Shown piece after piece: positions 1-64,000 of a stretch of DNA of 64,000 bases (the first letter of the stretch is position 1; each line of letters opens with the position of its first letter). The notes beneath the pieces were generated by a model, which did no database searches, was not told the origin of the DNA, and worked only from the letters and a program-made list of their open reading frames with translations. Origin of the DNA: Labrenzia sp. DG1229 (GTDB lineage Bacteria > Pseudomonadota > Alphaproteobacteria > Rhizobiales > Stappiaceae); contig NZ_KI928917.1 of NCBI RefSeq assembly GCF_000521215.1, forward strand, positions 15,460-79,459, given 5' to 3'. The translations under genes were made by a program, and so were the position numbers.

Positions 1-127
1 TGCGTGTCTCAGAGATGCCGGTTCGGGCAATCTTGACCAGCACCTGATCGTCACCGACCGACGGCATCGGCACGTTGCGCAACTCAAACCTGCCGGGCTT
101 GACAAGAAATGCCGCCAGCATCGTCAT
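1..127 (-). CDS. Zinc-type (MDR) alcohol/polyol dehydrogenase, N-terminal fragment
   Basis: Only the first ~42 residues lie in the window; the gene runs off the left edge. The translation begins MTMLAAFLVKPGRFELRNVP and continues through SVGDDQVLVKIARTGIS, the N-terminal GroES-like fold of medium-chain dehydrogenases/reductases. The usual GICGTD zinc-site stretch reads GISETR here, so the catalytic Cys is not where expected in the visible part. The start at 127 is chosen because its ATG overlaps the stop of the upstream permease (ATGA), showing translational coupling. In this context it would oxidise the imported sugar or polyol, but the substrate cannot be read from this fragment. Confidence 0.75.
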   Translation of the reverse strand, partial: MTMLAAFLVKPGRFELRNVPMPSVGDDQVLVKIARTGISETR

Positions 128-1068
128 TTGACAACGCCTCTGAGTTTCGACCGGTCGATCGTCAGTGCGATGGCGGCGATCAGCACGATCCCGAACACCA
201 TCTGCTGCTGGGTCGCGTCGATTTCCAGGTAGACCATGGCGGCCCGGATCACCATGACGATAAGTGTTCCGATCGCGGTGTTCAGCACACCGCCGACACC
301 GCCGGTTAACGGCGTGCCACCAACCAGTACGGCCACAATGGCAAGCAGCAGGAAGCCGTTCGCCAGGTTGGCATCGCCTCCGGAAAGTTTCACGGAAAAA
401 ATCAGTCCGGCGACGGCGGCAAAGACGCCGGAAATGGCAAAGGCAAGAATCTTCACTCGGTCGACATTGAGGCCCGAAGCAACTGCTGCAGGTTCTCCGG
501 AACCAACCGCTTTCAAGGACCTTCCAAATGTGGTCCGTGTCTGCAGGAACCACGCCAGCGCCAACAGAACAATTGCGATTGCCAGTTCGTGCGGGACGCC
601 CGCCGTGTTGCCGAACATCCAGCCGAAGCTGGAATTCCGCAGCTCGGCATCCATGTAGAGTGCGCGCTGACCGGAAAAATACTTCGCCGCAGAAAGCGCG
701 ACGAAGCCCATGGCGAGCGTGGAGACAAAGCTCGGCACAAAAAGACGCGTCGTCACGAATCCCGAGATCGCGCCAACTATGAACCCCACCGCTACAGCAA
801 CAATCGCAACTCCGACACCGAACTTGGCAAGATAGACCGTGGCGATCACCGTCACCAGATTGGCAAGCTGCTGAACCGAGAGGTCGATCCCGCCGATATA
901 GATGGCGAAAGTCATGCCCAGCGCCATGATGAACAGCGGCACCACATCGGTGACCAGGGACAACAGACCTGCGGGGTCGAAGAAGCTGGGATTGGCAATA
1001 CCGACCAGCAGGACCAGCACGAGAAGCGTGATCCAGGGAAGATGCGGCTTGATACGTTCGAACGACAT
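124..1068 (-). CDS. ABC sugar transporter permease (RbsC family)
   Basis: A 314-residue inner-membrane protein with about eight to ten hydrophobic segments. It carries the family stretches FAIYIGGIDLSVQ near residue 55 and VLVGGTPLTGGVGG near residue 250, typical of RbsC/XylH-type permeases of the carbohydrate-uptake-2 class. It is the second permease of the system; the other is at 2594-3637 and the double-domain ATPase lies between them. Two different permease genes suggest a heterodimeric channel. The stop overlaps the start of the dehydrogenase downstream. Substrate is probably a monosaccharide or polyol. Confidence 0.9.
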   Translation of the reverse strand: MSFERIKPHLPWITLLVLVLLVGIANPSFFDPAGLLSLVTDVVPLFIMALGMTFAIYIGGIDLSVQQLANLVTVIATVYLAKFGVGVAIVAVAVGFIVGAISGFVTTRLFVPSFVSTLAMGFVALSAAKYFSGQRALYMDAELRNSSFGWMFGNTAGVPHELAIAIVLLALAWFLQTRTTFGRSLKAVGSGEPAAVASGLNVDRVKILAFAISGVFAAVAGLIFSVKLSGGDANLANGFLLLAIVAVLVGGTPLTGGVGGVLNTAIGTLIVMVIRAAMVYLEIDATQQQMVFGIVLIAAIALTIDRSKLRGVVK

Positions 1069-1076
1069 TTTCGGCC

Positions 1077-2582
1077 TCAGATCATGTGGTGAACAAGGTC
1101 ATAGAGCGACGGCTTCGCGCCGGGTGCGCAATCAAAGCGTTTCTGAAACCGGCCATCCTTCAGGACAAGAATTGTGTGACTGAGTCCGATTGCCTCTTCC
1201 AGCGTATCGGCCACCAGAACGATGCCAACACCTGTATCCGACATCTCGCGTATCATTTCGTAGACGTCTTCCTTGGCACCGATGTCGAGCCCGCGCGTCG
1301 GATGGTCCAGAAGCATGATCTCTGCACCGCCCGACCGCCATTTCGCCAAGACCACTTTCTGCTGGTTACCGCCGGACAGGCCACCGCAGTCCTTGTAGAC
1401 ATCGGGCGTCTTGATACCGAGGCGCTCGATCCAGTTGCGGGCAAGTGTCTTTTCTTCGCTCACACGCAGAACACCCGCGTTCGCGTATTTGTTCATCTGG
1501 CTCAACGTCATGTTTTCATAGACGTTCATGCCGGCAACGATGCCTTCGACCTTTCGTTCCCGCGGGATGTAGCCTATTCCCGCATCGACACCACCCCGCG
1601 CAGAGAAACGGGTCACCTTTTGGTTCCTGATCCCGACAGAACCGCTGGTCGGCGTTTCGAGACCGAATATCGTGCGCAAGATCGCCTCGCGTCCCGACCC
1701 CTCCGTGCCGACAAGGCAAAGCACTTCTCCTGCATGCAACGCGAAGGAAACGTCCTCAAAACGCTTGCCGCAGCTCACGCCGTCGAATGTCAGCAACACT
1801 TTGCCGGCGTCGAAAGGCCGCTGTTTCTGTTCGCGGTAATATTCCTTGTCGACTTCCCGCCCGACCATCTTGTGCTGAATGGCATCCACCTCGGCCTCAT
1901 CGTGCGACACAACATCGACAACTGCACCGTCCTTCATCACGTAGATACGGTCCGAGAGCCGCAGGACTTCGTCCATGCGGTGGCTGACGAAAATAAAGCT
2001 CGCCCGTTGCTTGAGATCCTTCACGAGGTTGAACAGCAGCTCGACTTCCTCCTTGGCAAGAACCGAGGTCGGTTCGTCAAGCAGGATCACAAGATCCCCG
2101 TCAATCCGTTCTTCCAGCGTCAGAACCTTGGCAAGTTCCACCAGCTGGCGTTGTGCGAAACTGAGTTCGGAGGTCGTCATGCCCGGATCAATATCCAGCT
2201 TGACCTTTGCAAGCTGGTTTCGGGCCGCCTCGGACATCGCCTTCCAGTTGATGACGCCGAATTTCACGAACTGCTGCTCGTAGCCCAGGAAGATGTTTTC
2301 CATCACCGTCAGGTTCAGGATCAGCGACTGTTCCTGGAACACCATGCCGATACCGTGTTCCATCGCCTGACGGGGATTTTGAAAACGAACCGTGGTGCCG
2401 TCGAGTGCGATGTTGCCGCCGTCCGGCTGGTAGGCTCCGTAGATCACCTTCATCAGGGTGGATTTGCCGGCACCGTTTTCACCGACCAATCCGACGATCT
2501 CGCCGCGTTTCACCTTGAAATCGACACCCTTCAGCGCGTGAACACCGGGAAAGTGCTTGTCGACTTGTCGAAGCTCATACAT
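1077..2582 (-). CDS. Sugar ABC transporter ATP-binding protein with two ABC domains (RbsA/MglA family)
   Basis: A 501-residue cytoplasmic ATPase made of two fused nucleotide-binding domains, the standard size of RbsA/MglA/XylG. Domain 1 has Walker A GENGAGKST (about residue 35), the signature LSFAQRQ and Walker B LLDEPTS. Domain 2 has a degenerate Walker A (GTEGSGREA), normal for the family, and signature LSGGNQQ. Its Walker B reads LLDHPTRGLD, with His where a Glu is expected, so the second site should be hydrolytically weak. It sits between the two permease genes with 8-11 bp gaps. It powers uptake of the sugar bound by the 3807-4916 protein. Confidence 0.93.
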   Translation of the reverse strand: MYELRQVDKHFPGVHALKGVDFKVKRGEIVGLVGENGAGKSTLMKVIYGAYQPDGGNIALDGTTVRFQNPRQAMEHGIGMVFQEQSLILNLTVMENIFLGYEQQFVKFGVINWKAMSEAARNQLAKVKLDIDPGMTTSELSFAQRQLVELAKVLTLEERIDGDLVILLDEPTSVLAKEEVELLFNLVKDLKQRASFIFVSHRMDEVLRLSDRIYVMKDGAVVDVVSHDEAEVDAIQHKMVGREVDKEYYREQKQRPFDAGKVLLTFDGVSCGKRFEDVSFALHAGEVLCLVGTEGSGREAILRTIFGLETPTSGSVGIRNQKVTRFSARGGVDAGIGYIPRERKVEGIVAGMNVYENMTLSQMNKYANAGVLRVSEEKTLARNWIERLGIKTPDVYKDCGGLSGGNQQKVVLAKWRSGGAEIMLLDHPTRGLDIGAKEDVYEMIREMSDTGVGIVLVADTLEEAIGLSHTILVLKDGRFQKRFDCAPGAKPSLYDLVHHMI

Positions 2583-2593
2583 GCACCGCCCCC

Positions 2594-3637
2594 TTACTTC
2601 ACGAAGCTGACCGACTTGCGGTCGGTGGAAAGAACCACGGCGATGATCACCAGAAGACCAAGAACACCGTCTTGCGCGTAACTTGGAAGTCCGATCACAA
2701 CCATTCCGTTGTTGATGACATTCACGATCAGAACACCGACAAGAGTGTTCCAGACCCCGCCGATACCGCCCCAGAGTGCGGTTCCACCAACCACGACAGC
2801 GGTGATCGAAATGAACATGAAATTGTTGCCGGTCGCTGTCTCCGCGATCCCGATCCGCCCGACCGCCAGCAGCGCCCCCATGGCAAAGAACACACCTGCC
2901 AGAGTGAACCCCATCAGGCGCACGCGGGTGACATTCAGACCGCTCGCATGCGCCAGTTCCTCACCCCCGCCGACCGCGTAGAAATTGCGACCGAGGGTCG
3001 TCCTCGACTGGATGAACCAGGCAAGCAGCGTCATTGCCAGTGCGACATAGACCATGATGGGGAAATTGAACCAGCGCACGGTCAGCAGCGAACGAAAGAT
3101 CTCGTCCTCGACCCGGATGCGGTCGCCGCCCGTCAAGAGCAAAGCAAATCCGGTCCCGACAAACCCCATGGCAAGCGAAGCCATGAAACTCGGAATCTTG
3201 AGCCGGACATGAACCAGACCGTTGATGAATCCGAGGACAGCCCCGACCAGCAACGCAAGCGGGATCGCAAGCCACGCCCAGCTTGCCAGCGTCCCACCCC
3301 AGGAAATGAAGGCAAACGCAAAAATCACGGCACACACCGAAACCGTGCCTTCCATCGAAAGATCGATCGATCCCATGAGGATGATGAAGGTGACACCGAT
3401 GGCGACCATCAATGCCGGGGTCGACGCGATCAGGATGCGCGCTGCATTCCGGATTGAAAAGAAACGGCTGTCGACCAGAAACAAGTGTTGCTTGCCTTCC
3501 TGCAGGTCTTCGAGCCATTCGAAGAAAGGAAAGACGAGCGTCAGGAAAACCAGGACCAGAAGGGGAGCCCATTTGATGATCCTGTCTCTGGTCAGAAAGC
3601 TCGCCCTCGGTGCTGTCTGGGCGACAACTTCCGTCAT
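2594..3637 (-). CDS. ABC sugar transporter permease (RbsC family), first subunit
   Basis: A 347-residue polytopic membrane protein. Conserved stretches include FIILMGSIDLSMEG (about residue 85) and VVVGGTALWGGIGG (about residue 285), matching RbsC-type permeases. The N-terminus carries a soluble loop after the first membrane segment. It is about 30 residues longer than its partner at 124-1068. It is the first gene after the binding protein, and a strong hairpin lies in the 169-bp gap between them. With its partner it forms the channel of the importer. Confidence 0.92.
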   Translation of the reverse strand: MTEVVAQTAPRASFLTRDRIIKWAPLLVLVFLTLVFPFFEWLEDLQEGKQHLFLVDSRFFSIRNAARILIASTPALMVAIGVTFIILMGSIDLSMEGTVSVCAVIFAFAFISWGGTLASWAWLAIPLALLVGAVLGFINGLVHVRLKIPSFMASLAMGFVGTGFALLLTGGDRIRVEDEIFRSLLTVRWFNFPIMVYVALAMTLLAWFIQSRTTLGRNFYAVGGGEELAHASGLNVTRVRLMGFTLAGVFFAMGALLAVGRIGIAETATGNNFMFISITAVVVGGTALWGGIGGVWNTLVGVLIVNVINNGMVVIGLPSYAQDGVLGLLVIIAVVLSTDRKSVSFVK

Positions 3638-3774
3638 GATCCTCGCCTCCTAGCGGGTCGTCGGCGCCGGAACCGGCGCATTGCGATGTCAAAATGGAAA
3701 AGAGAAATGATCGCCTGCCCGGTTTCACGGGCGATGCGTCGCTCCTCCACAAACAATCTCGATAAACTGCGAGG

Positions 3775-3797
3775 GTGGCCGCCTCCCGGGCGGCCAC
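3775..3797 (-). other. Strong hairpin after the binding-protein gene
   Basis: Perfect 9-bp inverted repeat, GTGGCCGCC (3775-3783) and GGCGGCCAC (3789-3797), with a 5-base loop. It starts ten bases beyond the stop of the binding-protein gene. No T-tract follows on the minus strand, so I read it as an RNA-stabilising or partial attenuation hairpin that raises binding-protein output relative to the permeases, rather than a full terminator. Confidence 0.7.
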
Positions 3798-3806
3798 TGC
3801 AAATGA

Positions 3807-4916
3807 TCATTTGTACTGGATCTGGCCGTTGGCAGGCCCCCAGAAATCCGTCCAGTCATATGTCGGGACATTTTCGATATAGTTTGCCTTGAACGCAGCG
3901 GCATCATCCGGGGTGACCATGATGGTCGGCCCGTAGAATTCACGATGTTCCTTGGGTTCTTCGGAAGGCTTGAAAGTGCCGATTGCGGCATGATAGGCGA
4001 GCGCTGCGGTGATGCCACCGCCCCAGTGCGGATTGGTGAAGACCGTAGCAAGTATCCGGCCCTCGCGTACCAGGTCCACCGCCTGCGGGTTGCCGTCATA
4101 GGTTACGATCGGGATATCCATTCCTTCGGCGCGCAATGCTTCCAGAACCCCATATCCGATCGTGTCATTTGCACAATGCACACCCTTGATCTCGTCTCCA
4201 TAGCGCGTGATGAAAGACGACATGATCTGGTTTGCCTTCTGCGTGTCCCAATCGGCAGGTTGGGCGTCCAGAAGTTCGGCATCGGGGTAGTCGAGAAGCG
4301 CAGTCTTCAAGCCTGCCAGGCGTTCTATTGCCGGATTGTTTGAGGCAATACCGCCCAGATGGACAACACCGCCCTTGCCGCCGATGGCATCCAGAAGAAT
4401 GCGCGCGGTCTGTTCCGCCGGTCCCTCGTCGGACCAGCTCATGTGACTTACATAATTGTCTCCGAAATCCCACGGGTGCAGATCGTCGGTCTTGTTCCAC
4501 AAGGTGGAGACATAGGCGCCGGCCTCTACACAGGATTCGACGACCGGACGCGCGTTTGGAGCGTCGTTGGTATCAATTGCAAGAGCCAGTTCGCCGTTGG
4601 TTTTGGCAAGGAGTGCCTTCACATCGGCAAGCGATTTTTCTGAAGACCCTTCGTTGATCAGATGGGTCAGGTCTCCCTTGGACTTGCCGAGACTTTCCAC
4701 AAATGCCTCGCCGCCGGACACGATCTCGTTCCAGTATGGATTTGTGCGGTTTCGATAAGACCACGCGATTGTCGGATCCGAATAGGTTGCCGCCTGCACA
4801 GGTGACGGACCAAACATGCGTGTCGCAGCTGCGCCTGAAATTCCGAAGGCCGAGGCCAACAGAAAATTCCGACGCGAAACCGTTTCCTGCTCGATGAACT
4901 TCTTGATGAATGACAT
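3807..4916 (-). CDS. Periplasmic sugar-binding protein of the RbsABC-type importer (Tat signal)
   Basis: A 369-residue substrate-binding protein of the RbsB/type I periplasmic binding class. The N-terminus has a twin-arginine motif, SRRNFLL, at about residues 14-20, followed by a hydrophobic stretch and an Ala-x-Ala-like site (VQAAT), so export is probably through Tat. Typical RbsB-like stretches are AIDTNDAPNA and VHCANDTIGYG, the second lining the ligand cleft. I start at 4916 rather than further upstream because GGGAGGAG lies just before this ATG. It is the first gene of its operon, divergent from the TetR gene. The ligand is unknown; the fold suggests a monosaccharide or polyol. Confidence 0.9.
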   Translation of the reverse strand: MSFIKKFIEQETVSRRNFLLASAFGISGAAATRMFGPSPVQAATYSDPTIAWSYRNRTNPYWNEIVSGGEAFVESLGKSKGDLTHLINEGSSEKSLADVKALLAKTNGELALAIDTNDAPNARPVVESCVEAGAYVSTLWNKTDDLHPWDFGDNYVSHMSWSDEGPAEQTARILLDAIGGKGGVVHLGGIASNNPAIERLAGLKTALLDYPDAELLDAQPADWDTQKANQIMSSFITRYGDEIKGVHCANDTIGYGVLEALRAEGMDIPIVTYDGNPQAVDLVREGRILATVFTNPHWGGGITAALAYHAAIGTFKPSEEPKEHREFYGPTIMVTPDDAAAFKANYIENVPTYDWTDFWGPANGQIQYK

Positions 4917-5028
4917 GTGGCTCCTCCCGTTTTTGGGCCTGCCTCGCCTTGAGACAATAGGCCCGCCTCGCTGCACACCAGTCGCGGAGGCCGCTTTCAC
5001 AATGTGGGCAGCAACTACACCTTGATAG

Positions 5029-5048
5029 GTAACGCACTAGTTAGTTAC
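5029..5048. promoter_or_regulatory. Candidate TetR operator between divergent genes
   Basis: An imperfect 20-bp palindrome, GTAACGCACT | AGTTAGTTAC, matching at 8 of 10 positions per half with a perfect ACTAGT core. It lies in the 244-bp gap between the sugar-importer operon and the TetR gene, where an autoregulated divergent repressor would bind. The gap contains no other gene. Binding is inferred from symmetry and position only. Confidence 0.55.
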
Positions 5049-5160
5049 TTACAATTTAACTTTCCTGTCAAGTGGGTTATAAGAGCCCATGCGGTATTGG
5101 TGGTTCGCTTGGCGCGAAACCTGTGCCAAGTTCAGGGTCAGGCGAAAGCGGGGGTGAAAC

Positions 5161-5796
5161 GTGATGAAGGCAACAACGCGCAAAATTCGGGACGCGGATG
5201 CAACCAAGGCTCGCATTCTCGCGGCGGCGAAATCCGAGTTCGCGCGGGTAGGTCTGGGAGGCGCCCGGGTCGATGAAATCGCGGAAAGAGCGCAAGCCAA
5301 CAAACGCATGATCTATCACTACTTCGGCGGCAAGGAAGATCTCTTCAAGGTTGTGCTGGAAGAAGCCTATCTGGACATCAGAAACGCAGAGCAAGCCCTT
5401 GCACTTGATCACCTTTCCCCCCGCGAAGCGCTTGAAACACTCGTCCGCTTCACATGGCAGTACTACCTCGACAACCCTGAGTTCATCACACTTGTCAACA
5501 GTGCAAACCTGCACCGCGGGCGCCACCTGGAAGGGTCGGAACGCCTTCGCGTCGCCAGTCGCAGGTTTGTCGAAATGGTGCGGGATATTCTGGAGCGCGG
5601 TGCCGGGGAAGGTACTTTTCGCACCGGCGTAGACCCCGTTCAGTTGAACATCACGATCGCCGCCATCGGGTACTACTACCTTACGAACAGGTTCACCGGC
5701 GCGGTCATGTTTGAGCGTGATTACATGTCTGAAGACGCTCTCGAGCAGCGGCTCACCTTCAACATAGACACCGTCATGCGACTCGTTCTGGCTTAG
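5161..5796 (+). CDS. TetR/AcrR-family transcriptional regulator
   Basis: A 211-residue protein. The N-terminal helix-turn-helix domain (about residues 10-60) has the family pattern: KARILAAAKSEFARVGLGGARVDEI-type helices, then NKRMIYHYFGGKEDLF, the TetR recognition helix with its YHYFGGKE hallmark. The C-terminal ligand domain resembles TetR_C-type domains found in regulators of catabolic genes. GTG at 5161 is directly followed by ATG at 5164 and either could be the start. It is divergent from the sugar-importer operon, which is its likely target, and the 5029-5048 palindrome is its likely site. Confidence 0.93.
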   Translation: MMKATTRKIRDADATKARILAAAKSEFARVGLGGARVDEIAERAQANKRMIYHYFGGKEDLFKVVLEEAYLDIRNAEQALALDHLSPREALETLVRFTWQYYLDNPEFITLVNSANLHRGRHLEGSERLRVASRRFVEMVRDILERGAGEGTFRTGVDPVQLNITIAAIGYYYLTNRFTGAVMFERDYMSEDALEQRLTFNIDTVMRLVLA

Positions 5797-5810
5797 AAAT
5801 TTTCCACGTC

Positions 5811-5840
5811 AGGCCGCCTGGTCCGTGATCCCGGTGGCCT
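5811..5840. terminator. Possible terminator hairpin between convergent genes
   Basis: AGGCCGCC (5811-5818) pairs with GGTGGCCT (5833-5840), seven Watson-Crick pairs and one G-T, with a 14-base loop. A short TTT follows on the plus strand. It lies between the convergent TetR and monophosphatase genes. The long loop and short T-run make it weak. Confidence 0.35.
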
Positions 5841-5864
5841 TTCGCTGGCGTGACCGCGGAGAAC

Positions 5865-6692
5865 TTAAAAGAGCGCTTCGTGAATCTCGCTCCATGCCTC
5901 CCTGGAGCGCGCCAGTAGCAATCGGCCTTCGGTCATGTCCGGACGGTAAGGGGTCATCTTGTCCACCATTGCCGCGAAACCACCTGCTTCCCGGTAGATC
6001 AATTCACCGGCCGCATGATCCCAGGGTTTGAGCGGACCGGACATCGAAAAATCAAGGCTTCCTTCAGCGAGGATCCGGTACTCGTGGCAAGCACATCTGT
6101 AGGACAACACCCTTTCAAAGGCCACGAACCGGGTCGCGATCCTTTGCCGTTCCTCAGGCGAATAAAGACAATGCGGAACGGCTCCAATCATGTCGCCAAG
6201 TCCGTTCTTTTCGGGCTTTGAAAGATGTAGCTGCTTGCGCGAACCGTCGCGGGAAATGTGAAATGCGCCCTGTCCTTTGCGAGCTGTCGTGGCATCATCC
6301 ATCACAGGATCATAGAGCGCACCGAACACCGTTTCCGACCGGTGAACGATTGCCAGGATGACGCCGAACAGCGGCAATCCCTTTGCGAAGTTCCAGGTGC
6401 CGTCGATCGGGTCGATAATGACACTGAGCTCTGAGTCTCCGATTCGGTTCAGAACATTCGGGTTTTCCGAAACAGCCTCTTCACCCACGATTTCAGCGTC
6501 GGGCAGAATTTTCGCAATGCCGGCACTGATCATCTTCTCCGCGCCTTGATCCGCAATCGTAACCAGATCGCTTGCAGACGTTTTGCTCGCAATGTCATCC
6601 TGTCCGAGAGCTCGGTACCGAGGGAGAATTTCAGCTCTTGCAGTGGCGCGCAGAAGGCCCAGCAATTCCGTTTCAGTCATTTCCGAGATCAT
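5865..6692 (-). CDS. Inositol monophosphatase-family phosphatase (histidinol-phosphatase-like)
   Basis: A 275-residue Mg-dependent phosphatase of the IMPase/FBPase superfamily. The metal-binding residues are present: GEE at about residue 70, DPIDGTWNF near residue 92, and WDHAAGELI near residue 222. The extended DPIDGTWNFAKG resembles HisN-type histidinol-phosphatases and other alphaproteobacterial sugar-phosphate or inositol phosphatases; substrate cannot be decided. A second in-frame ATG lies four codons downstream. It stands alone on the minus strand, convergent with the TetR gene. Confidence 0.88.
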   Translation of the reverse strand: MISEMTETELLGLLRATARAEILPRYRALGQDDIASKTSASDLVTIADQGAEKMISAGIAKILPDAEIVGEEAVSENPNVLNRIGDSELSVIIDPIDGTWNFAKGLPLFGVILAIVHRSETVFGALYDPVMDDATTARKGQGAFHISRDGSRKQLHLSKPEKNGLGDMIGAVPHCLYSPEERQRIATRFVAFERVLSYRCACHEYRILAEGSLDFSMSGPLKPWDHAAGELIYREAGGFAAMVDKMTPYRPDMTEGRLLLARSREAWSEIHEALF

Positions 6693-7113
6693 TTCACATC
6701 CATTTCGGGTTTTTTGCTGTGTGGACGATTTGACCCGGAACGGTTGCTCAGGGCCCGGGTTGTCTGGATGGCTCCAGGTTTACCGGTATTTTGGACGTCG
6801 GCTAAAGCACAAAGATGCGCGACCGGGACCGGACCTTGCCTCGACAGTCTTGAATTCCAGCCTGCTGCACCTGCTCGAAGACTTGGACCGATAGCATGAT
6901 CCCCGCGCTGTTCCTTTATGTTGGTGGCACAACATTTCCTGGAGCCGTCGCAGAATTTCAAGTCGCTTTGTGGAGACGATACAACGCGCCTCCGAGGCGC
7001 CGCGCGGACTGCCCGATCAAATGACCCAATGGTCAAGGCATTGGCTCCAGGACACCATTCTTTTACTTCGTGGCGCTGACAATCGGGAACCGCGCCGTCA
7101 GCCCATGGCTCTA
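6693..7113. other. Intergenic region without a supported gene
   Basis: About 420 bases between the MalK-type gene (ends 7114) and the start of the monophosphatase gene. It should hold the 3' end of the long sugar operon and the promoter of the monophosphatase. I see a weak inverted repeat GCTGAC (7075-7080) / GTCAGC (7097-7102), without a T-run. Short open frames here show no recognisable domain. Confidence 0.5.
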
Positions 7114-8199
7114 TTATCCAGTCGTCTGAGTTTCGATCCGGTTTTCTGTCTCTGCGTCGAAAAGGTGAACCGCCCTGGGTGGTATCGTCAGTTCGATGGA
7201 ACCGCCTGCAACTGCGCCATTGTCCCTGGCCATTGTCGCAACCAGGTTTGCTGTCTCGCTCAGGTCCACATGGATATTCACGTCTGCACCGGTCTTTTCA
7301 ACCAGTTTGACCGTTCCTTTTATTTCGCCGCTCTTTGTTGTCACAAGATCCGACGGCCTCAAGCCGCAGATCACTTTCTGACCCTGTTCCGCCTTCAGCC
7401 CGGTGTCCAGCGGCAGATTGATATGGGGACCGACAAAGTGCGGATTCCCGTCCTCCGTCGTGATATCGCCCTCGACGAAATTCATTGACGGCGATCCGAT
7501 GAAATCTGCGGCAAATCGGGTCGCGGGCCGATCGTACAGATCGTCGGGCGTTCCGACCTGCTCAATCCGGCCGCCTTTCATCAACACGATCTTGTCGGCC
7601 ATTGTCATGGCCTCGATCTGATCGTGCGTCACATAGACCGTCGTTGCCTTGAGCCGCTCGTGGAGTTGCCGGATTTCAACGCGCATATGTGCCCTGAGCT
7701 TCGCATCGAGGTTCGACAGGGGCTCATCGAACAGAAACACCTTTGCATCGCGCACCATGGCACGGCCCATGGCCACCCTCTGACGCTGACCACCGGACAA
7801 TTCACGCGGGTACCGGTCCAGATAGTCCGTCAGGTTCAGGACTGCTGCCGCCTCGTTGACTTTCCTCTTGATCTCTTCCTTGCTCAGACGCTTGACTTCC
7901 AGGCTGAACGCAATGTTGTCGAAAACCTTCATGGTCGGATAGAGCGCGTAGTTCTGAAACACCATTGCAATGTCACGATCGCGAGGATGCACCTCGTTCA
8001 TCACCTTGCCGTCAATGGTCAATTCACCGCCGGTGATGTTTTCCAACCCGGCGGTCATCCTGAGCAACGTGGTCTTGCCACAACCGGATGCCCCGAGCAG
8101 CACTGCAAACTCACCATCCTGAATTGACAGCGACAGGTCGCGCATGACTTCAACGGATCCGTAGGATTTGCAGATATTGTGATAGGCAACTTCGGCCAT
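7114..8199 (-). CDS. MalK/UgpC-type sugar ABC transporter ATP-binding protein
   Basis: A 361-residue ATPase of the carbohydrate-uptake-1 class. Walker A is GASGCGKTT (about residue 36), signature LSGGQRQRVAMGRA (about residue 134), Walker B VFLFDEPLSNLD, and the switch His lies in YVTHDQIEAM. The C-terminal OB-fold regulatory domain (residues ~240-361) includes ICGLRPSDL, typical of MalK/UgpC. It is the last gene of the operon running from 15275, after the SDR gene, and energises the permeases at 10567-12338. Confidence 0.95.
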   Translation of the reverse strand: MAEVAYHNICKSYGSVEVMRDLSLSIQDGEFAVLLGASGCGKTTLLRMTAGLENITGGELTIDGKVMNEVHPRDRDIAMVFQNYALYPTMKVFDNIAFSLEVKRLSKEEIKRKVNEAAAVLNLTDYLDRYPRELSGGQRQRVAMGRAMVRDAKVFLFDEPLSNLDAKLRAHMRVEIRQLHERLKATTVYVTHDQIEAMTMADKIVLMKGGRIEQVGTPDDLYDRPATRFAADFIGSPSMNFVEGDITTEDGNPHFVGPHINLPLDTGLKAEQGQKVICGLRPSDLVTTKSGEIKGTVKLVEKTGADVNIHVDLSETANLVATMARDNGAVAGGSIELTIPPRAVHLFDAETENRIETQTTG

Positions 8200-8213
8200 T
8201 AATGCAGATTTCC

Positions 8214-8939
8214 TCAGTAGCTTTGCCGCGTCGGTGTCAGGCAGATTTCCTGAACCAGGGCCTTTTGCGGCAATCGATAGGCATTGAGTATCAGGTCGGC
8301 GACGATGTCCGCACCGATACCGCCTCCCATCTTGGCCTTGTTGCTCTTGTAGTTTTCAAGCGTTTCCTGATCCAGAACGCCTGAAAGGACTTCAGTCTCT
8401 ATCACACCTGGCGAGACGACCACGACACGTACGTCATGCGCGGAAAGATATTCACGCAGGCTCTCTGAAACCGCGTGAACAAAATATTTCGTGCCGCAAT
8501 ACACCGTGTGGTCAGGATAGACCTTGCGGCCGGCGATGGAGCTCATCATGACGAGTGTGCCCCGCCTGCGATCCATCATGCCCTTCATCACGGCATGCAC
8601 CGTATTCATCACACCCTTGGCGTTGATGTCGATCATTTCATCCCATTCCTCGGGAGGTTGCCGGCCGATATCGGCCAGACGGGCGATACCTGCGTTGGCG
8701 AACATCATGTCGACCGGACCGAATTCGGCTTCAGCCTCCCGCACCGCCGATGCGATCGCGTTGCGATCGCGCACATCCACCTGACGAAGAACAGCATTGG
8801 GAAGTCCAAGTGCTTCCATCCGGTCCATGCGTCGGGCCATCAAAAGAACAGGATGACCGGCAGCGGAAAAGGCGCGTGCGGTTGCTTCTCCAATTCCGGA
8901 ACTCGCCCCGGTTATTGCAACAAGAGGTTTATCTTCCAC
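8214..8939 (-). CDS. Short-chain dehydrogenase/reductase (SDR)
   Basis: A 241-residue classical SDR. The cofactor motif is TGASSGIGEA (residues ~10-19). NAG lies near residue 83 (FANAGIA), a catalytic Ser in MMSSIAG, and the YxxxK pair in YCGTKYF near residue 150. The size is normal. The usual P-G motif follows (VSPGVIETE). It lies between the binding-protein gene and the ATPase gene, so it probably oxidises or reduces the imported sugar alcohol or its product with NAD(P). Exact substrate unknown. Confidence 0.9.
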   Translation of the reverse strand: MEDKPLVAITGASSGIGEATARAFSAAGHPVLLMARRMDRMEALGLPNAVLRQVDVRDRNAIASAVREAEAEFGPVDMMFANAGIARLADIGRQPPEEWDEMIDINAKGVMNTVHAVMKGMMDRRRGTLVMMSSIAGRKVYPDHTVYCGTKYFVHAVSESLREYLSAHDVRVVVVSPGVIETEVLSGVLDQETLENYKSNKAKMGGGIGADIVADLILNAYRLPQKALVQEICLTPTRQSY

Positions 8940-8963
8940 GCGATCCTCCCAAACCCGTTGTCC

Positions 8964-8987
8964 GGGAAGGGTGTTGCCACCCTTCCC
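8964..8987 (-). other. Strong hairpin after the binding-protein gene
   Basis: Perfect 10-bp stem, GGGAAGGGTG (8964-8973) with CACCCTTCCC (8978-8987), and a 4-base loop TTGC. It lies in the 69-bp gap between the binding-protein gene (ends 9009) and the SDR gene. No T-tract follows on the minus strand, so it is more likely an mRNA-stabilising element than a terminator. Confidence 0.7.
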
Positions 8988-9008
8988 TTTGCTTCTTGTC
9001 CGGATTGC

Positions 9009-10514
9009 TTAACCGGATACGATCTTGTCGACAGACACGGCAATGTCGTCCATTGCCTCCTTCGGCGAACCGTAGTCGCCGGCAAAGTACTTGCCGAGCC
9101 TGACAGGGATCGTGTCGTTGGAAAGTTCCGCCCATTGCGGCAGATCCGGTTCGGAACCCATATCCATCGCAATCGTGTCGCGAACGACGTTGAGGTGGCG
9201 TGTCGTGCCCGGTCCGACGCGATTGTTGGCTATGATGCGCGGATCATCATAGACGCTTGCGCGTGTCGGTCCTGTACCTCCGCCCAGAGCAGTGATGAGC
9301 ACTTGCGTATCGTAGCTCGTTGCCCACTGCATGAAGATCCAGGCTGCGTCCGGGTTCTTGGAGTTTTTCGAGACCGCAAGCGACGAGCCGCCCTGGTGGC
9401 CAACACCGGGGATCTCTCCAAAGCCGGTTTCGTCACTGGTACGCAGCGCGCGCGACGGTGGTGGACAGCGAACCGCTTCCATCAGGCCGGAGACCTTGGT
9501 TGCCGACGGATCGTCGAAATACGGGAAGAACTCGCCCCAACTCATCATCGACGCGGCAACGCCCTGAGCGACGGATTGCCCCTGGCCGTCCCATGTCCAG
9601 CCGGTGACACCGGGCGGCATTGTTTTCCAAAGGTTGGTCCAGTACTCCATGGCTTCCAGACCGCGTTCGTCGTTGCCGGCGAACTTGCCGTCCGGGGTGA
9701 AGATGGAACCGCCATGTCCCCAGAGCCAGGCCGTCCAGTCACACTCGAGGCTGTAGTGGCCCGATTTCATCTGTCCGGTTGAACCATAAAGATCCGGGCC
9801 CTTGGCATCGGTGATCGCCTTGGCTTGCTGGTAGTATTCCTCAAGCGAAGTCGGCGCCTGGAAACCCATTTCCTCCCAGATGTCCTTCCGGTACATCATG
9901 ATGAAGATCGGAATGTCGTAGGGAACACCGACCCAGCGGTCTTGATACTTGGCGATGCCGTCGACAAGTGCCGGCAGGAAATCGTCGATGTTGTAATTCG
10001 GCATCGCAAGATCCGGCTTGGCTTCAATCTGCTCGCGCGGATCAAAGACATCCTGGTTCACCGAGGCCGCCCAACTCTGGTCAATGTAGTACAGGTCGTA
10101 GGTGCCAAGCTGCGAGGCAATGTCCAGCGTCATTTTCTGAAGAACCTGCTCAAGCGGCAGGACTTCGATCTCCACGGTCATTCCCGACGCTTCTTCGAAG
10201 TATTTCTTCAGCTGGCCGTTGATTGCATTTGACGGCGGAGTGGACTCGGTCGCCAGTTTCAAAGTTGTGCCTTTGAAGGGTCCGGATACGTCCTTGACCC
10301 ACTTCAGCACCTCATCGGATGGTCGCAGATCGTCGGCGGCGTTTGCAGCTGGCATAGACCCCAGACCAAACGGTCGGCGCATACCCGCGCCGAATGCTGC
10401 CGCGCTTAGTCCGAGCAGACCGGCATTTTTCAGAAAAGCCCGTCGCCCCATTCGCCGGTGAACATAGGCGTCCACCATATTGGCCAGATATTGCTTCCTG
10501 TCAGAATCTCTCAT
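9009..10514 (-). CDS. Extracellular sugar-binding protein (family 1 type, Tat signal)
   Basis: A 501-residue solute-binding protein of the large MalE/UgpB-like class. A twin-arginine motif, GRRAFLKNAG, at about residues 22-31 and a following hydrophobic segment (LLGLSAAAFGAG) indicate Tat export. GGGAGGAG lies just upstream of the chosen ATG. The mature part has the lobe pattern seen in large polyol/sugar binders. It is followed by a hairpin and preceded by the two permease genes, and would deliver substrate to them. Confidence 0.9.
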   Translation of the reverse strand: MRDSDRKQYLANMVDAYVHRRMGRRAFLKNAGLLGLSAAAFGAGMRRPFGLGSMPAANAADDLRPSDEVLKWVKDVSGPFKGTTLKLATESTPPSNAINGQLKKYFEEASGMTVEIEVLPLEQVLQKMTLDIASQLGTYDLYYIDQSWAASVNQDVFDPREQIEAKPDLAMPNYNIDDFLPALVDGIAKYQDRWVGVPYDIPIFIMMYRKDIWEEMGFQAPTSLEEYYQQAKAITDAKGPDLYGSTGQMKSGHYSLECDWTAWLWGHGGSIFTPDGKFAGNDERGLEAMEYWTNLWKTMPPGVTGWTWDGQGQSVAQGVAASMMSWGEFFPYFDDPSATKVSGLMEAVRCPPPSRALRTSDETGFGEIPGVGHQGGSSLAVSKNSKNPDAAWIFMQWATSYDTQVLITALGGGTGPTRASVYDDPRIIANNRVGPGTTRHLNVVRDTIAMDMGSEPDLPQWAELSNDTIPVRLGKYFAGDYGSPKEAMDDIAVSVDKIVSG

Positions 10515-10566
10515 GACTAACTCCTCCCATGGTACTTGAGTGATGGTCCCGTAAAGACAGTTTCTC

Positions 10567-11445
10567 CTATTGCTTGAGGGAACCGAGTGTCAGCCCGCGG
10601 ACCAGCTGTTTCTGGACCAGCAGGATGAATAGGAAAGCCGGAGCCATGGCAGCCACTCCCAAGGCCGCCATGTTACCCCAGGCCGTGCCGGTGGACGTGA
10701 CGAAGCTCGAGGACACGACCGGAACCGTCTTCAGTCCGGTCTGTGTCAACGTCAGAACAAAAATGAACTCCGTCCACGAAAAGATGAAACACAGGACAGC
10801 CGTCGCCGCGATGCCACCCTTTGCCATTGGCAGAATAATCCGGCGAAAGATCTTCCAGCGCGATGCCCCGTCGACAATAGCGCTCTCGTCGATCTCCCTT
10901 GGAATGTCGTCGAAGAAACTCTTGAGCAGAAGAACCGCGAGCGGCAGGTTCATCAGCGCATGGATCAAAATGATACCCGTGTATGAATCCATCAGTCCGA
11001 TATCCTTGTAGATAAAGAACATCGGTATCGCGACGGCGACTGGCGGCATCATCCGCGTCGACAGAACCCAGGCGACGAAATGATGTCTTCCGCGGAAGTC
11101 CATGCGGCTCAGCGCATATGCGGCAAAGGTGGAGATGGCAATGGCAAGGGCGGTGGAGAAGAGGCCAACGACAATGGAGTCCCAGAGGCGCGGTGCCATG
11201 TAGAAGTTTCCACCACCCGGCAACACTTCCTGCTGACGCAGGAATCCGAAGGAAATTCCGAACACTTCCTCAAAATTTCTGAGTGTCGGCGTAAACGACC
11301 AGACCGTTGGTGGAACGGAAAAGATTTCCTTGGCTTGTTTGAAGGCCGTTGTTCCCCAGTAGTAGAGCGGAAACACGAACAGCGCAGTTATAAACCACGC
11401 GGCAGCCATGCGCGCATAGCGCCGATTTTTGCTTTCAACAATCAC
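10567..11445 (-). CDS. Carbohydrate ABC transporter permease (MalG type)
   Basis: About 292 residues with six membrane segments. The EAA loop that contacts the ATPase reads DESAIVDGASRWKIFRRI, typical of MalG-class permeases. I choose GTG at 11445 as start because it overlaps the stop of the partner permease (GTGA), the coupling seen at many junctions here; a longer upstream frame only adds residues with no family resemblance. It pairs with the 11442-12338 permease. Confidence 0.9.
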   Translation of the reverse strand: MIVESKNRRYARMAAAWFITALFVFPLYYWGTTAFKQAKEIFSVPPTVWSFTPTLRNFEEVFGISFGFLRQQEVLPGGGNFYMAPRLWDSIVVGLFSTALAIAISTFAAYALSRMDFRGRHHFVAWVLSTRMMPPVAVAIPMFFIYKDIGLMDSYTGIILIHALMNLPLAVLLLKSFFDDIPREIDESAIVDGASRWKIFRRIILPMAKGGIAATAVLCFIFSWTEFIFVLTLTQTGLKTVPVVSSSFVTSTGTAWGNMAALGVAAMAPAFLFILLVQKQLVRGLTLGSLKQ

Positions 11446-12338
11446 CAGCGCACCTTCGCAATCCAGATGAAGAGATTGGCAATCACCAGAATGAGGACCA
11501 GGCTGACAAGGCTCAGCGTTGCTCCGTATCCCCATTTGATGAAGCTGAACGTCTGCTGCCAGGCATAGAGGGAGAGCGTGTAGGTCGAGGTCCCCGGGCC
11601 TCCGGAGGTCATCACGAACATGTAGTCGAATGCCCGGAACAGATCGATGCCCCGGATGAGAACCGCAACGGCGATTACCTTGGACATCATCGGCAGCGTG
11701 ATCCGGCGGAACGTCTGAAATGCAGATGCGCCATCCAGCATCGCAGCTTCATACGGCTCCTGCGGAAGTGACCTTAAACCGGCGAGAAAGATCAGCACCA
11801 TGAAAGGCGTCCACTGCCAGATGTCGGCCAGCATCACGCCTGCAAGGGCCGTCGAACTTGTCGCAAGGATCGGGTTCTGTCCACTCAGGATTCCCATGCC
11901 TTCGAGTATGTAGGTGAGGACACCGAATTCGGGATCTTCAAGCAGGAGAAACATCATGCCGGTTATCGCCGGTGGGATCACGAGCGTCAGCGTGAGAAGC
12001 CCTCGCAACAGCCCGAACCCCGGCTCGTCGGAATCCAGAAGAAGCGCAATGAACATCCCCAGCACGATCTGGATCGCAAGAAGGACGAAGAAATAAGTGA
12101 AGGTGACGGATAGAGCTTCCCAGAAACGGGGATCGGCAAACAGATTGTTCCAGTTCTCCGTTCCAACGTAGACCAGTTGCCGTTTGAAGGGCGCGTATTC
12201 GTGAAACGAAAGCCAGATGTTGTAGAACAGGGGATAAATGGTGAAGACCATGAGCATGGCGACCAGTGGCGCAAGCCAGGGCACCGGGCTGTCACCCGTG
12301 ATATAGCCTCGCAATCCTCTGGTTGCTACAAACGCCAT
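11442..12338 (-). CDS. Carbohydrate ABC transporter permease (MalF type)
   Basis: A 298-residue membrane protein with six predicted segments, starting with a hydrophobic helix after about 20 residues (WLAPLVAMLMVFTIYPLF). The EAA loop reads YEAAMLDGASAFQTFRRITLP. Its stop overlaps the GTG start of the MalG-type partner. It lies 27 bp after the aldolase gene. Together with the 7114-8199 ATPase and 9009-10514 binding protein it makes a complete CUT1 importer. Confidence 0.93.
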   Translation of the reverse strand: MAFVATRGLRGYITGDSPVPWLAPLVAMLMVFTIYPLFYNIWLSFHEYAPFKRQLVYVGTENWNNLFADPRFWEALSVTFTYFFVLLAIQIVLGMFIALLLDSDEPGFGLLRGLLTLTLVIPPAITGMMFLLLEDPEFGVLTYILEGMGILSGQNPILATSSTALAGVMLADIWQWTPFMVLIFLAGLRSLPQEPYEAAMLDGASAFQTFRRITLPMMSKVIAVAVLIRGIDLFRAFDYMFVMTSGGPGTSTYTLSLYAWQQTFSFIKWGYGATLSLVSLVLILVIANLFIWIAKVRW

Positions 12339-12365
12339 TCTGACCCTCCCCTGATCATGACTTCG

Positions 12366-13084
12366 TCACTTCTTCTTCGCTGCCGGTTTTCTGGGGGCCC
12401 GGCGCTTGGGTTTCGGTTTTTTGTCCTTGTCTGCATCCTGAAGGCCGTAGCCGGCAAAACCGCGATGCGTGTCGTCAATGGAGGCATCGCTCAGGAGCAC
12501 CGGACCGCCGATCGCGAGGCTCAGGTAGTATTGCTTTGCGATCGTCTCGAGTTCGATTGCGCGCCACATCGCCTTGGCAAGGTTTTCGCCGATGGCAATC
12601 ATGCCATGGTTTGCAAGCAGACAAGCGGTCCGGTCGGTCATGGCGTCAATCGCCAGTTCCGACAAATCTTCGGACCGAAGGTTGCATATCCGGCGCAGCG
12701 CACATTGTTGCCACCAAACGCCGCGATCATGTAGTGACAGGATGGGATTTCCTTGCGGGCGATCGCCAGCGTCGTGCAGTAGGTCGGATGGGCATGAACG
12801 ACCGCACCCGCATCCGGCCGGCCGCGAAGCAGCTTCTGGTGAAATCTCCATTCCGTCGACGGCTTCAACGGTCCATCATAACGGCCGCTGGTATCTTCCA
12901 ATCCAACGGAGGCGATCATTTCAGGCGTCATCTGGTCGTAAGGTGTTGCCGACGGTGAAATCAGCATCCGGTCTTCGAACCGAACGGATATGTTACCGGA
13001 TGTCCCCTGATTGATGCCGCTCGAGTTCATTTCCCGGCACCGTGCAATAATCTCTTCGCGCAGAGCCAATTCGGCCTTTTTCAT
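12366..13084 (-). pseudogene. Class II aldolase (fuculose/ribulose-phosphate aldolase family) with a -1 frameshift
   Basis: Read as one gene this gives about 239 residues of a class II aldolase/adducin domain. The first frame holds GTSGNISVR (phosphate site), SPSATPY, STEWRFH and the zinc ligands HAHPTYCT. After CAGYATFG the frame breaks near 12672-12676 (minus-strand TTCGGTCCGAAG), and the family sequence resumes one frame away as SEDLSELAIDAM, then LLANHGMIA with the third zinc His. One missing base explains it. The C-terminus has a Lys/Arg-rich tail (KPKRRAPRKPAAKKK). The start at 13084 overlaps the HAD gene stop (ATGA). It probably cleaves a ketose or aldose phosphate. Whether the lesion is real or an assembly error is open. 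Confidence 0.85.
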
Positions 13085-13902
13085 GCACTTGTTCTCCTGT
13101 CTGATAAATTCTTTGCCGCGATCAGCACTTCCGCGATTTCGGCGAAGCCGTCTCCGCCGCGCTCCGAAGCGATCCAGCCCGGCTCCGCCTCGATCCGGCC
13201 CTGGAAGTCCAGAACGTTGGCAACACCGCACGCATTTGGAAAATAACCGAACATTGGTGCATCATTTGGACTGTCGCCGCAAAACACGATCCGGTCTTTT
13301 TCAGCCTCAAGGTCGACAGCAAGCACATCCGCCGCGAACCTGCGTGTCATCGTCAGCTTGTCGTAGGACCCGTACCATCCGTTGACGTGAATGGAGGAAA
13401 CCTTGGCGACCGCCCCCTCTTCTTCGAAAATCGCCTTGATCCGGTCGACGTCTTCGCGGTCGAGCGGAGGGACATCCTCACAGAAATCGATGGCAAGGTC
13501 CGCTTCGCGAAACGGCTGGTCAGCCGAGACGGCGGCACCGGGCACCTCGCTCAGGATGCGTTCAGCAATCTGGGCGTAGCGGATCTGATTGTCGCGGCGG
13601 ATCGCGTCGCTGGCGGCAAATACCCGGGACATCTTGCGGGCATCGCGGTCATAGGCGTAATAAAGCGCGCCGTTTTCTCCAACGACACCGTCGACCGGCC
13701 AGAACCGCGCAATCATGTCGCACCAGCCTGCCGGACGGCCTGTAATCGCAGCCACGCGAAAGCCTGCGGCCTTGAGTTTCTCAAGCGCTGTGTAGGCGTT
13801 TGACGGCAGACGGCCGTCAGTTGTCAGCGTATCGTCGATATCTGCCATGACTGTGTGGATGGAAGCTGCCGTCTCAGCCGGCATCGCATCGAGTGGCCGC
13901 AT
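13081..13902 (-). CDS. HAD-superfamily phosphatase (type IIB-like)
   Basis: A 273-residue HAD hydrolase. Motif I is DIDDTLT near residue 21 (nucleophile and acid Asp), motif II is in AAITGRP, and motif IV is VFCGDSPNDAPMF near residue 215, typical of Cof/sucrose-phosphate/mannosyl-phosphoglycerate phosphatase relatives. It sits between the G1PDH-like gene (5-bp gap) and the aldolase gene (ATGA overlap), so it acts in the same pathway, probably on a sugar phosphate intermediate or dead-end product. Confidence 0.87.
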   Translation of the reverse strand: MRPLDAMPAETAASIHTVMADIDDTLTTDGRLPSNAYTALEKLKAAGFRVAAITGRPAGWCDMIARFWPVDGVVGENGALYYAYDRDARKMSRVFAASDAIRRDNQIRYAQIAERILSEVPGAAVSADQPFREADLAIDFCEDVPPLDREDVDRIKAIFEEEGAVAKVSSIHVNGWYGSYDKLTMTRRFAADVLAVDLEAEKDRIVFCGDSPNDAPMFGYFPNACGVANVLDFQGRIEAEPGWIASERGGDGFAEIAEVLIAAKNLSDRRTSA

Positions 13903-13907
13903 ACCGG

Positions 13908-15275
13908 TCAGACCTCCCTGTCCGCAAATGCGTCAAGAAGACCCGCATCACATGCCAGGTCGGCAAACGAGAACCGGTTTCGCATTTCGTGTGCGTGCCG
14001 GACTGCTTCGCGATAAAAACCGGAGGGCAGACCCAGTTCCGCCCCGCTTGTCGCGCCGTTGACCTGTTTGAGTTTCGCAACCATGGCATCGACCGGATCA
14101 ATCAGCTTTCGGCAATCCACACGCAACTGTGGCCAGATTTCCTGCAGCCTTTCATTCAGGCGGGCCGCTCCTTTTTCGTCCAGTGACTTTTTCCGGTATT
14201 CAGCCTCGCACTGTGCGGCAATTTCCGGTCCCATGCGGCGCGCCATGTCTTGGCCGTCAACATGCGTCGGGTGTATTTCCGGAGGGCTTTCCTGATCAAG
14301 AAACCACTGTTGAATGCGCCCCATCGTCAACGTGGCAACGCCGACCTGTTCGCCGTGCAACGTTCCCTGGTGCCGGCCACCGGCGAAGCAATCGATATAG
14401 TGGGAAATCTGGTGCTCGCCCATGGATCCGTGATTTGAAACACCGGTATGGGCAACACCAAGACCCGACATGACCAGAGCTCTCACAAGATATCCGACCG
14501 CCGCGATGTTTCCCTGTTTCAGTCCGTCCGCATGGCCTTCCAGCATTCCCTTGTCATGCTCGCTGATCAGGTAGGGTTCGTTCCAGAACCGGCTGCCCAG
14601 CAACTTGTGGGACATCCACCAGTCGATCCTTGCGACGCTGTTGCAAAGACAGTCACCAAACCCTGCCGCTGCCATTCGGGCAGGAGCCTTCGCGATCACG
14701 CCAAGGTCGAGAAAAACTCCCTTTGGCGCATGCGCAGGCAGCGAGATCTTCAAGCCGCTCGGCAGCCCCATGGAAGCGGTCGTCGACGCGTATCCGTCCA
14801 TCGAAGCCGCGGTTCCAAAGACGCAGTAAGAACGCTTGTTCCGAGCCGTGACGTATTTCGTCAGGTCGTTCACCGTGCCGGAGCCGACCGCAATGACGGA
14901 CGAAAAATCCTGCAAACGCGATGCCAGCGCATCTGCTTCGGAAACAGTCGCATGCGGTTTTCCGGTGAGGATGACTTCGTTGACCTTGAACCCGCCCCGA
15001 GCCAGGTTTTTGGCAATCCGTGAACCGGCGGCGTCCCAGGTGTTGGCATCGGCGACCATCGCGGTGAAATCGCCGATGCCTACGGAGCGCGCGAGGTCCG
15101 CCTCTGCTCCGTCAATAGATTCAGAAATCAGGATTTTGTCGACTTGTGCCCTCGGACCGGCTTTGCCGGTTTCCGGATTGACCCAGCGCCCCTGGTAGAC
15201 GTCTTCAATGTGCTCCATCCAACCGTTTTGCGGTCGTTCTGCTAAAGATGAAGTCTGATGACTTATTGAGGACAT
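13908..15275 (-). CDS. sn-Glycerol-1-phosphate dehydrogenase family (AraM/EgsA-like) polyol-phosphate dehydrogenase
   Basis: A 455-residue iron/zinc-dependent dehydrogenase. The NAD site is VIAVGSGTVNDLTKY (about residue 131), followed by FGTAASMDGYAS, a signature of AraM/G1P dehydrogenases. Metal ligands are the Asp in AAGFGDCL and the two His in SNHGSMGEHQ and GTLHGEQVG. It is longer than Bacillus AraM, mainly at the N-terminus. AAGGG lies six bases before the ATG at 15275. In bacteria AraM makes glycerol-1-phosphate from DHAP; in this sugar operon with a kinase, aldolase and importer it more likely oxidises a pentitol or other polyol phosphate (inference). First gene of its operon. Confidence 0.88.
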   Translation of the reverse strand: MSSISHQTSSLAERPQNGWMEHIEDVYQGRWVNPETGKAGPRAQVDKILISESIDGAEADLARSVGIGDFTAMVADANTWDAAGSRIAKNLARGGFKVNEVILTGKPHATVSEADALASRLQDFSSVIAVGSGTVNDLTKYVTARNKRSYCVFGTAASMDGYASTTASMGLPSGLKISLPAHAPKGVFLDLGVIAKAPARMAAAGFGDCLCNSVARIDWWMSHKLLGSRFWNEPYLISEHDKGMLEGHADGLKQGNIAAVGYLVRALVMSGLGVAHTGVSNHGSMGEHQISHYIDCFAGGRHQGTLHGEQVGVATLTMGRIQQWFLDQESPPEIHPTHVDGQDMARRMGPEIAAQCEAEYRKKSLDEKGAARLNERLQEIWPQLRVDCRKLIDPVDAMVAKLKQVNGATSGAELGLPSGFYREAVRHAHEMRNRFSFADLACDAGLLDAFADREV

Positions 15276-15297
15276 TCCAAACCCTTCAACTCACAAA

Positions 15298-15330
15298 TGA
15301 CAAATGACAGCATCTATTGACATTTGTCAA
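15298..15330. promoter_or_regulatory. SorC-type operator between divergent genes
   Basis: A perfect 9-bp inverted repeat, TGACAAATG (15298-15306) and CATTTGTCA (15321-15329). The right arm is also part of a shorter palindrome TTGACA-TT-TGTCAA (15317-15330). The left arm overlaps a direct repeat of ACAAATG. It lies in the 99-bp gap between the G1PDH-like operon and the SorC gene. It is the best candidate for the regulator's binding site controlling both directions. Confidence 0.65.
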
Positions 15331-15374
15331 ATCGAATTTCAAACTTCAGGGAACGCAAAGGCGACAGCAAGACG

Positions 15375-16364
15375 ATGTCAGACAAGCAGATCGACGGATC
15401 AGACGCGGAAAATGTAAGGTTTGTCGAGGACACCACGGCCTGGGCGACGTGGCTCTACTACGCCGAGTCTCGAACCCAGGCGGAAGTGGCAAAGGCGCTG
15501 GGAGTGTCCCGGGCGTCCGTGGCCAACTATCTCGCCGATGCGCGCAGGCGGGGGCTCGTTACCATAAGTCTTGCACCAGACCTTCTTGATCAGGCTAATT
15601 TGAGCCAAAGGCTCGCAGCCCGTTTCGGATTGAAGGGCGCATTCATTGCACCGCATGTCAGTGAAGAAGACGGCGACCCGACCTTGCTTCGAAAACGTCT
15701 CGGGATCGCAGGAGCGCAGATCCTCCTGTCACGTTTGCGAAAAGACATGACACTCGGCGTGGCCTGGGGACGCACGATGCTCGAGCTCGCAAATGCGCTG
15801 CCGGAGCGAAACCAGGAGAGCCTGCGTGTCGTGCAGGTCTCCGGGAGTTCACTTGGGGATGACGCTTCCTCGCCGGAAGCCTGTACGCTTTTCATCGCAA
15901 ACCGGCTTGGAGCCAGATGTCACAATTTTCACGCACCCGCTGTTGTCACCACTCCGGAACTGCGCACGGCACTGCTTCAGGAGCCATCACTGAAGCGCCA
16001 TTTTGAACGCGTTCACAGCTGCTCCACGGTTGTTTTCGGTGTCGGAGAACTCAACGACGAAACCAGATGGGCCGACGGCAACAACCTGATCCAGCCATCT
16101 GCCGAGGACTACATGAAAGCCGGAGCCGCCGGCATTGTCATCGGCCGGTTTATCGATGCGCAGGGTGATGCCCTGGAAGGCGCACTCTCCGGCCTTCAGA
16201 TCGGCATGGAACTTCAGGACCTGAAAGCCGTTCCGGAACGTATCTGCGTTGCCGGTGGCGAGGAGAAACTCGATGCGCTGCATGCATGCCTCACCGGAGG
16301 CTATGTCACAGATCTGGTAACTGACAGGGCAACTGCCGACCGGTTGTTGAGGGAGGACAAATGA
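15375..16364 (+). CDS. SorC-family sugar-responsive transcriptional regulator
   Basis: A 329-residue regulator. The helix-turn-helix lies at about residues 20-60 (WLYYAESRTQAEVAKALGVS then RASVANYLADARRRG). The rest is the SorC sugar-phosphate effector domain, with LGVAWGRTM, VQVSGSSLG and the C-terminal GIVIGRFIDAQGD and AVAGG-type stretch (CVAGGEEK). ATG at 15375 is preferred to an upstream TTG. The stop overlaps the FGGY kinase start (ATGA), so the two are co-translated. Divergent from the G1PDH-like operon. The effector is probably a phosphorylated sugar made by the kinase. Confidence 0.93.
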   Translation: MSDKQIDGSDAENVRFVEDTTAWATWLYYAESRTQAEVAKALGVSRASVANYLADARRRGLVTISLAPDLLDQANLSQRLAARFGLKGAFIAPHVSEEDGDPTLLRKRLGIAGAQILLSRLRKDMTLGVAWGRTMLELANALPERNQESLRVVQVSGSSLGDDASSPEACTLFIANRLGARCHNFHAPAVVTTPELRTALLQEPSLKRHFERVHSCSTVVFGVGELNDETRWADGNNLIQPSAEDYMKAGAAGIVIGRFIDAQGDALEGALSGLQIGMELQDLKAVPERICVAGGEEKLDALHACLTGGYVTDLVTDRATADRLLREDK

Positions 16365-17842
16365 CAAAAGACCTGGTTATCGGGCTTGACAGTTCAACGC
16401 AATCGACCAAGGCAATCGCCTGGACAGCGAAGGGAGAGCCCGTTGCGGAAGGACGTGCCTCGATCCCCTTGTCCCAACCTCAACCGGGCTGGGTTGAACA
16501 GGATATCGAGGACTGGTGGTCTGCTGCCTGCTCTGCCCTGCGTCAGCTGGCAGGTGAACTGGACATGTCCCGTGTCGCGGCACTGGCAATCTCCAACCAG
16601 CGGGAAACGGTTGCCTTCGTTGATGCCAATGGCAACGCGGTTCGCCCTGCGGTCGTCTGGCTGGATGAAAGGGCCAGGCATGAAGTCGAACTTCTGTGCG
16701 AAGAAATCGGACAAGACACATTGCACGGTGTTTCGGGAAAACCGGTCGACATTATACCGGTAATTTACAAATTGTCCTGGTTCCGCCGCAACCAGCCTGA
16801 CATCATGGACCGGACGGCCAGATTTGCGGACGTTCATTGTTTCCTGAGCGGACGACTTACCGGAAACTGGACGTCGAGCTGGACAAGCGCAGATCCTTTC
16901 GGTGTACTTGATATCCAGAGCATGACCTGGTCCGGGAATTTCCTCAACCATCTTGGAATACATACAGGACAGCTGGGCACACTCGCGCGTCCAGGCACGC
17001 TTGTTGGAAAGATCACTCCGGAAGCGTCAGTCCAGACTGGCTTGCCGGCGGGCTTGCCGCTCATTGCGGCCGGTGGGGATGGTCAATGCGCAGGACTGGG
17101 CGTCAATGCGGCTCGCGAGGGCGTTGTGTATCTCAACCTGGGCACCGCGTTGGTTTCCGGGGCCTGGGCACCTGATCCCATGATCAGTCTCAACTGGCGC
17201 ACGATGACCTCACCGACCGGAAACGGCTATTTTCTGGAAGGATGCCAGCGCGCCGGCGCTTTCCTGCTCAACTGGTTTGTCGACACATTCGCCGGCGGTC
17301 GTGACGACCCGTCGGTGTTTTCAAAACTTGAGGCAAAAGCGGCACAGATCCCGATCGGCTCCGAGGGTGTTACGGTGTGCCCCTATCTGACCGGCTGCAT
17401 GGATCCGCACTGGGATACCGGCGCGCGGGCCAGTTTCAATGGACTGTCTCCAAACCACGGGCTGGGCCACCTCTATCGCGCTGTCCTGGAGGCCATGACC
17501 CTGGAAAGCGCGCGAGCAATCTCGTCGATGAAGGAAAGCGGCCTGAAGATAGAAAAGATCGTTGCAGTCGGCGGCGGTGGCAACAGCGCCCTGTGGACCC
17601 GCATGTTCGCGGACTCAACAGGCCTGCCAGTCCATATATCTCGAAGCCTGGAGGCATCCTCGCTTGGCGCGGCCATGAGCGCCGCCTACGGAGCTGGCTG
17701 GTTCCAGACGCTGGATGAGGCAGCCGCTGAAATGAGTGAAGAAAGCGCGCCTGTCATGCCGGATCCAGGCGTGTTTCAGGCGTGGCGCAACCTTTCAGAT
17801 CGACAGTTTGCAAGCTATCGACCGGAATACAGGAACGTGTAG
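16361..17842 (+). CDS. FGGY-family carbohydrate kinase (xylulokinase-like)
   Basis: A 493-residue sugar kinase, the normal FGGY length. The N-terminal ATPase fold starts DLVIGLDSSTQSTKA, with the substrate-site stretch SNQRETVAFVD near residue 85 and AVVWLDERA. The C-terminal domain has GGDGQCAGLGVNA, NLGTALVSG, and the ATP-site AVGGGGNSALWTRMFAD with LGAAMSAAYG. It would phosphorylate a ketopentose or pentitol, feeding the dehydrogenase and aldolase of the divergent operon. Coupled to the SorC gene by ATGA overlap and convergent with the HAD-IIA gene 10 bp away. Confidence 0.92.
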   Translation: MTKDLVIGLDSSTQSTKAIAWTAKGEPVAEGRASIPLSQPQPGWVEQDIEDWWSAACSALRQLAGELDMSRVAALAISNQRETVAFVDANGNAVRPAVVWLDERARHEVELLCEEIGQDTLHGVSGKPVDIIPVIYKLSWFRRNQPDIMDRTARFADVHCFLSGRLTGNWTSSWTSADPFGVLDIQSMTWSGNFLNHLGIHTGQLGTLARPGTLVGKITPEASVQTGLPAGLPLIAAGGDGQCAGLGVNAAREGVVYLNLGTALVSGAWAPDPMISLNWRTMTSPTGNGYFLEGCQRAGAFLLNWFVDTFAGGRDDPSVFSKLEAKAAQIPIGSEGVTVCPYLTGCMDPHWDTGARASFNGLSPNHGLGHLYRAVLEAMTLESARAISSMKESGLKIEKIVAVGGGGNSALWTRMFADSTGLPVHISRSLEASSLGAAMSAAYGAGWFQTLDEAAAEMSEESAPVMPDPGVFQAWRNLSDRQFASYRPEYRNV

Positions 17843-17852
17843 AACGCATTCC

Positions 17853-18671
17853 TCAATAACGAAGAGCCTCGATTGAAAAATCGGGCTCCGTGTCTTGCGA
17901 CGCGCCTTGTGCCTGAACACCGCTTGCAATCAGCAATGTCTTGCAGCCGACGCGGGACGCTCCCGCGATGTCATGGTGATGACTGTCGCCTATCATCAGG
18001 ACCCGGGACGGGTCCGGATTCCCGAGAGACTGCAGGGACTTGAGAAAAATTTCCGAACCGGGTTTTCCGGCGAAGGTTACATCTCCGCCTGCCTCGGCGT
18101 AATCGGCGGCAACAAGCCCAGGTCCAAAAGCAGCCTTGCCGTGCGAATAAACCATGTGATCCGGGTTTGCGCAGATCGCCGGAATGCCGCGCTCGGCCAA
18201 AGGCTTCAGCAGTTGCAGATAGTCCTGGCGCGTCAGTTCTTCGGGTTTGAGGCCGGAAATGAGAACAAGCCGGGTCGAAGAAGCGACCTCGTTCGACGCC
18301 ACAAGTCCGAGCCCTTCCAAAACGGTGACGTCGTTCTCGCGCGTGAGATTCAGGACGGCATCGCCAGGGTTCAGGTCACCTTCTGCCAGCATGTCGACAA
18401 TCCGGCTTCGTGCCACCATTCCCGATGTGACAATGTCTCCGATCAGGTCGGCCGTGAAACCGAAGCGATCAAGTCGTTGCCTGTTGGGCTCTTTCATGCG
18501 CCCTGAATTCGTAATCGCAACGACCGGCGTACCGGTTTGCGCCACTTTCCGAAGGCATGGCAAGGCCTCGGGAAATGGTTCATTGCCGTCGTGAAGAACG
18601 CCGAACTGGTCGATCAGAAGACCATCGAACTGATCCAGAATGTCTCCCAGTCCCAAGATGTTCCTGCTCAT
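17853..18671 (-). CDS. HAD-superfamily class IIA phosphatase
   Basis: A 272-residue HAD hydrolase of the NagD/class IIA group. Motif I is LIDQFGVLHDG near residue 19, where the second acidic residue of the usual DxDG is replaced as in a known alphaproteobacterial subgroup. Motif II is VAITNSGR and motif IV RVLMIGDSHHHDIAGA near residue 225. Its start overlaps the stop of the FGGY kinase (ATGA), making it the last gene of the long operon from 31693. Probably removes phosphate from a pathway intermediate. Confidence 0.88.
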   Translation of the reverse strand: MSRNILGLGDILDQFDGLLIDQFGVLHDGNEPFPEALPCLRKVAQTGTPVVAITNSGRMKEPNRQRLDRFGFTADLIGDIVTSGMVARSRIVDMLAEGDLNPGDAVLNLTRENDVTVLEGLGLVASNEVASSTRLVLISGLKPEELTRQDYLQLLKPLAERGIPAICANPDHMVYSHGKAAFGPGLVAADYAEAGGDVTFAGKPGSEIFLKSLQSLGNPDPSRVLMIGDSHHHDIAGASRVGCKTLLIASGVQAQGASQDTEPDFSIEALRY

Positions 18672-19927
18672 GTCTGGCCCTTCAGGAATGTCCAGGCGAT
18701 CCGGGCGGATCCAGCTGCCGCCTCTCCCGATGCAACTGCAGCTTCGGGCGCATTCAGCAAGCGTGTGCGCATGCGTGTCCAGATCCTGTTGCCCGCGCCT
18801 CCCCCGACGGTCCGGATGGATGTCAGATTTGGCCCACCGAGCTCGGCAAGCCGTTCAAAACCGAGCTGTTCGATCTTCGCAATTCCTTCCAGCAATCCAT
18901 GCAGAAACGCTTGCGGCAACTCCGGTCGCGGATCAACCCGAGGCTCAAGGTCCGGATCGTTCACCGGGAATCTCTCGCCGGGCCGCGGCAATGGATAGTA
19001 ATCCAACCCGCTCGGAACATCCGGATCGATCAGGTCACTCAAGCTGCTGATCTCGTCAGGTGTAAAATGGGCAGCAAGTGCCCCGCCGCCACTGTTGGAA
19101 GCCCCGCCCGCTAGCCATTGATTGCCGATACGATGACTGTAGATCCCGAATTCCGGTGCGAAAATTGGCCGTTCTGAAAGTAACTTCAGCGTCAATGTCG
19201 TTCCAAGTGCAGTCACCGCGTCTCCGGGTTTTGAGGCACCTGTCGCCAGAAAGGACGCACATCCGTCGGAGACACCGGCAACAATCGGTATGCCTGATGG
19301 CAAGCCAAGAGCACCAGAAGTTACGCCGGTCTTCGTACCCGTCGCAACGACGTCCGGCAGTAGTCTCGTGTCGATACCCGTCGCGGTCATCCAGTCCGGC
19401 CACGCTCTGGTAATCGGGTCGTATCCCGTTTTGAGCGCATTGCTTTCATCGCTGGGCAATGCTTTCCCGGCAAGTCTCTCGGCGATCCAGTCTGCCTGAT
19501 GGGTTATGCGCGCGACACCCGGTCTGGTTTGCAGCACGATGGATCGTGAGAGCGCCGAGCTTGGTCCATGAGCTGCGCTCTGCCGTGGCGCGACCTGTGC
19601 AATTGCTGCGGGGATCGCCGGATCATCGACAGCGTCGTTATACATCAGCGCTGTACCGAGCGGCTGATCATCCTGGTCAAGCGCAAGCACGGTACCCGAA
19701 GTTCCGTCGACACAGATTGCATCAATTTCCCCCGGATCGATTGTCTGAAGCATTGAGGACAATGCTTCCGTCAACGCCCGGGACCAAACCGCTGGATCGT
19801 GTCGAGGTCCCGAGGAGAGATCCATTGCCGCCTTGGTGACGACGACGACATTGAGGTCGTGTGAGAGCGCGGCAATCCGGACACCTGATGTGCCCACATC
19901 GATCCCCAACGCAAGACGCTGGTTCAT
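18668..19927 (-). CDS. FGGY-family carbohydrate kinase, short form
   Basis: A 419-residue FGGY kinase, shorter than the usual ~490-540. The N-terminus is RLALGIDVGTSGVRIAAL, followed by AICVDGTSGTVLALDQ. The C-terminal half has VSDGCASFLATGA, ALGTTLTLK and the ATP-site VGGGAGNRIWTRMR. The compact size and VDGTSGT stretch resemble D-ribulokinase-type kinases of alphaproteobacteria. It overlaps its neighbours on both sides by ATGA. It is the second kinase of the operon, so it may act on a product released by the class II aldolase or on an alternative entry sugar. Confidence 0.9.
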   Translation of the reverse strand: MNQRLALGIDVGTSGVRIAALSHDLNVVVVTKAAMDLSSGPRHDPAVWSRALTEALSSMLQTIDPGEIDAICVDGTSGTVLALDQDDQPLGTALMYNDAVDDPAIPAAIAQVAPRQSAAHGPSSALSRSIVLQTRPGVARITHQADWIAERLAGKALPSDESNALKTGYDPITRAWPDWMTATGIDTRLLPDVVATGTKTGVTSGALGLPSGIPIVAGVSDGCASFLATGASKPGDAVTALGTTLTLKLLSERPIFAPEFGIYSHRIGNQWLAGGASNSGGGALAAHFTPDEISSLSDLIDPDVPSGLDYYPLPRPGERFPVNDPDLEPRVDPRPELPQAFLHGLLEGIAKIEQLGFERLAELGGPNLTSIRTVGGGAGNRIWTRMRTRLLNAPEAAVASGEAAAGSARIAWTFLKGQT

Positions 19928-20994
19928 GCGCTTGCACTTTCAGTCGTGTTCAGGGCCTGACGGATTTTTTCCGCGTCCCAGTTGATCAATTCGTCTTCCT
20001 GGAGATCGGTAAGGCGTGTCACTTCGGAACCGGGAGCTACACGCACCAGAACATCGCCAAAGGCACGCACCAGGGTCAACGTGGCCGCATTCGAAGCAGC
20101 GGGGACCGCGACTCCCTTCCCGGGGCAAATGACAAGCTTGCGTTCCGACCGTCCTTGCGAACCGCGTTGTGCCGCTTCGTTGACCGTTTCGGCATTCTTG
20201 GCAACGACGCAGCCCGGCCCGAGAAAAACGACATGATCGGGATAAAGCGAGTTGCCGGACGCAATCGCGAGAAGATTTTCGTCAAACGCAATCGCCTGCG
20301 TTGTCTGAAACGGCGCTGCGATCCATCCAGTACCCTGCAGGGACTGAACCCAGTCCCGATCCGGCTCTGCCATCGAAACCTCCACGGCAGGCTCCAATCG
20401 CCGTGATACTTCCAACAGGCATTTTTTGGCTTCAATTGCACTCAATCCCGTAGCCACCAGACCATGATTTCCCAGGATCAGCACCCTGGTGCGACCTGTG
20501 GCGCGTGCCATGATCGCCCGCGCAAGATCCAGCCCCGGCTTCTGATAAGGTATGAAAACCGCATCGAGATCCGCAAGCTTGTCTTTAACCAGATCTTCCG
20601 CATCCGATCGGATGGCAATGGCAATTGTCGCGACACAATGCGTGTGCAGGACAACCGGACTGTCGAGAAGCGCGTGAACAGAAGTCTCGATAGAAGAGTG
20701 AAGGTCGGGCGCGCCCTCCACCGAGGCAAGAAAGCTTGCCGTATCGGCCGCGCGCTCGTCCCCGGTTTTCAAGGCAGCTGAAAACCGGTCCGCATGAACG
20801 GGAACCATGATATCGCGCTCATCAGCATCGGCAAGCCAGGTACCGGAGGCCTTGATCCACATCCGTCCGTCTTTCTTGAGCGATGTGTTGCCACCTGGTC
20901 CTTGCACCTGCAAGGGGTCTTTACCCAGTTCGGCGGAAACAGCACAGAGACTTTCAAATTCCCTGCCGCGTCGCAGATCAAGAAACGGGTTCAT
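19924..20994 (-). CDS. Class II aldolase/adducin-family protein (RhaD-like aldolase half)
   Basis: About 356 residues. It carries VQGPGGNTSLKK, the class II aldolase phosphate-binding loop, IKASGTWL, then HTHCVATIAIA with two zinc ligands, and LILGNHGLVATG with the third. It resembles the aldolase half of bifunctional aldolase/short-chain dehydrogenases (RhaD-type) without the SDR half. ATG at 20994 (MNPFLDLRRG) is preferred; it overlaps the end of the GlpD-like gene by 17 bp. It would cleave a phosphorylated keto-sugar to DHAP or a similar triose and an aldehyde. Confidence 0.87.
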   Translation of the reverse strand: MNPFLDLRRGREFESLCAVSAELGKDPLQVQGPGGNTSLKKDGRMWIKASGTWLADADERDIMVPVHADRFSAALKTGDERAADTASFLASVEGAPDLHSSIETSVHALLDSPVVLHTHCVATIAIAIRSDAEDLVKDKLADLDAVFIPYQKPGLDLARAIMARATGRTRVLILGNHGLVATGLSAIEAKKCLLEVSRRLEPAVEVSMAEPDRDWVQSLQGTGWIAAPFQTTQAIAFDENLLAIASGNSLYPDHVVFLGPGCVVAKNAETVNEAAQRGSQGRSERKLVICPGKGVAVPAASNAATLTLVRAFGDVLVRVAPGSEVTRLTDLQEDELINWDAEKIRQALNTTESASA

Positions 20995-22561
20995 GGATTG
21001 CCAGCCTTTTATCCAACCAGACTTCAAAACCGGACTTTTCTTCTGGGGTCAGAAACAATCCGTGCTTGGTGCGGCGCAGCAGAATGTCTTCAGCGCTGAC
21101 CGCCCATTCATTCTGCAACAGCCAGACCGCTTCGCGTTCAAAGAAACAGCTACCGAAATTTTCACCAAGATCGGATAGCTCATTCACACCATCCAGCAGC
21201 CTCACCGCGTCGGTCCCGTAGCAATGCCCCAGATGGCGCAGCAGTTTCTCCGGTAAAAACGCATACCGCTTTTGGAAGCCCTTGAACCATACCTCGAATT
21301 GCTTGTCGGGAAGATCACCGCCCGGAAGCGGGGTCTTCGCCGTCCAGGACCCGGCCATCTCCGGAAAAAAGGGCGCCAGCATCTGCAAGGCCTGTTCGGA
21401 AAGTTTCCGATAGGTGGTCAGTTTTCCGCCGAAAGCCGATAGAAGTGGCGGCAATGCGCTGTCAGGCTCCAGCGATCCATCCAGCTCGAATTGATAATCG
21501 CGGGTAACAGCGGATGCGCTTTTGTTTGCGTCGTCGTCAAAAAGAGGACGTACACCGGAGTAGTCGAAGAGCACATCTTCGGGCTTGAACGTGTGATCAA
21601 AGTAACTTTCGAGGATACCCAGCAGATAGTCGACCTCGGACGCATCGATCTCGACATCTTCAGCCCGGCCCTCGAACGGAATGTCCGTGGTGCCGATCAA
21701 CGCCATGTTGTCAAAATACGGATTGACGAAAATGAGACGCTTGTCGGGTGCCTGCAAAACATAACCATGGTCGCCCTCCCACCATTTTGGCAGAACGATA
21801 TGGCTCCCCTTGACCAGACGAACGCTCATGCGGGAATTCACCCCCGCAACCTCGCCGATGACCTTCTCGACCCAGGGGCCGGCCGCATTGACGATCGCCT
21901 TTGCGAACACGACAGAAGGACTGCCTGGATTGTCGCTCTTCAATTCGGCACGCCAGACTTTTCCGTGTCGCCGGGCCGACAGACACGCCGTCCTGGTAAA
22001 TATCTGGGCGCCGCGGCGGGAAGCGTCAACCGCATTCAAGGCGACGAGACGGGCATCATCGATCCAAACGTCCCAGTAACTGAAGCCCTTCCGGAATTTG
22101 TCCTTCAACCGGTTGCCCGCAACGTTCGTGCCTAGATCAAGGGAACTGGAACCTGGAACCCTCTTTCGACCGCCCAGATTGTCATAAAGGAAAAGGCCCA
22201 GCCGAATGAGCCATCTCGGTCTCTGTTCGGGACTGTGCGGAAGCACAAGCTGCAAGGGCCAGGAGAGATGTGGCGCTGCCTCCAGCACGACTTCACGCTC
22301 ATTCAGTGCTTCGCGAACAAGCCGGAATTCGTAATACTCCAGATAACGAAGGCCCCCGTGAATGTATTTCCCCGATCGTGATGATGTCCCTTCACCCAGA
22401 TCGCCTTTTTCGCAAAGGATAACAGACAATCCGCGGCCGGCCGCATCGCGGGCGACACCTGCACCGTTAATTCCACCGCCGACAACCAGAAGGTCCACGG
22501 GACGCTCTGCGGATCGTCCCGCCGGTTCATACTTGGAATGGTCAGGTGTCAACAGGTTCAT
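20978..22561 (-). CDS. FAD-dependent glycerol-3-phosphate dehydrogenase family (GlpD/EryB-like)
   Basis: About 527 residues of a GlpD-type flavoprotein. The FAD Rossmann motif is LLVVGGGINGAGVARDAAGRG near residue 25. Then come TSSRSGKYIHGGLRYLEYYEFRLV, typical of GlpD, LPHSPEQRPRW and the DAAD-like C-terminal domain. Members feed electrons to quinone at the membrane. GlpD oxidises glycerol-3-phosphate, while EryB relatives oxidise erythritol phosphate; both are close in sequence, and the adjacent FGGY kinase fits either. I start at MNLLTPDHSK rather than 26 codons upstream because the gap from the preceding gene is then 7 bp. Confidence 0.88.
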   Translation of the reverse strand: MNLLTPDHSKYEPAGRSAERPVDLLVVGGGINGAGVARDAAGRGLSVILCEKGDLGEGTSSRSGKYIHGGLRYLEYYEFRLVREALNEREVVLEAAPHLSWPLQLVLPHSPEQRPRWLIRLGLFLYDNLGGRKRVPGSSSLDLGTNVAGNRLKDKFRKGFSYWDVWIDDARLVALNAVDASRRGAQIFTRTACLSARRHGKVWRAELKSDNPGSPSVVFAKAIVNAAGPWVEKVIGEVAGVNSRMSVRLVKGSHIVLPKWWEGDHGYVLQAPDKRLIFVNPYFDNMALIGTTDIPFEGRAEDVEIDASEVDYLLGILESYFDHTFKPEDVLFDYSGVRPLFDDDANKSASAVTRDYQFELDGSLEPDSALPPLLSAFGGKLTTYRKLSEQALQMLAPFFPEMAGSWTAKTPLPGGDLPDKQFEVWFKGFQKRYAFLPEKLLRHLGHCYGTDAVRLLDGVNELSDLGENFGSCFFEREAVWLLQNEWAVSAEDILLRRTKHGLFLTPEEKSGFEVWLDKRLAIHEPVS

Positions 22562-22568
22562 CGAGACC

Positions 22569-23606
22569 TCAACACGGACTGAGCGGAGGTTCGTCGGAGA
22601 TCCAGCGCCGCACTTCTTCGGCGATCTTCTGCGCGGCAATCTTCACGGTCTTTCGGGAAGCCCCGGCAATGTGAGGCGTAAGCGTCACATTCGGCAGTTG
22701 CAGAAGAGGATCCTCGGGATTTGTCGGCTCCACTGCAAAGGTTTCCAGCATCGCTCCACCGAGATGCTCGCTCGAAAGGGCTTCAAACAGCGCATCATAA
22801 TCCATCAACGGACCGCGGGCGGTATTGACCACGACGGCACCCGGCTTCATCGCCGCGAATTCATTCGCACCGATCATTCCGGTCGTCTCCTTGGTGACCC
22901 TGGGGTGCAATGTGACGACGTCAGCTTGCTTCAACAGGGTGTCGAGAGAAACCTGTTCAACGCCGCCGCGACTGTCGTCGACCGACAACTGGACATAAGG
23001 ATCATTGACAAGCACACGGGTTCCGAACGCGCGCAACAGCTTCACGACACGCGTCCCGACGTTACCGTAACCGATGACACCGACACACATGTCGGACAGC
23101 TCGTTTCCTGCAATTTCCGCGCGGTAGAGATCCCCCCGGTAATCACCTACTCGCAGGGAATCATGCCCCTTGGTGATATTGCGCGTTTCGGCAATGATTG
23201 CCCCGATGGTGAATTCCGCAACTGCCGAAGCGTTTCGCCCGGGTGTATTGACAACCAGCACACCTCTTTGACGCGCTTCTTCCATGGCAATGTTGACCGG
23301 CCCGCCGCGCGAAACGCCGACCAGTTTGAGATTGGGTGCGGATTCCAGAACGCCGGCTGAAACAGGCGCTAGATGCGTCACAAGCACCTGCGCGTCCTGC
23401 AAGTGAGAGAGGACCATTTCCGGCGTCCCCATATACTCCTTCAAGCCTTCCAGTCCGGGAGCGGCGTATCCGTGTTCCATCGGTTCGTCAGGCCATGCCA
23501 GATCCATGCATTTGCAAGTGACACGATCACCGCACAGTGCCAGAATTTCTCTCTCGAAGACCGACGACTCCATGAACCGGTCGCCAATGATTGCAACAGT
23601 CGTCAT
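22569..23606 (-). CDS. D-2-hydroxyacid dehydrogenase (phosphoglycerate-dehydrogenase-like)
   Basis: About 345 residues. The NAD motif is VGVIGYGNVGTRVV near residue 175. Catalytic Arg lies in NTARGPLMD, Glu in ETFAVEP and His in TPHIAGAS. The stretch GRNASAVAEFTIG is typical of the SerA-like branch. The ATG at 23606 overlaps the stop of the FGGY kinase gene (ATGA). A 2-hydroxyacid dehydrogenase between a polyol kinase and a GlpD-like enzyme suggests that a sugar acid, for example a glycerate or tetronate, is also handled in this pathway (inference). Confidence 0.88.
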   Translation of the reverse strand: MTTVAIIGDRFMESSVFEREILALCGDRVTCKCMDLAWPDEPMEHGYAAPGLEGLKEYMGTPEMVLSHLQDAQVLVTHLAPVSAGVLESAPNLKLVGVSRGGPVNIAMEEARQRGVLVVNTPGRNASAVAEFTIGAIIAETRNITKGHDSLRVGDYRGDLYRAEIAGNELSDMCVGVIGYGNVGTRVVKLLRAFGTRVLVNDPYVQLSVDDSRGGVEQVSLDTLLKQADVVTLHPRVTKETTGMIGANEFAAMKPGAVVVNTARGPLMDYDALFEALSSEHLGGAMLETFAVEPTNPEDPLLQLPNVTLTPHIAGASRKTVKIAAQKIAEEVRRWISDEPPLSPC

Positions 23607-25168
23607 CTGGTCAGCTCCCGCCTGGCCTGCGCTTGGCTTTCCCATGCCTTTGGCAGGATGAGCCTTGTCTCCAGATAGGTTTTGAAAAGGGTGTCGTAGG
23701 GTCCGGTAAGCCTGTCATCCGGAAGAACCGCATCGTTCAGGAGCGGTGTGACCCAGGTGTCCACGGCAGCTGCAATATCCCTGAACAGACCCTGCTGCAC
23801 GGCAGCAATCATTGCAGCTCCTGCGGCTCCGGCTTCCGGTTGGCCGATTGTTCGAACCGGTGCCTGAAGGCAGGCGGACAGCAGGATCCGGAATGCACGC
23901 GACTTTGCGGCACCACCGGTCAAACGGATTTCTCCCGGAATGCTTCCCATGGTCTGGTAACAATCCCTGGCGGCCAGAACGAGACCGTCAAACACGGCAC
24001 GAAGCATATCGGCCCACGTTGTTGTCTGGTCGAGGCCTGTCCAGCTCGCTCTTGCATCGAGATTGGTGAATGGACCCCGCTCACCGGCAGCCGAAATATA
24101 GGGATGGTAAAACGTACTGCCCGGCTTTGCGTCGAGCACCATATCGTCCATCGAAACAAGGAACTGTTCCGGGTCGACGCTGAGGTTCTGGGACGCAAAG
24201 ACCTGTGCCGCCAGGCCGAGCGCCCAGTCTATGTTCAATGTGGCAGCCATATTGGTCTGCATCTGCGCAAATGCCCCACCGGGAAAGGGCATCGTGTAGC
24301 CGCACGCGTCGTCGTTCAAAACCACGGCATCGGCGTCCCTGACGAAACGCATATGCATTCCGGTCGATCCAAGAATTGTCAGGCCCGGCAACACAGCGGG
24401 GTCGTAAAGACCCGCGCCGAGTGCGCTGCACATGACGTCGACAAGACCGAGACTGACCGGCGTTCCCTCGACCAACCCGCACAGCTCCGCAGCTCCCCGG
24501 GTCAGACCATGGGATGTCTTTGTACCGTCAATGATCGGAGGAAGCAGGCCCGCGTGATCAGAAAGTCCGAGAAGCTCAAGGACATCGGGACTGTAATCCC
24601 TTGTCCGGAAGTCGCCAAACGTGAAAACACCCTCGGAAATGTCTGACGCCAACACGCCGGTGAGCTTGTAGTAGAGCCAGTCCTTGCAGTGAAGTGCAGA
24701 CGCGCTTTTCTTCAGCAGATCTGGCGTGTTCTCCAGCATCCAGCAAAGATGGGTGCGCATCTGGCAAACATTGATGCCGGTAGCCGTGCGCTCGTAGATG
24801 ACGCGGCTTCCATCCATCTCCGCCAATCGGCGCGAGGTTGCCGCCGACCGCGAGTCAAGCCAGAGCCAGCCGTCATGCGCAGGTTCGCCGTCGCCGTCGA
24901 TGAGCCAGGTTCCGTCACCTTGTCCTGTGACACCGATTGCCGCGCAACGCCTGGCACAGTCCGGCACCTCTTCCGCCAGTTGAGCAAGTACATGCGCCGT
25001 GTCGCGCCAGGTCCGGTTCATGTCCTGTTCAACACCGCCCCCCGGCTGCGTCGTGTATTCATTTCGACGGCTGGCCAGGGCAATCTGTCGTCCGGCAAGA
25101 TCAAAGGCCACCGCCTTGATCACCGAGGTTCCGGCATCGATCCCGATAAGGAGATCCTTAGCACTCAT
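23603..25168 (-). CDS. FGGY-family carbohydrate/polyol kinase (erythritol/xylulokinase-like)
   Basis: A 521-residue FGGY kinase. The N-terminus is DLLIGIDAGTSVIKAVAFD, with GVTGQGDGTWLID and GWLWLDSRSAA. The C-terminal domain holds LGLVDVMCSALGAGLYD, ILGSTGMHMR and the ATP-site RLTGGAAKSRAFRILLSA. The GQGDG and GGAAKS patterns are shared with polyol kinases of the EryA/XylB groups. The start overlaps the MalK-type gene stop (ATGA). Probably makes the phosphate that the GlpD-like enzyme oxidises. Confidence 0.9.
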   Translation of the reverse strand: MSAKDLLIGIDAGTSVIKAVAFDLAGRQIALASRRNEYTTQPGGGVEQDMNRTWRDTAHVLAQLAEEVPDCARRCAAIGVTGQGDGTWLIDGDGEPAHDGWLWLDSRSAATSRRLAEMDGSRVIYERTATGINVCQMRTHLCWMLENTPDLLKKSASALHCKDWLYYKLTGVLASDISEGVFTFGDFRTRDYSPDVLELLGLSDHAGLLPPIIDGTKTSHGLTRGAAELCGLVEGTPVSLGLVDVMCSALGAGLYDPAVLPGLTILGSTGMHMRFVRDADAVVLNDDACGYTMPFPGGAFAQMQTNMAATLNIDWALGLAAQVFASQNLSVDPEQFLVSMDDMVLDAKPGSTFYHPYISAAGERGPFTNLDARASWTGLDQTTTWADMLRAVFDGLVLAARDCYQTMGSIPGEIRLTGGAAKSRAFRILLSACLQAPVRTIGQPEAGAAGAAMIAAVQQGLFRDIAAAVDTWVTPLLNDAVLPDDRLTGPYDTLFKTYLETRLILPKAWESQAQARRELTR

Positions 25169-26289
25169 GCCAACTGCCCTCCATGACTGAGTGCTTCGCC
25201 GGTGTTGTTGTCGAAAATGTGCAGATCATGTGCCGAAATGGACAGGTTGATCTGATCACCTGGTTTGGGAAGCGCGAGGTCATGAACGACCGAAACGATG
25301 CTTCCACCCGCAAAGCGCGCGGCGATATGGGTCTGGTCACCAAGCCACTGATTGGCGTAAACCTCTGCTGGCAGTCCTTCTACGGTCAATTGGACCGAAT
25401 GCGGGCGTATCCCGATCATCACCCCCTGATCCTGCTGAATACGCTGCTGCAATTCGTCGGAAAACGCGGTAGAGGGATAAGACAGTGCAATGTCCGGTGC
25501 CAGCCGCAGATCGACACGGTCGGCAACGACCTCGGCAACCGCGGCAAAAAGGTTCATTGGCGGCTCGCCGATAAATGCGCCGGTGAAGATGTTGGCGGGC
25601 CTGTTTTTCAGGTTCTCGGGCGTATCGTATTGTTGTAACAAACCGCCTTCCATGACCGCGATGCGATCAGCAAGCGCATTTGCCTCGGTCTGGTCATGGG
25701 TCACGAGAATTGCCGTCAGCTCGTGTTCCTTGATGTAGTGCTTGATCCGGCCGCGCAGGATCGCCCTGAGCTGAGGCTCCAGCTGTCCCATCGGCTCGTC
25801 AAGGACATGCAGGTCGGCACGACGGATAAGCGCACGCCCCAGGCTGACCCTTTGTTGCTGCCCGCCGGATATCGCGTTCGGGTGCTTGTCGAGAATGTCG
25901 CTGATCTCCAGAAGCGCCGCGATCTGCTCGACCCTTGTGTTGACTTCCGACTGGCGTAGTCTCTCAGACTTGAGCGCAAACGCTATGTTTTCGCGGATTG
26001 TCAGAGGCGGATAAAGAGAATAGCCCTCGAACGCCATCGCGACACCCCGCTTGGCCGGCGCGAGCCGGTCAATCCGGCGCCCGTCAATGTCGACCTCGCC
26101 CGAACTCACTTCTTCGAATCCGGCGATCATGCGCAGCGTCGATGTCTTGCCACAACCCGATGACCCCAGCAATGCAACGATCTCGCCGCGTTCCACCTCA
26201 AGATCGAGATCCTGGACCGCGTGCACTTCGTGCGCAGTGCCGGGATTGTATTTTTTGTTGATAGTTTTCAGATGGAGTTGCGCCGTCAT
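25165..26289 (-). CDS. MalK-type ABC transporter ATP-binding protein, second of two
   Basis: A 374-residue ATPase. Walker A GSSGCGKTS, signature ISGGQQQRVSLGRA, Walker B DLHVLDEPMGQLE, switch His in LVTHDQTEANALAD, then the OB-fold regulatory domain (MIGIRPHSV). The D-loop reads GQLEPQL instead of SNLDAKL, a difference shared with one partner of the two-ATPase GlpS/GlpT glycerol importers. With 26286-27398 it should form a heterodimeric ATPase. ATGA overlap on both sides. Confidence 0.92.
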   Translation of the reverse strand: MTAQLHLKTINKKYNPGTAHEVHAVQDLDLEVERGEIVALLGSSGCGKTSTLRMIAGFEEVSSGEVDIDGRRIDRLAPAKRGVAMAFEGYSLYPPLTIRENIAFALKSERLRQSEVNTRVEQIAALLEISDILDKHPNAISGGQQQRVSLGRALIRRADLHVLDEPMGQLEPQLRAILRGRIKHYIKEHELTAILVTHDQTEANALADRIAVMEGGLLQQYDTPENLKNRPANIFTGAFIGEPPMNLFAAVAEVVADRVDLRLAPDIALSYPSTAFSDELQQRIQQDQGVMIGIRPHSVQLTVEGLPAEVYANQWLGDQTHIAARFAGGSIVSVVHDLALPKPGDQINLSISAHDLHIFDNNTGEALSHGGQLA

Positions 26290-27398
26290 GCTGCCTCCTC
26301 CACCCGGTTGCCGTCAGGTTCGGGCGCGATCCTGTTTCCCGTTTCCCGATCGAACAGGATCGCGTCCCGCGCCGCGATCTGCAGGTTCACCTTGGGGCCG
26401 GGCGGGACCGGATCCTGAGCTGGTTGGGACAAAAGAATTTCCCGGCCACGCAATGTCGTCACCAACGTCACGGTCTTTTCGTTGAACGGGGTGACCGCCT
26501 CGATGGTAACCGGAAATCCGTCGGTCTCGGTGAACGACAAGGCTTCCGGCCTCAACCCGACAATGCAGTGCCTGCCGGCAACGCCCGGAAACTTGCCATG
26601 AAAGTCGACCCTCTCATCGGACAGGAATGCGTGCAGGCCCCGGTCATCCTCCTTGGGAACAACGTCGAGAAGGTTGATGGTCGGGTCACCGAAAAGCTGC
26701 GCAATCTGCGTGTTCGCGGGGCGTCGATAGATGTCGTCGGGAGATCCGATCTGGACAATCTTGCCCTGGTCGAGAACGGCGATGCGGTCTCCGAGAGCCA
26801 TGGCTTCCTTGTAGTCCTGCGTGACGTAAATGATCGTCGCGCCGCGATCCGCAAGAAGGCGCGGCAATTCAAGGCGCATCTCAAATCTCAGTTTCGCATC
26901 CACGTTGCGCAAGGGATCATCGAGCAGCAGCACTCGGGGTTCGGAAACCAGGGCCCGGGCAAGCGCCGTGCGCTGTTTCTGACCATTCGAGAGCGCCTTG
27001 GGCGCGTGCGAAAGGACATGTTCGATCTTCAGAAGCTTCGCGACCGCATCCACTTTCGTGCGGATCTCCGAGGCCGACATGCGCTTCGATGTGAGTGAAC
27101 TTGCAATGTTGTCGTACGCCGTCATGTGGGGAAACAGCGCAAAATTCTGAAACGCCATTCCGATGCCGCGATATTCCGGAGGCACGCTCGTCACATCCTC
27201 ACCGTCGATGACGACGGTTCCGGCATCGGGCTCGATCGCCCCGGCGATGCTGCGCAACAACACGGTCTTCCCCGCACCGGACTTGCCGAACAGCACGAGC
27301 GTCCCCCCTTCCTGCACACTCAGCGATACTTCGTCCAGAACGGTTTCGCCGCTGAAGGATTTCGAAAGTGAGGCGAGTTCGAGAAATTCCATCCGCAT
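26286..27398 (-). CDS. MalK-type ABC transporter ATP-binding protein, first of two
   Basis: About 370 residues. Walker A GKSGAGKTV, signature LSNGQKQRTALARA (Asn in the usual LSGGQ), Walker B VLLLDDPLRNVD (Asp in place of the catalytic Glu), and switch position YVTQDYKEAM with Gln in place of His. Three departures from consensus in one domain suggest this subunit is the catalytically weak half of a heterodimer. The regulatory domain follows (GLRPEALSF). ATG at 27398 overlaps the permease stop by one base (TGATG). GlpS/GlpT-like systems have the same two-ATPase arrangement. Confidence 0.9.
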   Translation of the reverse strand: MRMEFLELASLSKSFSGETVLDEVSLSVQEGGTLVLFGKSGAGKTVLLRSIAGAIEPDAGTVVIDGEDVTSVPPEYRGIGMAFQNFALFPHMTAYDNIASSLTSKRMSASEIRTKVDAVAKLLKIEHVLSHAPKALSNGQKQRTALARALVSEPRVLLLDDPLRNVDAKLRFEMRLELPRLLADRGATIIYVTQDYKEAMALGDRIAVLDQGKIVQIGSPDDIYRRPANTQIAQLFGDPTINLLDVVPKEDDRGLHAFLSDERVDFHGKFPGVAGRHCIVGLRPEALSFTETDGFPVTIEAVTPFNEKTVTLVTTLRGREILLSQPAQDPVPPGPKVNLQIAARDAILFDRETGNRIAPEPDGNRVEEAA

Positions 27399-28255
27399 CA
27401 ACCCTTCACCGCACCGAGGGAAAGCCCTTCGACAAGATATCGCTGTGCCCACAGGGCGAGCGCCAGCGTCGGCGCAATCGACAGCACGATTGCGGCCGCG
27501 ATCTGGCCATATTGAATGCCGGACGCAGTCACGAAGGCAAGCGCCCCGACTGTGACCGGCTGCTTGTCTGCGGAGGCAAGCACCAGCGCGAAGATGAAAT
27601 TGTTCCAGGCGAAGATGAACGCCAGCAGGCCGGCTGCAGCAATCCCCGGACCGGCAAGCGGCAGGGCAATCTTGCGGAAAGTGGAAAACCAGCTATGGCC
27701 CGCGATCCTGTAGGCGTATTCGATATCCGGTGAGATATCTTCAAAATAGCCGCGCACGATCCACAGGATCAGCGGCAGGCAGATCAACTGGTAGACCCAG
27801 ACGAGCCCGAGATACGTATCTGCAAGACCTATTTCCTGGAAGTAAAGCGTCAACGGAAGCAGGACCAGAAGTGGCGGGGCGAACCTGAAAGACAGCAGCG
27901 TGAAGGCGATGTCTTCCGAGCCCTTGAACTTGTGCCGAGCAAAGGCATAGGCCGCAGGCACACCCAGGATCAGGGCAACGGCGACCGAACACACCGAAAG
28001 GATAATCGAATTCATCAGGTTGTTCACAAAATCGATGCCCATGCTGGCAACGTTTGAATCGAGCCGCCCGGCAATAATCGCCATGTAATTGTCCAGCGTC
28101 GGCGTAAAGGACATCGAAGGCGGCGACCGCAGGATCGTCTCGTTCGTCTGAAAGCTCATGAGCACGATCCAGAAAATCGGAAACATGAAAAAGACGATGA
28201 TGATCGAGAGCGCGGCCCGTCGGAACCAGCGTTCCAGGAAAGAAGTATGATCCAT
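27398..28255 (-). CDS. Carbohydrate/polyol ABC transporter permease (MalG/GlpQ type)
   Basis: About 285 residues, six membrane segments. The EAA-like loop reads IEYAYRIAGHSWFSTFRKIALPL, with the pattern weakened (AYRIAGHS). The second conserved stretch is FRFAPPLLVLLP. Start at 28255 (MDHTSFLERW) is preceded by AGGGGG at a good distance. One base separates it from the stop of the partner permease. Confidence 0.9.
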   Translation of the reverse strand: MDHTSFLERWFRRAALSIIIVFFMFPIFWIVLMSFQTNETILRSPPSMSFTPTLDNYMAIIAGRLDSNVASMGIDFVNNLMNSIILSVCSVAVALILGVPAAYAFARHKFKGSEDIAFTLLSFRFAPPLLVLLPLTLYFQEIGLADTYLGLVWVYQLICLPLILWIVRGYFEDISPDIEYAYRIAGHSWFSTFRKIALPLAGPGIAAAGLLAFIFAWNNFIFALVLASADKQPVTVGALAFVTASGIQYGQIAAAIVLSIAPTLALALWAQRYLVEGLSLGAVKG

Positions 28256-28256
28256 C

Positions 28257-29171
28257 TCACGCGCCCCCTTTTGCGCGTTCACGCAGGCGAAGCCAGTTTT
28301 TGACGAATATGTTGGACAAGAAGTATGTGATTGCCCACAGGATCAGCAGCAAAGCCGCAGATCGTCCGACATTGGTCGACTGGAAGAAATTCAGATACGC
28401 CTCCACCTGGAACACCATCAGCGTGTCCCCCGGTCCGCCCTGGGTCATCGCATAAATGATATCGAATTGCTGGATTGAATCGAGCAGCCGGAACAGAGCT
28501 GCCGTGAGGATATAGGGCATCAGCATCGGCAACGTGATCCGCCAGAACTGTTCCAGTTGCGGCACACCATCAAGGGCAGCGGCCTCGAAGGGTTGGGTTG
28601 GCAGTGATCGCAAACCGGCGAGCAGAAGGATCATCATGAAAGGCGTATAGACCCAGATATCGACGAGGACCACGGTAAACAGCGCCGTTCCCGGCGAAGA
28701 TCCCCAGCGAAAATCATCGAACCCGATTACCTGCATGAAGTAACTCAGGATCCCGAAATTCGGATTGGTCATCAATTTGAACATCAGTGCCGCGAGGGCC
28801 GGTGCCGTCATGAGCGGCAAAAGCAGCATGATGGAAACGAAATTGTTGACGGTGCTCCGCTTTTTCAGCAGGAGCGCGATCGCCAGACCGAGCAACAGTT
28901 CGAGGACCACCGTGGAGCCGGCATAAACCAGCGATACCTTCAGAGTGTTCCAGAAATCGGAATCGGTGAGAAACTTGACGTAATTCTCACCCCAGTTCAT
29001 CCCCCGGTTCCAGGGCTGGGACATCCTGTAGCGCTGCAGCGAGTAAAAAATCGCCGTTACGAACGGAATGAGTATCCCTATGCACACAAGAAGCGCTGGA
29101 AGACTCAGGACATAGGGAAGCACCTTTGGCGAGATCAGTTGACGTCGCCGGGTCGTCAAGGTGTCGGTCAT
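28257..29171 (-). CDS. Carbohydrate/polyol ABC transporter permease (MalF/GlpP type)
   Basis: A 304-residue membrane protein with six segments beginning VLPYVLSLPALLVCIGILIP. The EAA loop is FEAAALDGVPQLEQFWRITLPM. It follows the binding-protein gene after an 86-bp gap that holds a strong hairpin. With its partner and two ATPases it makes a complete importer. Confidence 0.92.
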   Translation of the reverse strand: MTDTLTTRRRQLISPKVLPYVLSLPALLVCIGILIPFVTAIFYSLQRYRMSQPWNRGMNWGENYVKFLTDSDFWNTLKVSLVYAGSTVVLELLLGLAIALLLKKRSTVNNFVSIMLLLPLMTAPALAALMFKLMTNPNFGILSYFMQVIGFDDFRWGSSPGTALFTVVLVDIWVYTPFMMILLLAGLRSLPTQPFEAAALDGVPQLEQFWRITLPMLMPYILTAALFRLLDSIQQFDIIYAMTQGGPGDTLMVFQVEAYLNFFQSTNVGRSAALLLILWAITYFLSNIFVKNWLRLRERAKGGA

Positions 29172-29213
29172 GGAAACACCAGGCTTGGAGTGTCTTTGTT
29201 GATTGGCTCAAGA

Positions 29214-29246
29214 CGGCATGCGCGGTGTTGGGTACCGCGCATGCCG
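29214..29246 (-). other. Very strong hairpin after the binding-protein gene
   Basis: A perfect 12-bp stem, CGGCATGCGCGG (29214-29225) with CCGCGCATGCCG (29235-29246); a thirteenth T-A pair closes a 7-base loop. It begins 11 bases after the stop of the binding-protein gene. No T-tract follows on the minus strand. It probably protects the upstream message from 3' decay and sets binding protein above the membrane parts. Confidence 0.75.
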
Positions 29247-29257
29247 CAGGCTGCGAC

Positions 29258-30697
29258 CTATCTCAATCCCGCTTCACTGAGCTGAGAATTCATGCTCTGT
29301 GCGAGTTGATCAAGGCCTTCATCGACCGGAACCTCGTTGGCAACCATCCGCTGCAAGGTGGCCGCCCACTCTGTGGTCAGATCGAAGAACAATGGCTGTG
29401 CGGTGAACTTGATCGACGCTCCGGGTGCTGAAACGTCATGCATTTCCACGTAACCCGGATAGTTCTTGTTCAACCGCTCGCGGAAGACGTCGCTGTCCCA
29501 TACCGACTTGCGGACGGGGTTCACGAAGTCCATTTCCGTCGCACCGAACAACCCGTGCTCCGGACCCGAAGCCCACTGCATGAAGTACCAGGTTGCATCA
29601 AGGTCCTTGGAGAACTTCGACATGGCCAGGGACCAGATCCAGATATTGGGTGTTGGTGCCGACGCTGCGGGGTTTGCCGCGAACGGGGCAAACTGCAACT
29701 GGCCTGCCATGGCGTTCTCGCCGCCATTCATGAAATAGCCCAGGATGTCGGCATCGAAGATCATCGCGGACTTGCCGGCACCCAGATCCGTTCCGACCTG
29801 GTACCAGGTATGGGTGGACCAGTCGCTCGCACCGCTTTCCTGGATCATCTTGACCCATTTGGAGTGGAATTCCTTGGACCCGGCCGTGTTCATCGCCGCG
29901 CTCAGCTTGCCGCCGTCATTCGACAGGTCGTGCTCGCCGAAATTCGCGTAGGCCGAAAGGAAACCCGGGTGAATCGTCGCCCAGGAGCGGGACCCGCGAA
30001 CGCCGACGCCGTAAACACCGTCATTGGCTGCCTGAACCGCGGCGGCAGCTTCCAGCATCTCGTCCAGGTTGGTCGGCACCTTGACGCCGGCCTTTTCGAA
30101 CATCGCCGCATTGAAGGTGATGTTGTTCTGCTCGTAACCCCAGGGGATACACCACTGCTTGGCATCGGGCGAACCGAGTTCACCGCCCGGAACACCATTC
30201 CAGGCACAGGACTTGCGCACGCCTTCCAGCATGTCGTCCCAATTGTAGTTCGGATTGGTTTTCGAAGGATCGTTGAGCCATTCATTGTGGTCGACAATCC
30301 AGCCCGCCGGACCGTAGGTCCAGGTCATGTAAGCGCCGGTCATGAACGCGTCATACTCGCTCGAGCGAGACGACAGCGCAGCCGTCACCTTGTCGAAATA
30401 GACGTCTTCGGGAAAGATGTCGTAGGAAACATCCATTCCGGTCATGTCTTTGAAGTTCGGCAGGTTCGCTATCATGGCATCCGTATAGGGATGCTTGTTC
30501 AGCAGCAGTTTTACGCTCTTGCCCTTATGTTTCTGCCAATCGAAATCGGCAGCATGCGCATTGTTCGCCATCATGTTGTAGAGCGTTCCCGCAGATGCTG
30601 CGGTCATGCCAAGTCCGCCAAGACGTCGAATAAGCGCTCTGCGATCCATTTCCCCGCGCAGGAACGCCCCTATGGCATCTTTTTCCTTTTCGTACAT
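29258..30697 (-). CDS. Extracellular solute-binding protein (large sugar/polyol type)
   Basis: A 479-residue binding protein. The N-terminus has MDRRALIRRLGG followed by hydrophobic residues and NNAHAAD, a Tat-like signal with RR at residues 19-20. GGGAGGAAA lies just upstream of the ATG. The mature part resembles family 1 binders, with ACAWNGVPGG and WSLAMSKFSKD. It is the second gene after the SorC gene (36-bp gap) and feeds the two-ATPase importer. Ligand unknown; downstream enzymes point to a polyol. Confidence 0.9.
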   Translation of the reverse strand: MYEKEKDAIGAFLRGEMDRRALIRRLGGLGMTAASAGTLYNMMANNAHAADFDWQKHKGKSVKLLLNKHPYTDAMIANLPNFKDMTGMDVSYDIFPEDVYFDKVTAALSSRSSEYDAFMTGAYMTWTYGPAGWIVDHNEWLNDPSKTNPNYNWDDMLEGVRKSCAWNGVPGGELGSPDAKQWCIPWGYEQNNITFNAAMFEKAGVKVPTNLDEMLEAAAAVQAANDGVYGVGVRGSRSWATIHPGFLSAYANFGEHDLSNDGGKLSAAMNTAGSKEFHSKWVKMIQESGASDWSTHTWYQVGTDLGAGKSAMIFDADILGYFMNGGENAMAGQLQFAPFAANPAASAPTPNIWIWSLAMSKFSKDLDATWYFMQWASGPEHGLFGATEMDFVNPVRKSVWDSDVFRERLNKNYPGYVEMHDVSAPGASIKFTAQPLFFDLTTEWAATLQRMVANEVPVDEGLDQLAQSMNSQLSEAGLR

Positions 30698-30733
30698 CTG
30701 TATTTCCTCCCTAGTGAATCCTGGCTCGTCGCG

Positions 30734-31693
30734 TCATTCGTGGTCTTCTACAAGCGCTTTTGCAGTTACCTCGTCTGTCAGTAGACCGGTCAGATGACCG
30801 TTCTTCAGTGCAGCAGTAATCGCCTTGACCTTGTTTGCTCCTCCAGCAATCGCGGTCACTTCGCGTCCTTTCAGGCTTTTGATCGGCGGCGCCATGACCC
30901 GCTGGTCAAATTCCGTCTCGATCTGTTGCCCGTCGATGTCGAAGAACTGGCCAAGCAATTCCGCGACAGCTCCGCATTCACGGAGTTCTCTCGTCTTGTT
31001 CTGGTCGTCTATGGCCGTGTCGATGATGCTGCCTGAATCCGGATCAAGACTGCCGACACCGAGCACGACCAGCGACGCCTCGTCGATCAGTGCCATCGTG
31101 TCGGCAATGCCGAACTGCTTCATCATCACCGCCTTGTCTTCCGCGGTATTTGCATAGAGCGGAGCTGGAAGAAGATGCGCCTCCGCACCTGTCTTCTGGG
31201 CCAGCCGATAGATCACGTCATAGGGATTGGCGGCAAAGGAACGGGTCAGTCCACCCAGCACGGAAACGAACTGCTTGCCGACGACAGGGTCCCGCCCCAT
31301 GGCATTGACCGAACCTGTAAGCGTCCGGCCATTGCCAAGACCGATCGTCTTGTGGCGCTTGCCGCTTGACACCTCCATGAGATACTGCGCGCCCACGGTT
31401 GCAAGCGATCGAAGAGGCATCGGTCCGCTTTCGGGAATCTCCATTGCGACCCGGCAGAACTTCAGACCGAACCGCTCCATGAGCCGCCGTTCCAGCATAA
31501 CGCACTCGGTCGCTTCAACATCGACGAAAATCTGGACCAGACCGTCCGCCTGCGCACGTGCGATCAGCCGGTGTGCCCTTGTATTGGTGACGTTGAGATG
31601 ACGGGCCACTTCGCCTTGCGTGAGCCCGCCGACAAAATGCAGCCAGGCGGCACGAGCAGCCACATCAGGATTGTTTTTTGCCTCTACCGCCAT
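30734..31693 (-). CDS. SorC-family transcriptional regulator, second
   Basis: A 319-residue SorC regulator. Helix-turn-helix: AWLHFVGGLTQGEVARHLNVTNTRAHRLIARAQADG at residues ~16-52. The effector domain has TIGLGNGRTL, SVLGGLTRS, VLGVGSLDPDSG and VTAIAGGANK. It leads the long operon and is probably autoregulated through the two palindromes 15-46 bases upstream of its start. Effector likely a phosphorylated polyol or sugar from the FGGY kinases. Confidence 0.93.
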   Translation of the reverse strand: MAVEAKNNPDVAARAAWLHFVGGLTQGEVARHLNVTNTRAHRLIARAQADGLVQIFVDVEATECVMLERRLMERFGLKFCRVAMEIPESGPMPLRSLATVGAQYLMEVSSGKRHKTIGLGNGRTLTGSVNAMGRDPVVGKQFVSVLGGLTRSFAANPYDVIYRLAQKTGAEAHLLPAPLYANTAEDKAVMMKQFGIADTMALIDEASLVVLGVGSLDPDSGSIIDTAIDDQNKTRELRECGAVAELLGQFFDIDGQQIETEFDQRVMAPPIKSLKGREVTAIAGGANKVKAITAALKNGHLTGLLTDEVTAKALVEDHE

Positions 31694-31707
31694 TCACATC
31701 GCTCAAT

Positions 31708-31739
31708 TGCAAAATATTGCACTGATGCAAAATATTGCA
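31708..31739. promoter_or_regulatory. Tandem SorC operators (two identical palindromes)
   Basis: TGCAAAATATTGCA occurs at 31708-31721 and again at 31726-31739, 18 bp centre to centre. Each has perfect TGCAA/TTGCA arms round AATA. The identity extends to a 16-base direct repeat ending CT. They begin 15 bases upstream of the SorC start and have no other use in view. Binding by the adjacent regulator is inferred. Confidence 0.75.
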
Positions 31740-31740
31740 C

Positions 31741-32331
31741 TTTGAGGTCACGAGGTCAAGTTGCCGGTCGTTCCGACAACTCAATTCAAATCAACGGCGC
31801 CGGAACACCGGTTCGGAATTTTGCGCGGATATCGAGTTTTGTTGACGCGTTGCACGACACCGTCAGAGGCCAGACGAGCGAGTGCTCATCAAGGAAACCG
31901 GATCGTCGGCAAGTCGGGAATAACTGCTCCCCTGGGAAGGATCCCTCAGCGGACAATATTGCCACTTGCAAAAGGTTCGCTTCAGATTGGCCGGCGCAGG
32001 TCGGCTTCGTTAAAACATTCAATGGCCGCCTGGAGAACAAACTGCTTTTTTTCGAGCAATGGTCACAGCTATCGCCGCGTTCGCCAGTTCATCGGAAACT
32101 GGAAGTTGGCGACAAACTGAGCCGGCAAACTGGAACTCCGGCCGGCCCGCACCTGCCGGATTTGCGACCGGTCACAATTGAACAATACCGGATGCCGCTA
32201 ACCGGTTTTCCTCCTAGTGCAGAATGCCGTGAGGTTCGGTTGGCTGGCGAAGGTGGGCATCAACGCTCGTACACATTCAAATTGGTATCAGGTCGCTGCG
32301 AAATTTGGTCAGGTCGAATGTCGAGCAGTTC
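31741..32331. other. Intergenic region without a supported gene
   Basis: About 590 bases between the SorC promoter and the end of the first transthyretin-like gene. Apart from the promoter of the SorC operon at its left edge I see no convincing gene, RNA or repeat. Short open frames on both strands show no domain pattern. Confidence 0.5.
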
Positions 32332-32688
32332 TCATCGTGAAAGCCAAGTCGAATAAGAGTTCGGCGAGAGTATCACCGGCATATGATACCTGGCGTTGCT
32401 GTCGGGCATTCGAAAACGCAGGACGACTTCGCCAATGATCTGATTGCTGTCTGCTCTCGGGTGTATTGCAGCCCAGTAGCGTCCGGACGCAAGAACCAGT
32501 TCGTAGTCGGCCGACGGATCGATCTCGATTGCGTCTATCGTTTCGACCAAACGTCCCCCCGGATCCGTTTCGCTCGCAAATACGCGCCTTCTGGACCCGT
32601 CTTGGCCTATCTCATGGAGCACAATGCCGACACTGCCCGCATGTGTTCCGTCGACACCGTTCAGGACATGAGAAGAAACAACGGCCAT
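32332..32688 (-). CDS. Transthyretin-like protein (5-hydroxyisourate hydrolase family), copy 1
   Basis: A 118-residue protein of the transthyretin/HIU hydrolase fold. The N-terminal motif is SSHVLNGVDG with the catalytic-type His at residue 7. An Arg lies in TDPGGRL, and a second His in RYHMPVILSP, all at family positions. The C-terminus, normally YRGS in HIU hydrolases, reads STWLSR. The start at 32688 overlaps the TPP-enzyme stop by one base (TGATG). No other purine-degradation gene is nearby, so I doubt it acts on hydroxyisourate; a hydrolase or lactonase in the TPP-enzyme pathway is more likely (inference). Confidence 0.85.
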   Translation of the reverse strand: MAVVSSHVLNGVDGTHAGSVGIVLHEIGQDGSRRRVFASETDPGGRLVETIDAIEIDPSADYELVLASGRYWAAIHPRADSNQIIGEVVLRFRMPDSNARYHMPVILSPNSYSTWLSR

Positions 32689-34418
32689 CACTCGATCGAG
32701 GCCTTGTCGCGCTTGTCGGATGTCGCCGCAACAATCGGACTGATAACCCCTCTGCATTTGACATTGACGCATGCCGTCTTGCCGCTAGCGATTGCCCGCT
32801 GAAGTGCCGGGCCGAACTGTTCCCTGCGCTCCACAAGTTCGCCGTATCCTCCAAGACCTTCGAACATCGTGTGAAAGGGTATGTCCCTGAAGTCGGTCGC
32901 AAAGTGCTGCTGGTTCTTGAACAGTCGTTCCTGTTGCTGGCTGATGCAATCCAGGCCGCCATTGTTGTCAACGACAACCACGATCGGAATTTTTTCCTGA
33001 AAACAGGTCTCGATCGACAGTCCGCCCGACAGGAACGCCCCGTCACCGGTCACGAGCACGACGGACTTGTCGGGATGCGTGTTTTTTGCGGCGAGTGCAA
33101 ATGAAACGCCAACACCCAGCAGGCTGTAATTGCCCGGGTGAAGTATTCCGCCAAGTGTGCGTCCTCTTGCGGCAGCAATATTCGTGGCGATTTCGTTCCA
33201 GAAGTGGGTATTGCCGCCGTCAAAGACCAGCCAGTCGCCATCGGTCATGCCGGCCTGGACATCAAGTGCAAGCTGGAGAGGGTGCATCTGGCGGCCCTGC
33301 GCGGCGTCTTCAGCGGTTTCTGCGGCAATATGGTCCGACCATTCCGACACCCAGTCGGAACGCCGCCTGCGTTGGAGTTCCAGCCAGTCGGTCCAGGTTT
33401 CAGATACACCCGCCAGGGCCTCCAGAAACGCTCCGGGATCGGACAGAAGCTGAATGTCGGCTCCGATATTGTATTCGAGCTCTTCATGGCTGCCGTTCAC
33501 ACAGATCAACTTCGTTTCCGGCGGTATGAACGGCGGATTGCCGAAATTCATCTGGTTGTCCAGCCGGCATCCCACCATCAGGACCAGATCGGCTTCATGA
33601 ATGGCTGGTCTGGAGGGATGGTACTGGTGAAAGTCGGCGAGCCCCATATAGGCGTCGCAATCCTCTCCCAGCATCTTGGTGTGATAGGGCACATTGAAAA
33701 CGGGCATCTTCAGTCTGGTGCCGGCAACGCCGAGTTTTGCTTCGCTTCCGCTCCACCAGACCCCGTGCCCGCCAATCATCACCGGCCGTTCCGCCGCCTT
33801 CACAAGATCCAGCACTTCCGCCATTCGGCTGGGGTCCGGCCACGCGCGGGGGAGTGGTCTGTCTGACCGGTCAAACGGACGTTCGGCCCGGCCAGCATCT
33901 TCTTCGAATGAAGAAAACATGATGTCCACGGGCAGCGCCAGGTGAACCGGACCGGGATATCCCGTCGTGGCCGCGGTCCAGGCACGATCGACAAATTCGC
34001 TGATGCGTGTGCCATCGACTATTTGCGCGGAGTATTTGCACAGCGGTGCGGCAATTGCGACGTCGTCGATCTCCTTGAAACCCCCTGCCCCCTGCCGTTT
34101 GAGCGTCGAAGAACCGGTGACGAAAATGACCGGGCTGCGTTCCCCCCAGGCCTCCAGCATGGCAGGCACCGCATTGGCAAAGCCCTCCGGCCCGACCAGG
34201 CAGACGGCGGGTTTGCGAGTGATCCTGGCATGACCATCCGCCAGATGCCCCGATACCTGCTCGTGCGGACAGTTGATCACGGGCATCTGACATTCCATGA
34301 ACCCTTCCAGGGCCGGGTTACAGAACCCGCCGGCAAGAGTGAAGACATGGTCCACACCCTTTTCCTTGAACGCGCGGGCAAGCAATGCTCCGCCGCGAAT
34401 TTTCGCTACAGCGCTCAT
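32688..34418 (-). CDS. Thiamine-diphosphate-dependent enzyme (acetolactate synthase-like), copy 1
   Basis: A 576-residue TPP enzyme with the N (residues ~6-170), central (~190-320) and C (~375-540) domains of the acetolactate-synthase/oxalyl-CoA decarboxylase superfamily. The catalytic Glu is in NCPHEQVSGH near residue 53. The TPP/Mg motif is VLVTGDGAFLSGG through VVVDNN near residue 460. GGFKEIDDVA resembles benzaldehyde lyase and 2-hydroxyacyl-CoA lyase more than ALS. It could decarboxylate a 2-oxoacid or make or break an acyloin. GAGGAGG precedes the start, 19 bp after the FMN oxidase gene. It is paralogous to 39624-41354. Confidence 0.88.
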   Translation of the reverse strand: MSAVAKIRGGALLARAFKEKGVDHVFTLAGGFCNPALEGFMECQMPVINCPHEQVSGHLADGHARITRKPAVCLVGPEGFANAVPAMLEAWGERSPVIFVTGSSTLKRQGAGGFKEIDDVAIAAPLCKYSAQIVDGTRISEFVDRAWTAATTGYPGPVHLALPVDIMFSSFEEDAGRAERPFDRSDRPLPRAWPDPSRMAEVLDLVKAAERPVMIGGHGVWWSGSEAKLGVAGTRLKMPVFNVPYHTKMLGEDCDAYMGLADFHQYHPSRPAIHEADLVLMVGCRLDNQMNFGNPPFIPPETKLICVNGSHEELEYNIGADIQLLSDPGAFLEALAGVSETWTDWLELQRRRRSDWVSEWSDHIAAETAEDAAQGRQMHPLQLALDVQAGMTDGDWLVFDGGNTHFWNEIATNIAAARGRTLGGILHPGNYSLLGVGVSFALAAKNTHPDKSVVLVTGDGAFLSGGLSIETCFQEKIPIVVVVDNNGGLDCISQQQERLFKNQQHFATDFRDIPFHTMFEGLGGYGELVERREQFGPALQRAIASGKTACVNVKCRGVISPIVAATSDKRDKASIE

Positions 34419-34437
34419 GATTGGGACGCCTCCTCGG

Positions 34438-35607
34438 CTAGCGCATCAGTTTCTTGTTAAGGTGGGTAGCGACAGGCGCGTCGCTGGTGTTTGTGTCGTC
34501 AGGGCACACCAGAACTTCCGCATCCACATCCGCGACGTCGCTCAGCCCTAGCTGTGCCAATGTCAGGCTCACTTCTTCGGCAAAAATACTCAAAAGCGTA
34601 TTGAGACCGCGTGCTCCATCCGCCCCCAGCGCGTAGAGAACCGGCCGTCCGATCATGACAAAGTCGGCACCCCGCGCCAGTGCCTTGACAATGTCTTCGC
34701 CGTTTCGGATGCCACTGTCGAATATCAACGGATAGTCGGGCCCGACCGCCGCCCGGATTTGCGGAAGTATGTCGATTGCGGCGGGCACGCTGTCGAGCTG
34801 GCGTCCACCGTGATTGGAGACATAAACAGCGTCGACACCGGCTTGTTGAATGCGGACGGCATCTGCAGGCGAGGTTACGCCCTTGACCACAAGGTTCCCG
34901 GGCCACTCTGCCCGCAGTCGCTCCAGGAATTTCCAGTCGGCGCTGGCTCTGCTCGCACTGCGATCGAATTGTGTGGTTCCGTTCGCGGTCTTGAAGTTTT
35001 TCGGCTCCGGAGCGCCATTGACCAGGGTTGCCAGGGACCAATGGGGATGCAGAACAAAATCGAGCAACAGTTTCGGCGTCATGCGGAACGGCATGTGAAA
35101 CCCGTTGCGAAGATCCCGCACTCTGCGCGAAACTTGCGGTACGTCGGCCGTCAGTATGACGGTCTCGTAACCTGCGCGGCCAGCCCGCTCGATCAATGAC
35201 AGGGACTGCTCCACAGACTGTCCGGCATAAAGCTGAAACCAGGCATTTTTGCCCGCCCATTGCCACATTTCCTCAATCGAACTCGAAGCGGCAGAGGAGA
35301 GACAGACCGGAATATTGTGGTGTTTGGCGGCCTGAGCCAGATGATGATCGGCATTCGGCCAGGACAAGTTGCACATGCCCATGGGCGCAATGCCGAACGG
35401 CAGGTCATATTTTTTGCCCAGGAATGGTTGCAGCAACGTCCGATGCGCAACGTCTTCCATGACTTTTGGCTGAAGCATGACATCTTCGAACTTGCGGATA
35501 TTTTGCGCCGCGGCAAACTCTCGTCCGGCTGCTCCTTCGACAAAATCGAAGATCAGTCGCGGCTGTCGACGGCTTGCAAGCTGACGCGCGTCTTCCGCGG
35601 AGAAAAT
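34438..35607 (-). CDS. FMN-dependent alpha-hydroxy-acid oxidase/dehydrogenase, start codon unclear
   Basis: A (S)-2-hydroxyacid oxidase-family protein (lactate/glycolate/mandelate type). FMN and active-site stretches include GIAPMG, FQLYAGQS, VILTADVP, LVVKGVTS (Lys) and SNHGGRQLD (His, Arg), and the C-terminal IFDSGIRNGEDIVKAL and GRPVLYALG. The first in-frame ATG (35478) would remove the N-terminal helices. The frame stays open and family-like upstream (ARQLASRRQPRLIFDFVEGAAG) but has no ATG, GTG or TTG before a stop at 35683. ATT at 35607 or CTG at 35556 are the only options, or the true start was lost. It oxidises a 2-hydroxyacid to the 2-oxoacid for the TPP enzyme (inference). Confidence 0.8.
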   Translation of the reverse strand: MFSAEDARQLASRRQPRLIFDFVEGAAGREFAAAQNIRKFEDVMLQPKVMEDVAHRTLLQPFLGKKYDLPFGIAPMGMCNLSWPNADHHLAQAAKHHNIPVCLSSAASSSIEEMWQWAGKNAWFQLYAGQSVEQSLSLIERAGRAGYETVILTADVPQVSRRVRDLRNGFHMPFRMTPKLLLDFVLHPHWSLATLVNGAPEPKNFKTANGTTQFDRSASRASADWKFLERLRAEWPGNLVVKGVTSPADAVRIQQAGVDAVYVSNHGGRQLDSVPAAIDILPQIRAAVGPDYPLIFDSGIRNGEDIVKALARGADFVMIGRPVLYALGADGARGLNTLLSIFAEEVSLTLAQLGLSDVADVDAEVLVCPDDTNTSDAPVATHLNKKLMR

Positions 35608-35804
35608 GCGCTTGCTTTGTTCAGCTGTTTTGTCTGGTTCGGTCGCGATTTCAAGGCCCTCGCCACAATCAAGAGGTTGGGCCTATGTTAGTGCGGAAGG
35701 GATTTTTTGAACCAATCGAAATAGATCTGCGACGTATTTGAATTTGCTATGAATTGGTCGATGTCTTTCAAAAATCCCAAGTGGGTTTTTCTCTGCACTG
35801 CAAA

Positions 35805-36725
35805 CTATCTGACGAAATTGTTAACTGCCTCGACGCGCTCGGACAGTTGCGCAGAGAGAATGTCGGCCAATTCCAGTGCCTGCCGCGACAGGTGTTCGCG
35901 CCCTGGAACAATCAGGGAGATGTAATAGCGCAGATCCTGTTGGATAGGCCGAAAAACGACCTCTCCCATCCGCACGGCCTGCTCGGCAGAAAAGGGATCT
36001 GCAATTGCAAATACACCTGTTTCACGCACCATGGAGGCAGCAACAGGAATGTTGGTCGCGGAAATCCGCGAGCGTCTCTGCATTCTGCGGGAAAGATCAC
36101 TGTCAATCGAGGACATCGCATCGGGAAACACCCCGCCGAACGTGACGAAATTCTCCTTGTCGACGATCTCCTCCAGATCCACCGCACCGGGCTGGTCCGC
36201 GATCGGGTGATCCTCCGGCATCAGGCAAACATAAGGTGCAGCAAGTTGCGAAAGAACTTCAACACCTTCGTAGGGCGGTTGCCGACCCACGATCCCAAGA
36301 TCGAATTGATGCAATTGCACGGCATCCAGAATGGCAGGCGTGTTTCGTGAATGGACCATGAAGTTGATATCGTCATACCGTTGATAAAGCTTGTTCAAGG
36401 CCTTCGGCAATTCGATTGTTGCGATAGACTGAATGGTTCCAATCGAGATGACCCCACCTGTCGTTGTGCGAATGGATTCAGCCAGTTCCCGCAGCCTGTC
36501 CACGCTGACGAACATGCCTTCCACCCCCTGGTAGAAGGTCTTTGCCTCCACGGTGGCGGTCAATCCCCGGCCCGACCGCAAGAACAACGGAAATCCGACC
36601 GAACGCTCCAGATCTCCGATCAGCCTGCTGACGCTCGGCTGCGAGATGTGCAGCATTTCAGCTGCCTCGGTAATCGACCCGCTGCGCATGGTCGCTCGAA
36701 AGGCCTCGAGCTGTCGTAGGTTCAA
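35805..36725 (-). CDS. LysR-family transcriptional regulator, first
   Basis: A 306-residue LysR regulator. The winged helix-turn-helix is LNLRQLEAFRATMRSGSITEAAEMLHISQPSVSRLI-type at residues ~1-40, followed by the two-lobe effector domain. I choose TTG at 36725 because GGAGG lies five bases before it and it gives the family length; a longer frame from an upstream ATG adds unrelated residues. It separates the TauD/TctABC operon from the FMN-oxidase/TPP operon. It is the likely regulator of one or both, through the AT-rich palindrome at 36834-36850. Confidence 0.9.
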   Translation of the reverse strand: MNLRQLEAFRATMRSGSITEAAEMLHISQPSVSRLIGDLERSVGFPLFLRSGRGLTATVEAKTFYQGVEGMFVSVDRLRELAESIRTTTGGVISIGTIQSIATIELPKALNKLYQRYDDINFMVHSRNTPAILDAVQLHQFDLGIVGRQPPYEGVEVLSQLAAPYVCLMPEDHPIADQPGAVDLEEIVDKENFVTFGGVFPDAMSSIDSDLSRRMQRRSRISATNIPVAASMVRETGVFAIADPFSAEQAVRMGEVVFRPIQQDLRYYISLIVPGREHLSRQALELADILSAQLSERVEAVNNFVR

Positions 36726-36832
36726 TCTGTCCTCCAGGTATTTGTAGCCCTGCGCCTTCTCGGCATCGATGCACTGGCATGACCAGACAAGCAAAATCTG
36801 GATGCATTCGGCAAATATATTCAAAAATCAAA

Positions 36833-36850
36833 TGAATTGAAAATCAATTC
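36833..36850. promoter_or_regulatory. Candidate LysR site in the gap upstream of the regulator
   Basis: Perfect 7-bp inverted repeat GAATTGA-AAA-TCAATTC (36834-36850), about 110 bases upstream of the LysR start. The 15-mer TGAATTGAAAATCAA at its left recurs with one change at 45744-45758 upstream of the acyl-CoA dehydrogenase operon. The 216-bp gap has no gene. Confidence 0.5.
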
Positions 36851-36941
36851 GCGCCAGCCCGCCAATCATGTCGGGGCGAACACAAAGGTGAACATCGAGC
36901 ATCTGAAAAACCGTGATTGATTTCTATGATTCAGACCCCGG

Positions 36942-37766
36942 TCAATAAGGCTTGTCGCCCCTGATCGTTACCCGGTTTCCGGCTCGTGTCTGCGGAAAAT
37001 AGTCCCACATTGCAATATGCTGAACGCAGCGATTGTCCCAGAAGGCGACCGAGTTTTCCTGCCAGCGAAACCGGGCATGAAACTGCGGTTGATTGCAATG
37101 ATCAAAGAGAAACCTCAGGATCATGTCACCTTCTGCAGCCGGTAGATCAAGAATTGCCGTCGTAAACACCGGATTGACGAAAATCAGCTTCCGTCCTGTC
37201 TGCGGATGCGTGCGAATAACGGGATGTTCTGCTTGTGGAAATTCCCGGTTTTCCTGTTTCCCGTCCTTTGCGGCTCGCATGCGATAGCCCGGCGCTCCAT
37301 CGTGAACCGCCACCAGGGTTTCCAGGTAGGTTTTCATCCTGTCGGAAAGCGCATCGTAAGCCGCATACATATTTGAAAACAAGGTGTCTCCACCGACCGG
37401 TGGCAGTGTGTGAATGTGCAGTATCGACCCCATGGGCGGTTCCGGGTCGCATGAGACATCAGAATGCCAGCGTTCACCGGGGATCTGTTTTGAATTGGCA
37501 TCAGCATAGATGGGCAACACTTCGGGATGTCCCTCTTGCGAGGCGGCATAAGGATGCACATCCAGGTCGCCGAACAGACGGCCAAATTCCTTGTGGCGCT
37601 CAAAAGTCATCCTCTGGTTTCGAAAGAACAAAACCTGATGGGCCAACAAGGCATGCTGGATTTCCCGGACCTGGAGGGGTGCCAATGTTCTCGTCAGATC
37701 AACCCCGTCGACCTCGGCACCCAGCAACGGCGTCACGGGCCGGATCTCTATCGTCTCGTATGTCAC
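36942..37766 (-). CDS. TauD/TfdA-family Fe(II)/2-oxoglutarate-dependent dioxygenase
   Basis: About 274 residues. The iron facial triad is HSD near residue 103 (RWHSDVSCDP) and His in DNRCVQHIAMWDY; the 2-oxoglutarate Arg lies in AGNRVTIRGD. The family opening is ETIEIRPVTPLLGAEVDGVDL. GTG at 37766 follows AGGGGA at a usable distance and matches the family N-terminus. TauD oxidises taurine and releases sulfite; relatives act on other sulfonates, alkyl sulfates or aryloxyacetates. It is the last gene of the TctABC operon, so its substrate should come in through that importer. Confidence 0.88.
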   Translation of the reverse strand: MTYETIEIRPVTPLLGAEVDGVDLTRTLAPLQVREIQHALLAHQVLFFRNQRMTFERHKEFGRLFGDLDVHPYAASQEGHPEVLPIYADANSKQIPGERWHSDVSCDPEPPMGSILHIHTLPPVGGDTLFSNMYAAYDALSDRMKTYLETLVAVHDGAPGYRMRAAKDGKQENREFPQAEHPVIRTHPQTGRKLIFVNPVFTTAILDLPAAEGDMILRFLFDHCNQPQFHARFRWQENSVAFWDNRCVQHIAMWDYFPQTRAGNRVTIRGDKPY

Positions 37767-37820
37767 GTTGAAAGTTCCCCTGTCCTTGATCAGCAAAACC
37801 AACTGCAATTTGCGAACTGA

Positions 37821-39254
37821 CTAATTCGCGAAAACGGCGCCGGGATTCATGATGCTGTTGGGATCAATCGCTGCCTTTATCGCGCGCATGGCCGCCTGTT
37901 TGACGGGATCGCCGAATTGCAGCAAAGCGTCCCGTTTGACCCTGCCAATTCCATGTTCGGCACTGATGGACCCGCCGCAGGAAGCAGTGGTCTCGTTGAT
38001 TGCAATGTCCAGCTCATTTTGGATGGTCGGGTTCACGAGCAGGAAGTGCGACCTTGCAACTCCTTCCGGTGGAAAAACGTTCACATGGATGTTGCCGTCG
38101 CCGACATGACCATAGCAGTTGGTGCGCAGCGAGGGATTGATCCCGGCAAGCGCACGTTCCACCGCTGCAATGAAATTCTCCACTTCCGCAATCGGTACCG
38201 AGGTGTCCGAGCTGAGGATCACCCCCTCCTGCCTGTTGTATTCATAGGCAAGTTCCCGGAGGCTCCACAGTGATTGACGTTGCTTTCCCGACTGCGCAAG
38301 AACAGCGTCCATGACGATGCCGGACGAAAACATGCGCTCAAGCACCCCCTCCAGCTGCGTTCCGATGCCTTTATGTCCTTCAACGTCGATCAGGCCGAAC
38401 CAGGAATAGGATTGCTCGAACGGGTCGCCCAGTTCCGGAAAGTGGCGCGTGGCCAATTCGATCCCGAATCTCGACATCAGCTCAAATGCCGTAACCGTTT
38501 CGCCAACTTCGCTGCGCAGGTCGCCGAGCAAGGCCAGCGCGGCACCTGGAGACGGAAACGCACACATGACTGTTGCGGTCTCCTTCGGCACGGGAAACAG
38601 TTTCAGCGTTGCCGCGGTAATGATCCCGAGCGTGCCTTCAGATCCGATCATCAGGTGGCGGAGATCGTAACCCGTGTTGTCTTTTCGCAATGCCCCGGTG
38701 TTCTTCAGGATCGCCCCGTCTGGCAGAACAACCTCGACACCAAGGCACATGTCGCGCGCGTTGCCGTAACGAAGAACCTGGACACCTCCGGCGTTGCTGC
38801 TCAGGTTGCCACCGATCGTGCAACTCCCTTCTGAAGCCAGCGACAGACCGAAGCAGCGATTGTGCTGGCGGGCCGCTTCCTTGACAGTCGCCAGAACGCA
38901 ACCCGCCTCCACGTCTATGGTACCGTTGTCCAGACTGACCGACCGGATCGCGTTCATTCGTTCGAGCGACAACACGATGGTTTGCCGTTGTTCGAAGTCG
39001 ATATGGCCAGCCGACCCGCCCGTGCCGCCACCGTAAGGAACCAGGCCAACGCCGCACTGATTGCAAAGTGCGACGACTTGGGAGACCTGGTCGGTCGATG
39101 ATGGACGCACGACCAATTGCGCATCGCCGCGAAACCTGTTTCGCGCGTCGACAAAATAACCGTCAGCTCGCGTCGGATCGATCCACCCGGCAGAGCCGAC
39201 GATGGAATTTATCCGCTCCAAAAACGGTGTGTCCGGCAAGGCGTCAGCCATCAA
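37821..39254 (-). CDS. FAD-linked oxidase (GlcD/D-lactate dehydrogenase family)
   Basis: A 477-residue flavoprotein. The PCMH-type FAD domain has VVRPSSTDQVSQVV, VPYGGGTGGSAGH and CTIGGNLSSNAGGVQVLRYG. The C-terminal FAD_oxidase_C domain has NCYGHVGDGNIHVNV and EHGIGRVKRDAL. Members include D-lactate dehydrogenase, glycolate oxidase subunit D and D-2-hydroxyglutarate dehydrogenase. It would oxidise a D-2-hydroxyacid, mirroring the L-type FMN oxidase at 34438-35607, each beside one TPP/transthyretin-like pair. Confidence 0.9.
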   Translation of the reverse strand: MMADALPDTPFLERINSIVGSAGWIDPTRADGYFVDARNRFRGDAQLVVRPSSTDQVSQVVALCNQCGVGLVPYGGGTGGSAGHIDFEQRQTIVLSLERMNAIRSVSLDNGTIDVEAGCVLATVKEAARQHNRCFGLSLASEGSCTIGGNLSSNAGGVQVLRYGNARDMCLGVEVVLPDGAILKNTGALRKDNTGYDLRHLMIGSEGTLGIITAATLKLFPVPKETATVMCAFPSPGAALALLGDLRSEVGETVTAFELMSRFGIELATRHFPELGDPFEQSYSWFGLIDVEGHKGIGTQLEGVLERMFSSGIVMDAVLAQSGKQRQSLWSLRELAYEYNRQEGVILSSDTSVPIAEVENFIAAVERALAGINPSLRTNCYGHVGDGNIHVNVFPPEGVARSHFLLVNPTIQNELDIAINETTASCGGSISAEHGIGRVKRDALLQFGDPVKQAAMRAIKAAIDPNSIMNPGAVFAN

Positions 39255-39273
39255 TTGTCCTTTCTATCCATCG

Positions 39274-39624
39274 CTAGCCGGACAACCAGACCGAATACCC
39301 GTGTGGAGACAGAATGACGGGCATATGATAGGTCCCTGCCGGGTCAGGCATCTGAAAACGCAGAACAATCTGTTCAATAAAACCGGAGACAGGTCTGGAG
39401 CCGATACGTTCCGCCCAATAAGGCGTCGTATCGAAGACCAGCTGATAAACCGAAGTTGCGTCCGCGTCCCTCATCTCGACACTTTCCGACACCCGGCCCG
39501 AGGCATCCGTGCAAGTGGCAAAGAGAGACAATCTCTCAGATCCAAGGCGGGTCAGTCGCACGGCGATGCCCTCTGCATGACTGCCGTCCACACTGTTCAG
39601 GGCATGCGAAGTAACGACAGCCAT
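39274..39624 (-). CDS. Transthyretin-like protein (5-hydroxyisourate hydrolase family), copy 2
   Basis: A 116-residue paralogue of 32332-32688. TSHALNSVDG with the N-terminal His, an Arg in TDASGRV and the second His in TYHMPVILSP keep the family active-site positions. The C-terminus reads SVWLSG, again without YRGS. The start at 39624 overlaps the TPP-enzyme stop by one base. It is clearly more diverged from copy 1 than the two TPP enzymes are from each other, so the two transthyretin-like proteins may serve different substrates. Confidence 0.85.
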   Translation of the reverse strand: MAVVTSHALNSVDGSHAEGIAVRLTRLGSERLSLFATCTDASGRVSESVEMRDADATSVYQLVFDTTPYWAERIGSRPVSGFIEQIVLRFQMPDPAGTYHMPVILSPHGYSVWLSG

Positions 39625-41354
39625 CACTCGATTGAAGCCTTTTCGCGCTTGTCGGAGGTCGCGGCAACAATGGGCGATATCACTCCGCGGCATTTCACGT
39701 TGATGCAGGCGGTCTTGCCGCTGGCCTTTGCCCTTTGCATTGCAGCCGGAAATTCTTCGCGCCTGGTGACCAACTCACCATGTCCGCCGAGTCCTTCGAA
39801 CATGGTGTGGAACGGAATGTCGCGAAAATCCGTGGCGTAGTGTTGCCGGTTCTTGAACAGGCGTTCCTGTTGCTGGCTGATGCAATCAAGCCCTGCATTG
39901 TTGTCGACAACGACAATGATCGGAATGTTTTCCTGAAAACAGGTTTCGATTGAAAGTCCGCCTGAAAGAAACGCACCGTCTCCCGTCACCAGCACAACCG
40001 TCTTGTCTCGGTGGACGTTCTTCGCAGACAGCGCGAAGGAAACCCCGACCCCCAGCAGGCTGTAGTTTCCCGGATGAAGGATTCCACCCAGTTTGCGCCC
40101 ACGCGAAGCTGCAATATTTGTAGCGATCTCATTCCAGAAATGTGTGTTGCCGCCGTCAAAGACCAGCCAATCGCCATCTTGCATGCCCGCCTGAACGTCC
40201 AGGGCCAGTTGCAACGGATGCAACTTGCCACCGTCCAACGCGTCCTTGGCCGTCTCCGCTGCAATATGACGCGACCATTCACCGACCCATTCGGCGCGGC
40301 GAGCGCTTTGCAGTTCAAGCCACCCATCCCATGTCTGGCTGACCTCGGACAGGGAATTGAGAAATGCTGCCGGGTCGGACAGGAGCTGCACATCCGCACC
40401 AATGTTGTAGTCCAGTTCTTCGTGACTTCCGTTGACACATACCAGCTTTGTTTCAGGTGGAATGAAGGGCGGATTGCCAAAATTCATCTGGTTATCCAAT
40501 CGGCAACCTACCATCAGCACCAGATCGGCTTCCTGGATCGCGGCTTTCGAGGGGTGATACTGGTGAAAGTCGGCAAGACCCATGTAGGCATCGCATTCTT
40601 CGCCCAGCATCTTGCTGTGATACGGCACATTGAAGATTGGAATGCGAAGTTTGGTGCCGGCATCGGCCAGTGCTCTTTCCCCCCTTGACCACCAGACACC
40701 GTGCCCGCCGATCAGGACAGGACGGTCAGCGGCACCAACCATTGCGAGGATCCGCTCAAGCCTGTCCGGGTCTGGCCAGGCTCGCGGTGCGGGCTTGTCA
40801 GATCGGTCGAACGGACGCTCATTCCGGCCGGCATCTTCGTTGAAGGACGAGAACATGATGTCGACCGGCAACGCCAGGTGAACCGGACCCGGATAACCGG
40901 TGGTGGCTGCCTGCCAGGCGCGATCAACAAACTCACTGATGCGTTCGCCGTCCGTGATTTGCACCGAATATTTGGTCAAGGGTGCGGCAATCGCGACATC
41001 GTCGATTTCCTTGAACCCGCCTGCTCCCTGACGCTTCAGTGTCGAAGACCCCGTTATGAAGATCACGGGCGAGCGTTCGCCCCAAGCTTCCAGCATCGCC
41101 GGAACCGCGTTAGCAAATCCTTCGGGACCAACGAGACAGATCGCTGGTTTGCGGGTGATCCGCGTATGCCCGTCGGCGAGATGGCCGGCAACTTGTTCGT
41201 GCGGGCAATTCACAACCGGCATCTGACATTCCATGAAGCCTTCCAGCGCCGGGTTGCAAAATCCTCCTGCCAGCGTGAAGGCATGATCAACACCCTTTTC
41301 CTTCAGCGCCCGGGCCAGAAGAGCACCTCCACGAATTTTGGTTTGAACGTTCAT
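39624..41354 (-). CDS. Thiamine-diphosphate-dependent enzyme (acetolactate synthase-like), copy 2
   Basis: A 576-residue paralogue of 32688-34418 with the same length and domains. Catalytic Glu in NCPHEQVAGH, TPP motif VLVTGDGAFLSGG through VVVDNN. Over residues 6-135 I count ten differences between the copies, nearly all conservative. Nucleotide sequences differ at many third positions, so the duplication is old and both copies are under selection. It follows TctA and precedes the second transthyretin-like gene. Confidence 0.88.
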   Translation of the reverse strand: MNVQTKIRGGALLARALKEKGVDHAFTLAGGFCNPALEGFMECQMPVVNCPHEQVAGHLADGHTRITRKPAICLVGPEGFANAVPAMLEAWGERSPVIFITGSSTLKRQGAGGFKEIDDVAIAAPLTKYSVQITDGERISEFVDRAWQAATTGYPGPVHLALPVDIMFSSFNEDAGRNERPFDRSDKPAPRAWPDPDRLERILAMVGAADRPVLIGGHGVWWSRGERALADAGTKLRIPIFNVPYHSKMLGEECDAYMGLADFHQYHPSKAAIQEADLVLMVGCRLDNQMNFGNPPFIPPETKLVCVNGSHEELDYNIGADVQLLSDPAAFLNSLSEVSQTWDGWLELQSARRAEWVGEWSRHIAAETAKDALDGGKLHPLQLALDVQAGMQDGDWLVFDGGNTHFWNEIATNIAASRGRKLGGILHPGNYSLLGVGVSFALSAKNVHRDKTVVLVTGDGAFLSGGLSIETCFQENIPIIVVVDNNAGLDCISQQQERLFKNRQHYATDFRDIPFHTMFEGLGGHGELVTRREEFPAAMQRAKASGKTACINVKCRGVISPIVAATSDKREKASIE

Positions 41355-41369
41355 GTTCGTCTCCAGTGT

Positions 41370-42909
41370 CTATTTCTGTTCGGATTGGGACGGCGTCGTG
41401 GTTGACGACACGGCTCGCTTCTGGTGCTCCGACCATGCGATGCGGACGACCGCAAATACCGTCATCATGCAGAACAAAAGTGCGATGGGGCGTTGCATCA
41501 GGAACCCGACCGGATCCCCCTGGGCAACCAGCAGGAAGGATCGAAACGACACTTCAAACTCTGGAGCCAGGACAAACCCGATCAGGAACGCAACGAAGGA
41601 ATAGTCGAATTTCTTCATGAAGAAGCCGATCAGCGCGAAGATGATCATGATGTAGAGGTTGAACAGGCTGTTGGTCGAGGCGAACACACCAGTCAGGCAG
41701 GTCAGTCCGATAATGGAGTAGCTGACATATTCCGGGGCTTTCACGATGTGGCTGTAAAGGCCGCTCCCCATCAGGCCAATCGCCAGGTTCGCAAAGTTTG
41801 CTATGAAGAGAACCGTGAAAATTCCGTAGATCAGGTCGGGTTCGGTCTTGAAGACATGCGGGCCGGGGTTCTATTCCGTGGACGAGAAACGTCCCTATCA
41901 ACAGAGCTGTCGTGACATTTCCCGGGATACCCAGTGTCAACAGCGGCACGAAACTTCCGCCAACGACCGCACTGTTGGCTGCTTCCGGTCCGGCAACACC
42001 GTCCAGGACTCCTTTTCCGAACTTCTCCGGTGTCTTTGAATATCGTTGCGCTGAACCGTATCCGACGAAAGCCGCCAGAGAGGCTCCGATGCCTGGCAAT
42101 GCGCCGATCGCTGTGCCGATCAGGCTCGACCGCAACACGGTTTTCCAGTGCGACAGGAACACCGGCAGGGACAGTCCGGGCCCGCTGCTTGAACTGATGG
42201 GTGCGCTTTTGTTGTCGCGGGAAGCGCGCCTGCGGTCAAAGGCTCGCTCCGCAGCGGCCATGACTTCCGCCAGACCCAGCATACCGATGGCGATCGGCAG
42301 CAGAGGCAGCCCGTCAAGCAACTCGACATGGCCGAATGTCATGCGTGGCGATGCGGACATCGGATCCAGGCCGACCATTGCGCACAGGACCCCAAAGGCA
42401 CAGGCGGTCATGCCACGCAACATCGACCTGCCCGTCAGCCCGGCAACGAAAGTAAAGGCAAAGAGAACGACAAACGTGAGTTCGGCCGGGCCAAAATTCA
42501 GCGCTATTTTTGAAAAAGGCAACGCCACCAGATAAAGCAGGAGATCTGCCAAAATGGCTCCCGCGACCGATGCGAAAAGCGCCATCTGCAATGCCTGCCT
42601 TGCCCTGCCGGATCGCGAAAGCGGATAGCCATCGAAAGCGGTCGCCGCAGCCTCGGGAGAACCCGGCACGTTGAGCAGTATCGCCGATATCGATCCCCCG
42701 AACGTACCGCCCTTGTAGATACCGATGAGAAAGGCAACGGCGGTCAATGGGTCCAGACCAAAGGTCAACGGCGCCAAAAGAGCGATGGCCATGGCGGCGG
42801 TCAAGCCGGGTACGGCGCCCATGAAAATTCCGACGAACACGCCTGCAACGATTGCCAGTAACGGCCCCGCGGCGGTGGCGTTTTGAACTCCGGCGATCAG
42901 TGCTTCCAT
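41370..42909 (-). pseudogene. Tripartite tricarboxylate transporter large permease (TctA family) with a +1 frameshift
   Basis: Read through, about 512 residues of a TctA membrane protein. Family stretches: GVFVGIFMGAVPGLTAAMAIALLAP, IGIYKGGTFGGSISAILLNVPGSPEAAAT, and GALPGIGASLAAFVGYG. The frame breaks near 41865-41868: the minus strand has CCCC in GAACCCCGGCCCG where GIEPGPHVFKTEPD would be read with CCC. The last ~135 residues (LMGSGLYSHIVKAPEYV on) are in another frame. One extra C in a homopolymer explains it, so a sequencing error is possible. It begins 2 bp after TctB. Confidence 0.85.
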
Positions 42910-42911
42910 AG

Positions 42912-43412
42912 TCAGGTCGCCCGGAAGATGTTGATTGGCCAGGCTTGCATGTGAATGCCAAGGCCAAAACGCATGCCGAGATACAAAGCCGCAACGGCAG
43001 CGAGCGATATGACAAGTATTGATACCGGCTTTCGCCCACCCAACCCGAACATCAAGGTCAGAACCAATGCACATGAGGCGGGCAGGTACCCGATCCAGGG
43101 CAAGAAAAGCGTGAACAGCGCAGCACTCAGGGCGACCAGCAGAAGACCGTAGACGAAGCCTCCGGACAGAAGAATGTCATTTGCCCTGAGCGTCACCCGG
43201 TTTGTGTGCGAACGACGTGAAACCAACAGGCTCAGCACCAGGTCCAGCAATGAAAAACCGCAGATCAGGGCAAGAGCCAGGGCCGGGAGCAAAGTGCCGT
43301 TCATTCCGAACAGCTCGTTTTGCCCGCGAACCTGGTCTGGCAGGCCCCAAAGGGCGATGCCAGACAACAAGACGAAAACCAGAGCTGCCTTGTTTCGGTT
43401 TGTCAGCGACAC
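42912..43412 (-). CDS. Tripartite tricarboxylate transporter small permease (TctB family)
   Basis: A 166-residue protein with four hydrophobic segments (ALVFVLLSGIALWGL, LLPALALALICGFSLL, GLLLVALSAALFTLFLP, and a C-terminal ISLAAVAALYLGMRFG). Length and layout fit TctB. It lies between the TctC and TctA genes, 35 bp and 2 bp away. Forms the membrane complex with TctA. Confidence 0.88.
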   Translation of the reverse strand: MSLTNRNKAALVFVLLSGIALWGLPDQVRGQNELFGMNGTLLPALALALICGFSLLDLVLSLLVSRRSHTNRVTLRANDILLSGGFVYGLLLVALSAALFTLFLPWIGYLPASCALVLTLMFGLGGRKPVSILVISLAAVAALYLGMRFGLGIHMQAWPINIFRAT

Positions 43413-43447
43413 GTCTTTGCTCCCGGCTCGATCCGTTCAAGGTCAGG

Positions 43448-44404
43448 CTATTGGCTACCGGAACCCTTGATGACGTTTTCCATCGTCGCTGAAATCGTGT
43501 CGATCGACGAAGCTGTTTGTTCTGCACCCATTGGAGGAATGCCGACATATCGTCCCTGAACCAGTTCCTGGAATTCCGGGCTGTTCGCCGCTTCAAGCAA
43601 TGCGGATTCGAGCTTGGCCTTCACGTCTTCGGGCAGTCCCTTCGGTGCGGCTATCACGGAGTTGTAGCTCACTGCCGGATAACCGAGACTTTCCATGGTC
43701 GCTGCGTCCGGCGTCGCGTTGAGAGGCTCAGAACCGGAAGCCGCCAACACGATCATTTCTCCTGACTGCACATATTTTATGTGCGGTCCGCCGCTGAGGC
43801 CGAAGTCGACATGGCCGCCAAGAATGGACTGCATCATGTTCGCGCCGCCCTTGATCGGAAGTGGTATGATCGTGACGCCGGTCGCCTCCGAAATCGCCTT
43901 GGCCTGCAAGCGATCTGCGGGACCAAGAGATCCGAATTTCAATGGCATGCCGGTGGACTTGGCATGTTCCAGCATAGATGGCAGGTCGGTCCACGGTTTG
44001 TCAGCCAAAGACACAAACGAAGTCTCGAACCGAGCCATCGTGAGCAGATAATCGTAGTCGTCCTTGGAATAGGTGACTTCGCCCTGGTGAGGATTGAAAG
44101 CAAATGTCAGGCTTGTGGCGACCACGACCGTGTAACCGTCCGGATCCTTTTCCTTGACCGCGGTTGCGGCAATACTGCCACCGGCACCTCCCATGTAACT
44201 ATGCACGACGGGCTGCCCGAGAGCCTCCGCCAGGGGTTCGGAAAGTTTCCGCGCCATGGCATCGGAAAAGCCTCCCGGTTTGAATCCGATTATCATTTCA
44301 ATCGGTTTGTTCGGATATTCCTCTGCGAAAACGGTCTGGCCTCCAAGGCACAGTACGATTGCGGAGATAATTGAAGCACGGCACAACTTGTCGAACATTT
44401 TCAT
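43448..44404 (-). CDS. Tripartite tricarboxylate transporter substrate-binding protein (TctC/BugD family)
   Basis: About 318 residues with a Sec signal peptide (ASIISAIVLCLGGQTVFAEE). Bug-family marks follow: YPNKPIEMIIGFKPGGFSDAMARKL, then SYMGGAGGSIAATAV near residue 70. GGGAGGAG precedes ATG 44404. TctC/Bug proteins bind carboxylates (citrate, terephthalate, aspartate, sulfolactate). It leads the operon that ends with the TauD dioxygenase and is divergent from the second LysR gene. Confidence 0.92.
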   Translation of the reverse strand: MKMFDKLCRASIISAIVLCLGGQTVFAEEYPNKPIEMIIGFKPGGFSDAMARKLSEPLAEALGQPVVHSYMGGAGGSIAATAVKEKDPDGYTVVVATSLTFAFNPHQGEVTYSKDDYDYLLTMARFETSFVSLADKPWTDLPSMLEHAKSTGMPLKFGSLGPADRLQAKAISEATGVTIIPLPIKGGANMMQSILGGHVDFGLSGGPHIKYVQSGEMIVLAASGSEPLNATPDAATMESLGYPAVSYNSVIAAPKGLPEDVKAKLESALLEAANSPEFQELVQGRYVGIPPMGAEQTASSIDTISATMENVIKGSGSQ

Positions 44405-44536
44405 TTGCTCCTCCCAGGCAAATAGCGGCGATCCCGATAGTCTCATGCAAGCGAAAACTATAGATTGGCTCCATATTTTCTAATTGTTTTCCGATATACA
44501 TCTCATGCCAAATCGCTATCAGGCGTTGAGCGTGGT

Positions 44537-44617
44537 TTGATCAATCAAGCGGAGAGCGACCAGAGAACCATGCTCGACATGCAATGATATTTGATTCTAT
44601 CCTTCCGCACTTGATAG
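44537..44617. promoter_or_regulatory. Candidate LysR binding sites between tctC-like and LysR genes
   Basis: Two inverted repeats lie in the 244-bp divergent gap. TTGAT-CA-ATCAA is at 44537-44548. CTATC-N11-GATAG is at 44597-44617, the T-N11-A spacing usual for LysR sites, 31 bases before the LysR start. They fit autoregulation plus control of the TctCBA operon. Confidence 0.5.
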
Positions 44618-44648
44618 CAATACAGCATCACCGAAGAGCGGGTTGAAA

Positions 44649-45605
44649 ATGAAACTCATTCAGTTGCAATACTTTTGCAGCATCGTTGAACAAGGCGGCT
44701 TCATTGCTGCGTCGCGAGAACTGAATGTCGCTCAGCCAGCGCTGAGCAGACAGGTTTCCGACCTTGAAAACGAGCTTTGTTGCCAGCTGTTGGTTCGCGG
44801 GCCGAGCGGAACCTCGGTGACCGACGCAGGACAGAAGTTCTACAATCACGCACGGGAAATTCTGGAAAAGATCGACACTGCCAGATCGGACATGCAACTG
44901 AAGTCCGAACTGCTTACCGGAGATGTCATAATAGCCCTGCCGGTTGGTCTTGCCGCACAACTTGCAGCCCTCATAGTCCAGCAGGTCGGCCGCCGGTATC
45001 CCGGGATTTCGGTGAAGCTCGAAGACGGTCTTGGATACCAGGCGGGTCAGTCTCTTGAAGCGGGCAAGGCAGACTTCGGTATTCTTGCAAATGTCGGAAA
45101 TCTGCAGAACGTCACATTTGACCCGGTCCTTGAAGAGAATTTGTTCTTCTTCAAAAAACGCGAAGAGCACGAACCCGTCACAACGGACATCGACCTCATA
45201 GACCTGCAGGCGGTCCCGTTGGTCATGCCGAACCGCAAGGTCCACGTCCGGCGCAATCTTGAAAACATGATGATCAAGATCGGTGGACGGCTCAATATCT
45301 GTTACGAACAGCAATCGCTGCTGACGATAAGAAGCATGGTGAAAGCCGGGATCGGTGCCACGGTCATGAATTGGCCGTCGATGTCGGATCTCTGGTTTTC
45401 AGGCGACGTGGATGCCCGCAGGATCTGCAAACCCAGTCTTTCCAGAACGGTGTGCCTTGCTGTTCCCAATTTTCGTCAGCTGTCGAATTCGGCGCAAGTG
45501 ACCTACGAGATCGTCCGCAAGATACTGGCAAGCGAAGTTGCGAACGGGAATTGGAAAAGCGGCAAGATCCTTGAAAATCGCACGCTGAACGCCGACGGAT
45601 TCTAG
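44649..45605 (+). CDS. LysR-family transcriptional regulator, second
   Basis: A 318-residue LysR regulator. Helix-turn-helix: LIQLQYFCSIVEQGGFIAASRELNVAQPALSRQVSDLE-type at residues ~2-42, with the effector domain from about residue 90 (GDVIIALPVGLAAQ). The stretch QYFCSIVEQGGF and the N-terminal MKLIQLQYF resemble the CysB/Cbl- or NAC-like groups. ATG at 44649 is preferred to TTG at 44643. It is divergent from the TctC gene and upstream of the acyl-CoA dehydrogenase operon, so it could control either. Confidence 0.9.
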   Translation: MKLIQLQYFCSIVEQGGFIAASRELNVAQPALSRQVSDLENELCCQLLVRGPSGTSVTDAGQKFYNHAREILEKIDTARSDMQLKSELLTGDVIIALPVGLAAQLAALIVQQVGRRYPGISVKLEDGLGYQAGQSLEAGKADFGILANVGNLQNVTFDPVLEENLFFFKKREEHEPVTTDIDLIDLQAVPLVMPNRKVHVRRNLENMMIKIGGRLNICYEQQSLLTIRSMVKAGIGATVMNWPSMSDLWFSGDVDARRICKPSLSRTVCLAVPNFRQLSNSAQVTYEIVRKILASEVANGNWKSGKILENRTLNADGF

Positions 45606-45743
45606 CGTAATAGCAAGTTTAGATCAGGTGGATCGCCATTTGGAATTGGCGCAGTCGTCAATTTTTGATTAGTTCATCAGACGAAATGTCAATTCATCTC
45701 CGAAACTTCTCGAAACGTCGCATGAATGTATTCAAGATCCGAA

Positions 45744-45758
45744 TGAATTGTAAATCAA
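45744..45758. promoter_or_regulatory. Recurrent 15-mer upstream of the acyl-CoA dehydrogenase operon
   Basis: TGAATTGTAAATCAA, differing at one base from the 15-mer at 36833-36847. It lies 70-85 bases before the acyl-CoA dehydrogenase start in a 223-bp gap with no gene. It may be a shared regulator site. Confidence 0.4.
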
Positions 45759-45828
45759 ATTGGATTAGTGCGCTGCAAAATTCCACCCTAGATTTGCGCC
45801 AAATTTGTCGAATACAGGACATCGCCGC

Positions 45829-46992
45829 ATGGCATTGGAATTCCCCAAATCTCCATGGATGAACGAGGAACTGCTTCTTCTTGAGGATGCGTGCCGGCAG
45901 TTCTACGAACGCGAATGCGTCCCGCATTATGAGGAATGGGAAGCGCGCGGTGATGTCGGCCGGAAAGTATGGGAAAAGGCGGGCCAGATGGGCTTGCTCG
46001 GCGCCGAGGTTCCGGAGGCTTATGGTGGGCCGGGCGGAAACTTCGCGCACGACGCCGTCATCGCCTACCAGGGCAATCTTGCGGGCATCGACGGGTGGGG
46101 CGGAGGCCTGCACAACTCCATCGTGATTCCGTACATCATCGACTACGGCTCCGAAGAACAGAAACAAAATCTGTTGCCGAGACTGGTCAGCGGAGAGCTG
46201 ATTGGCGCAATTGCGATGACCGAGCCCGGAGCTGGATCGGATCTGCAGGCGATCAAGACCAGCGCCGTCAAGGACGGCAACCACTACAGGATTTCAGGAT
46301 CCAAGACCTTCATTACGAACGGGGCCCTTGCAAATCTTGTTATTGTCGTTGCGAAAACCGACCCGAGAACGGGCGGCAGGGGAATATCGCTGTTCCTGGT
46401 GGAGACTGACACTGTTGAAGGTTTCAGGCGCGGCCGCAACCTGGACAAGCTCGGAATGAAGTCCAACGACACATCCGAAATGTTTTTCGACGACATGCGG
46501 GTTCCTGCATCCGCACTCCTGGGAAGCGAAGAGGGTCAGGGGTTTGTGCAGATGATGCAGCAACTGCCTCAGGAGCGTCTTCTCATCGGCGTTTATGCGG
46601 TCGCCCGAATGGAGCGCGCGCTCCGTTTGACACTGGATTACGTGTCGGAAAGGTCTGCTTTCGGCAGAAAGATTTCTGAATTTCAGAACACCGAATTCGT
46701 TCTTGCGGAATGTGCGTCCGAGGCGACGGTTGCCAAGGTCTTCCTGGATCATTGCATTTCGGAACACCTGGAATGCCGGCTGACGACCGAAAAAGCATCG
46801 ATGGCCAAATTCTGGCTGACCGATCTTCAAGCGAGGATCATCGACAGATGTCTCCAGCTTTTCGGTGGTTACGGTGTGATGAGCGAATATCCGATCGAGC
46901 GCATGTATCGCGACAACAGGATTGAACGCATCTACGCCGGGACCAACGAAATCATGAAAGTCGTGATCGCCCGTGGACTTTTCAGGGACTGA
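45829..46992 (+). CDS. Acyl-CoA dehydrogenase
   Basis: A 387-residue acyl-CoA dehydrogenase. FAD/substrate stretches: IGAIAMTEPGAGSDLQAIKT, FITNGALANLVIVVAKTD, RSAFGRKISEFQ and QLFGGYGVMSEYPIERMYRD. The MCAD-position catalytic Glu (IYEGT) is Ala here (IYAGTNEIMK), as in long-chain and isovaleryl-type enzymes whose base lies on an earlier helix; the Glu in VARMERAL is the candidate. It is much shorter than the ~600-residue DmdC. It introduces a 2,3-double bond into an acyl-CoA. First gene of the plus-strand block, 3 bp before the crotonase. Confidence 0.92.
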   Translation: MALEFPKSPWMNEELLLLEDACRQFYERECVPHYEEWEARGDVGRKVWEKAGQMGLLGAEVPEAYGGPGGNFAHDAVIAYQGNLAGIDGWGGGLHNSIVIPYIIDYGSEEQKQNLLPRLVSGELIGAIAMTEPGAGSDLQAIKTSAVKDGNHYRISGSKTFITNGALANLVIVVAKTDPRTGGRGISLFLVETDTVEGFRRGRNLDKLGMKSNDTSEMFFDDMRVPASALLGSEEGQGFVQMMQQLPQERLLIGVYAVARMERALRLTLDYVSERSAFGRKISEFQNTEFVLAECASEATVAKVFLDHCISEHLECRLTTEKASMAKFWLTDLQARIIDRCLQLFGGYGVMSEYPIERMYRDNRIERIYAGTNEIMKVVIARGLFRD

Positions 46993-46995
46993 GAA

Positions 46996-47790
46996 ATGTC
47001 TGGAGAACACATTCTGTTCGAAACGCGGGTCGGCAGCCTTGCCCGCCTGACGCTCAACCGGCCGGCAGCGCGAAACAGCCTGTCGGTCGCGATGCTCGAG
47101 CAATTGCATGATGCAATACTGCGTCTTGGAGAGACGCCGGAGGTTCACGTCATCATCCTGTCCGGGACCGGGCCTGCATTTTGTGCCGGCCACGATCTCA
47201 GGGAACTTACTGCCGCGCGTCAGCAGCCGGACAAGGGGCAGTCCTTTTTTCAGGAAACGATGAGCAAGTGTTCGCAATTGATGACGGCAGTTGCCCATTG
47301 TCCCAAACCCGTAATTGCACAGGTGCATGGCATCGCGACAGCCGCCGGAGCACAACTGGTGGCCAGTTGCGATCTCGCGGTCGCGGAACGGGGAGCCCGA
47401 TTTGCGACCCCCGGCGTCAATATCGGGTTGTTCTGCTCGACACCCATGGTGGCGCTGTCTCGCAATGTCTCGCGCAAGGCAGCAATGGAGCTTCTGTTGA
47501 CTGGTGAAATGATCGAGGCGGACGAGGCAAGACGCATCGGCCTGATAAACCGGATTGCCGAAACCGGGGCGCTCGAAAAGGTAACGGAGGACCTGGCTGC
47601 CCAGATTGCCTCGAAAGCACCTGCCACGCTTCGGATCGGCAAGGAGGCATTTTATCGCCAAATTGAAATGCCGCTCACCGAGGCCTACAGTTTTGCATCG
47701 CAAGTGATGACGGCCAACATGATGCAACCGGATGCCGAAGAGGGGATTTCGGCTTTTCTGGAAAAACGCGAAGCGAACTGGCAGCGTTAG
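46996..47790 (+). CDS. Enoyl-CoA hydratase/isomerase family protein (ECHDC3-like, lacks both catalytic Glu)
   Basis: A 264-residue crotonase. The oxyanion-hole stretch is GTGPAFCAGHDLREL near residue 65 and the CoA fold is complete. In crotonase the two catalytic glutamates lie in FAQPEI and GGT regions; here the segment reads FATPGVNIGLFCSTPMVAL, with Gly and no Glu at those places. The same pattern is known in the eukaryotic ECHDC3 group. It may therefore not be a simple hydratase. In this operon it follows the acyl-CoA dehydrogenase and precedes the thiol oxidase. Confidence 0.9.
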   Translation: MSGEHILFETRVGSLARLTLNRPAARNSLSVAMLEQLHDAILRLGETPEVHVIILSGTGPAFCAGHDLRELTAARQQPDKGQSFFQETMSKCSQLMTAVAHCPKPVIAQVHGIATAAGAQLVASCDLAVAERGARFATPGVNIGLFCSTPMVALSRNVSRKAAMELLLTGEMIEADEARRIGLINRIAETGALEKVTEDLAAQIASKAPATLRIGKEAFYRQIEMPLTEAYSFASQVMTANMMQPDAEEGISAFLEKREANWQR

Positions 47791-47835
47791 TGAATGACGC
47801 GGACCATCATAACAATTGGCGGGAGTAATTGACGA

Positions 47836-49191
47836 ATGGCGAAAGCATGTTGCGGACCAGGCTATGCGAGTCCAGCTGAAGCGATGCAGGCCCCACGTGA
47901 AAAACTTCTCTATACGATCGCGATTTACACCGGCACCGGCATCCAGAAACCGGACTATCTGTGTACGATCGACGCCGACCCCGAGAGTCCGACCTATTCG
48001 CAGGTGATCAGCCGGCTGGAGATGCCCGGCATTGGCGATGAGTTGCATCATATGGGTTGGAACGCCTGCTCTTCGTGCCACGACGATGAAAACATGGAAC
48101 GCAAGTATCTGATCGTGCCCGGTGTCCGTTCAACAAATCTGCACATCATTGACTGCGCCACGGATCCGCGCAATCCGACCCTCTTCAAGGTTATCGAAGG
48201 GTCCGAGATCAAAGCCAGGACCAATCTGTCAGCGCCTCACACCGTGCACTGCCTCGGATCTGAAATCATAATCTCGATGTTGGGAGATGCCCAGGGCAAT
48301 GCACCTGGTGGATATCTTCATCTGGACAAGGAATTCAACATCATCGGCCGGTGGGAAAACTCCATGGGCGAGATCAAGTTCGGTTACGATTTCTGGTACC
48401 AGCCTCGGCACAATGTGATGGTTTCATCCGAATGGGCCGCCCCCAACACCTTCATGCCGGGCTTTGATCTGGAGGAGGTCGGACATCTCAAGTATGGCCG
48501 CGAATTGCATTTCTGGGACTTCGAGAAGAAGGAACCCAGGCAAACCATGTATCTCGGGGAAGACGGTCTCATTCCTCTTGAAGTTCGCTTTCACCACAAT
48601 CCCGACAGCAGCCATGGTTTCGTCGGCGCCGCCCTGTCCGCCAACATCATCCACTGGTGGAAAGACACTGCCGGAGAATGGCAGTGGGAAAAAATCGTCG
48701 ACGTTGACAATGAGCCGCATCCGGACTGGCCGATCCCGATCCCGGGCGTAATCTCGGTCATTCTTCTATCCATGGACGACAGGTTTCTCTACCTGTGCAA
48801 CTGGCTCCATGGAGACATAAGGCAATATGACATTTCCGATCCGCATAAGCCGGTGTTGACAGGACAGGTCTGGATGGGTGGATTGCTTGGAAAAGCTCCG
48901 GAAGTCAACGGCGTCAAGGTAACCGGTGGTCCGCAGATGATCCAACTCAGTCTGGACGGGAAACGGCTTTTTGTGACCACATCCCTCTTTTCGACCTGGG
49001 ACAACCAGTTCTACCCGGAGATACGGACCAATGGCGGTTGCATGCTGATGGTCAATTGCGACACGGAAAACGGAGGGATGGAAATCGATCCGGACTTTGT
49101 CGTCGACTTCGGCAAGGAACCGAATGGCCCGAGCCGGTGTCATGAAACCCGCTATCCGGGCGGCGACTGTACGAGCGACATCTGGATATGA
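47836..49191 (+). CDS. SELENBP1/SBP56-family protein, probable methanethiol oxidase
   Basis: A 451-residue SBP56 protein of full length. CGPGYASPAEAM, GIGDELHHMGWNACSSC, GYDFWYQPRHNVM, SNWLHGDIRQYDISDP-type NWLHGDIRQYDIS and the C-terminal RYPGGDCTSDIWI match the eukaryotic-type family closely. Metal-site His and the CSSC cysteines are conserved. Bacterial MtoX and human SELENBP1 oxidise methanethiol to formaldehyde, sulfide and peroxide. This protein has no signal peptide, unlike the periplasmic Hyphomicrobium enzyme. Its stop overlaps the ferredoxin start (ATGA). Confidence 0.92.
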   Translation: MAKACCGPGYASPAEAMQAPREKLLYTIAIYTGTGIQKPDYLCTIDADPESPTYSQVISRLEMPGIGDELHHMGWNACSSCHDDENMERKYLIVPGVRSTNLHIIDCATDPRNPTLFKVIEGSEIKARTNLSAPHTVHCLGSEIIISMLGDAQGNAPGGYLHLDKEFNIIGRWENSMGEIKFGYDFWYQPRHNVMVSSEWAAPNTFMPGFDLEEVGHLKYGRELHFWDFEKKEPRQTMYLGEDGLIPLEVRFHHNPDSSHGFVGAALSANIIHWWKDTAGEWQWEKIVDVDNEPHPDWPIPIPGVISVILLSMDDRFLYLCNWLHGDIRQYDISDPHKPVLTGQVWMGGLLGKAPEVNGVKVTGGPQMIQLSLDGKRLFVTTSLFSTWDNQFYPEIRTNGGCMLMVNCDTENGGMEIDPDFVVDFGKEPNGPSRCHETRYPGGDCTSDIWI

Positions 49192-49559
49192 CCAAGGTCA
49201 CCGTCACTCTGGCCAACAGGCAAGACCAGACATTTGAGGTCGATCCTCGCAAAACTCTGTTGGCATCCTTGAGCGAGCAAGGCGTCGATCTGCCTTATGG
49301 CTGCAAGTACGGCGGATGCATCACCTGCGCTGCCAGACTGATGAGCGGTTCGGTCAATCAATCGGCACAGGTCGCATTGAACAACCGGCAGATAAGCGAC
49401 GGATACATCATCTTGTGTGTTGCGCGACCGCTGAGCGACTGTTGCCTCGAGATAGGCGTCGACAGTCATGGCAAACTTTATCGCAATCCCTTCCTCGACC
49501 CGTTGGCTGATCATGAATTGAAGGCAGACATTGCGGCGCCTACGAAGGAAAACACATGA
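49188..49559 (+). CDS. 2Fe-2S ferredoxin (plant-type)
   Basis: A 123-residue ferredoxin. The cluster Cys lie in YGCKYGGCITCAA (C-x4-C-x2-C pattern, about residues 39-47) with the fourth in IILCVARPL near residue 77. Plant-type, oxygenase-linked fold. It overlaps both the SELENBP1-like gene and the CoA-binding gene by ATGA, so the three are translated together. It may carry electrons for the thiol oxidation or for another redox step in the operon (inference). Confidence 0.92.
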   Translation: MTKVTVTLANRQDQTFEVDPRKTLLASLSEQGVDLPYGCKYGGCITCAARLMSGSVNQSAQVALNNRQISDGYIILCVARPLSDCCLEIGVDSHGKLYRNPFLDPLADHELKADIAAPTKENT

Positions 49560-50005
49560 ATCACGAAGAACCCTACACAGAAGCCTACCTTCAGGGGATT
49601 CTGAAATCCGTCAAGACGATCGCCATGGTTGGTGCGAGTCCGGACAAGACCAAGTTCAGCTATGGCGTTTTGAGGGTTTTGCATGAAACCGGATATGACA
49701 TGATCCCGGTGAACCCGCGCGCCGGCCTCACGGAAATCCGGGGCATTCGTGTCTACCCGACACTCCAGTCGATTGATCGTCCTGTCGATATGGTCGAAGT
49801 GTTCCGGCGTTCGGAAGACCTTTTGGGCATTGCACGTGATGCCGTCGCCATTGGTGCGAAAGTCCTCTGGGGCCAGATTGGTGTCCGCGACGACGAGGCC
49901 GCCAGGCTGGCGGAAGAAGCCGGATTGAAGGTGGTGATGAACCGTTGCCCCAAGATCGAACTGTTCCGCCCGTTCTGGAAGCCGAAACTCCACCTTTCGA
50001 TTTGA
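49556..50005 (+). CDS. CoA-binding domain protein (YccU family)
   Basis: A 149-residue protein. VKTIAMVGASPDKTKFSYGV is the CoA/nucleotide-binding N-terminus, then VNPRAG and the family C-terminus NRCPKIELFRPF. YccU-type proteins bind CoA; their reaction is unknown. It is coupled to the ferredoxin (ATGA) and precedes a hairpin in a 172-bp gap, so it may end the first transcript unit or be followed by reduced expression. Confidence 0.9.
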   Translation: MNHEEPYTEAYLQGILKSVKTIAMVGASPDKTKFSYGVLRVLHETGYDMIPVNPRAGLTEIRGIRVYPTLQSIDRPVDMVEVFRRSEDLLGIARDAVAIGAKVLWGQIGVRDDEAARLAEEAGLKVVMNRCPKIELFRPFWKPKLHLSI

Positions 50006-50102
50006 ACAATGAGAACGAAGACGGTTGGACTTCATGGCATTGCCAGGGTGGGCACACCTGCTGCTGTCCCGGTGTCGCACCGACCCGGCTGACCTGTTCA
50101 AA

Positions 50103-50126
50103 CGGTTGAAGACGCTTCTTCAACCG
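50103..50126 (+). terminator. Hairpin, possible terminator or processing site
   Basis: CGGTTGAAGA (50103-50112) pairs perfectly with TCTTCAACCG (50117-50126) round a 4-base loop. It lies between the CoA-binding gene and the rhodanese gene. No T-run follows directly, so termination is doubtful; it may be an attenuation or RNA-stability element. Confidence 0.45.
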
Positions 50127-50177
50127 CAGTCATAAAAATTTCGAACACTGCATGTCTGCACGAAGGAGACCAGCGCG

Positions 50178-50576
50178 ATGGCCCAGTCGATTACCGTCGG
50201 GATCGAGCACCTGCTCGATGAGGCCCGGAAGGAGATTATGACCCTGCCAATTGATGAAGCTGTCCGGCTTTCAGAGAGGGATGATCACGTCTTCGTCGAT
50301 TTGCGGGACATTCGCGAGATCAATCGGACCGGCAAGGTCCCAGGCTCATTTTCCTGTCCGCGCGGCATGCTGGAATTCTGGATCGATCCTGAAAGCCCGT
50401 ATCACAAGGAGATTTTCAATCAGGACAAAACATACGTCTTCTACTGCGCAAGCGGCTGGCGATCGGCGCTGAGCGCGAAAACAGCAATGACGATGGGCCT
50501 GTCCCCGGTTGCACATGTTGACGGCGGATTCACTGCCTGGATAGCCGCGAATGGGCCGATTGAAACCAAAGACTGA
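50178..50576 (+). CDS. Rhodanese-like sulfurtransferase
   Basis: A 132-residue single-domain rhodanese. The active-site loop is CASGWRS with Cys near residue 93, preceded by YVFY. The N-terminal part holds DDHVFVDLRDIREI and the C-terminal VDGGFTAWI. It moves sulfane sulfur to cyanide or thiol acceptors, which suits handling of sulfide or persulfide made by methanethiol oxidation (inference). Overlaps nothing; 62 bp before the thiolase start chosen here. Confidence 0.92.
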   Translation: MAQSITVGIEHLLDEARKEIMTLPIDEAVRLSERDDHVFVDLRDIREINRTGKVPGSFSCPRGMLEFWIDPESPYHKEIFNQDKTYVFYCASGWRSALSAKTAMTMGLSPVAHVDGGFTAWIAANGPIETKD

Positions 50577-50637
50577 TATCAGTCCGACCGGCGAGCCGGC
50601 GGCAAACAACTCAATTTCACCTTCAGAGGGACTTATC

Positions 50638-51831
50638 GTGCTCGAAAACGTCGTCATAGCATCCGGCGTTCGCACTGCCATTGGCAGCTTCGGAGGCGCC
50701 CTGGCAGGGACAACACCTTGCGATCTTGCGCAGGCCGTTGCTGCAGAGGCAATCAGCCGTGCGGGAATATCACCAAGTGCGGTTCAGCAGGCCGTTTTCG
50801 GCAATGTCATCCATACAGAACCGCGGGATATGTATCTTGCGCGCGTTGCTTCAATCGGTGCAGGCATGCCGGTTACGTCCCCTGCTCTCACGCTGAACCG
50901 TTTGTGCGGCAGCGGGTTGCAGGCCGTTGTGACGGCAGCAGAAGCAATTGCGCTCGGCAACGCCGAAGTAGCGCTCGCAGGTGGCGCTGAAAACATGAGC
51001 CGTGCCGGGCACCTGATCAGCCCGTCCCGCTTTGGACAAAAAATGGGAGACATCTCGGCAACCGACATGATGGTTGGGGCGTTGTCGGATCCGTTCGGCA
51101 ACGGGCACATGGGCGTCACAGCGGAGAACATTGCCGTCGGCGAAAGAATTGACAGAGACACCCAGGATGCACTCGCGCTGCGCAGCCACAAACGGGCCGC
51201 CGCAGCGATAGAGGCAGGACATTTTAAAGATCAGATATTGCCTTTCGCTGTGAAAAGGGGCCGAAAGGAAACTGTCTTTGAAATCGACGAACACGTCAGA
51301 TCCGATATTTCGGCGGAAGACCTCCGGAACCTTCGACCCGCGTTCGCGCGCGAAGGCAGCGTGACAGCTGGCAACGCATCCGGCATCAATGATGGTGCCG
51401 CCGCCCTGGTGCTCGCGTCTCGCGAAGCGTCCGACAGGTTCGAACTGCCGCAACTTGCCTTCATCCGGTCCGCTGCGCTTGGCGGCGTGGCACCCGAGGT
51501 GATGGGTCTTGGGCCGGTGCCTGCCGTAACAGAGGCGCTCGACCGCGCCGGTCTGGGCATCGGCGACCTGTCGGTAATCGAATCCAACGAAGCCTTCGCG
51601 GCGCAGGCCTGTGCAGTGGCCGAAAAACTCGGTTTTCCGGAAGAAATCACGAACCCGAATGGCGGAGCGATCGCGTTGGGACATCCGGTTGGCGCTTCCG
51701 GTGCAGTCATTCTGATCAAACTTGTCTTCGAGCTGCGTCGGACCGCTGGCCGCTTCGGTCTTGCGACGATGTGCATCGGCGGAGGTCAGGGCATTGCCGT
51801 AATTGTTGAAAACGCGGAGCACACAGCATGA
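50638..51831 (+). CDS. Acetyl-CoA acetyltransferase/thiolase
   Basis: About 397 residues. Catalytic Cys in TLNRLCGSGLQAVV (residue ~90), His in NGGAIALGHPVGASG, and second Cys in TMCIGGGQGIA. I choose GTG at 50638, preceded by GAGGGA at seven bases, since the longer upstream frame runs into the rhodanese gene and adds unlike residues. It cleaves a 3-oxoacyl-CoA with CoA to acetyl-CoA. Overlaps the hydroxyacyl-CoA dehydrogenase by ATGA. Confidence 0.92.
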   Translation: MLENVVIASGVRTAIGSFGGALAGTTPCDLAQAVAAEAISRAGISPSAVQQAVFGNVIHTEPRDMYLARVASIGAGMPVTSPALTLNRLCGSGLQAVVTAAEAIALGNAEVALAGGAENMSRAGHLISPSRFGQKMGDISATDMMVGALSDPFGNGHMGVTAENIAVGERIDRDTQDALALRSHKRAAAAIEAGHFKDQILPFAVKRGRKETVFEIDEHVRSDISAEDLRNLRPAFAREGSVTAGNASGINDGAAALVLASREASDRFELPQLAFIRSAALGGVAPEVMGLGPVPAVTEALDRAGLGIGDLSVIESNEAFAAQACAVAEKLGFPEEITNPNGGAIALGHPVGASGAVILIKLVFELRRTAGRFGLATMCIGGGQGIAVIVENAEHTA

Positions 51832-52877
51832 CGAAAATCGAAACCGTTGCGGTTGTTGGTGCCGGAACCATGGGAACGGGTATTGCACTCTCAGCTCTGC
51901 GTACCGGGTTGAACGTTGTTCTCGTCGACGCATCCGCCCCTGCATTGGAACGGTCTCTTACGAAAATGAAAAGATTCTTTTCGCGACAGGTCGAAAAGGA
52001 AAAGATGAGTTCAGATGAGGCATCGCTTGCCCAGGAACGTTGTTTGTTTGCTGAAAACCTGGAAGACGTCAGCAAGGCCGAACTCTGCATTGAAGCGGTC
52101 TTTGAGGATCTCGCGTTGAAGCGGCAGATTTTCAAGGACCTTGAAAAGGTTGTTGGTCCCGACACCACGCTTGCGACAAATACCAGCGCATTGAAGGTGA
52201 GTGAAATCGGAGCCGGTCTCGCGGCTCCGGAGCGTCTCTGCGGCATGCATTTCTTTAGCCCTGCCGAGATCAATCCCGTTGTGGAGGTCGTGCGCGGGGA
52301 CAAGACAACGGACACGACGATACTTGCCGTTCTCGATTATCTGAAATCCGCCGGCAAGGAACCGATTGAGTGCCGTGACCACGCCGGGTTTGCGCTCAAC
52401 CGTTTCTTTTGCCCCTACACCAACGAAGCAGCCCGTTGCGTTGACGACGGCCTTGGAACCCCGGCCCAGATCGACGAAATCGCCATACAGGTGTTCGGTG
52501 TTGGCATTGGACCGTTTGCGGTCATGAACATCGTCAAACCGCGGATAAATCTTGCTGCGGTTCGCAACCTCGCCGAACTGGGAGAGTTTTACGCACCCGC
52601 AGACAGCTTGCAAAGATTGGGTGATGCCGACGGATACTGGGATATGGGCGCCGCAAACGCACCACTGGACGAAAATACGGTCAGGCGAATTGGAGATCGT
52701 TTGAAAGGCGCGGTTTTTCTGGCCGTGCTCGAAGAGCTGGAGGAGCGGGTTGCCACCCCTGAAGCCATAGACAATGGCGCTCGCAAGGCATTCACGTTCG
52801 CAAGGGGCCCGGTTGAATTCATGCATCTCTCCGGCGAGCAGGAGGTCCACAGGCTCGTCGAGATGGTCAAGCCATGA
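51828..52877 (+). CDS. 3-Hydroxyacyl-CoA dehydrogenase
   Basis: A 349-residue NAD-dependent enzyme. NAD motif VAVVGAGTMGTGIALSA at residues ~7-23, catalytic His in GMHFFSPAEINPVVEVV near residue 140, and the Asn in FALNRFF. C-terminal helical domains follow with a second copy-like stretch VFGVGIGPFAVMN. With the dehydrogenase, crotonase and thiolase it completes a beta-oxidation cycle. No acyl-CoA ligase is in the window. Confidence 0.92.
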   Translation: MTKIETVAVVGAGTMGTGIALSALRTGLNVVLVDASAPALERSLTKMKRFFSRQVEKEKMSSDEASLAQERCLFAENLEDVSKAELCIEAVFEDLALKRQIFKDLEKVVGPDTTLATNTSALKVSEIGAGLAAPERLCGMHFFSPAEINPVVEVVRGDKTTDTTILAVLDYLKSAGKEPIECRDHAGFALNRFFCPYTNEAARCVDDGLGTPAQIDEIAIQVFGVGIGPFAVMNIVKPRINLAAVRNLAELGEFYAPADSLQRLGDADGYWDMGAANAPLDENTVRRIGDRLKGAVFLAVLEELEERVATPEAIDNGARKAFTFARGPVEFMHLSGEQEVHRLVEMVKP

Positions 52878-53157
52878 TCTTGCCGTCAGGGAGCCCCTTG
52901 TGGGCCTCTGTCCGCCGATCAATTCGGCAACTTCCCGGCATATTTCCTGGTGTCGGAGCTGCAATCTTCAATCAGGACCGGGCGGAACAACACATAGCAA
53001 AACCGAATGAGTTTTACTGATGATTCTATTCGCTAAATGAGTGACGACGGATTTACCCTGTCTGGGATACCCGGACTGCGAGCGGTGAATTGCCGAAGGC
53101 CGAAACTGCAAACCCAAGGGAAAAGCTGGAACGGGTACTGATGTCAGGGAGGACACC

Positions 53158-54170
53158 ATGAAGCAGCTAAACAAAGGTGCGAAAGCTATCCTGGTAGGCG
53201 CTATCGTTTCTGCCGGTTTTTTCGCCGGATCCGCCTTTGCGCAAGAGCACACCGCACGACTTTCTTTCCACTGGAGCCCGACTCATCACAGTGCAATACA
53301 CGCACAGATGTTTGCCGACGAGGTCAACAAACGTGCCGATGGACGTTTGAAGATCGAGGTTTTTCCTTCGGGACAGCTCTTTGGTATTCGCGAACAACTC
53401 GGCGCCGTCACGTCCGGTGCGGTTGAAATCGGCGGCATTGTGCCAATCGTCAGCTTTCCACCGGTCAACAAGAACTACAACGTTGCCGCCTTTCCAGGCA
53501 TGTTCAATTCCTATGATCAGCAACGCCGGTTTTTCGCAGAATCCGAAGCGGGACAGGAAATCTGGAACGACATAACCGGAAAGTCGGGCACCACGCTGCT
53601 GATGTATAATCCGGTCGGTCCGGTAATGACATTCAGCGGCGCCCGCGAACTTGACAGCCTGGAAGCAATGAAAGGGCTGAAGGCACGCGCACTCATCAAA
53701 AGCGAACGGCCAATGTGGGAAGCATACGGAGCCAACACGGTGTCCTTGCGACCGGCGAAGTCTATACCGCACTTCAGACCGGGATGATCGATACCATCAA
53801 CAGCCCACCCGGCAGCATCAGGGCCTACAGCTGGTGGGAGTATCTGGGATATGCCCAGCTCCCGTACCAGTATTTTTCTGACGCCTATCTGATGGCAAAC
53901 ACCGAATGGTACAACAGTCTGCCTGCCGACCTGCAGCAATTGCTACAGGAAGTCGGGGCGGAAGTCGGCGCGATTTCCACCGACAAGATCATTGAAACCG
54001 GTGAGGAAACCCTCGCACAGTTCAAGGAACGCGGCGGCGTCGTGACGGAACTGTCGGGCGAACAAAAGGCTGAATTCGATGCCTTGATGGCGGCCGAAGT
54101 TGTGCCTGCAATGGTTGATTTGGTCGACGATTCCGTGCTCGGTGCGGCACAGGAGTTTGTTTCCGAGTAG
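53158..54170 (+). pseudogene. TRAP transporter substrate-binding protein (DctP family) with a -1 frameshift
   Basis: Read through, about 337 residues. Sec signal peptide AILVGAIVSAGFFAGSAFAQE, then HWSPTHHSAIHAQMFADEVNKRADGRLKIEVFPSGQL, standard for DctP. The frame breaks near 53748-53750: after YGANTVSL the coding sequence continues one frame away as ATGEVYTALQTGMIDTINSPP, a typical DctP segment. One missing base (TTGCGACC for TTG-NCG-ACC) explains it. GGGAGGACACC precedes the ATG. Binds a carboxylate for the DctQM importer. Preceded by a 280-bp gap with no gene. Confidence 0.85.
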
Positions 54171-54187
54171 ACTGTGTTCCCCAATGA

Positions 54188-54213
54188 CGGCGACTGTGCC
54201 CGCACAGTCGCCG
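54188..54213 (+). other. Strong hairpin after the TRAP binding-protein gene
   Basis: An 11-bp stem, CGGCGACTGTG (54188-54198) with CACAGTCGCCG (54203-54213), and a 4-base loop CCCG. It begins 17 bases after the dctP-like stop and before the DctQ gene. Same placement as the hairpins behind the ABC binding-protein genes. Confidence 0.7.
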
Positions 54214-54246
54214 CTTGCTTGAAAATATCATGGACAGGTAGATCGT

Positions 54247-54780
54247 ATGAATGGCCTCTTGCTGGCGCTGCGTCGCGTCAATGGCGTCTTGGCGCGTCTG
54301 TCAAACTACCTGGGGATGACTATTGTCGCCATCATGGTGACGGCGCTCACCGCCAGCGCAGTAACGCGCTACATATCCGGCACAGGTTACGATTGGCTGA
54401 TAGAACTGCCCCCTGCCCTTGTCCCCTGGCTGGTGTTTCCGCTTTTGGGCCCCTTGCTGAGATCCGGTGATCATATCAAGGTCGATCTTCTTCCGACCTT
54501 TCTTCCGGCAAGGAAAACGCTGTATCTGAATTTGTTCTGCTACACGCTCACATTTATTGGCGCATTGATATTTCTTGTCGCCGGCAACGAGGCCGTGGCC
54601 CTGTTCCACAGGCTCGGACAGTTGATGGAGCTCGAAATCGAAATTCCGATCTGGTGGATGTACCTCGCCTTCCCGGTTGGCTTTGGCATGCTGGCACTTT
54701 TCGCGCTGGAGCTGATCCTTGAGACGCTACGGGCACTGTTTGCCGGCACAAAGGCCGAGACGGCGGGAGAACCCTCATGA
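54247..54780 (+). CDS. TRAP transporter small permease (DctQ family)
   Basis: A 177-residue protein with four membrane segments: IVAIMVTALTASAVTRYI, LVFPLLGPLL, YTLTFIGALIFLVAG and FPVGFGMLALFALELI. Length and spacing fit DctQ. ATG at 54247 follows TGGACAGGTAG weakly. Stop overlaps the DctM start (ATGA). Confidence 0.88.
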   Translation: MNGLLLALRRVNGVLARLSNYLGMTIVAIMVTALTASAVTRYISGTGYDWLIELPPALVPWLVFPLLGPLLRSGDHIKVDLLPTFLPARKTLYLNLFCYTLTFIGALIFLVAGNEAVALFHRLGQLMELEIEIPIWWMYLAFPVGFGMLALFALELILETLRALFAGTKAETAGEPS

Positions 54781-56045
54781 ACCTGCTGGCAATCGGTTTC
54801 TCCACTATCCTCCTGTTCCTCTCGGTTCCGATCTTCATGGTTTTTGGTCTGGGCAGTTCGGCAAGTGCGATCTGGGGTTTGAACCTGCCCTGGTCCACTC
54901 TCATCCAGGTCGCATTCGGCTCCATGACCAAGCACGTGCTCATTGCCGTTCCCCTGTTCATTTTCACGGGTATGGCAATGTTGCGCGGTGGAGCCGCTGC
55001 TCGTCTCGTGGGATTTGCGACCGCTCTTGTCGGTCACTGGCCGGGTGGACTTGGAATTGCGATGGTGATCGCGATGGGATTTTTCGCTGCCTTCTGTGGC
55101 TCCATTCTCGCCGCCATTACGGCGGTGGGTACGATCATGATGCCCAAAATGATAGAGCAGGGCTATCCCAAGCCGTTTGTTATCGTTCTGGCTGCATCCG
55201 CTGCTCTTCTGGAGTCCCTCATTCCCCCTTCGAACGCGGCAATTCTGTTCAGTGCACTCACGGATGTTCCCGTCGACCGGACGTTTGCCGCCGGCATGAT
55301 ACCTGGTCTCATTCTCCTCGTGCTCATGTCTGCGGTTGTCATGTGGAAGTGCCGGCACTTGCGAAATCCGGTACGATCGAGCGGATCCGAAAAGTTGAAT
55401 GCCTTCGTCGCCTCGATTCCGGCCCTTTTTTCTCCGGTAATCATTCTGGGGGGCATCTATGCCGGTCTGCTGACACCATCTGAGTCGGCCGCCATGGCCG
55501 GGGTATGGGCATTGTTCATCGGGTTTTTTGTCTATCGGGAACTCACAATCGGCGGCCTGATGGAGTGCCTCAGGCAAACGGCAAAGATTACCGCGGTGAT
55601 TTTCGCCATCATAGCGATGGCGACTTTCCTGAGCGTCGTTCTGACGTACACTCAAGCGCCCCAGAAGATCATCACCTTCTTTACAGAACTCGGCGGAACG
55701 CCAATGATGTTCTGGCTCGCAGTAGCCATGATCTGCCTCATCCTGGGAACATTTGTCGAGATCGTCCCTGTCTTTTACCTGACAGTGCCGATCTTCGCTG
55801 CCCTTGCATTGTCGCTGGGTCTGGATGTTCTGCATCTCTACGTCGTTTTCGTCGCTTTTGCCGGTATCGGCATGATCACGCCGCCGGTTTGTGTCGGTGT
55901 TTACACAGCCGCAGGGGTCGTTCGGGAGAGCCCCGAAAAAGCATTCCGGGAAGTGCCCCTGTTCATGCTTGTCGGCATTGTCTTCGGGCTGATCCTGATC
56001 TTCCTGCCGGGTTCCGCAACCTGGTTGCCAAGCATCCTGAATTGA
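54777..56045 (+). CDS. TRAP transporter large permease (DctM family)
   Basis: A 422-residue membrane protein with about twelve segments. DctM marks: VPLFIFTGMAMLRGGAAARL, HWPGGLGIAMVIAMGFFAAFCGS, AAITAVGTIMMP and LIPPSNAAILFSALTDVPV. It provides the sodium-driven channel for the acid bound by the dctP-like protein. Twelve bases separate it from the molybdoenzyme gene, so the transporter and the enzyme are co-transcribed. Confidence 0.93.
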   Translation: MNLLAIGFSTILLFLSVPIFMVFGLGSSASAIWGLNLPWSTLIQVAFGSMTKHVLIAVPLFIFTGMAMLRGGAAARLVGFATALVGHWPGGLGIAMVIAMGFFAAFCGSILAAITAVGTIMMPKMIEQGYPKPFVIVLAASAALLESLIPPSNAAILFSALTDVPVDRTFAAGMIPGLILLVLMSAVVMWKCRHLRNPVRSSGSEKLNAFVASIPALFSPVIILGGIYAGLLTPSESAAMAGVWALFIGFFVYRELTIGGLMECLRQTAKITAVIFAIIAMATFLSVVLTYTQAPQKIITFFTELGGTPMMFWLAVAMICLILGTFVEIVPVFYLTVPIFAALALSLGLDVLHLYVVFVAFAGIGMITPPVCVGVYTAAGVVRESPEKAFREVPLFMLVGIVFGLILIFLPGSATWLPSILN

Positions 56046-56057
56046 GAGAACAATTCG

Positions 56058-58307
56058 ATGCCCGTGAAGGATATGGCGCTTACCAGCACCCACTGGGGTA
56101 CGTACCGCGTGGAGGTTTCCGGCGGACGGGTCGTTGCCCTGCATCCGTTCGAACACGATCCTGACCCCTCGCCGATCGGACATGGAATTGCGGCAACGAT
56201 TGATGATGACAAGAGAATTCGCAGCCCTATGGTCCGGCGAGGTTGGCGAAACGGCACGTCGAAATCGGCAACCGGGGAACGCGGACGGGACACTTTTGAA
56301 GCGGTAAGTTGGGATGAAGCCGAAAGTCTTGTTGCAGACGAGCTCGATCGCGTTCGTCGCACTTTTGGAAACAATGCTATCTACGGAGGGTCCTATGGTT
56401 GGGCATCCGCAGGCAGGTTCCACCACGCGCAAAGCCAGATCCATCGATTCCTGAATTGCGTAGGTGGCTATACCCGCTCCGTGAACACCTACAGCTACGC
56501 CGCGGCCGAGGTCGCGATCCCTCATGTGCTCGGTGACTTCAAGACCTTTGTGAATTCAACGACCAGCTGGAGTTCGGTGTCTGGAAATACCGAACTGTTT
56601 GTTGCCTTTGGCGGTGTGCCGCTCAAGAACGGCCAGATAGATAATGGGGGTGTCGGTGAGCATGGCCAGCGTGCCGGCATTCTGGAAGCCGCCCGTACCG
56701 GCACGTCTTTTGTAAATGTCAGTCCTGCGCGGGCGTCCATGCCCGCAGAAGTCAATGCCGAATGGCTCAACATACGCCCATGCACAGACACGGCGCTTTT
56801 GCTTGCTATTGCCTATGTTCTCCTGGAAGAGGATTTGGCCGACCGGAATTTTCTGCGACGGTTTACAGTCGGCATTGAGAAAGTTGAACAGTATCTTCGA
56901 GGCCGGATGGACGGTGTTGCCAAAACACCTGATTGGGCAGCAGGCATCTGTCTGATCGCTTCTGAAGACATTCGAAACCTTGCCCGCAAGATGGCAACAA
57001 GACGTTGCAAGATCTCCGTGAGCTGGTCACTGACCCGTCAACAATACGGCGAGCAGCCGTTCTGGGCCGGGATAACCGTTGCCGCGATGCTGGGGCAGAT
57101 CGGATTGCCGGGCGGCGGCATCGGTTTTGGATTCAGCGCGACAAACGGGATTGGCGCCCAGTATCAACGCCTGCCATATGCAAGTCTTCCCCAGGGTGAA
57201 AATCCGATCTCCGATTTTATTCCCGTCGCGCGCATTGCCGACATGCTTTTGAAGCCTGGGTCAACTTTCACCTATGACGGAGAAACGTACACCTATCCGG
57301 ACATCCGGCTGGTTTATTGGGCCGGCGGCAATCCGTTTCATCACCACCAGGATCTGAACCGGCTGGACCGGGCGTGGCAGGTGCCCGAAACGGTCATAAC
57401 GCATGACTGGTGCTGGACGTCGACTGCCCTCTTCTCCGACATCGTCCTTCCCTGCACCACGCATCTGGAAAGAACTGATTTGGCCCTGTCTCCACGCGAC
57501 GCCTATGTCGTGTCCATGCAACAGGCCATCCAGCCCACCGGGAATGCGCGCGACGACTATTCGATCTTCGCCGCAATTGCCAGGAAAATGGGCCTGGAAC
57601 TTGAATTTACGGAGGGGAAGACTGCCGAGGAGTGGGTCACATGGATTTATGACAGTTCGCGACAAAGGTTTGCACAGGCGGGGCTGGAACTCCCCACACT
57701 TGACGACTTGAAGAGCACCGGTTGGCACAAGATTGAAATGCCCGACGAACCGACGGTAATGCTCGAGGCCTTTCGAAAAGCCCCGGAGGATGCTCCGCTG
57801 AAAACACCTTCAGGTCGTATCGAACTTTATTCCGAAAAGGTTGCCGCTTTCGGTTATCCCGACTGTCCGGGTCATGCAGCCTGGCTGCCGCCGGATGAAT
57901 GGTTGGGAAGTCCGGAAAAGGATCGCTATCCCTTGCACCTGATCTGCGTTCAACCCCAAACGAAATTGCATTCGCAGCTCGATCACGGACCGGTCAGCCA
58001 GGCCGCAAAAATTGACGGTTGCGAACCGGTACACATCTGCCCTGCGGATGCGGCTGCCCGGGGAATTTCCGACAGGCAACTCGTAAAGCTATTCAACAAA
58101 CGCGGCACATGCAGGGCAGCAGCAGTTCTGGACAATGACATTCGTCCCGGCGTGGTTCAGATCAACACCGGTGCCTGGTATGACCCTGACGAAGACGGGA
58201 CATGCCGAAACGGCAACCCGAACGTGCTTACGCCCGATATCGGCACGTCAGGTCTTGCGCAGGGTCCTTCTGCGCATTCCTGCCTGGTGGAGATTGCACC
58301 CGATTGA
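56058..58307 (+). CDS. Molybdopterin oxidoreductase of the DMSO/TMAO/biotin-sulfoxide reductase family
   Basis: A 749-residue Mo-bis-MGD enzyme of the BisC/DorA/TorA branch. GGSYGWASAGRFHHAQS near residues 110-127 carries the Tyr typical of S-oxide reductases rather than TMAO reductase. The Mo ligand is Ser 146 in NTYSYAAAEVAIPHV. The middle and C-terminal dinucleotide-binding domains are present (YWAGGNPFHHHQDLNRL; LHSQLDHGPVSQ). It has no N-terminal FeS motif and no Tat or Sec signal, so it acts in the cytoplasm like BisC. Substrate is probably a sulfoxide or N-oxide imported by the TRAP system. Confidence 0.9.
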   Translation: MPVKDMALTSTHWGTYRVEVSGGRVVALHPFEHDPDPSPIGHGIAATIDDDKRIRSPMVRRGWRNGTSKSATGERGRDTFEAVSWDEAESLVADELDRVRRTFGNNAIYGGSYGWASAGRFHHAQSQIHRFLNCVGGYTRSVNTYSYAAAEVAIPHVLGDFKTFVNSTTSWSSVSGNTELFVAFGGVPLKNGQIDNGGVGEHGQRAGILEAARTGTSFVNVSPARASMPAEVNAEWLNIRPCTDTALLLAIAYVLLEEDLADRNFLRRFTVGIEKVEQYLRGRMDGVAKTPDWAAGICLIASEDIRNLARKMATRRCKISVSWSLTRQQYGEQPFWAGITVAAMLGQIGLPGGGIGFGFSATNGIGAQYQRLPYASLPQGENPISDFIPVARIADMLLKPGSTFTYDGETYTYPDIRLVYWAGGNPFHHHQDLNRLDRAWQVPETVITHDWCWTSTALFSDIVLPCTTHLERTDLALSPRDAYVVSMQQAIQPTGNARDDYSIFAAIARKMGLELEFTEGKTAEEWVTWIYDSSRQRFAQAGLELPTLDDLKSTGWHKIEMPDEPTVMLEAFRKAPEDAPLKTPSGRIELYSEKVAAFGYPDCPGHAAWLPPDEWLGSPEKDRYPLHLICVQPQTKLHSQLDHGPVSQAAKIDGCEPVHICPADAAARGISDRQLVKLFNKRGTCRAAAVLDNDIRPGVVQINTGAWYDPDEDGTCRNGNPNVLTPDIGTSGLAQGPSAHSCLVEIAPD

Positions 58308-58352
58308 ACTCCGAAATACTCCTGCATTCGCAATCACTCGCGCATGCACGGT

Positions 58353-58374
58353 AAAAACCCGGTTCTATCCGGGT
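58353..58374 (-). terminator. Rho-independent terminator for the hydroxypyruvate-isomerase-like gene
   Basis: On the minus strand ACCCGG pairs with CCGGGT (plus 58357-58362 and 58369-58374) round a 6-base loop, followed by TTTTT. It lies 81 bases past the gene end, between convergent genes. Confidence 0.65.
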
Positions 58375-58454
58375 GACGTGATATTGGAGTTGCACGGCAA
58401 GAAGGAAAAAGGCGGTAGACTGAAGGAAGCGTCGAAGCCCGACAGTTTCAGACC

Positions 58455-59228
58455 TTATAGGCGTATTGCCTGCCGAAACCAGCCGAGGCCATCATGTGTG
58501 CCGTGTCTCGGGATGTATTCGCAACCGACCCAGCCTCTATACCCGATCTCGTCCATGTGCCGAAAGATCTCGGAGTAGTTCAGTTCACCCGTATCGGGCT
58601 CGTGACGATCCGGAACGCCGGCAATTTGAATATGGCCGATTCGATCTGAACAGTTCGTTATCGACTGAATGACATCGCCATGGGTGATCTGATGATGAAA
58701 GATATCGAACTGAAGCCTGACCGCGGGATGACATATTTGCTGCAACAGGTCGAGTGCCTGATAAGTGTCTGACAAAAAGTAGCCGGGCATTGCACGTTTG
58801 TTGATTGGCTCGATCAGCAAACTCAGACCCCTTCCTGCCAACCGGTCAGCCGCATGGCAGATGTTGTCGATATAGACCCGCTCCGTTTCAGCCACCGGAT
58901 CTGCTATTCCAGCCATGACATGAAGCTGGGTTGCACCTGTTGCCTCGGCGTAGGGTATTGCTTTTTCAACGGTGGCTCTGAAGACATCCTCCTGACCGGG
59001 GAGTGCTGCCATGCCTCTGTCGCCCCCGTCCCAGTTTCCCGGATGAAGATTGAAAACGGATACGGCGAGGCCGTTTTCTTGCACCGCCTTTCCCACTTCT
59101 TCCGGTGAAAAGTCGTAGGGAAACAGAAACTCCACAGCTTCGAAGTCGGACTCCCTGGCCGCAGAAAATCGATCCAGAAACGCATGTTCACAAAACATCA
59201 TGGACAGGTTCGCAGAAAATCGTGGCAT
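58455..59228 (-). CDS. Hydroxypyruvate isomerase-like TIM-barrel protein
   Basis: A 257-residue AP-endonuclease-2/xylose-isomerase-like TIM barrel. SANLSMMFCEHAFLDRFSAAR at the start, LLIEPINKRAMPGYFL with a metal-site Glu near residue 143, LQFDIFHHQ, and GWVGCEYIPRHGTHDGLGW with the second Glu are all Hyi marks. Start at 59228 follows AGAGGATA. Hyi interconverts hydroxypyruvate and tartronate semialdehyde; relatives act on 2-oxotetronates. 128 bp from the LacI gene. Confidence 0.9.
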   Translation of the reverse strand: MPRFSANLSMMFCEHAFLDRFSAARESDFEAVEFLFPYDFSPEEVGKAVQENGLAVSVFNLHPGNWDGGDRGMAALPGQEDVFRATVEKAIPYAEATGATQLHVMAGIADPVAETERVYIDNICHAADRLAGRGLSLLIEPINKRAMPGYFLSDTYQALDLLQQICHPAVRLQFDIFHHQITHGDVIQSITNCSDRIGHIQIAGVPDRHEPDTGELNYSEIFRHMDEIGYRGWVGCEYIPRHGTHDGLGWFRQAIRL

Positions 59229-59356
59229 ATTATCCTCTGTGGCGAAAGCGGGCATTTCCGATCGCTATCCTTGCCAGTGGCCAGTTGGTTTGGAAACGCT
59301 GTGTCGCGCCAAGGCAAGACAAGTGCGTCTTGTGAGGTGGCGATGGCCGTGAGCAA

Positions 59357-60370
59357 TCATTCATCGACAGGCAAGCGTGCGGACCCGCGAACAACCAGCG
59401 GTCCATCGAGAGCAATACGGCAAGGCAACGATTCCTCGTTTTCGATCATCTGCAAAAGGATGCGCACGGTCTCTTCGGCCATGCGATTGGTGGGTTGTCG
59501 CACAGTGGTCAGATCGAAACACGGCCACTCCGACATTGCGACGTCGTCGTAGCCAACAATCGATATGTCTTCCGGAATCCGCAGTTTGAATTCAGAACGA
59601 ATGACGTCCATCACGGCAAATGCCATGTGGTCGTTGGATACGAAGATTGCATCGGGGCGTTCTTCTGCCCGCAACAGCACACGCGCCGCTTCCTGCGCCT
59701 GATCACGGTGAAAATTGCCGCAGCTTCTTGCGAACAACGTCATTCCGTGGGCAGCCAGTCCCGACAGAAATCCTGCCTCGCGGTCGCGCTGCGTCGATGC
59801 ACCGTCCCATCCGGCAACATGCGCAATCCGTTCATGCCCGCCGCGCACCAGAAACTCGGCGAGTTTGCGGCCTCCGGTAAAGTTGTCCGACGTCACAGCG
59901 GACAATTTGTCGTCGTTTTGATGCCGGTTGAACAGCATGACGGGAATGCCCGCAGCTTCGCATCTTTTGGTCAAAACATCTGTAACGCCGACGGAAGCGG
60001 CAATGATTCCATCGACCTGGTAGTCAAGCAGGTCGTTGATCACCGTCTCGGGTGCTTCCGTTTCGTCCCAGGACATGAACATGAGCACGTGATAGTCGTT
60101 TGCTTGCAGTGTATTGGCCAGTTTTTCAATGGCTTCCGGGTAAAACTGGTTTTCAAAGTAAGCGACGACCAGACCAATAATTCGGCTTCGCCCGGACGCC
60201 ATTGCACGCGCGAGGGTATTCGGGCGATATCCCAGTTCCTCCGCCGCCTTGCGAACCTTTCGTGCGGTTTTTTCGGAAACAGAGGAACCTGGCTTGAAAA
60301 CCCTGCTTACGGCCGACTGGCTGACCCCTGCCCTTTTCGCCACCATATACGAGGTGATTTTTTCGCCCAT
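59357..60370 (-). CDS. LacI-family transcriptional regulator
   Basis: A 337-residue LacI repressor. Helix-turn-helix TSYMVAKRAGVSQSAVSRVFKPGSSVSEKTARKV at residues ~5-40, hinge YRPNTLARAMASGRSRIIG, then a periplasmic-binding-like effector domain ending with DLTTVRQP. ATG at 60370 follows AAGGA and starts 10 bp after the SnoaL-like gene. It probably represses the divergent ABC importer. Effector likely a sugar or sugar acid. Confidence 0.93.
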   Translation of the reverse strand: MGEKITSYMVAKRAGVSQSAVSRVFKPGSSVSEKTARKVRKAAEELGYRPNTLARAMASGRSRIIGLVVAYFENQFYPEAIEKLANTLQANDYHVLMFMSWDETEAPETVINDLLDYQVDGIIAASVGVTDVLTKRCEAAGIPVMLFNRHQNDDKLSAVTSDNFTGGRKLAEFLVRGGHERIAHVAGWDGASTQRDREAGFLSGLAAHGMTLFARSCGNFHRDQAQEAARVLLRAEERPDAIFVSNDHMAFAVMDVIRSEFKLRIPEDISIVGYDDVAMSEWPCFDLTTVRQPTNRMAEETVRILLQMIENEESLPCRIALDGPLVVRGSARLPVDE

Positions 60371-60380
60371 CTGAATTCCT

Positions 60381-60851
60381 TCACGACGCTCCCGGCGGGA
60401 TCCTGGCCCCTGTATCAAAGGCCTCCCAGCCATGACCGTTGAAGACATCTGTGCCCAGTTGCGCCAGCACGTCCGCAAAGTCCACGCTTACGCGGTTTTC
60501 AATGATCTTTCCATCGGCAAATCGCCAAAAGTCGATATAGGGAATGCGAACGGATTTGCCTGTTGGAGCAAGACCCATAAACGGTCCGTCATGCGTGGCA
60601 TGGCAGGCGCCAAAACAGGCAGTCCAGTCCCCGTCTGCCAGATATCTTTCTGTCTTGAATACCTGGTTTCCGAATATCGCCCGCCAGGGTCCATACCAAT
60701 TTCGCTCAAACGCCTCCAGACCGTTTTTTGTGCCACATCCCTTGTTGGCGCTCCAGACAAAATCATCGTGAAAGAACTCCGACAAGTCGGTCTGGCCACG
60801 GCCGAGTGCGGCCTCCATAGCTTTGATAATTTCCAATGGGTTGTACGACAT
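60381..60851 (-). CDS. SnoaL-like (NTF2-fold) protein
   Basis: About 156 residues of the SnoaL/polyketide-cyclase cone fold: LEIIKAMEAALGRG, DDFVWSANKG, GDWTACFGACHATHDGPF, SVRIPYIDFWRFADGKIIENRVSVDFADVLAQLG. ATG at 60851 (MSYNPLEII) follows GGAG better than the upstream ATG. Small hydrolases, isomerases and binding proteins share this fold, so function is open. First gene before LacI. Confidence 0.82.
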   Translation of the reverse strand: MSYNPLEIIKAMEAALGRGQTDLSEFFHDDFVWSANKGCGTKNGLEAFERNWYGPWRAIFGNQVFKTERYLADGDWTACFGACHATHDGPFMGLAPTGKSVRIPYIDFWRFADGKIIENRVSVDFADVLAQLGTDVFNGHGWEAFDTGARIPPGAS

Positions 60852-61211
60852 ACCAAATTCTCCGCTTCCGTTTGCATCATTTTTTGCATGCGCAGTCAAA
60901 ATGTCAATCTATCTGTTTAATGTGATCAAATCCGCGGTGATCGAGAGACGGCTTTCCTCCTGACCAAAGGCAACGTGATGGATTAATTTTTGTCATTATT
61001 CAAGGTATTTGGGCATTTTTGACTTGATATCAGATAAACCATTGAGCAAAAGGATCTGTTTCAGTCGAACAGTTTTCGGTTTCGCTGTTTTGAATTGTTT
61101 GGGAGATTGCTATTGTGTTTTCGTATGTTTTGTCCAATAATTTGACTACGCATGCAAAAATATGCGAGCGACCTGCGTCAATTCAAGTGACGCAAACCCT
61201 GGGAGGACATC
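60852..61211. promoter_or_regulatory. Divergent intergenic region with candidate LacI operators
   Basis: 360 AT-rich bases between the SnoaL-like gene and the ABC binding-protein gene. It holds a perfect 8-bp palindrome TGATATCA (61025-61032) and an inverted repeat CGCAT-N8-ATGCG (61149-61166) about 46 bases before the binding-protein ATG. Neither has the usual central CG of LacI operators, so assignment is tentative. No gene seen. Confidence 0.4.
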
Positions 61212-62447
61212 ATGGGGAAACTTCGGATATTTGGGGCCGTCGCCGCCCTGTCTCTGACTGTCGGCGTGGCGCACGCCGATTGCGGGATATCGAGTGGCAA
61301 CATCAGCGTACTGGCCAATGATTTTCCAGCGCTCCACGCGGTGGTCTCAACCGCCGAGAGCTGCGCCGGCGATGGCATCACGTTCAACAAGAACCACACG
61401 GCAAAGCACAACGAAATCTCGGTTGCGGCACTGAGCGCCGATCCCGCCGAGTACACATCCAAAATCGTTGCGAATTCCTCGATCGTTCCGCTCCTGAACA
61501 AGGATCTCATTCGCCCGCTTGACGATCTCGTTGCCAAACATGGTCAAAGTCTGAAGCCCAACCAGCTGATCCGGATAGACGGAAAGGTCATGGCAGTGGC
61601 ATTCATGGCCAACGCGCAACACCTGTTTGTGCGTCAAGACATTCTGGACCAGGTCGGCATGCCCGCCCCGACGTCATGGGAAGAGGTGCTTGAAACCGCC
61701 AAGGTGATCCGTGAAGCCGGCATCATGGAACACCCGTTTGCAGCGCTCTTCAAGTCTGACTGGAACCTGGGCGAAGAATTCGTAAACATGTATGTGGGGC
61801 ATGGCGGAAAATTCTTTGAACCGGGAACTGCAAAGCCCGCCATAAACAACGAGACCGGCATTGCAACGCTGAACATGCTCAAGGCACTGACCGAGTACAC
61901 AAATCCGGACTTTCTCACCTACAACACGTCTACCGTCGCGCCATTGTGGGAGTCGGGAGAAATCGCCATCGCCCAACTCTGGGGCTCGACCGGCGGACAA
62001 TTGCTTGATGATGAGGGATCAACGCCCGAGGTTGTCGCGGCAACTGTTCCGCTTGCCGCACCGACCGTTGCCGGTGGCAATACGCCCGCATCCACGCTGT
62101 GGTGGGACGGCTTCACGATCGCAAAAAACATCAGCGATGAAGACGCCGAAGCCACCTTCATCGCGATGGTTCACGGTATTTCGGACGATATGGTGCGAGC
62201 CAACAACGACAGTGCGGTCTGGTTGATGGACGCTTATGTTCCAGGCAAGGCGGCAGAAGGCGTTGCCGCCACGGCTGCTGCCGGCGCAGAACCATATCCG
62301 ATGCTTCCCTTTATGGGTTTGATGCATCAGGCACTCTTCCAGGAGTTGCCTGACTTTCTTCAGGGAAACGAGACTGCCGAGCAGGCTCTCGCCGATATCG
62401 AAGCTGCCTATGTCACGGCTGCAACAGAGCAAGGCTTCTTGAAGTAA
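61212..62447 (+). CDS. ABC transporter extracellular solute-binding protein
   Basis: A 411-residue binding protein with a Sec signal peptide (GAVAALSLTVGVAHA then DCG). The mature part has VRQDILDQVGMPAPTSWEEVLETAKV and ALWGSTGGQ-like QLWGSTGGQLL, family 1 marks. GGGAGGACATC precedes the ATG. Unlike the three large ABC binders at 3.8, 9.0 and 29.3 kb it uses a Sec-type, not Tat-type, signal. It leads the importer operon running off the right edge. Confidence 0.92.
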   Translation: MGKLRIFGAVAALSLTVGVAHADCGISSGNISVLANDFPALHAVVSTAESCAGDGITFNKNHTAKHNEISVAALSADPAEYTSKIVANSSIVPLLNKDLIRPLDDLVAKHGQSLKPNQLIRIDGKVMAVAFMANAQHLFVRQDILDQVGMPAPTSWEEVLETAKVIREAGIMEHPFAALFKSDWNLGEEFVNMYVGHGGKFFEPGTAKPAINNETGIATLNMLKALTEYTNPDFLTYNTSTVAPLWESGEIAIAQLWGSTGGQLLDDEGSTPEVVAATVPLAAPTVAGGNTPASTLWWDGFTIAKNISDEDAEATFIAMVHGISDDMVRANNDSAVWLMDAYVPGKAAEGVAATAAAGAEPYPMLPFMGLMHQALFQELPDFLQGNETAEQALADIEAAYVTAATEQGFLK

Positions 62448-62455
62448 CGGAAAAC

Positions 62456-62481
62456 GCGTGACGGCGCGCGTGCCGTCACGC
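62456..62481 (+). other. Strong hairpin after the binding-protein gene
   Basis: A 10-bp stem, GCGTGACGGC (62456-62465) with GCCGTCACGC (62472-62481), and a 6-base loop. It begins nine bases after the binding-protein stop, 20 bp before the permease gene. Confidence 0.7.
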
Positions 62482-62501
62482 TGTTTCACAGCGGGCCGAC
62501 C

Positions 62502-63530
62502 ATGCCACATCGATATTTTTTCTGGTTCATCCTGCCGGCACTTGCAGCGATGGTCCTGTTCATCGCCTTGCCGATCTTCTCCGTGGCAGTCCAGTCGCTG
62601 TTTGTTGAACACGAACAGGTCATGAAGGAAGTTGAAAACTGCGGCCCGTTCAAGTGCGAAACGGTTCTTCAGGTGGACAACGAAACCACGGCGCGGCTGC
62701 AGGAAGAAGCCCCGCTCGGGCGTTTCAACGGCCTTGGAACCTACACCAATCGAGCTCATTTGGCATTCGAGGAAGTGGGGCAAATCTGGGCAAAGACAGA
62801 AACTTGGGAGGATTTTGTTGCAGGTGTCTACAACTTGCCGCTTTACAAGGCCCTGTTCTTTACGCTGAGCTATACAATCGTGGTCACACCGCTGGTTCTG
62901 ATCCTCGGCCTGTTTATCGCCCTGGGTGTGAACCGCCTGCCTCCGATCACGAAGGGGCCGACAATATTCGCGTCACTCCTTCCGATGATCGTCACGCCGC
63001 TCATCGGCTCCCTGATCCTCTTCTGGATGGTCGACGCCGACGGAATTCTGGGGGCCACACTGCAAGTTTTGTTTCAAGACGGCGATCTTTCACTCAAGGC
63101 GTCCGCACCACTGACATGGATCATGCTGTTTGTTTACGGCGTCTGGCACAACACACCCTTCGCCTTCGTCGTGTTCTACGCCGGGCTCCAGGCGGTGCCG
63201 CACGAAACGCTTGAAGCCGCCAGGATTGATGGGGCTTCGCGCTGGCAGCAGGTTCGCTATGTAGTTGTACCCTTCATGATGCCGCTGGTTATCTTCATCA
63301 CTCTGATGCAGCTCATGGACGGGTTGCGCGTGTTTGAGCCCATCGTCGGATTTTCGGCATCGGCAAAGGCCACGTCGCTGAGCTGGATAATCTTCAACGA
63401 CCTTTTCGGAGACAGCAAACTCTACGGCTCTGCCGCCGCCACTTCGGTGATCACGATAACAGCCGTTTGCATCTTGCTGACGCCCGTGTTGATCCGGACC
63501 TGGCGCGATTTCCACCGCAAGAGCACTTGA
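62502..63530 (+). CDS. ABC transporter permease (MalF/UgpA type)
   Basis: A 342-residue permease. First segment IFFWFILPALAAMVLFIALPIF-type, then a large periplasmic loop of about 75 residues with two Cys (CGPFKC) not seen in the other permeases here. EAA loop: LEAARIDGASRWQQVRYVVVP. Pairs with the next gene. Confidence 0.92.
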   Translation: MPHRYFFWFILPALAAMVLFIALPIFSVAVQSLFVEHEQVMKEVENCGPFKCETVLQVDNETTARLQEEAPLGRFNGLGTYTNRAHLAFEEVGQIWAKTETWEDFVAGVYNLPLYKALFFTLSYTIVVTPLVLILGLFIALGVNRLPPITKGPTIFASLLPMIVTPLIGSLILFWMVDADGILGATLQVLFQDGDLSLKASAPLTWIMLFVYGVWHNTPFAFVVFYAGLQAVPHETLEAARIDGASRWQQVRYVVVPFMMPLVIFITLMQLMDGLRVFEPIVGFSASAKATSLSWIIFNDLFGDSKLYGSAAATSVITITAVCILLTPVLIRTWRDFHRKST

Positions 63531-63542
63531 GTGGGGAGAAAA

Positions 63543-64000
63543 ATGTCAACAATGGCAAAAGGCAAATACGGATTGTTCGGCTGGTTTGCAACCAGCATGG
63601 TGGTCTTTTGGCTTCTGATCGCTATCGGGCCGTTTGTGTGGACCTTGTGGGGCTCGTTCAAGGTGCAGGGAGACTTTTTCTCCAAGGCCGATTGGCGCAA
63701 TGCGATTTACGGGGTGATGACGACGATCGAAACCGGTGAACCTTTTACCGGTAACGGTTACTGGGGCGCCTGGGTTCAGGAAGAATTCTGGCGAAATGCC
63801 CTGAACACTGCCATCGTGGTTGTCTTCACAGTCATTATCTCGCTAACGCTCGGCACTCTCGGGGGCTACGCTCTTGCACGCTCGGGATACCGCTATGCGT
63901 TCATTATCCTGATTGCGGCGCTGATCTTTCGGGCAATGCCCCACATCACCCTGGTCTCAGGTTACCTGCTTCCCTTCTTTGAGTGGAACCTCTGGGGACG
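63543..64000 (+). CDS. ABC transporter permease (MalG type), partial
   Basis: Runs off the right edge; 152 residues seen. Starts MSTMAKGKYGLFGWFA with a membrane segment SMVVFWLLIAIGPFVWTLW and a second, AIVVVFTVIISLTLGTLGGYALA. Twelve bases after the upstream permease stop, with GGGGAGAA before the ATG. The EAA loop and the ATPase gene should lie beyond the window. Confidence 0.9.
   Translation, partial: MSTMAKGKYGLFGWFATSMVVFWLLIAIGPFVWTLWGSFKVQGDFFSKADWRNAIYGVMTTIETGEPFTGNGYWGAWVQEEFWRNALNTAIVVVFTVIISLTLGTLGGYALARSGYRYAFIILIAALIFRAMPHITLVSGYLLPFFEWNLWG

Follow-up and report, generated by a model that had tools for sequence, protein, structure and literature searches.

A predicted cytoplasmic molybdenum S-oxide reductase beside a TRAP transporter, and its association with DMSP demethylation genes

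Introduction

What would a molybdoenzyme reduce when its gene lies directly behind the genes of a TRAP transporter? The initial annotation of the 64,000-nucleotide stretch of DNA analysed here (the window) proposed that a sulfoxide acid is imported and then reduced to the thioether before beta-oxidation. The answer bears on two questions about marine sulfur. Whether or not DmdA demethylates DMSOP is called a future priority in the part of PMC10686828 available, and the enzymes that interconvert DMSP and DMSOP are described as still unidentified in the corresponding part of PMC10689795.

Results

The DctPQM set of a TRAP transporter is present in its standard order on the plus strand, with dctP broken. 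The frame of the gene for the solute-binding protein is split into a first part (53158..53787; PF03480 positions 4-160) and a second part in another frame (53715..54170; PF03480 positions 161-277 of 286), followed by dctQ for the small permease (54247..54780; PF04290, 75 bits, cut-off 28.3) and dctM for the large permease (54777..56045; PF06808, 281 bits, cut-off 23.8), whose product also exceeds the cut-off of its NCBIfam model (TIGR00786, 289 bits, cut-off 268.45). The next gene on the same strand (56058..58307), here called MoX, encodes a protein that Pfam and NCBIfam matches, an alignment and a tree place among the molybdopterin S-/N-oxide reductases of the DorA/TorA/BisC group. By the ORF calls dctQ and dctM overlap by 4 bp, and the gap between dctM and MoX is 12 bp, as originally annotated; from the shared strand and the short spacing we infer that the TRAP genes and MoX are co-transcribed. 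Scans for promoters (6 matches, 2.8 expected) and terminators (5 matches, 6.1 expected) were both set aside.

The bacterium of the window is a near relative of Roseibium album, a marine species. The locus of R. album CECT 5095 shares 94.8% DNA identity with the window across 12.6 kb, and has the identical 12 bp between dctM and MoX and an intact 337-residue dctP product at the same place. The first part of the broken dctP is 97% identical to residues 1-202 of that protein and the second 98% identical to residues 197-337. Since most differences of either part from its R. album counterpart are synonymous (omega 0.035 and 0.040), the frame break is probably recent, or an error of the sequence record. 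In the same comparison omega was 0.017 for dctM, 0.017-0.061 for the TRAP genes overall and 0.151 for MoX.

Upstream of dctP, also on the plus strand, lie genes for an acyl-CoA dehydrogenase of 395 residues (45805..46992), a member of the enoyl-CoA hydratase family (46996..47790; NF006008, 394 bits, cut-off 313), an SBP56 protein resembling cluster-1 methanethiol oxidases (47836..49191; PF05694, 692 bits; omega 0.019 against R. album), a 2Fe-2S ferredoxin-like protein (49188..49559; PF00111), a CoA-binding protein (49556..50005; PF13380), a rhodanese domain protein (50178..50576; PF00581), a BktB-like thiolase (50551..51831; NF006552, 568.5 bits, cut-off 565), whose real start is probably further inside the ORF, and a 3-hydroxyacyl-CoA dehydrogenase (51828..52877; PF02737, PF00725). 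The SBP56 protein contains the cysteine motifs GWNACS (74), HTVHC (135) and GGDCT (442), which were found necessary in the cluster-1 methanethiol oxidases RdMTO and RlMTO according to the available part of PMC10936201; it scores 149.7 bits against the NCBIfam model for MtoX (NF052453), under the cut-off of 650. All three motifs (GWNACS, HTV/IHC and GGDCS/T) recur in 23/23 SBP56 homologues at BLAST E <= 1e-100. A relative of the CoA-binding protein adjoins SBP56 in 15 of the 20 order loci and in all three class loci fetched, and a copy 70% identical to the BktB-like thiolase lies within the SBP56 cluster of G181. Neither the acyl-CoA dehydrogenase nor the hydratase matched a DmdC or DmdD model, and we do not name them as such; among the best 60 of 117 solved-structure matches to the hydratase none was named DmdD.

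MoX comprises 749 residues and matches PF00384, PF01568 and PF18364, with no other Pfam match, and so no N-terminal Fe-S domain, at E <= 0.001. Its best NCBIfam model is TIGR00509 (bisC_fam; 875.1 bits, under the curated cut-off of 1017.55), and its top-scoring solved structures are those of Rhodobacter DorA (PDB 1eu1, 1dmr and others), over residues 7/8-746. MoX resembles DorA in its lack of the Fe-S domain and in the alignment, where the Ser that binds Mo (Ser146, in 66/66 rows), the S-oxide-type Tyr (Tyr113, in 64/66 rows) and a Trp are kept; of the two exceptions at the Tyr position, E. coli TorA has a gap and for E. coli BisC the position falls outside the partial sequence used. The initial assignment to the BisC/DorA family, with both the Ser ligand and the Tyr, thus held. 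Enzymes of this family have broad S- and N-oxide substrate ranges. DorA is periplasmic, whereas MoX has no signal peptide: its frame is open for merely 4 codons upstream of the ATG, for which reason we predict a cytoplasmic enzyme, in agreement with the earlier proposal.

The same features could describe a salvage enzyme for methionine-S-sulfoxide or biotin sulfoxide like E. coli BisC, with the TRAP adjacency meaningless, and this is the main rival explanation, though we consider it unlikely. It is supported by the family, by the cytoplasmic location and by the literature on BisC (PMC7402097 and PMC10100899, as far as available). Like MoX, BisC belongs to this family, has the Ser ligand and is without an export signal (available part of PMC10689795). 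However, BisC is only 38.9% identical to MoX by BLAST (over 645 BisC residues), and in our tree MoX, though nearest to the DorA/TorA/BisC reductases, falls in a distinct, mainly alphaproteobacterial clade of 25 rows that excludes E. coli BisC and TorZ, these two pairing with each other (645 BisC residues used). The family also includes MtsZ/TorZ, which reduces free Met-S-sulfoxide in the periplasm (PMC7402097, part available). For the order sample the tree held the 29 best-scoring loci from other genomes and three further copies (L087, L163, L164); lower-scoring rows were counted outside the clade from identity and not from tree placement, because they are less than 50% identical to the window's MoX and the lowest clade member tested is at 52%. 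A second, partial copy of G060 (53%) was left out. For the class sample the tree included 41 of the 42 MoX rows (E <= 1e-230) from other genomes, G552 being left out.

The neighbourhood of MoX varies widely among relatives, a further point in favor of salvage. Among the MoX loci, 2/86 have a dctM on their own strand no more than 300 bp upstream, both in Roseibium sister genomes, the only ones in which the molybdoenzyme directly follows the DctPQM genes, and we reject the TRAP-MoX pair as a conserved module. Outside the MoX clade, L188 and L192 (G429 and G557, one genus) each show a weak match to DctM, of 114 and 116 bits, 1.1 kb upstream of MoX and on its strand; in this genome, the MoX paralogue is followed by a DctM at a distance of 5.1 kb. 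G181 has a DmdA gene (475 bits) that follows an ABC importer and shares the strand of MoX, with 49 bp between the end of DmdA and MoX. A gene of GCV_T type, a family of folate-dependent methyl transfer, is directly upstream of MoX at 3/21 clade loci vs 0/65 outside the clade (p 0.013), a count that covers two lineages and in which two of the three proteins were seeds of the search profile. At one clade locus (L051) SBP56 lies 1.1 kb behind MoX. Other neighbours within the clade are an amino-acid-type ABC importer with a PLP-fold enzyme (a pair that also adjoins the MoX paralogue of this genome), choline-sulfatase-like genes and a sigma factor; they have no evident link to DMSP and are counted against the explanation that we prefer. 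Genes of the relatives are codon-usage calls, some of them named from length-only calls, which are prone to antisense frames in GC-rich loci.

Gene content gave a clearer picture. In the order sample SBP56 (E <= 1e-150) occurs in 6/6 other genomes with a clade MoX vs 20/396 overall, for which Fisher's test (7.5e-9) overstates the significance since the six genomes fall in four families; in the class sample the counts are 2/5 vs 4/239 overall. DmdA (NF009133, above cut-off) was found in 8/8 genomes with both a clade MoX and SBP56, in 5/16 with SBP56 only, in 0/2 with a clade MoX only and in 2/58 with neither; at a looser threshold (E <= 1e-60) the corresponding counts are 8/8, 12/16, 0/2 and 6/58. 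These results should be interpreted with some caution, insofar as the two-sided comparison of 8/8 with 2/58 counts related genomes as independent, and the 58 baseline genomes are 42 chosen controls (28 with MoX outside the clade and 14 taken by low number) and 16 members of the family of this genome, none of them random. At the E <= 1e-150 used for SBP56 and the E <= 1e-60 used for DmdA, both genes are absent from two genomes of the clade (G589 and G432); a third without SBP56 (G483) was left out of the DmdA count. An association of this kind would not be expected of general salvage, against which the 12 bp to dctM, kept in R. album, also argue; the higher omega of MoX than of the TRAP genes speaks for it. 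The link of the clade to sulfur is better supported than the pairing of TRAP and MoX.

This genome has a single DmdA match at E <= 1e-60 (629 bits, cut-off 410), which lies on contig C6 whereas MoX lies on contig C2. The nearest solved structure is 3tfh, presumably Pelagibacter DmdA. An acyl-CoA ligase beside dmdA scores 306 bits against the model for 3-(methylthio)propionyl-CoA ligase, whose cut-off is 822. The genome thus has DmdA and a three-motif SBP56, as in DMSP demethylation from DmdA onward followed by a cluster-1 methanethiol oxidase; it differs from that pathway in that dmdA is outside the window, where no GCV_T gene lies within 6 kb of MoX. The parts of the DMSP and DMSOP literature examined do not list any S-oxide reductase among the components of the pathway.

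Discussion

Gene order, family, the missing signal peptide, the catalytic residues and the co-occurrence of clade members with SBP56 and DmdA in the genomes tested are read from the sequence; substrate, electron donor and TRAP cargo are what we infer. Our tentative first choice is that MoX is a cytoplasmic single-subunit Mo S-oxide reductase that feeds a DMSP-type demethylation. According to this hypothesis its intracellular substrate would be a small, methylated oxide of sulfur, and reduction would give the sulfur access to a demethylation route made up of DmdA, acyl-CoA steps, methanethiol, the SBP56 methanethiol oxidase and the rhodanese. The best substrate candidates would be DMSOP itself or 3-(methylsulfinyl)propionate, which would arise from DMSOP by loss of one methyl, and the TRAP system may import the substrate or a companion acid. 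Against this hypothesis stand the location of MoX and DmdA on different contigs, the clade genomes that lack SBP56, the restriction of the TRAP-MoX adjacency to two sister genomes and the broad substrate ranges of the family. A literature search for methylsulfinylpropionate under several spellings found no paper. The more specific proposal that the clade supplies the reductive step of DMSOP use (DMSOP to DMSP, or methylsulfinylpropionate to methylmercaptopropionate after removal of one methyl from DMSOP by DmdA), with the Roseibium TRAP system importing the acid, we regard as decidedly improbable.

Of the sulfoxide-acid scheme first proposed for the locus, one part stands: the gene content of the genomes, and in one relative (G181) the gene order, connect a predicted cytoplasmic enzyme of S-/N-oxide-reductase type with demethylation of organosulfur compounds and oxidation of methanethiol. 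The assignment of a sulfoxide acid to the TRAP system stays conjectural, dctM and MoX being adjacent in the Roseibium lineage only, the DctP relatives in two genomes of one genus adjoining TauD, and sequence being unable to name a substrate. Reduction ahead of beta-oxidation is plausible solely because of the neighbouring acyl-CoA genes.

MoX goes together with DmdA and a methanethiol oxidase across several families, and directly follows DmdA in one genome. It is therefore a concrete candidate in both questions, the demethylation of DMSOP by DmdA and the interconversion of DMSP and DMSOP; genes for DMSP breakdown occur in a majority of the related genomes examined. As predicted here, the enzyme would be a candidate for a step in marine sulfur cycling to which no enzyme has been assigned. 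Under the more specific proposal above, DMSOP could be broken down by demethylation, with methanethiol oxidase as the last step, as well as by the lyase route already known.

That lyase route offers another reading, in which MoX reduces to DMS the DMSO formed when a DMSP lyase cleaves DMSOP inside the cell. This genome does have a match to DMSP_lyase (PF16867; 56 bits, cut-off 27), and release of DMSO from DMSOP by such lyases is described in the available part of PMC10686828. We nevertheless find it very unlikely, since DMSO should need no TRAP importer and since the gene that goes with the clade in the genomes is DmdA, the products of which do not lead through DMS.

The TRAP system could also carry an acid unrelated to MoX, for example a sulfonate or ether acid on which a TauD/TfdA dioxygenase acts. 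The nearest relatives of DctP, in G477 and G591 (46-47% identical), adjoin TauD genes, and the sole match in this genome to the TauD of G477 is within the window (36942..37808), 15 kb upstream. Yet it is on the minus strand at that distance, G477 and G591 are of one genus and perhaps reflect one event, and a third relative, in G440, is instead near hydantoinase genes; we therefore hold this explanation to be distinctly unlikely. The attempt to read the cargo from the context of DctP relatives failed, with TauD in one genus and hydantoinase genes in another; near the G477 relative there are also a Rieske oxygenase, a CoA ligase and an amidase. A literature search on the two solved structures closest to DctP was without result, and consequently we claim no ligand for them. 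For the R. album DctP, a structure predicted from its sequence alone was discarded (mean pLDDT 36). The R. album DctP keeps the Arg of GLKxR, which we take to be the ligand Arg of TRAP binding proteins.

Results

The TRAP genes dctP, dctQ and dctM and the gene for the predicted molybdoenzyme MoX (56058-58307) follow each other in that order on the forward strand at 53158-58307, as read from open reading frames and family matches. By ORF coordinates, dctM shares 4 bp with dctQ, and MoX begins 12 bp after dctM. The initial annotation had noted TRAP genes followed at this distance by a sulfoxide-reductase-type enzyme, and reading frames, family matches and the Ser and Tyr residues confirm this. 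The dctP of the window is split into two frames, each piece fitting its own section of the DctP (solute-binding protein) profile, and an intact 337-residue dctP occupies the same position in the sister genome of Roseibium album CECT 5095, a species of marine origin, over a 12.6-kb stretch with 94.8% identity to the window. Nei-Gojobori omega values between window and R. album genes were 0.017 for dctM, 0.061 for dctQ, 0.035 and 0.040 for the two compared parts of dctP, 0.019 for SBP56 (a cluster-1 methanethiol-oxidase-like gene at 47836-49191) and 0.151 for MoX, which indicates purifying selection on all of them. A gap of 280 bp separates the TRAP genes from the upstream gene group. DctM matches in the genome number 63 rows, several being fragments of single genes; a dctM ahead of any given gene is thus uncommon, yet not extraordinary. 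A dctM lies immediately 5' of MoX in 2 of 86 loci, both from the same lineage, so that adjacency alone cannot prove a common substrate.

Among solved structures, DMSO and TMAO reductases are the closest to MoX by sequence, with 1eu1 giving the best E-value (2.6e-178); the top NCBIfam model, bisC_fam, scored below its cut-off. The Ser ligand is present in 66/66 aligned rows and the Tyr in 64/66; in DorA numbering the kept residues are Tyr114, Trp116 and Ser147. Since the frame is open for only 4 codons before the start, MoX lacks a signal peptide, and a twin-arginine-like motif at the N-terminal head was seen in one of 95 rows (L164, outside the MoX clade). The 66-row tree placed MoX inside a 25-row clade with full support, with E. 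coli BisC, TorZ and TorA elsewhere, and a FastTree of 95 rows without the E. coli sequences recovered the same clade with support 98. Judged by its domains and catalytic residues, MoX belongs to the family that includes BisC, but it falls outside BisC's part of the tree and is not its orthologue.

Co-occurrence was scored in an order sample of 397 genomes and a class sample of 240, each including the genome under study, with SBP56 called at E <= 1e-150. SBP56 was found in 21 order genomes, among them all six others with a clade-placed MoX (G036, G037, G038, G113, G144 and G181). It was found in five class genomes, again including our own; of the five others with clade MoX, two held it (G504, G607), and it was absent at this threshold from G432, G483 and G589. 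The DMSP demethylase DmdA (model NF009133 above cut-off; structure 3tfh is the Pelagibacter enzyme) was present in our genome, in 8/8 genomes with both clade MoX and SBP56, 5/16 with SBP56 only, 0/2 with clade MoX only (G483 being outside this count) and 2/58 with neither. With the cut-off waived (E <= 1e-60) the corresponding values for DmdA-type matches were 8/8, 12/16, 0/2 and 6/58, and DmdA was found in none of 14 well-known control genomes. Fisher tests gave 7.5e-9 (order) and 0.0021 (class) for SBP56 against clade MoX, and 7.8e-9 (both against neither) and 0.0017 (both against SBP56 only) for DmdA, values that overstate the case because the genomes are related (the eight with MoX and SBP56 represent five families) and we selected the genomes for comparison by hand, not at random.

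Gene order also links clade MoX to demethylase genes. In G181 a BMP-type ABC importer is followed by DmdA (475 bits; cut-off 410) and, 49 bp on, by MoX. In two Rhodobacteraceae clade loci (L047, L053) a different GCV_T protein ends 2 bp upstream of MoX; the one in L047 does not reach the cut-off for DmdA, and its best match is to the demethylase portion of the model for TMAO demethylase. A profile search, with seeds that included the G181 and L047 proteins themselves, found a GCV_T gene adjoining MoX in 0 of 65 loci outside the clade. In clade locus L051 a distant SBP56 (40%) lies 1.1 kb downstream of MoX. Sub-cut-off DmdA-like genes adjoin SBP56 in G018 (C26:20290), G041 (C11:369332) and G081 (C3:460269), and perhaps encode demethylases for another sulfur compound. 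In our own genome (G000, contig C6, locus L153), genes for a PpoB2 copper chaperone and a DUF1326 protein lie upstream of dmdA; these companions, for which we have no explanation, recur singly beside dmdA elsewhere, PpoB2 in G286 and DUF1326 in G038 (loci L155, L161).

The window SBP56 matches the NCBIfam MtoX model weakly (149.7 bits; cut-off 650) and shares all three cysteine motifs with RdMTO and RlMTO, methanethiol oxidases of cluster 1 in which, according to PMC10936201, the motif cysteines are required and the product is sulfane sulfur. A relative of the window CoA-binding gene adjoins SBP56 in 15 of 20 order loci and in all three loci retrieved from the class sample, and in most cases a ferredoxin gene sits between the two; of the five order loci without it, one stops at a contig end and four carry SBP56 that is 69-71% identical. 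The SBP56 cluster continues with rhodanese and a thiolase (70% identical) in G181 and with rhodanese and an acyl-CoA ligase in G607, and the DmdA cluster of G504 includes a thiolase (58% identical). A rhodanese in the operon would fit sulfane sulfur as the product.

Discussion

The simplest and most likely reading of these sequence comparisons is that MoX is a cytoplasmic S-oxide reductase through which methylated sulfur compounds in oxidised form enter the demethylation line. From the chemistry, loss of one methyl group from DMSOP would give 3-(methylsulfinyl)propionate, and its reduction would yield methylmercaptopropionate, the compound that DmdA makes from DMSP. In the portions available, PMC10686828 names DmdA use of DMSOP as a future priority, PMC10689795 states that the enzymes interconverting DMSP and DMSOP are unidentified, and two 2026 papers naming both DMSOP and DmdA give no answer. 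Methylsulfinylpropionate, alternative spellings included, was not found in the literature searched.

Elsewhere, clade MoX genes neighbour amino-acid ABC genes with a PLP-fold enzyme, choline-sulfatase-like genes, a CoA-transferase with acyl-CoA dehydrogenase and MmgE/PrpD genes, SelD, an O-succinylhomoserine sulfhydrylase on the opposite strand, a YeeE/YedE-type sulfur transporter gene, and a sigma factor. This variety fits a clade of S-oxide reductases with differing substrates and suits a general salvage enzyme equally well, so that salvage of methionine or biotin sulfoxide, as described for BisC in PMC7402097 and PMC10100899, stays the main rival.

R. album and our own genome each have a second MoX, 55% identical. 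In R. album (L048:5219-12319) and, judging from ORF lengths, also in our genome (G000, contig C17, locus L070), it comes after genes for an ABC importer of the SBP_bac_3 type and for a PLP-fold enzyme that has no NCBIfam match; such a locus perhaps serves to take up a sulfoxide amino acid and cleave it. The L047 cluster (6720-15812) comprises a GMC oxidoreductase, GCV_T, MoX, an HpcH aldolase, a GRDB-like ORF, a 253-residue protein matching no Pfam family, and SelD; ORF lengths suggest the same arrangement in L053 and, from MoX onward, in L054. The GRDB-like ORF is short, at 151 residues, and a selenocysteine TGA perhaps interrupts it; the cluster makes a link of the MoX clade to selenium possible.

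The initial annotation had also proposed that the TRAP system imports a sulfoxide acid for reduction to the thioether. That proposal finds partial support: the link to sulfur demethylation is the stronger part, and new, and a sulfoxide cargo of the TRAP system is the weaker part. Against such a cargo, DctP relatives in G477 and G591 (46-47% identity) adjoin TauD dioxygenases, and the window has a TauD/TfdA-type dioxygenase (36942-37808), the sole match found in its genome to the G477 TauD beside DctPQM relatives. A further relative, in G440 (about 41% identity), has hydantoinase genes nearby. DctP relatives were found in 0 of 396 other order genomes at E <= 1e-60 and in 3 of 239 class genomes at E <= 1e-40. 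The window TauD and 2-hydroxyacid dehydrogenase-type genes are flanked by a pair of ThDP enzymes of acetolactate-synthase type that resemble each other and have 576 residues each (32688-34418 and 39624-41354, reverse strand), both under the cut-off for all 25 models listed.
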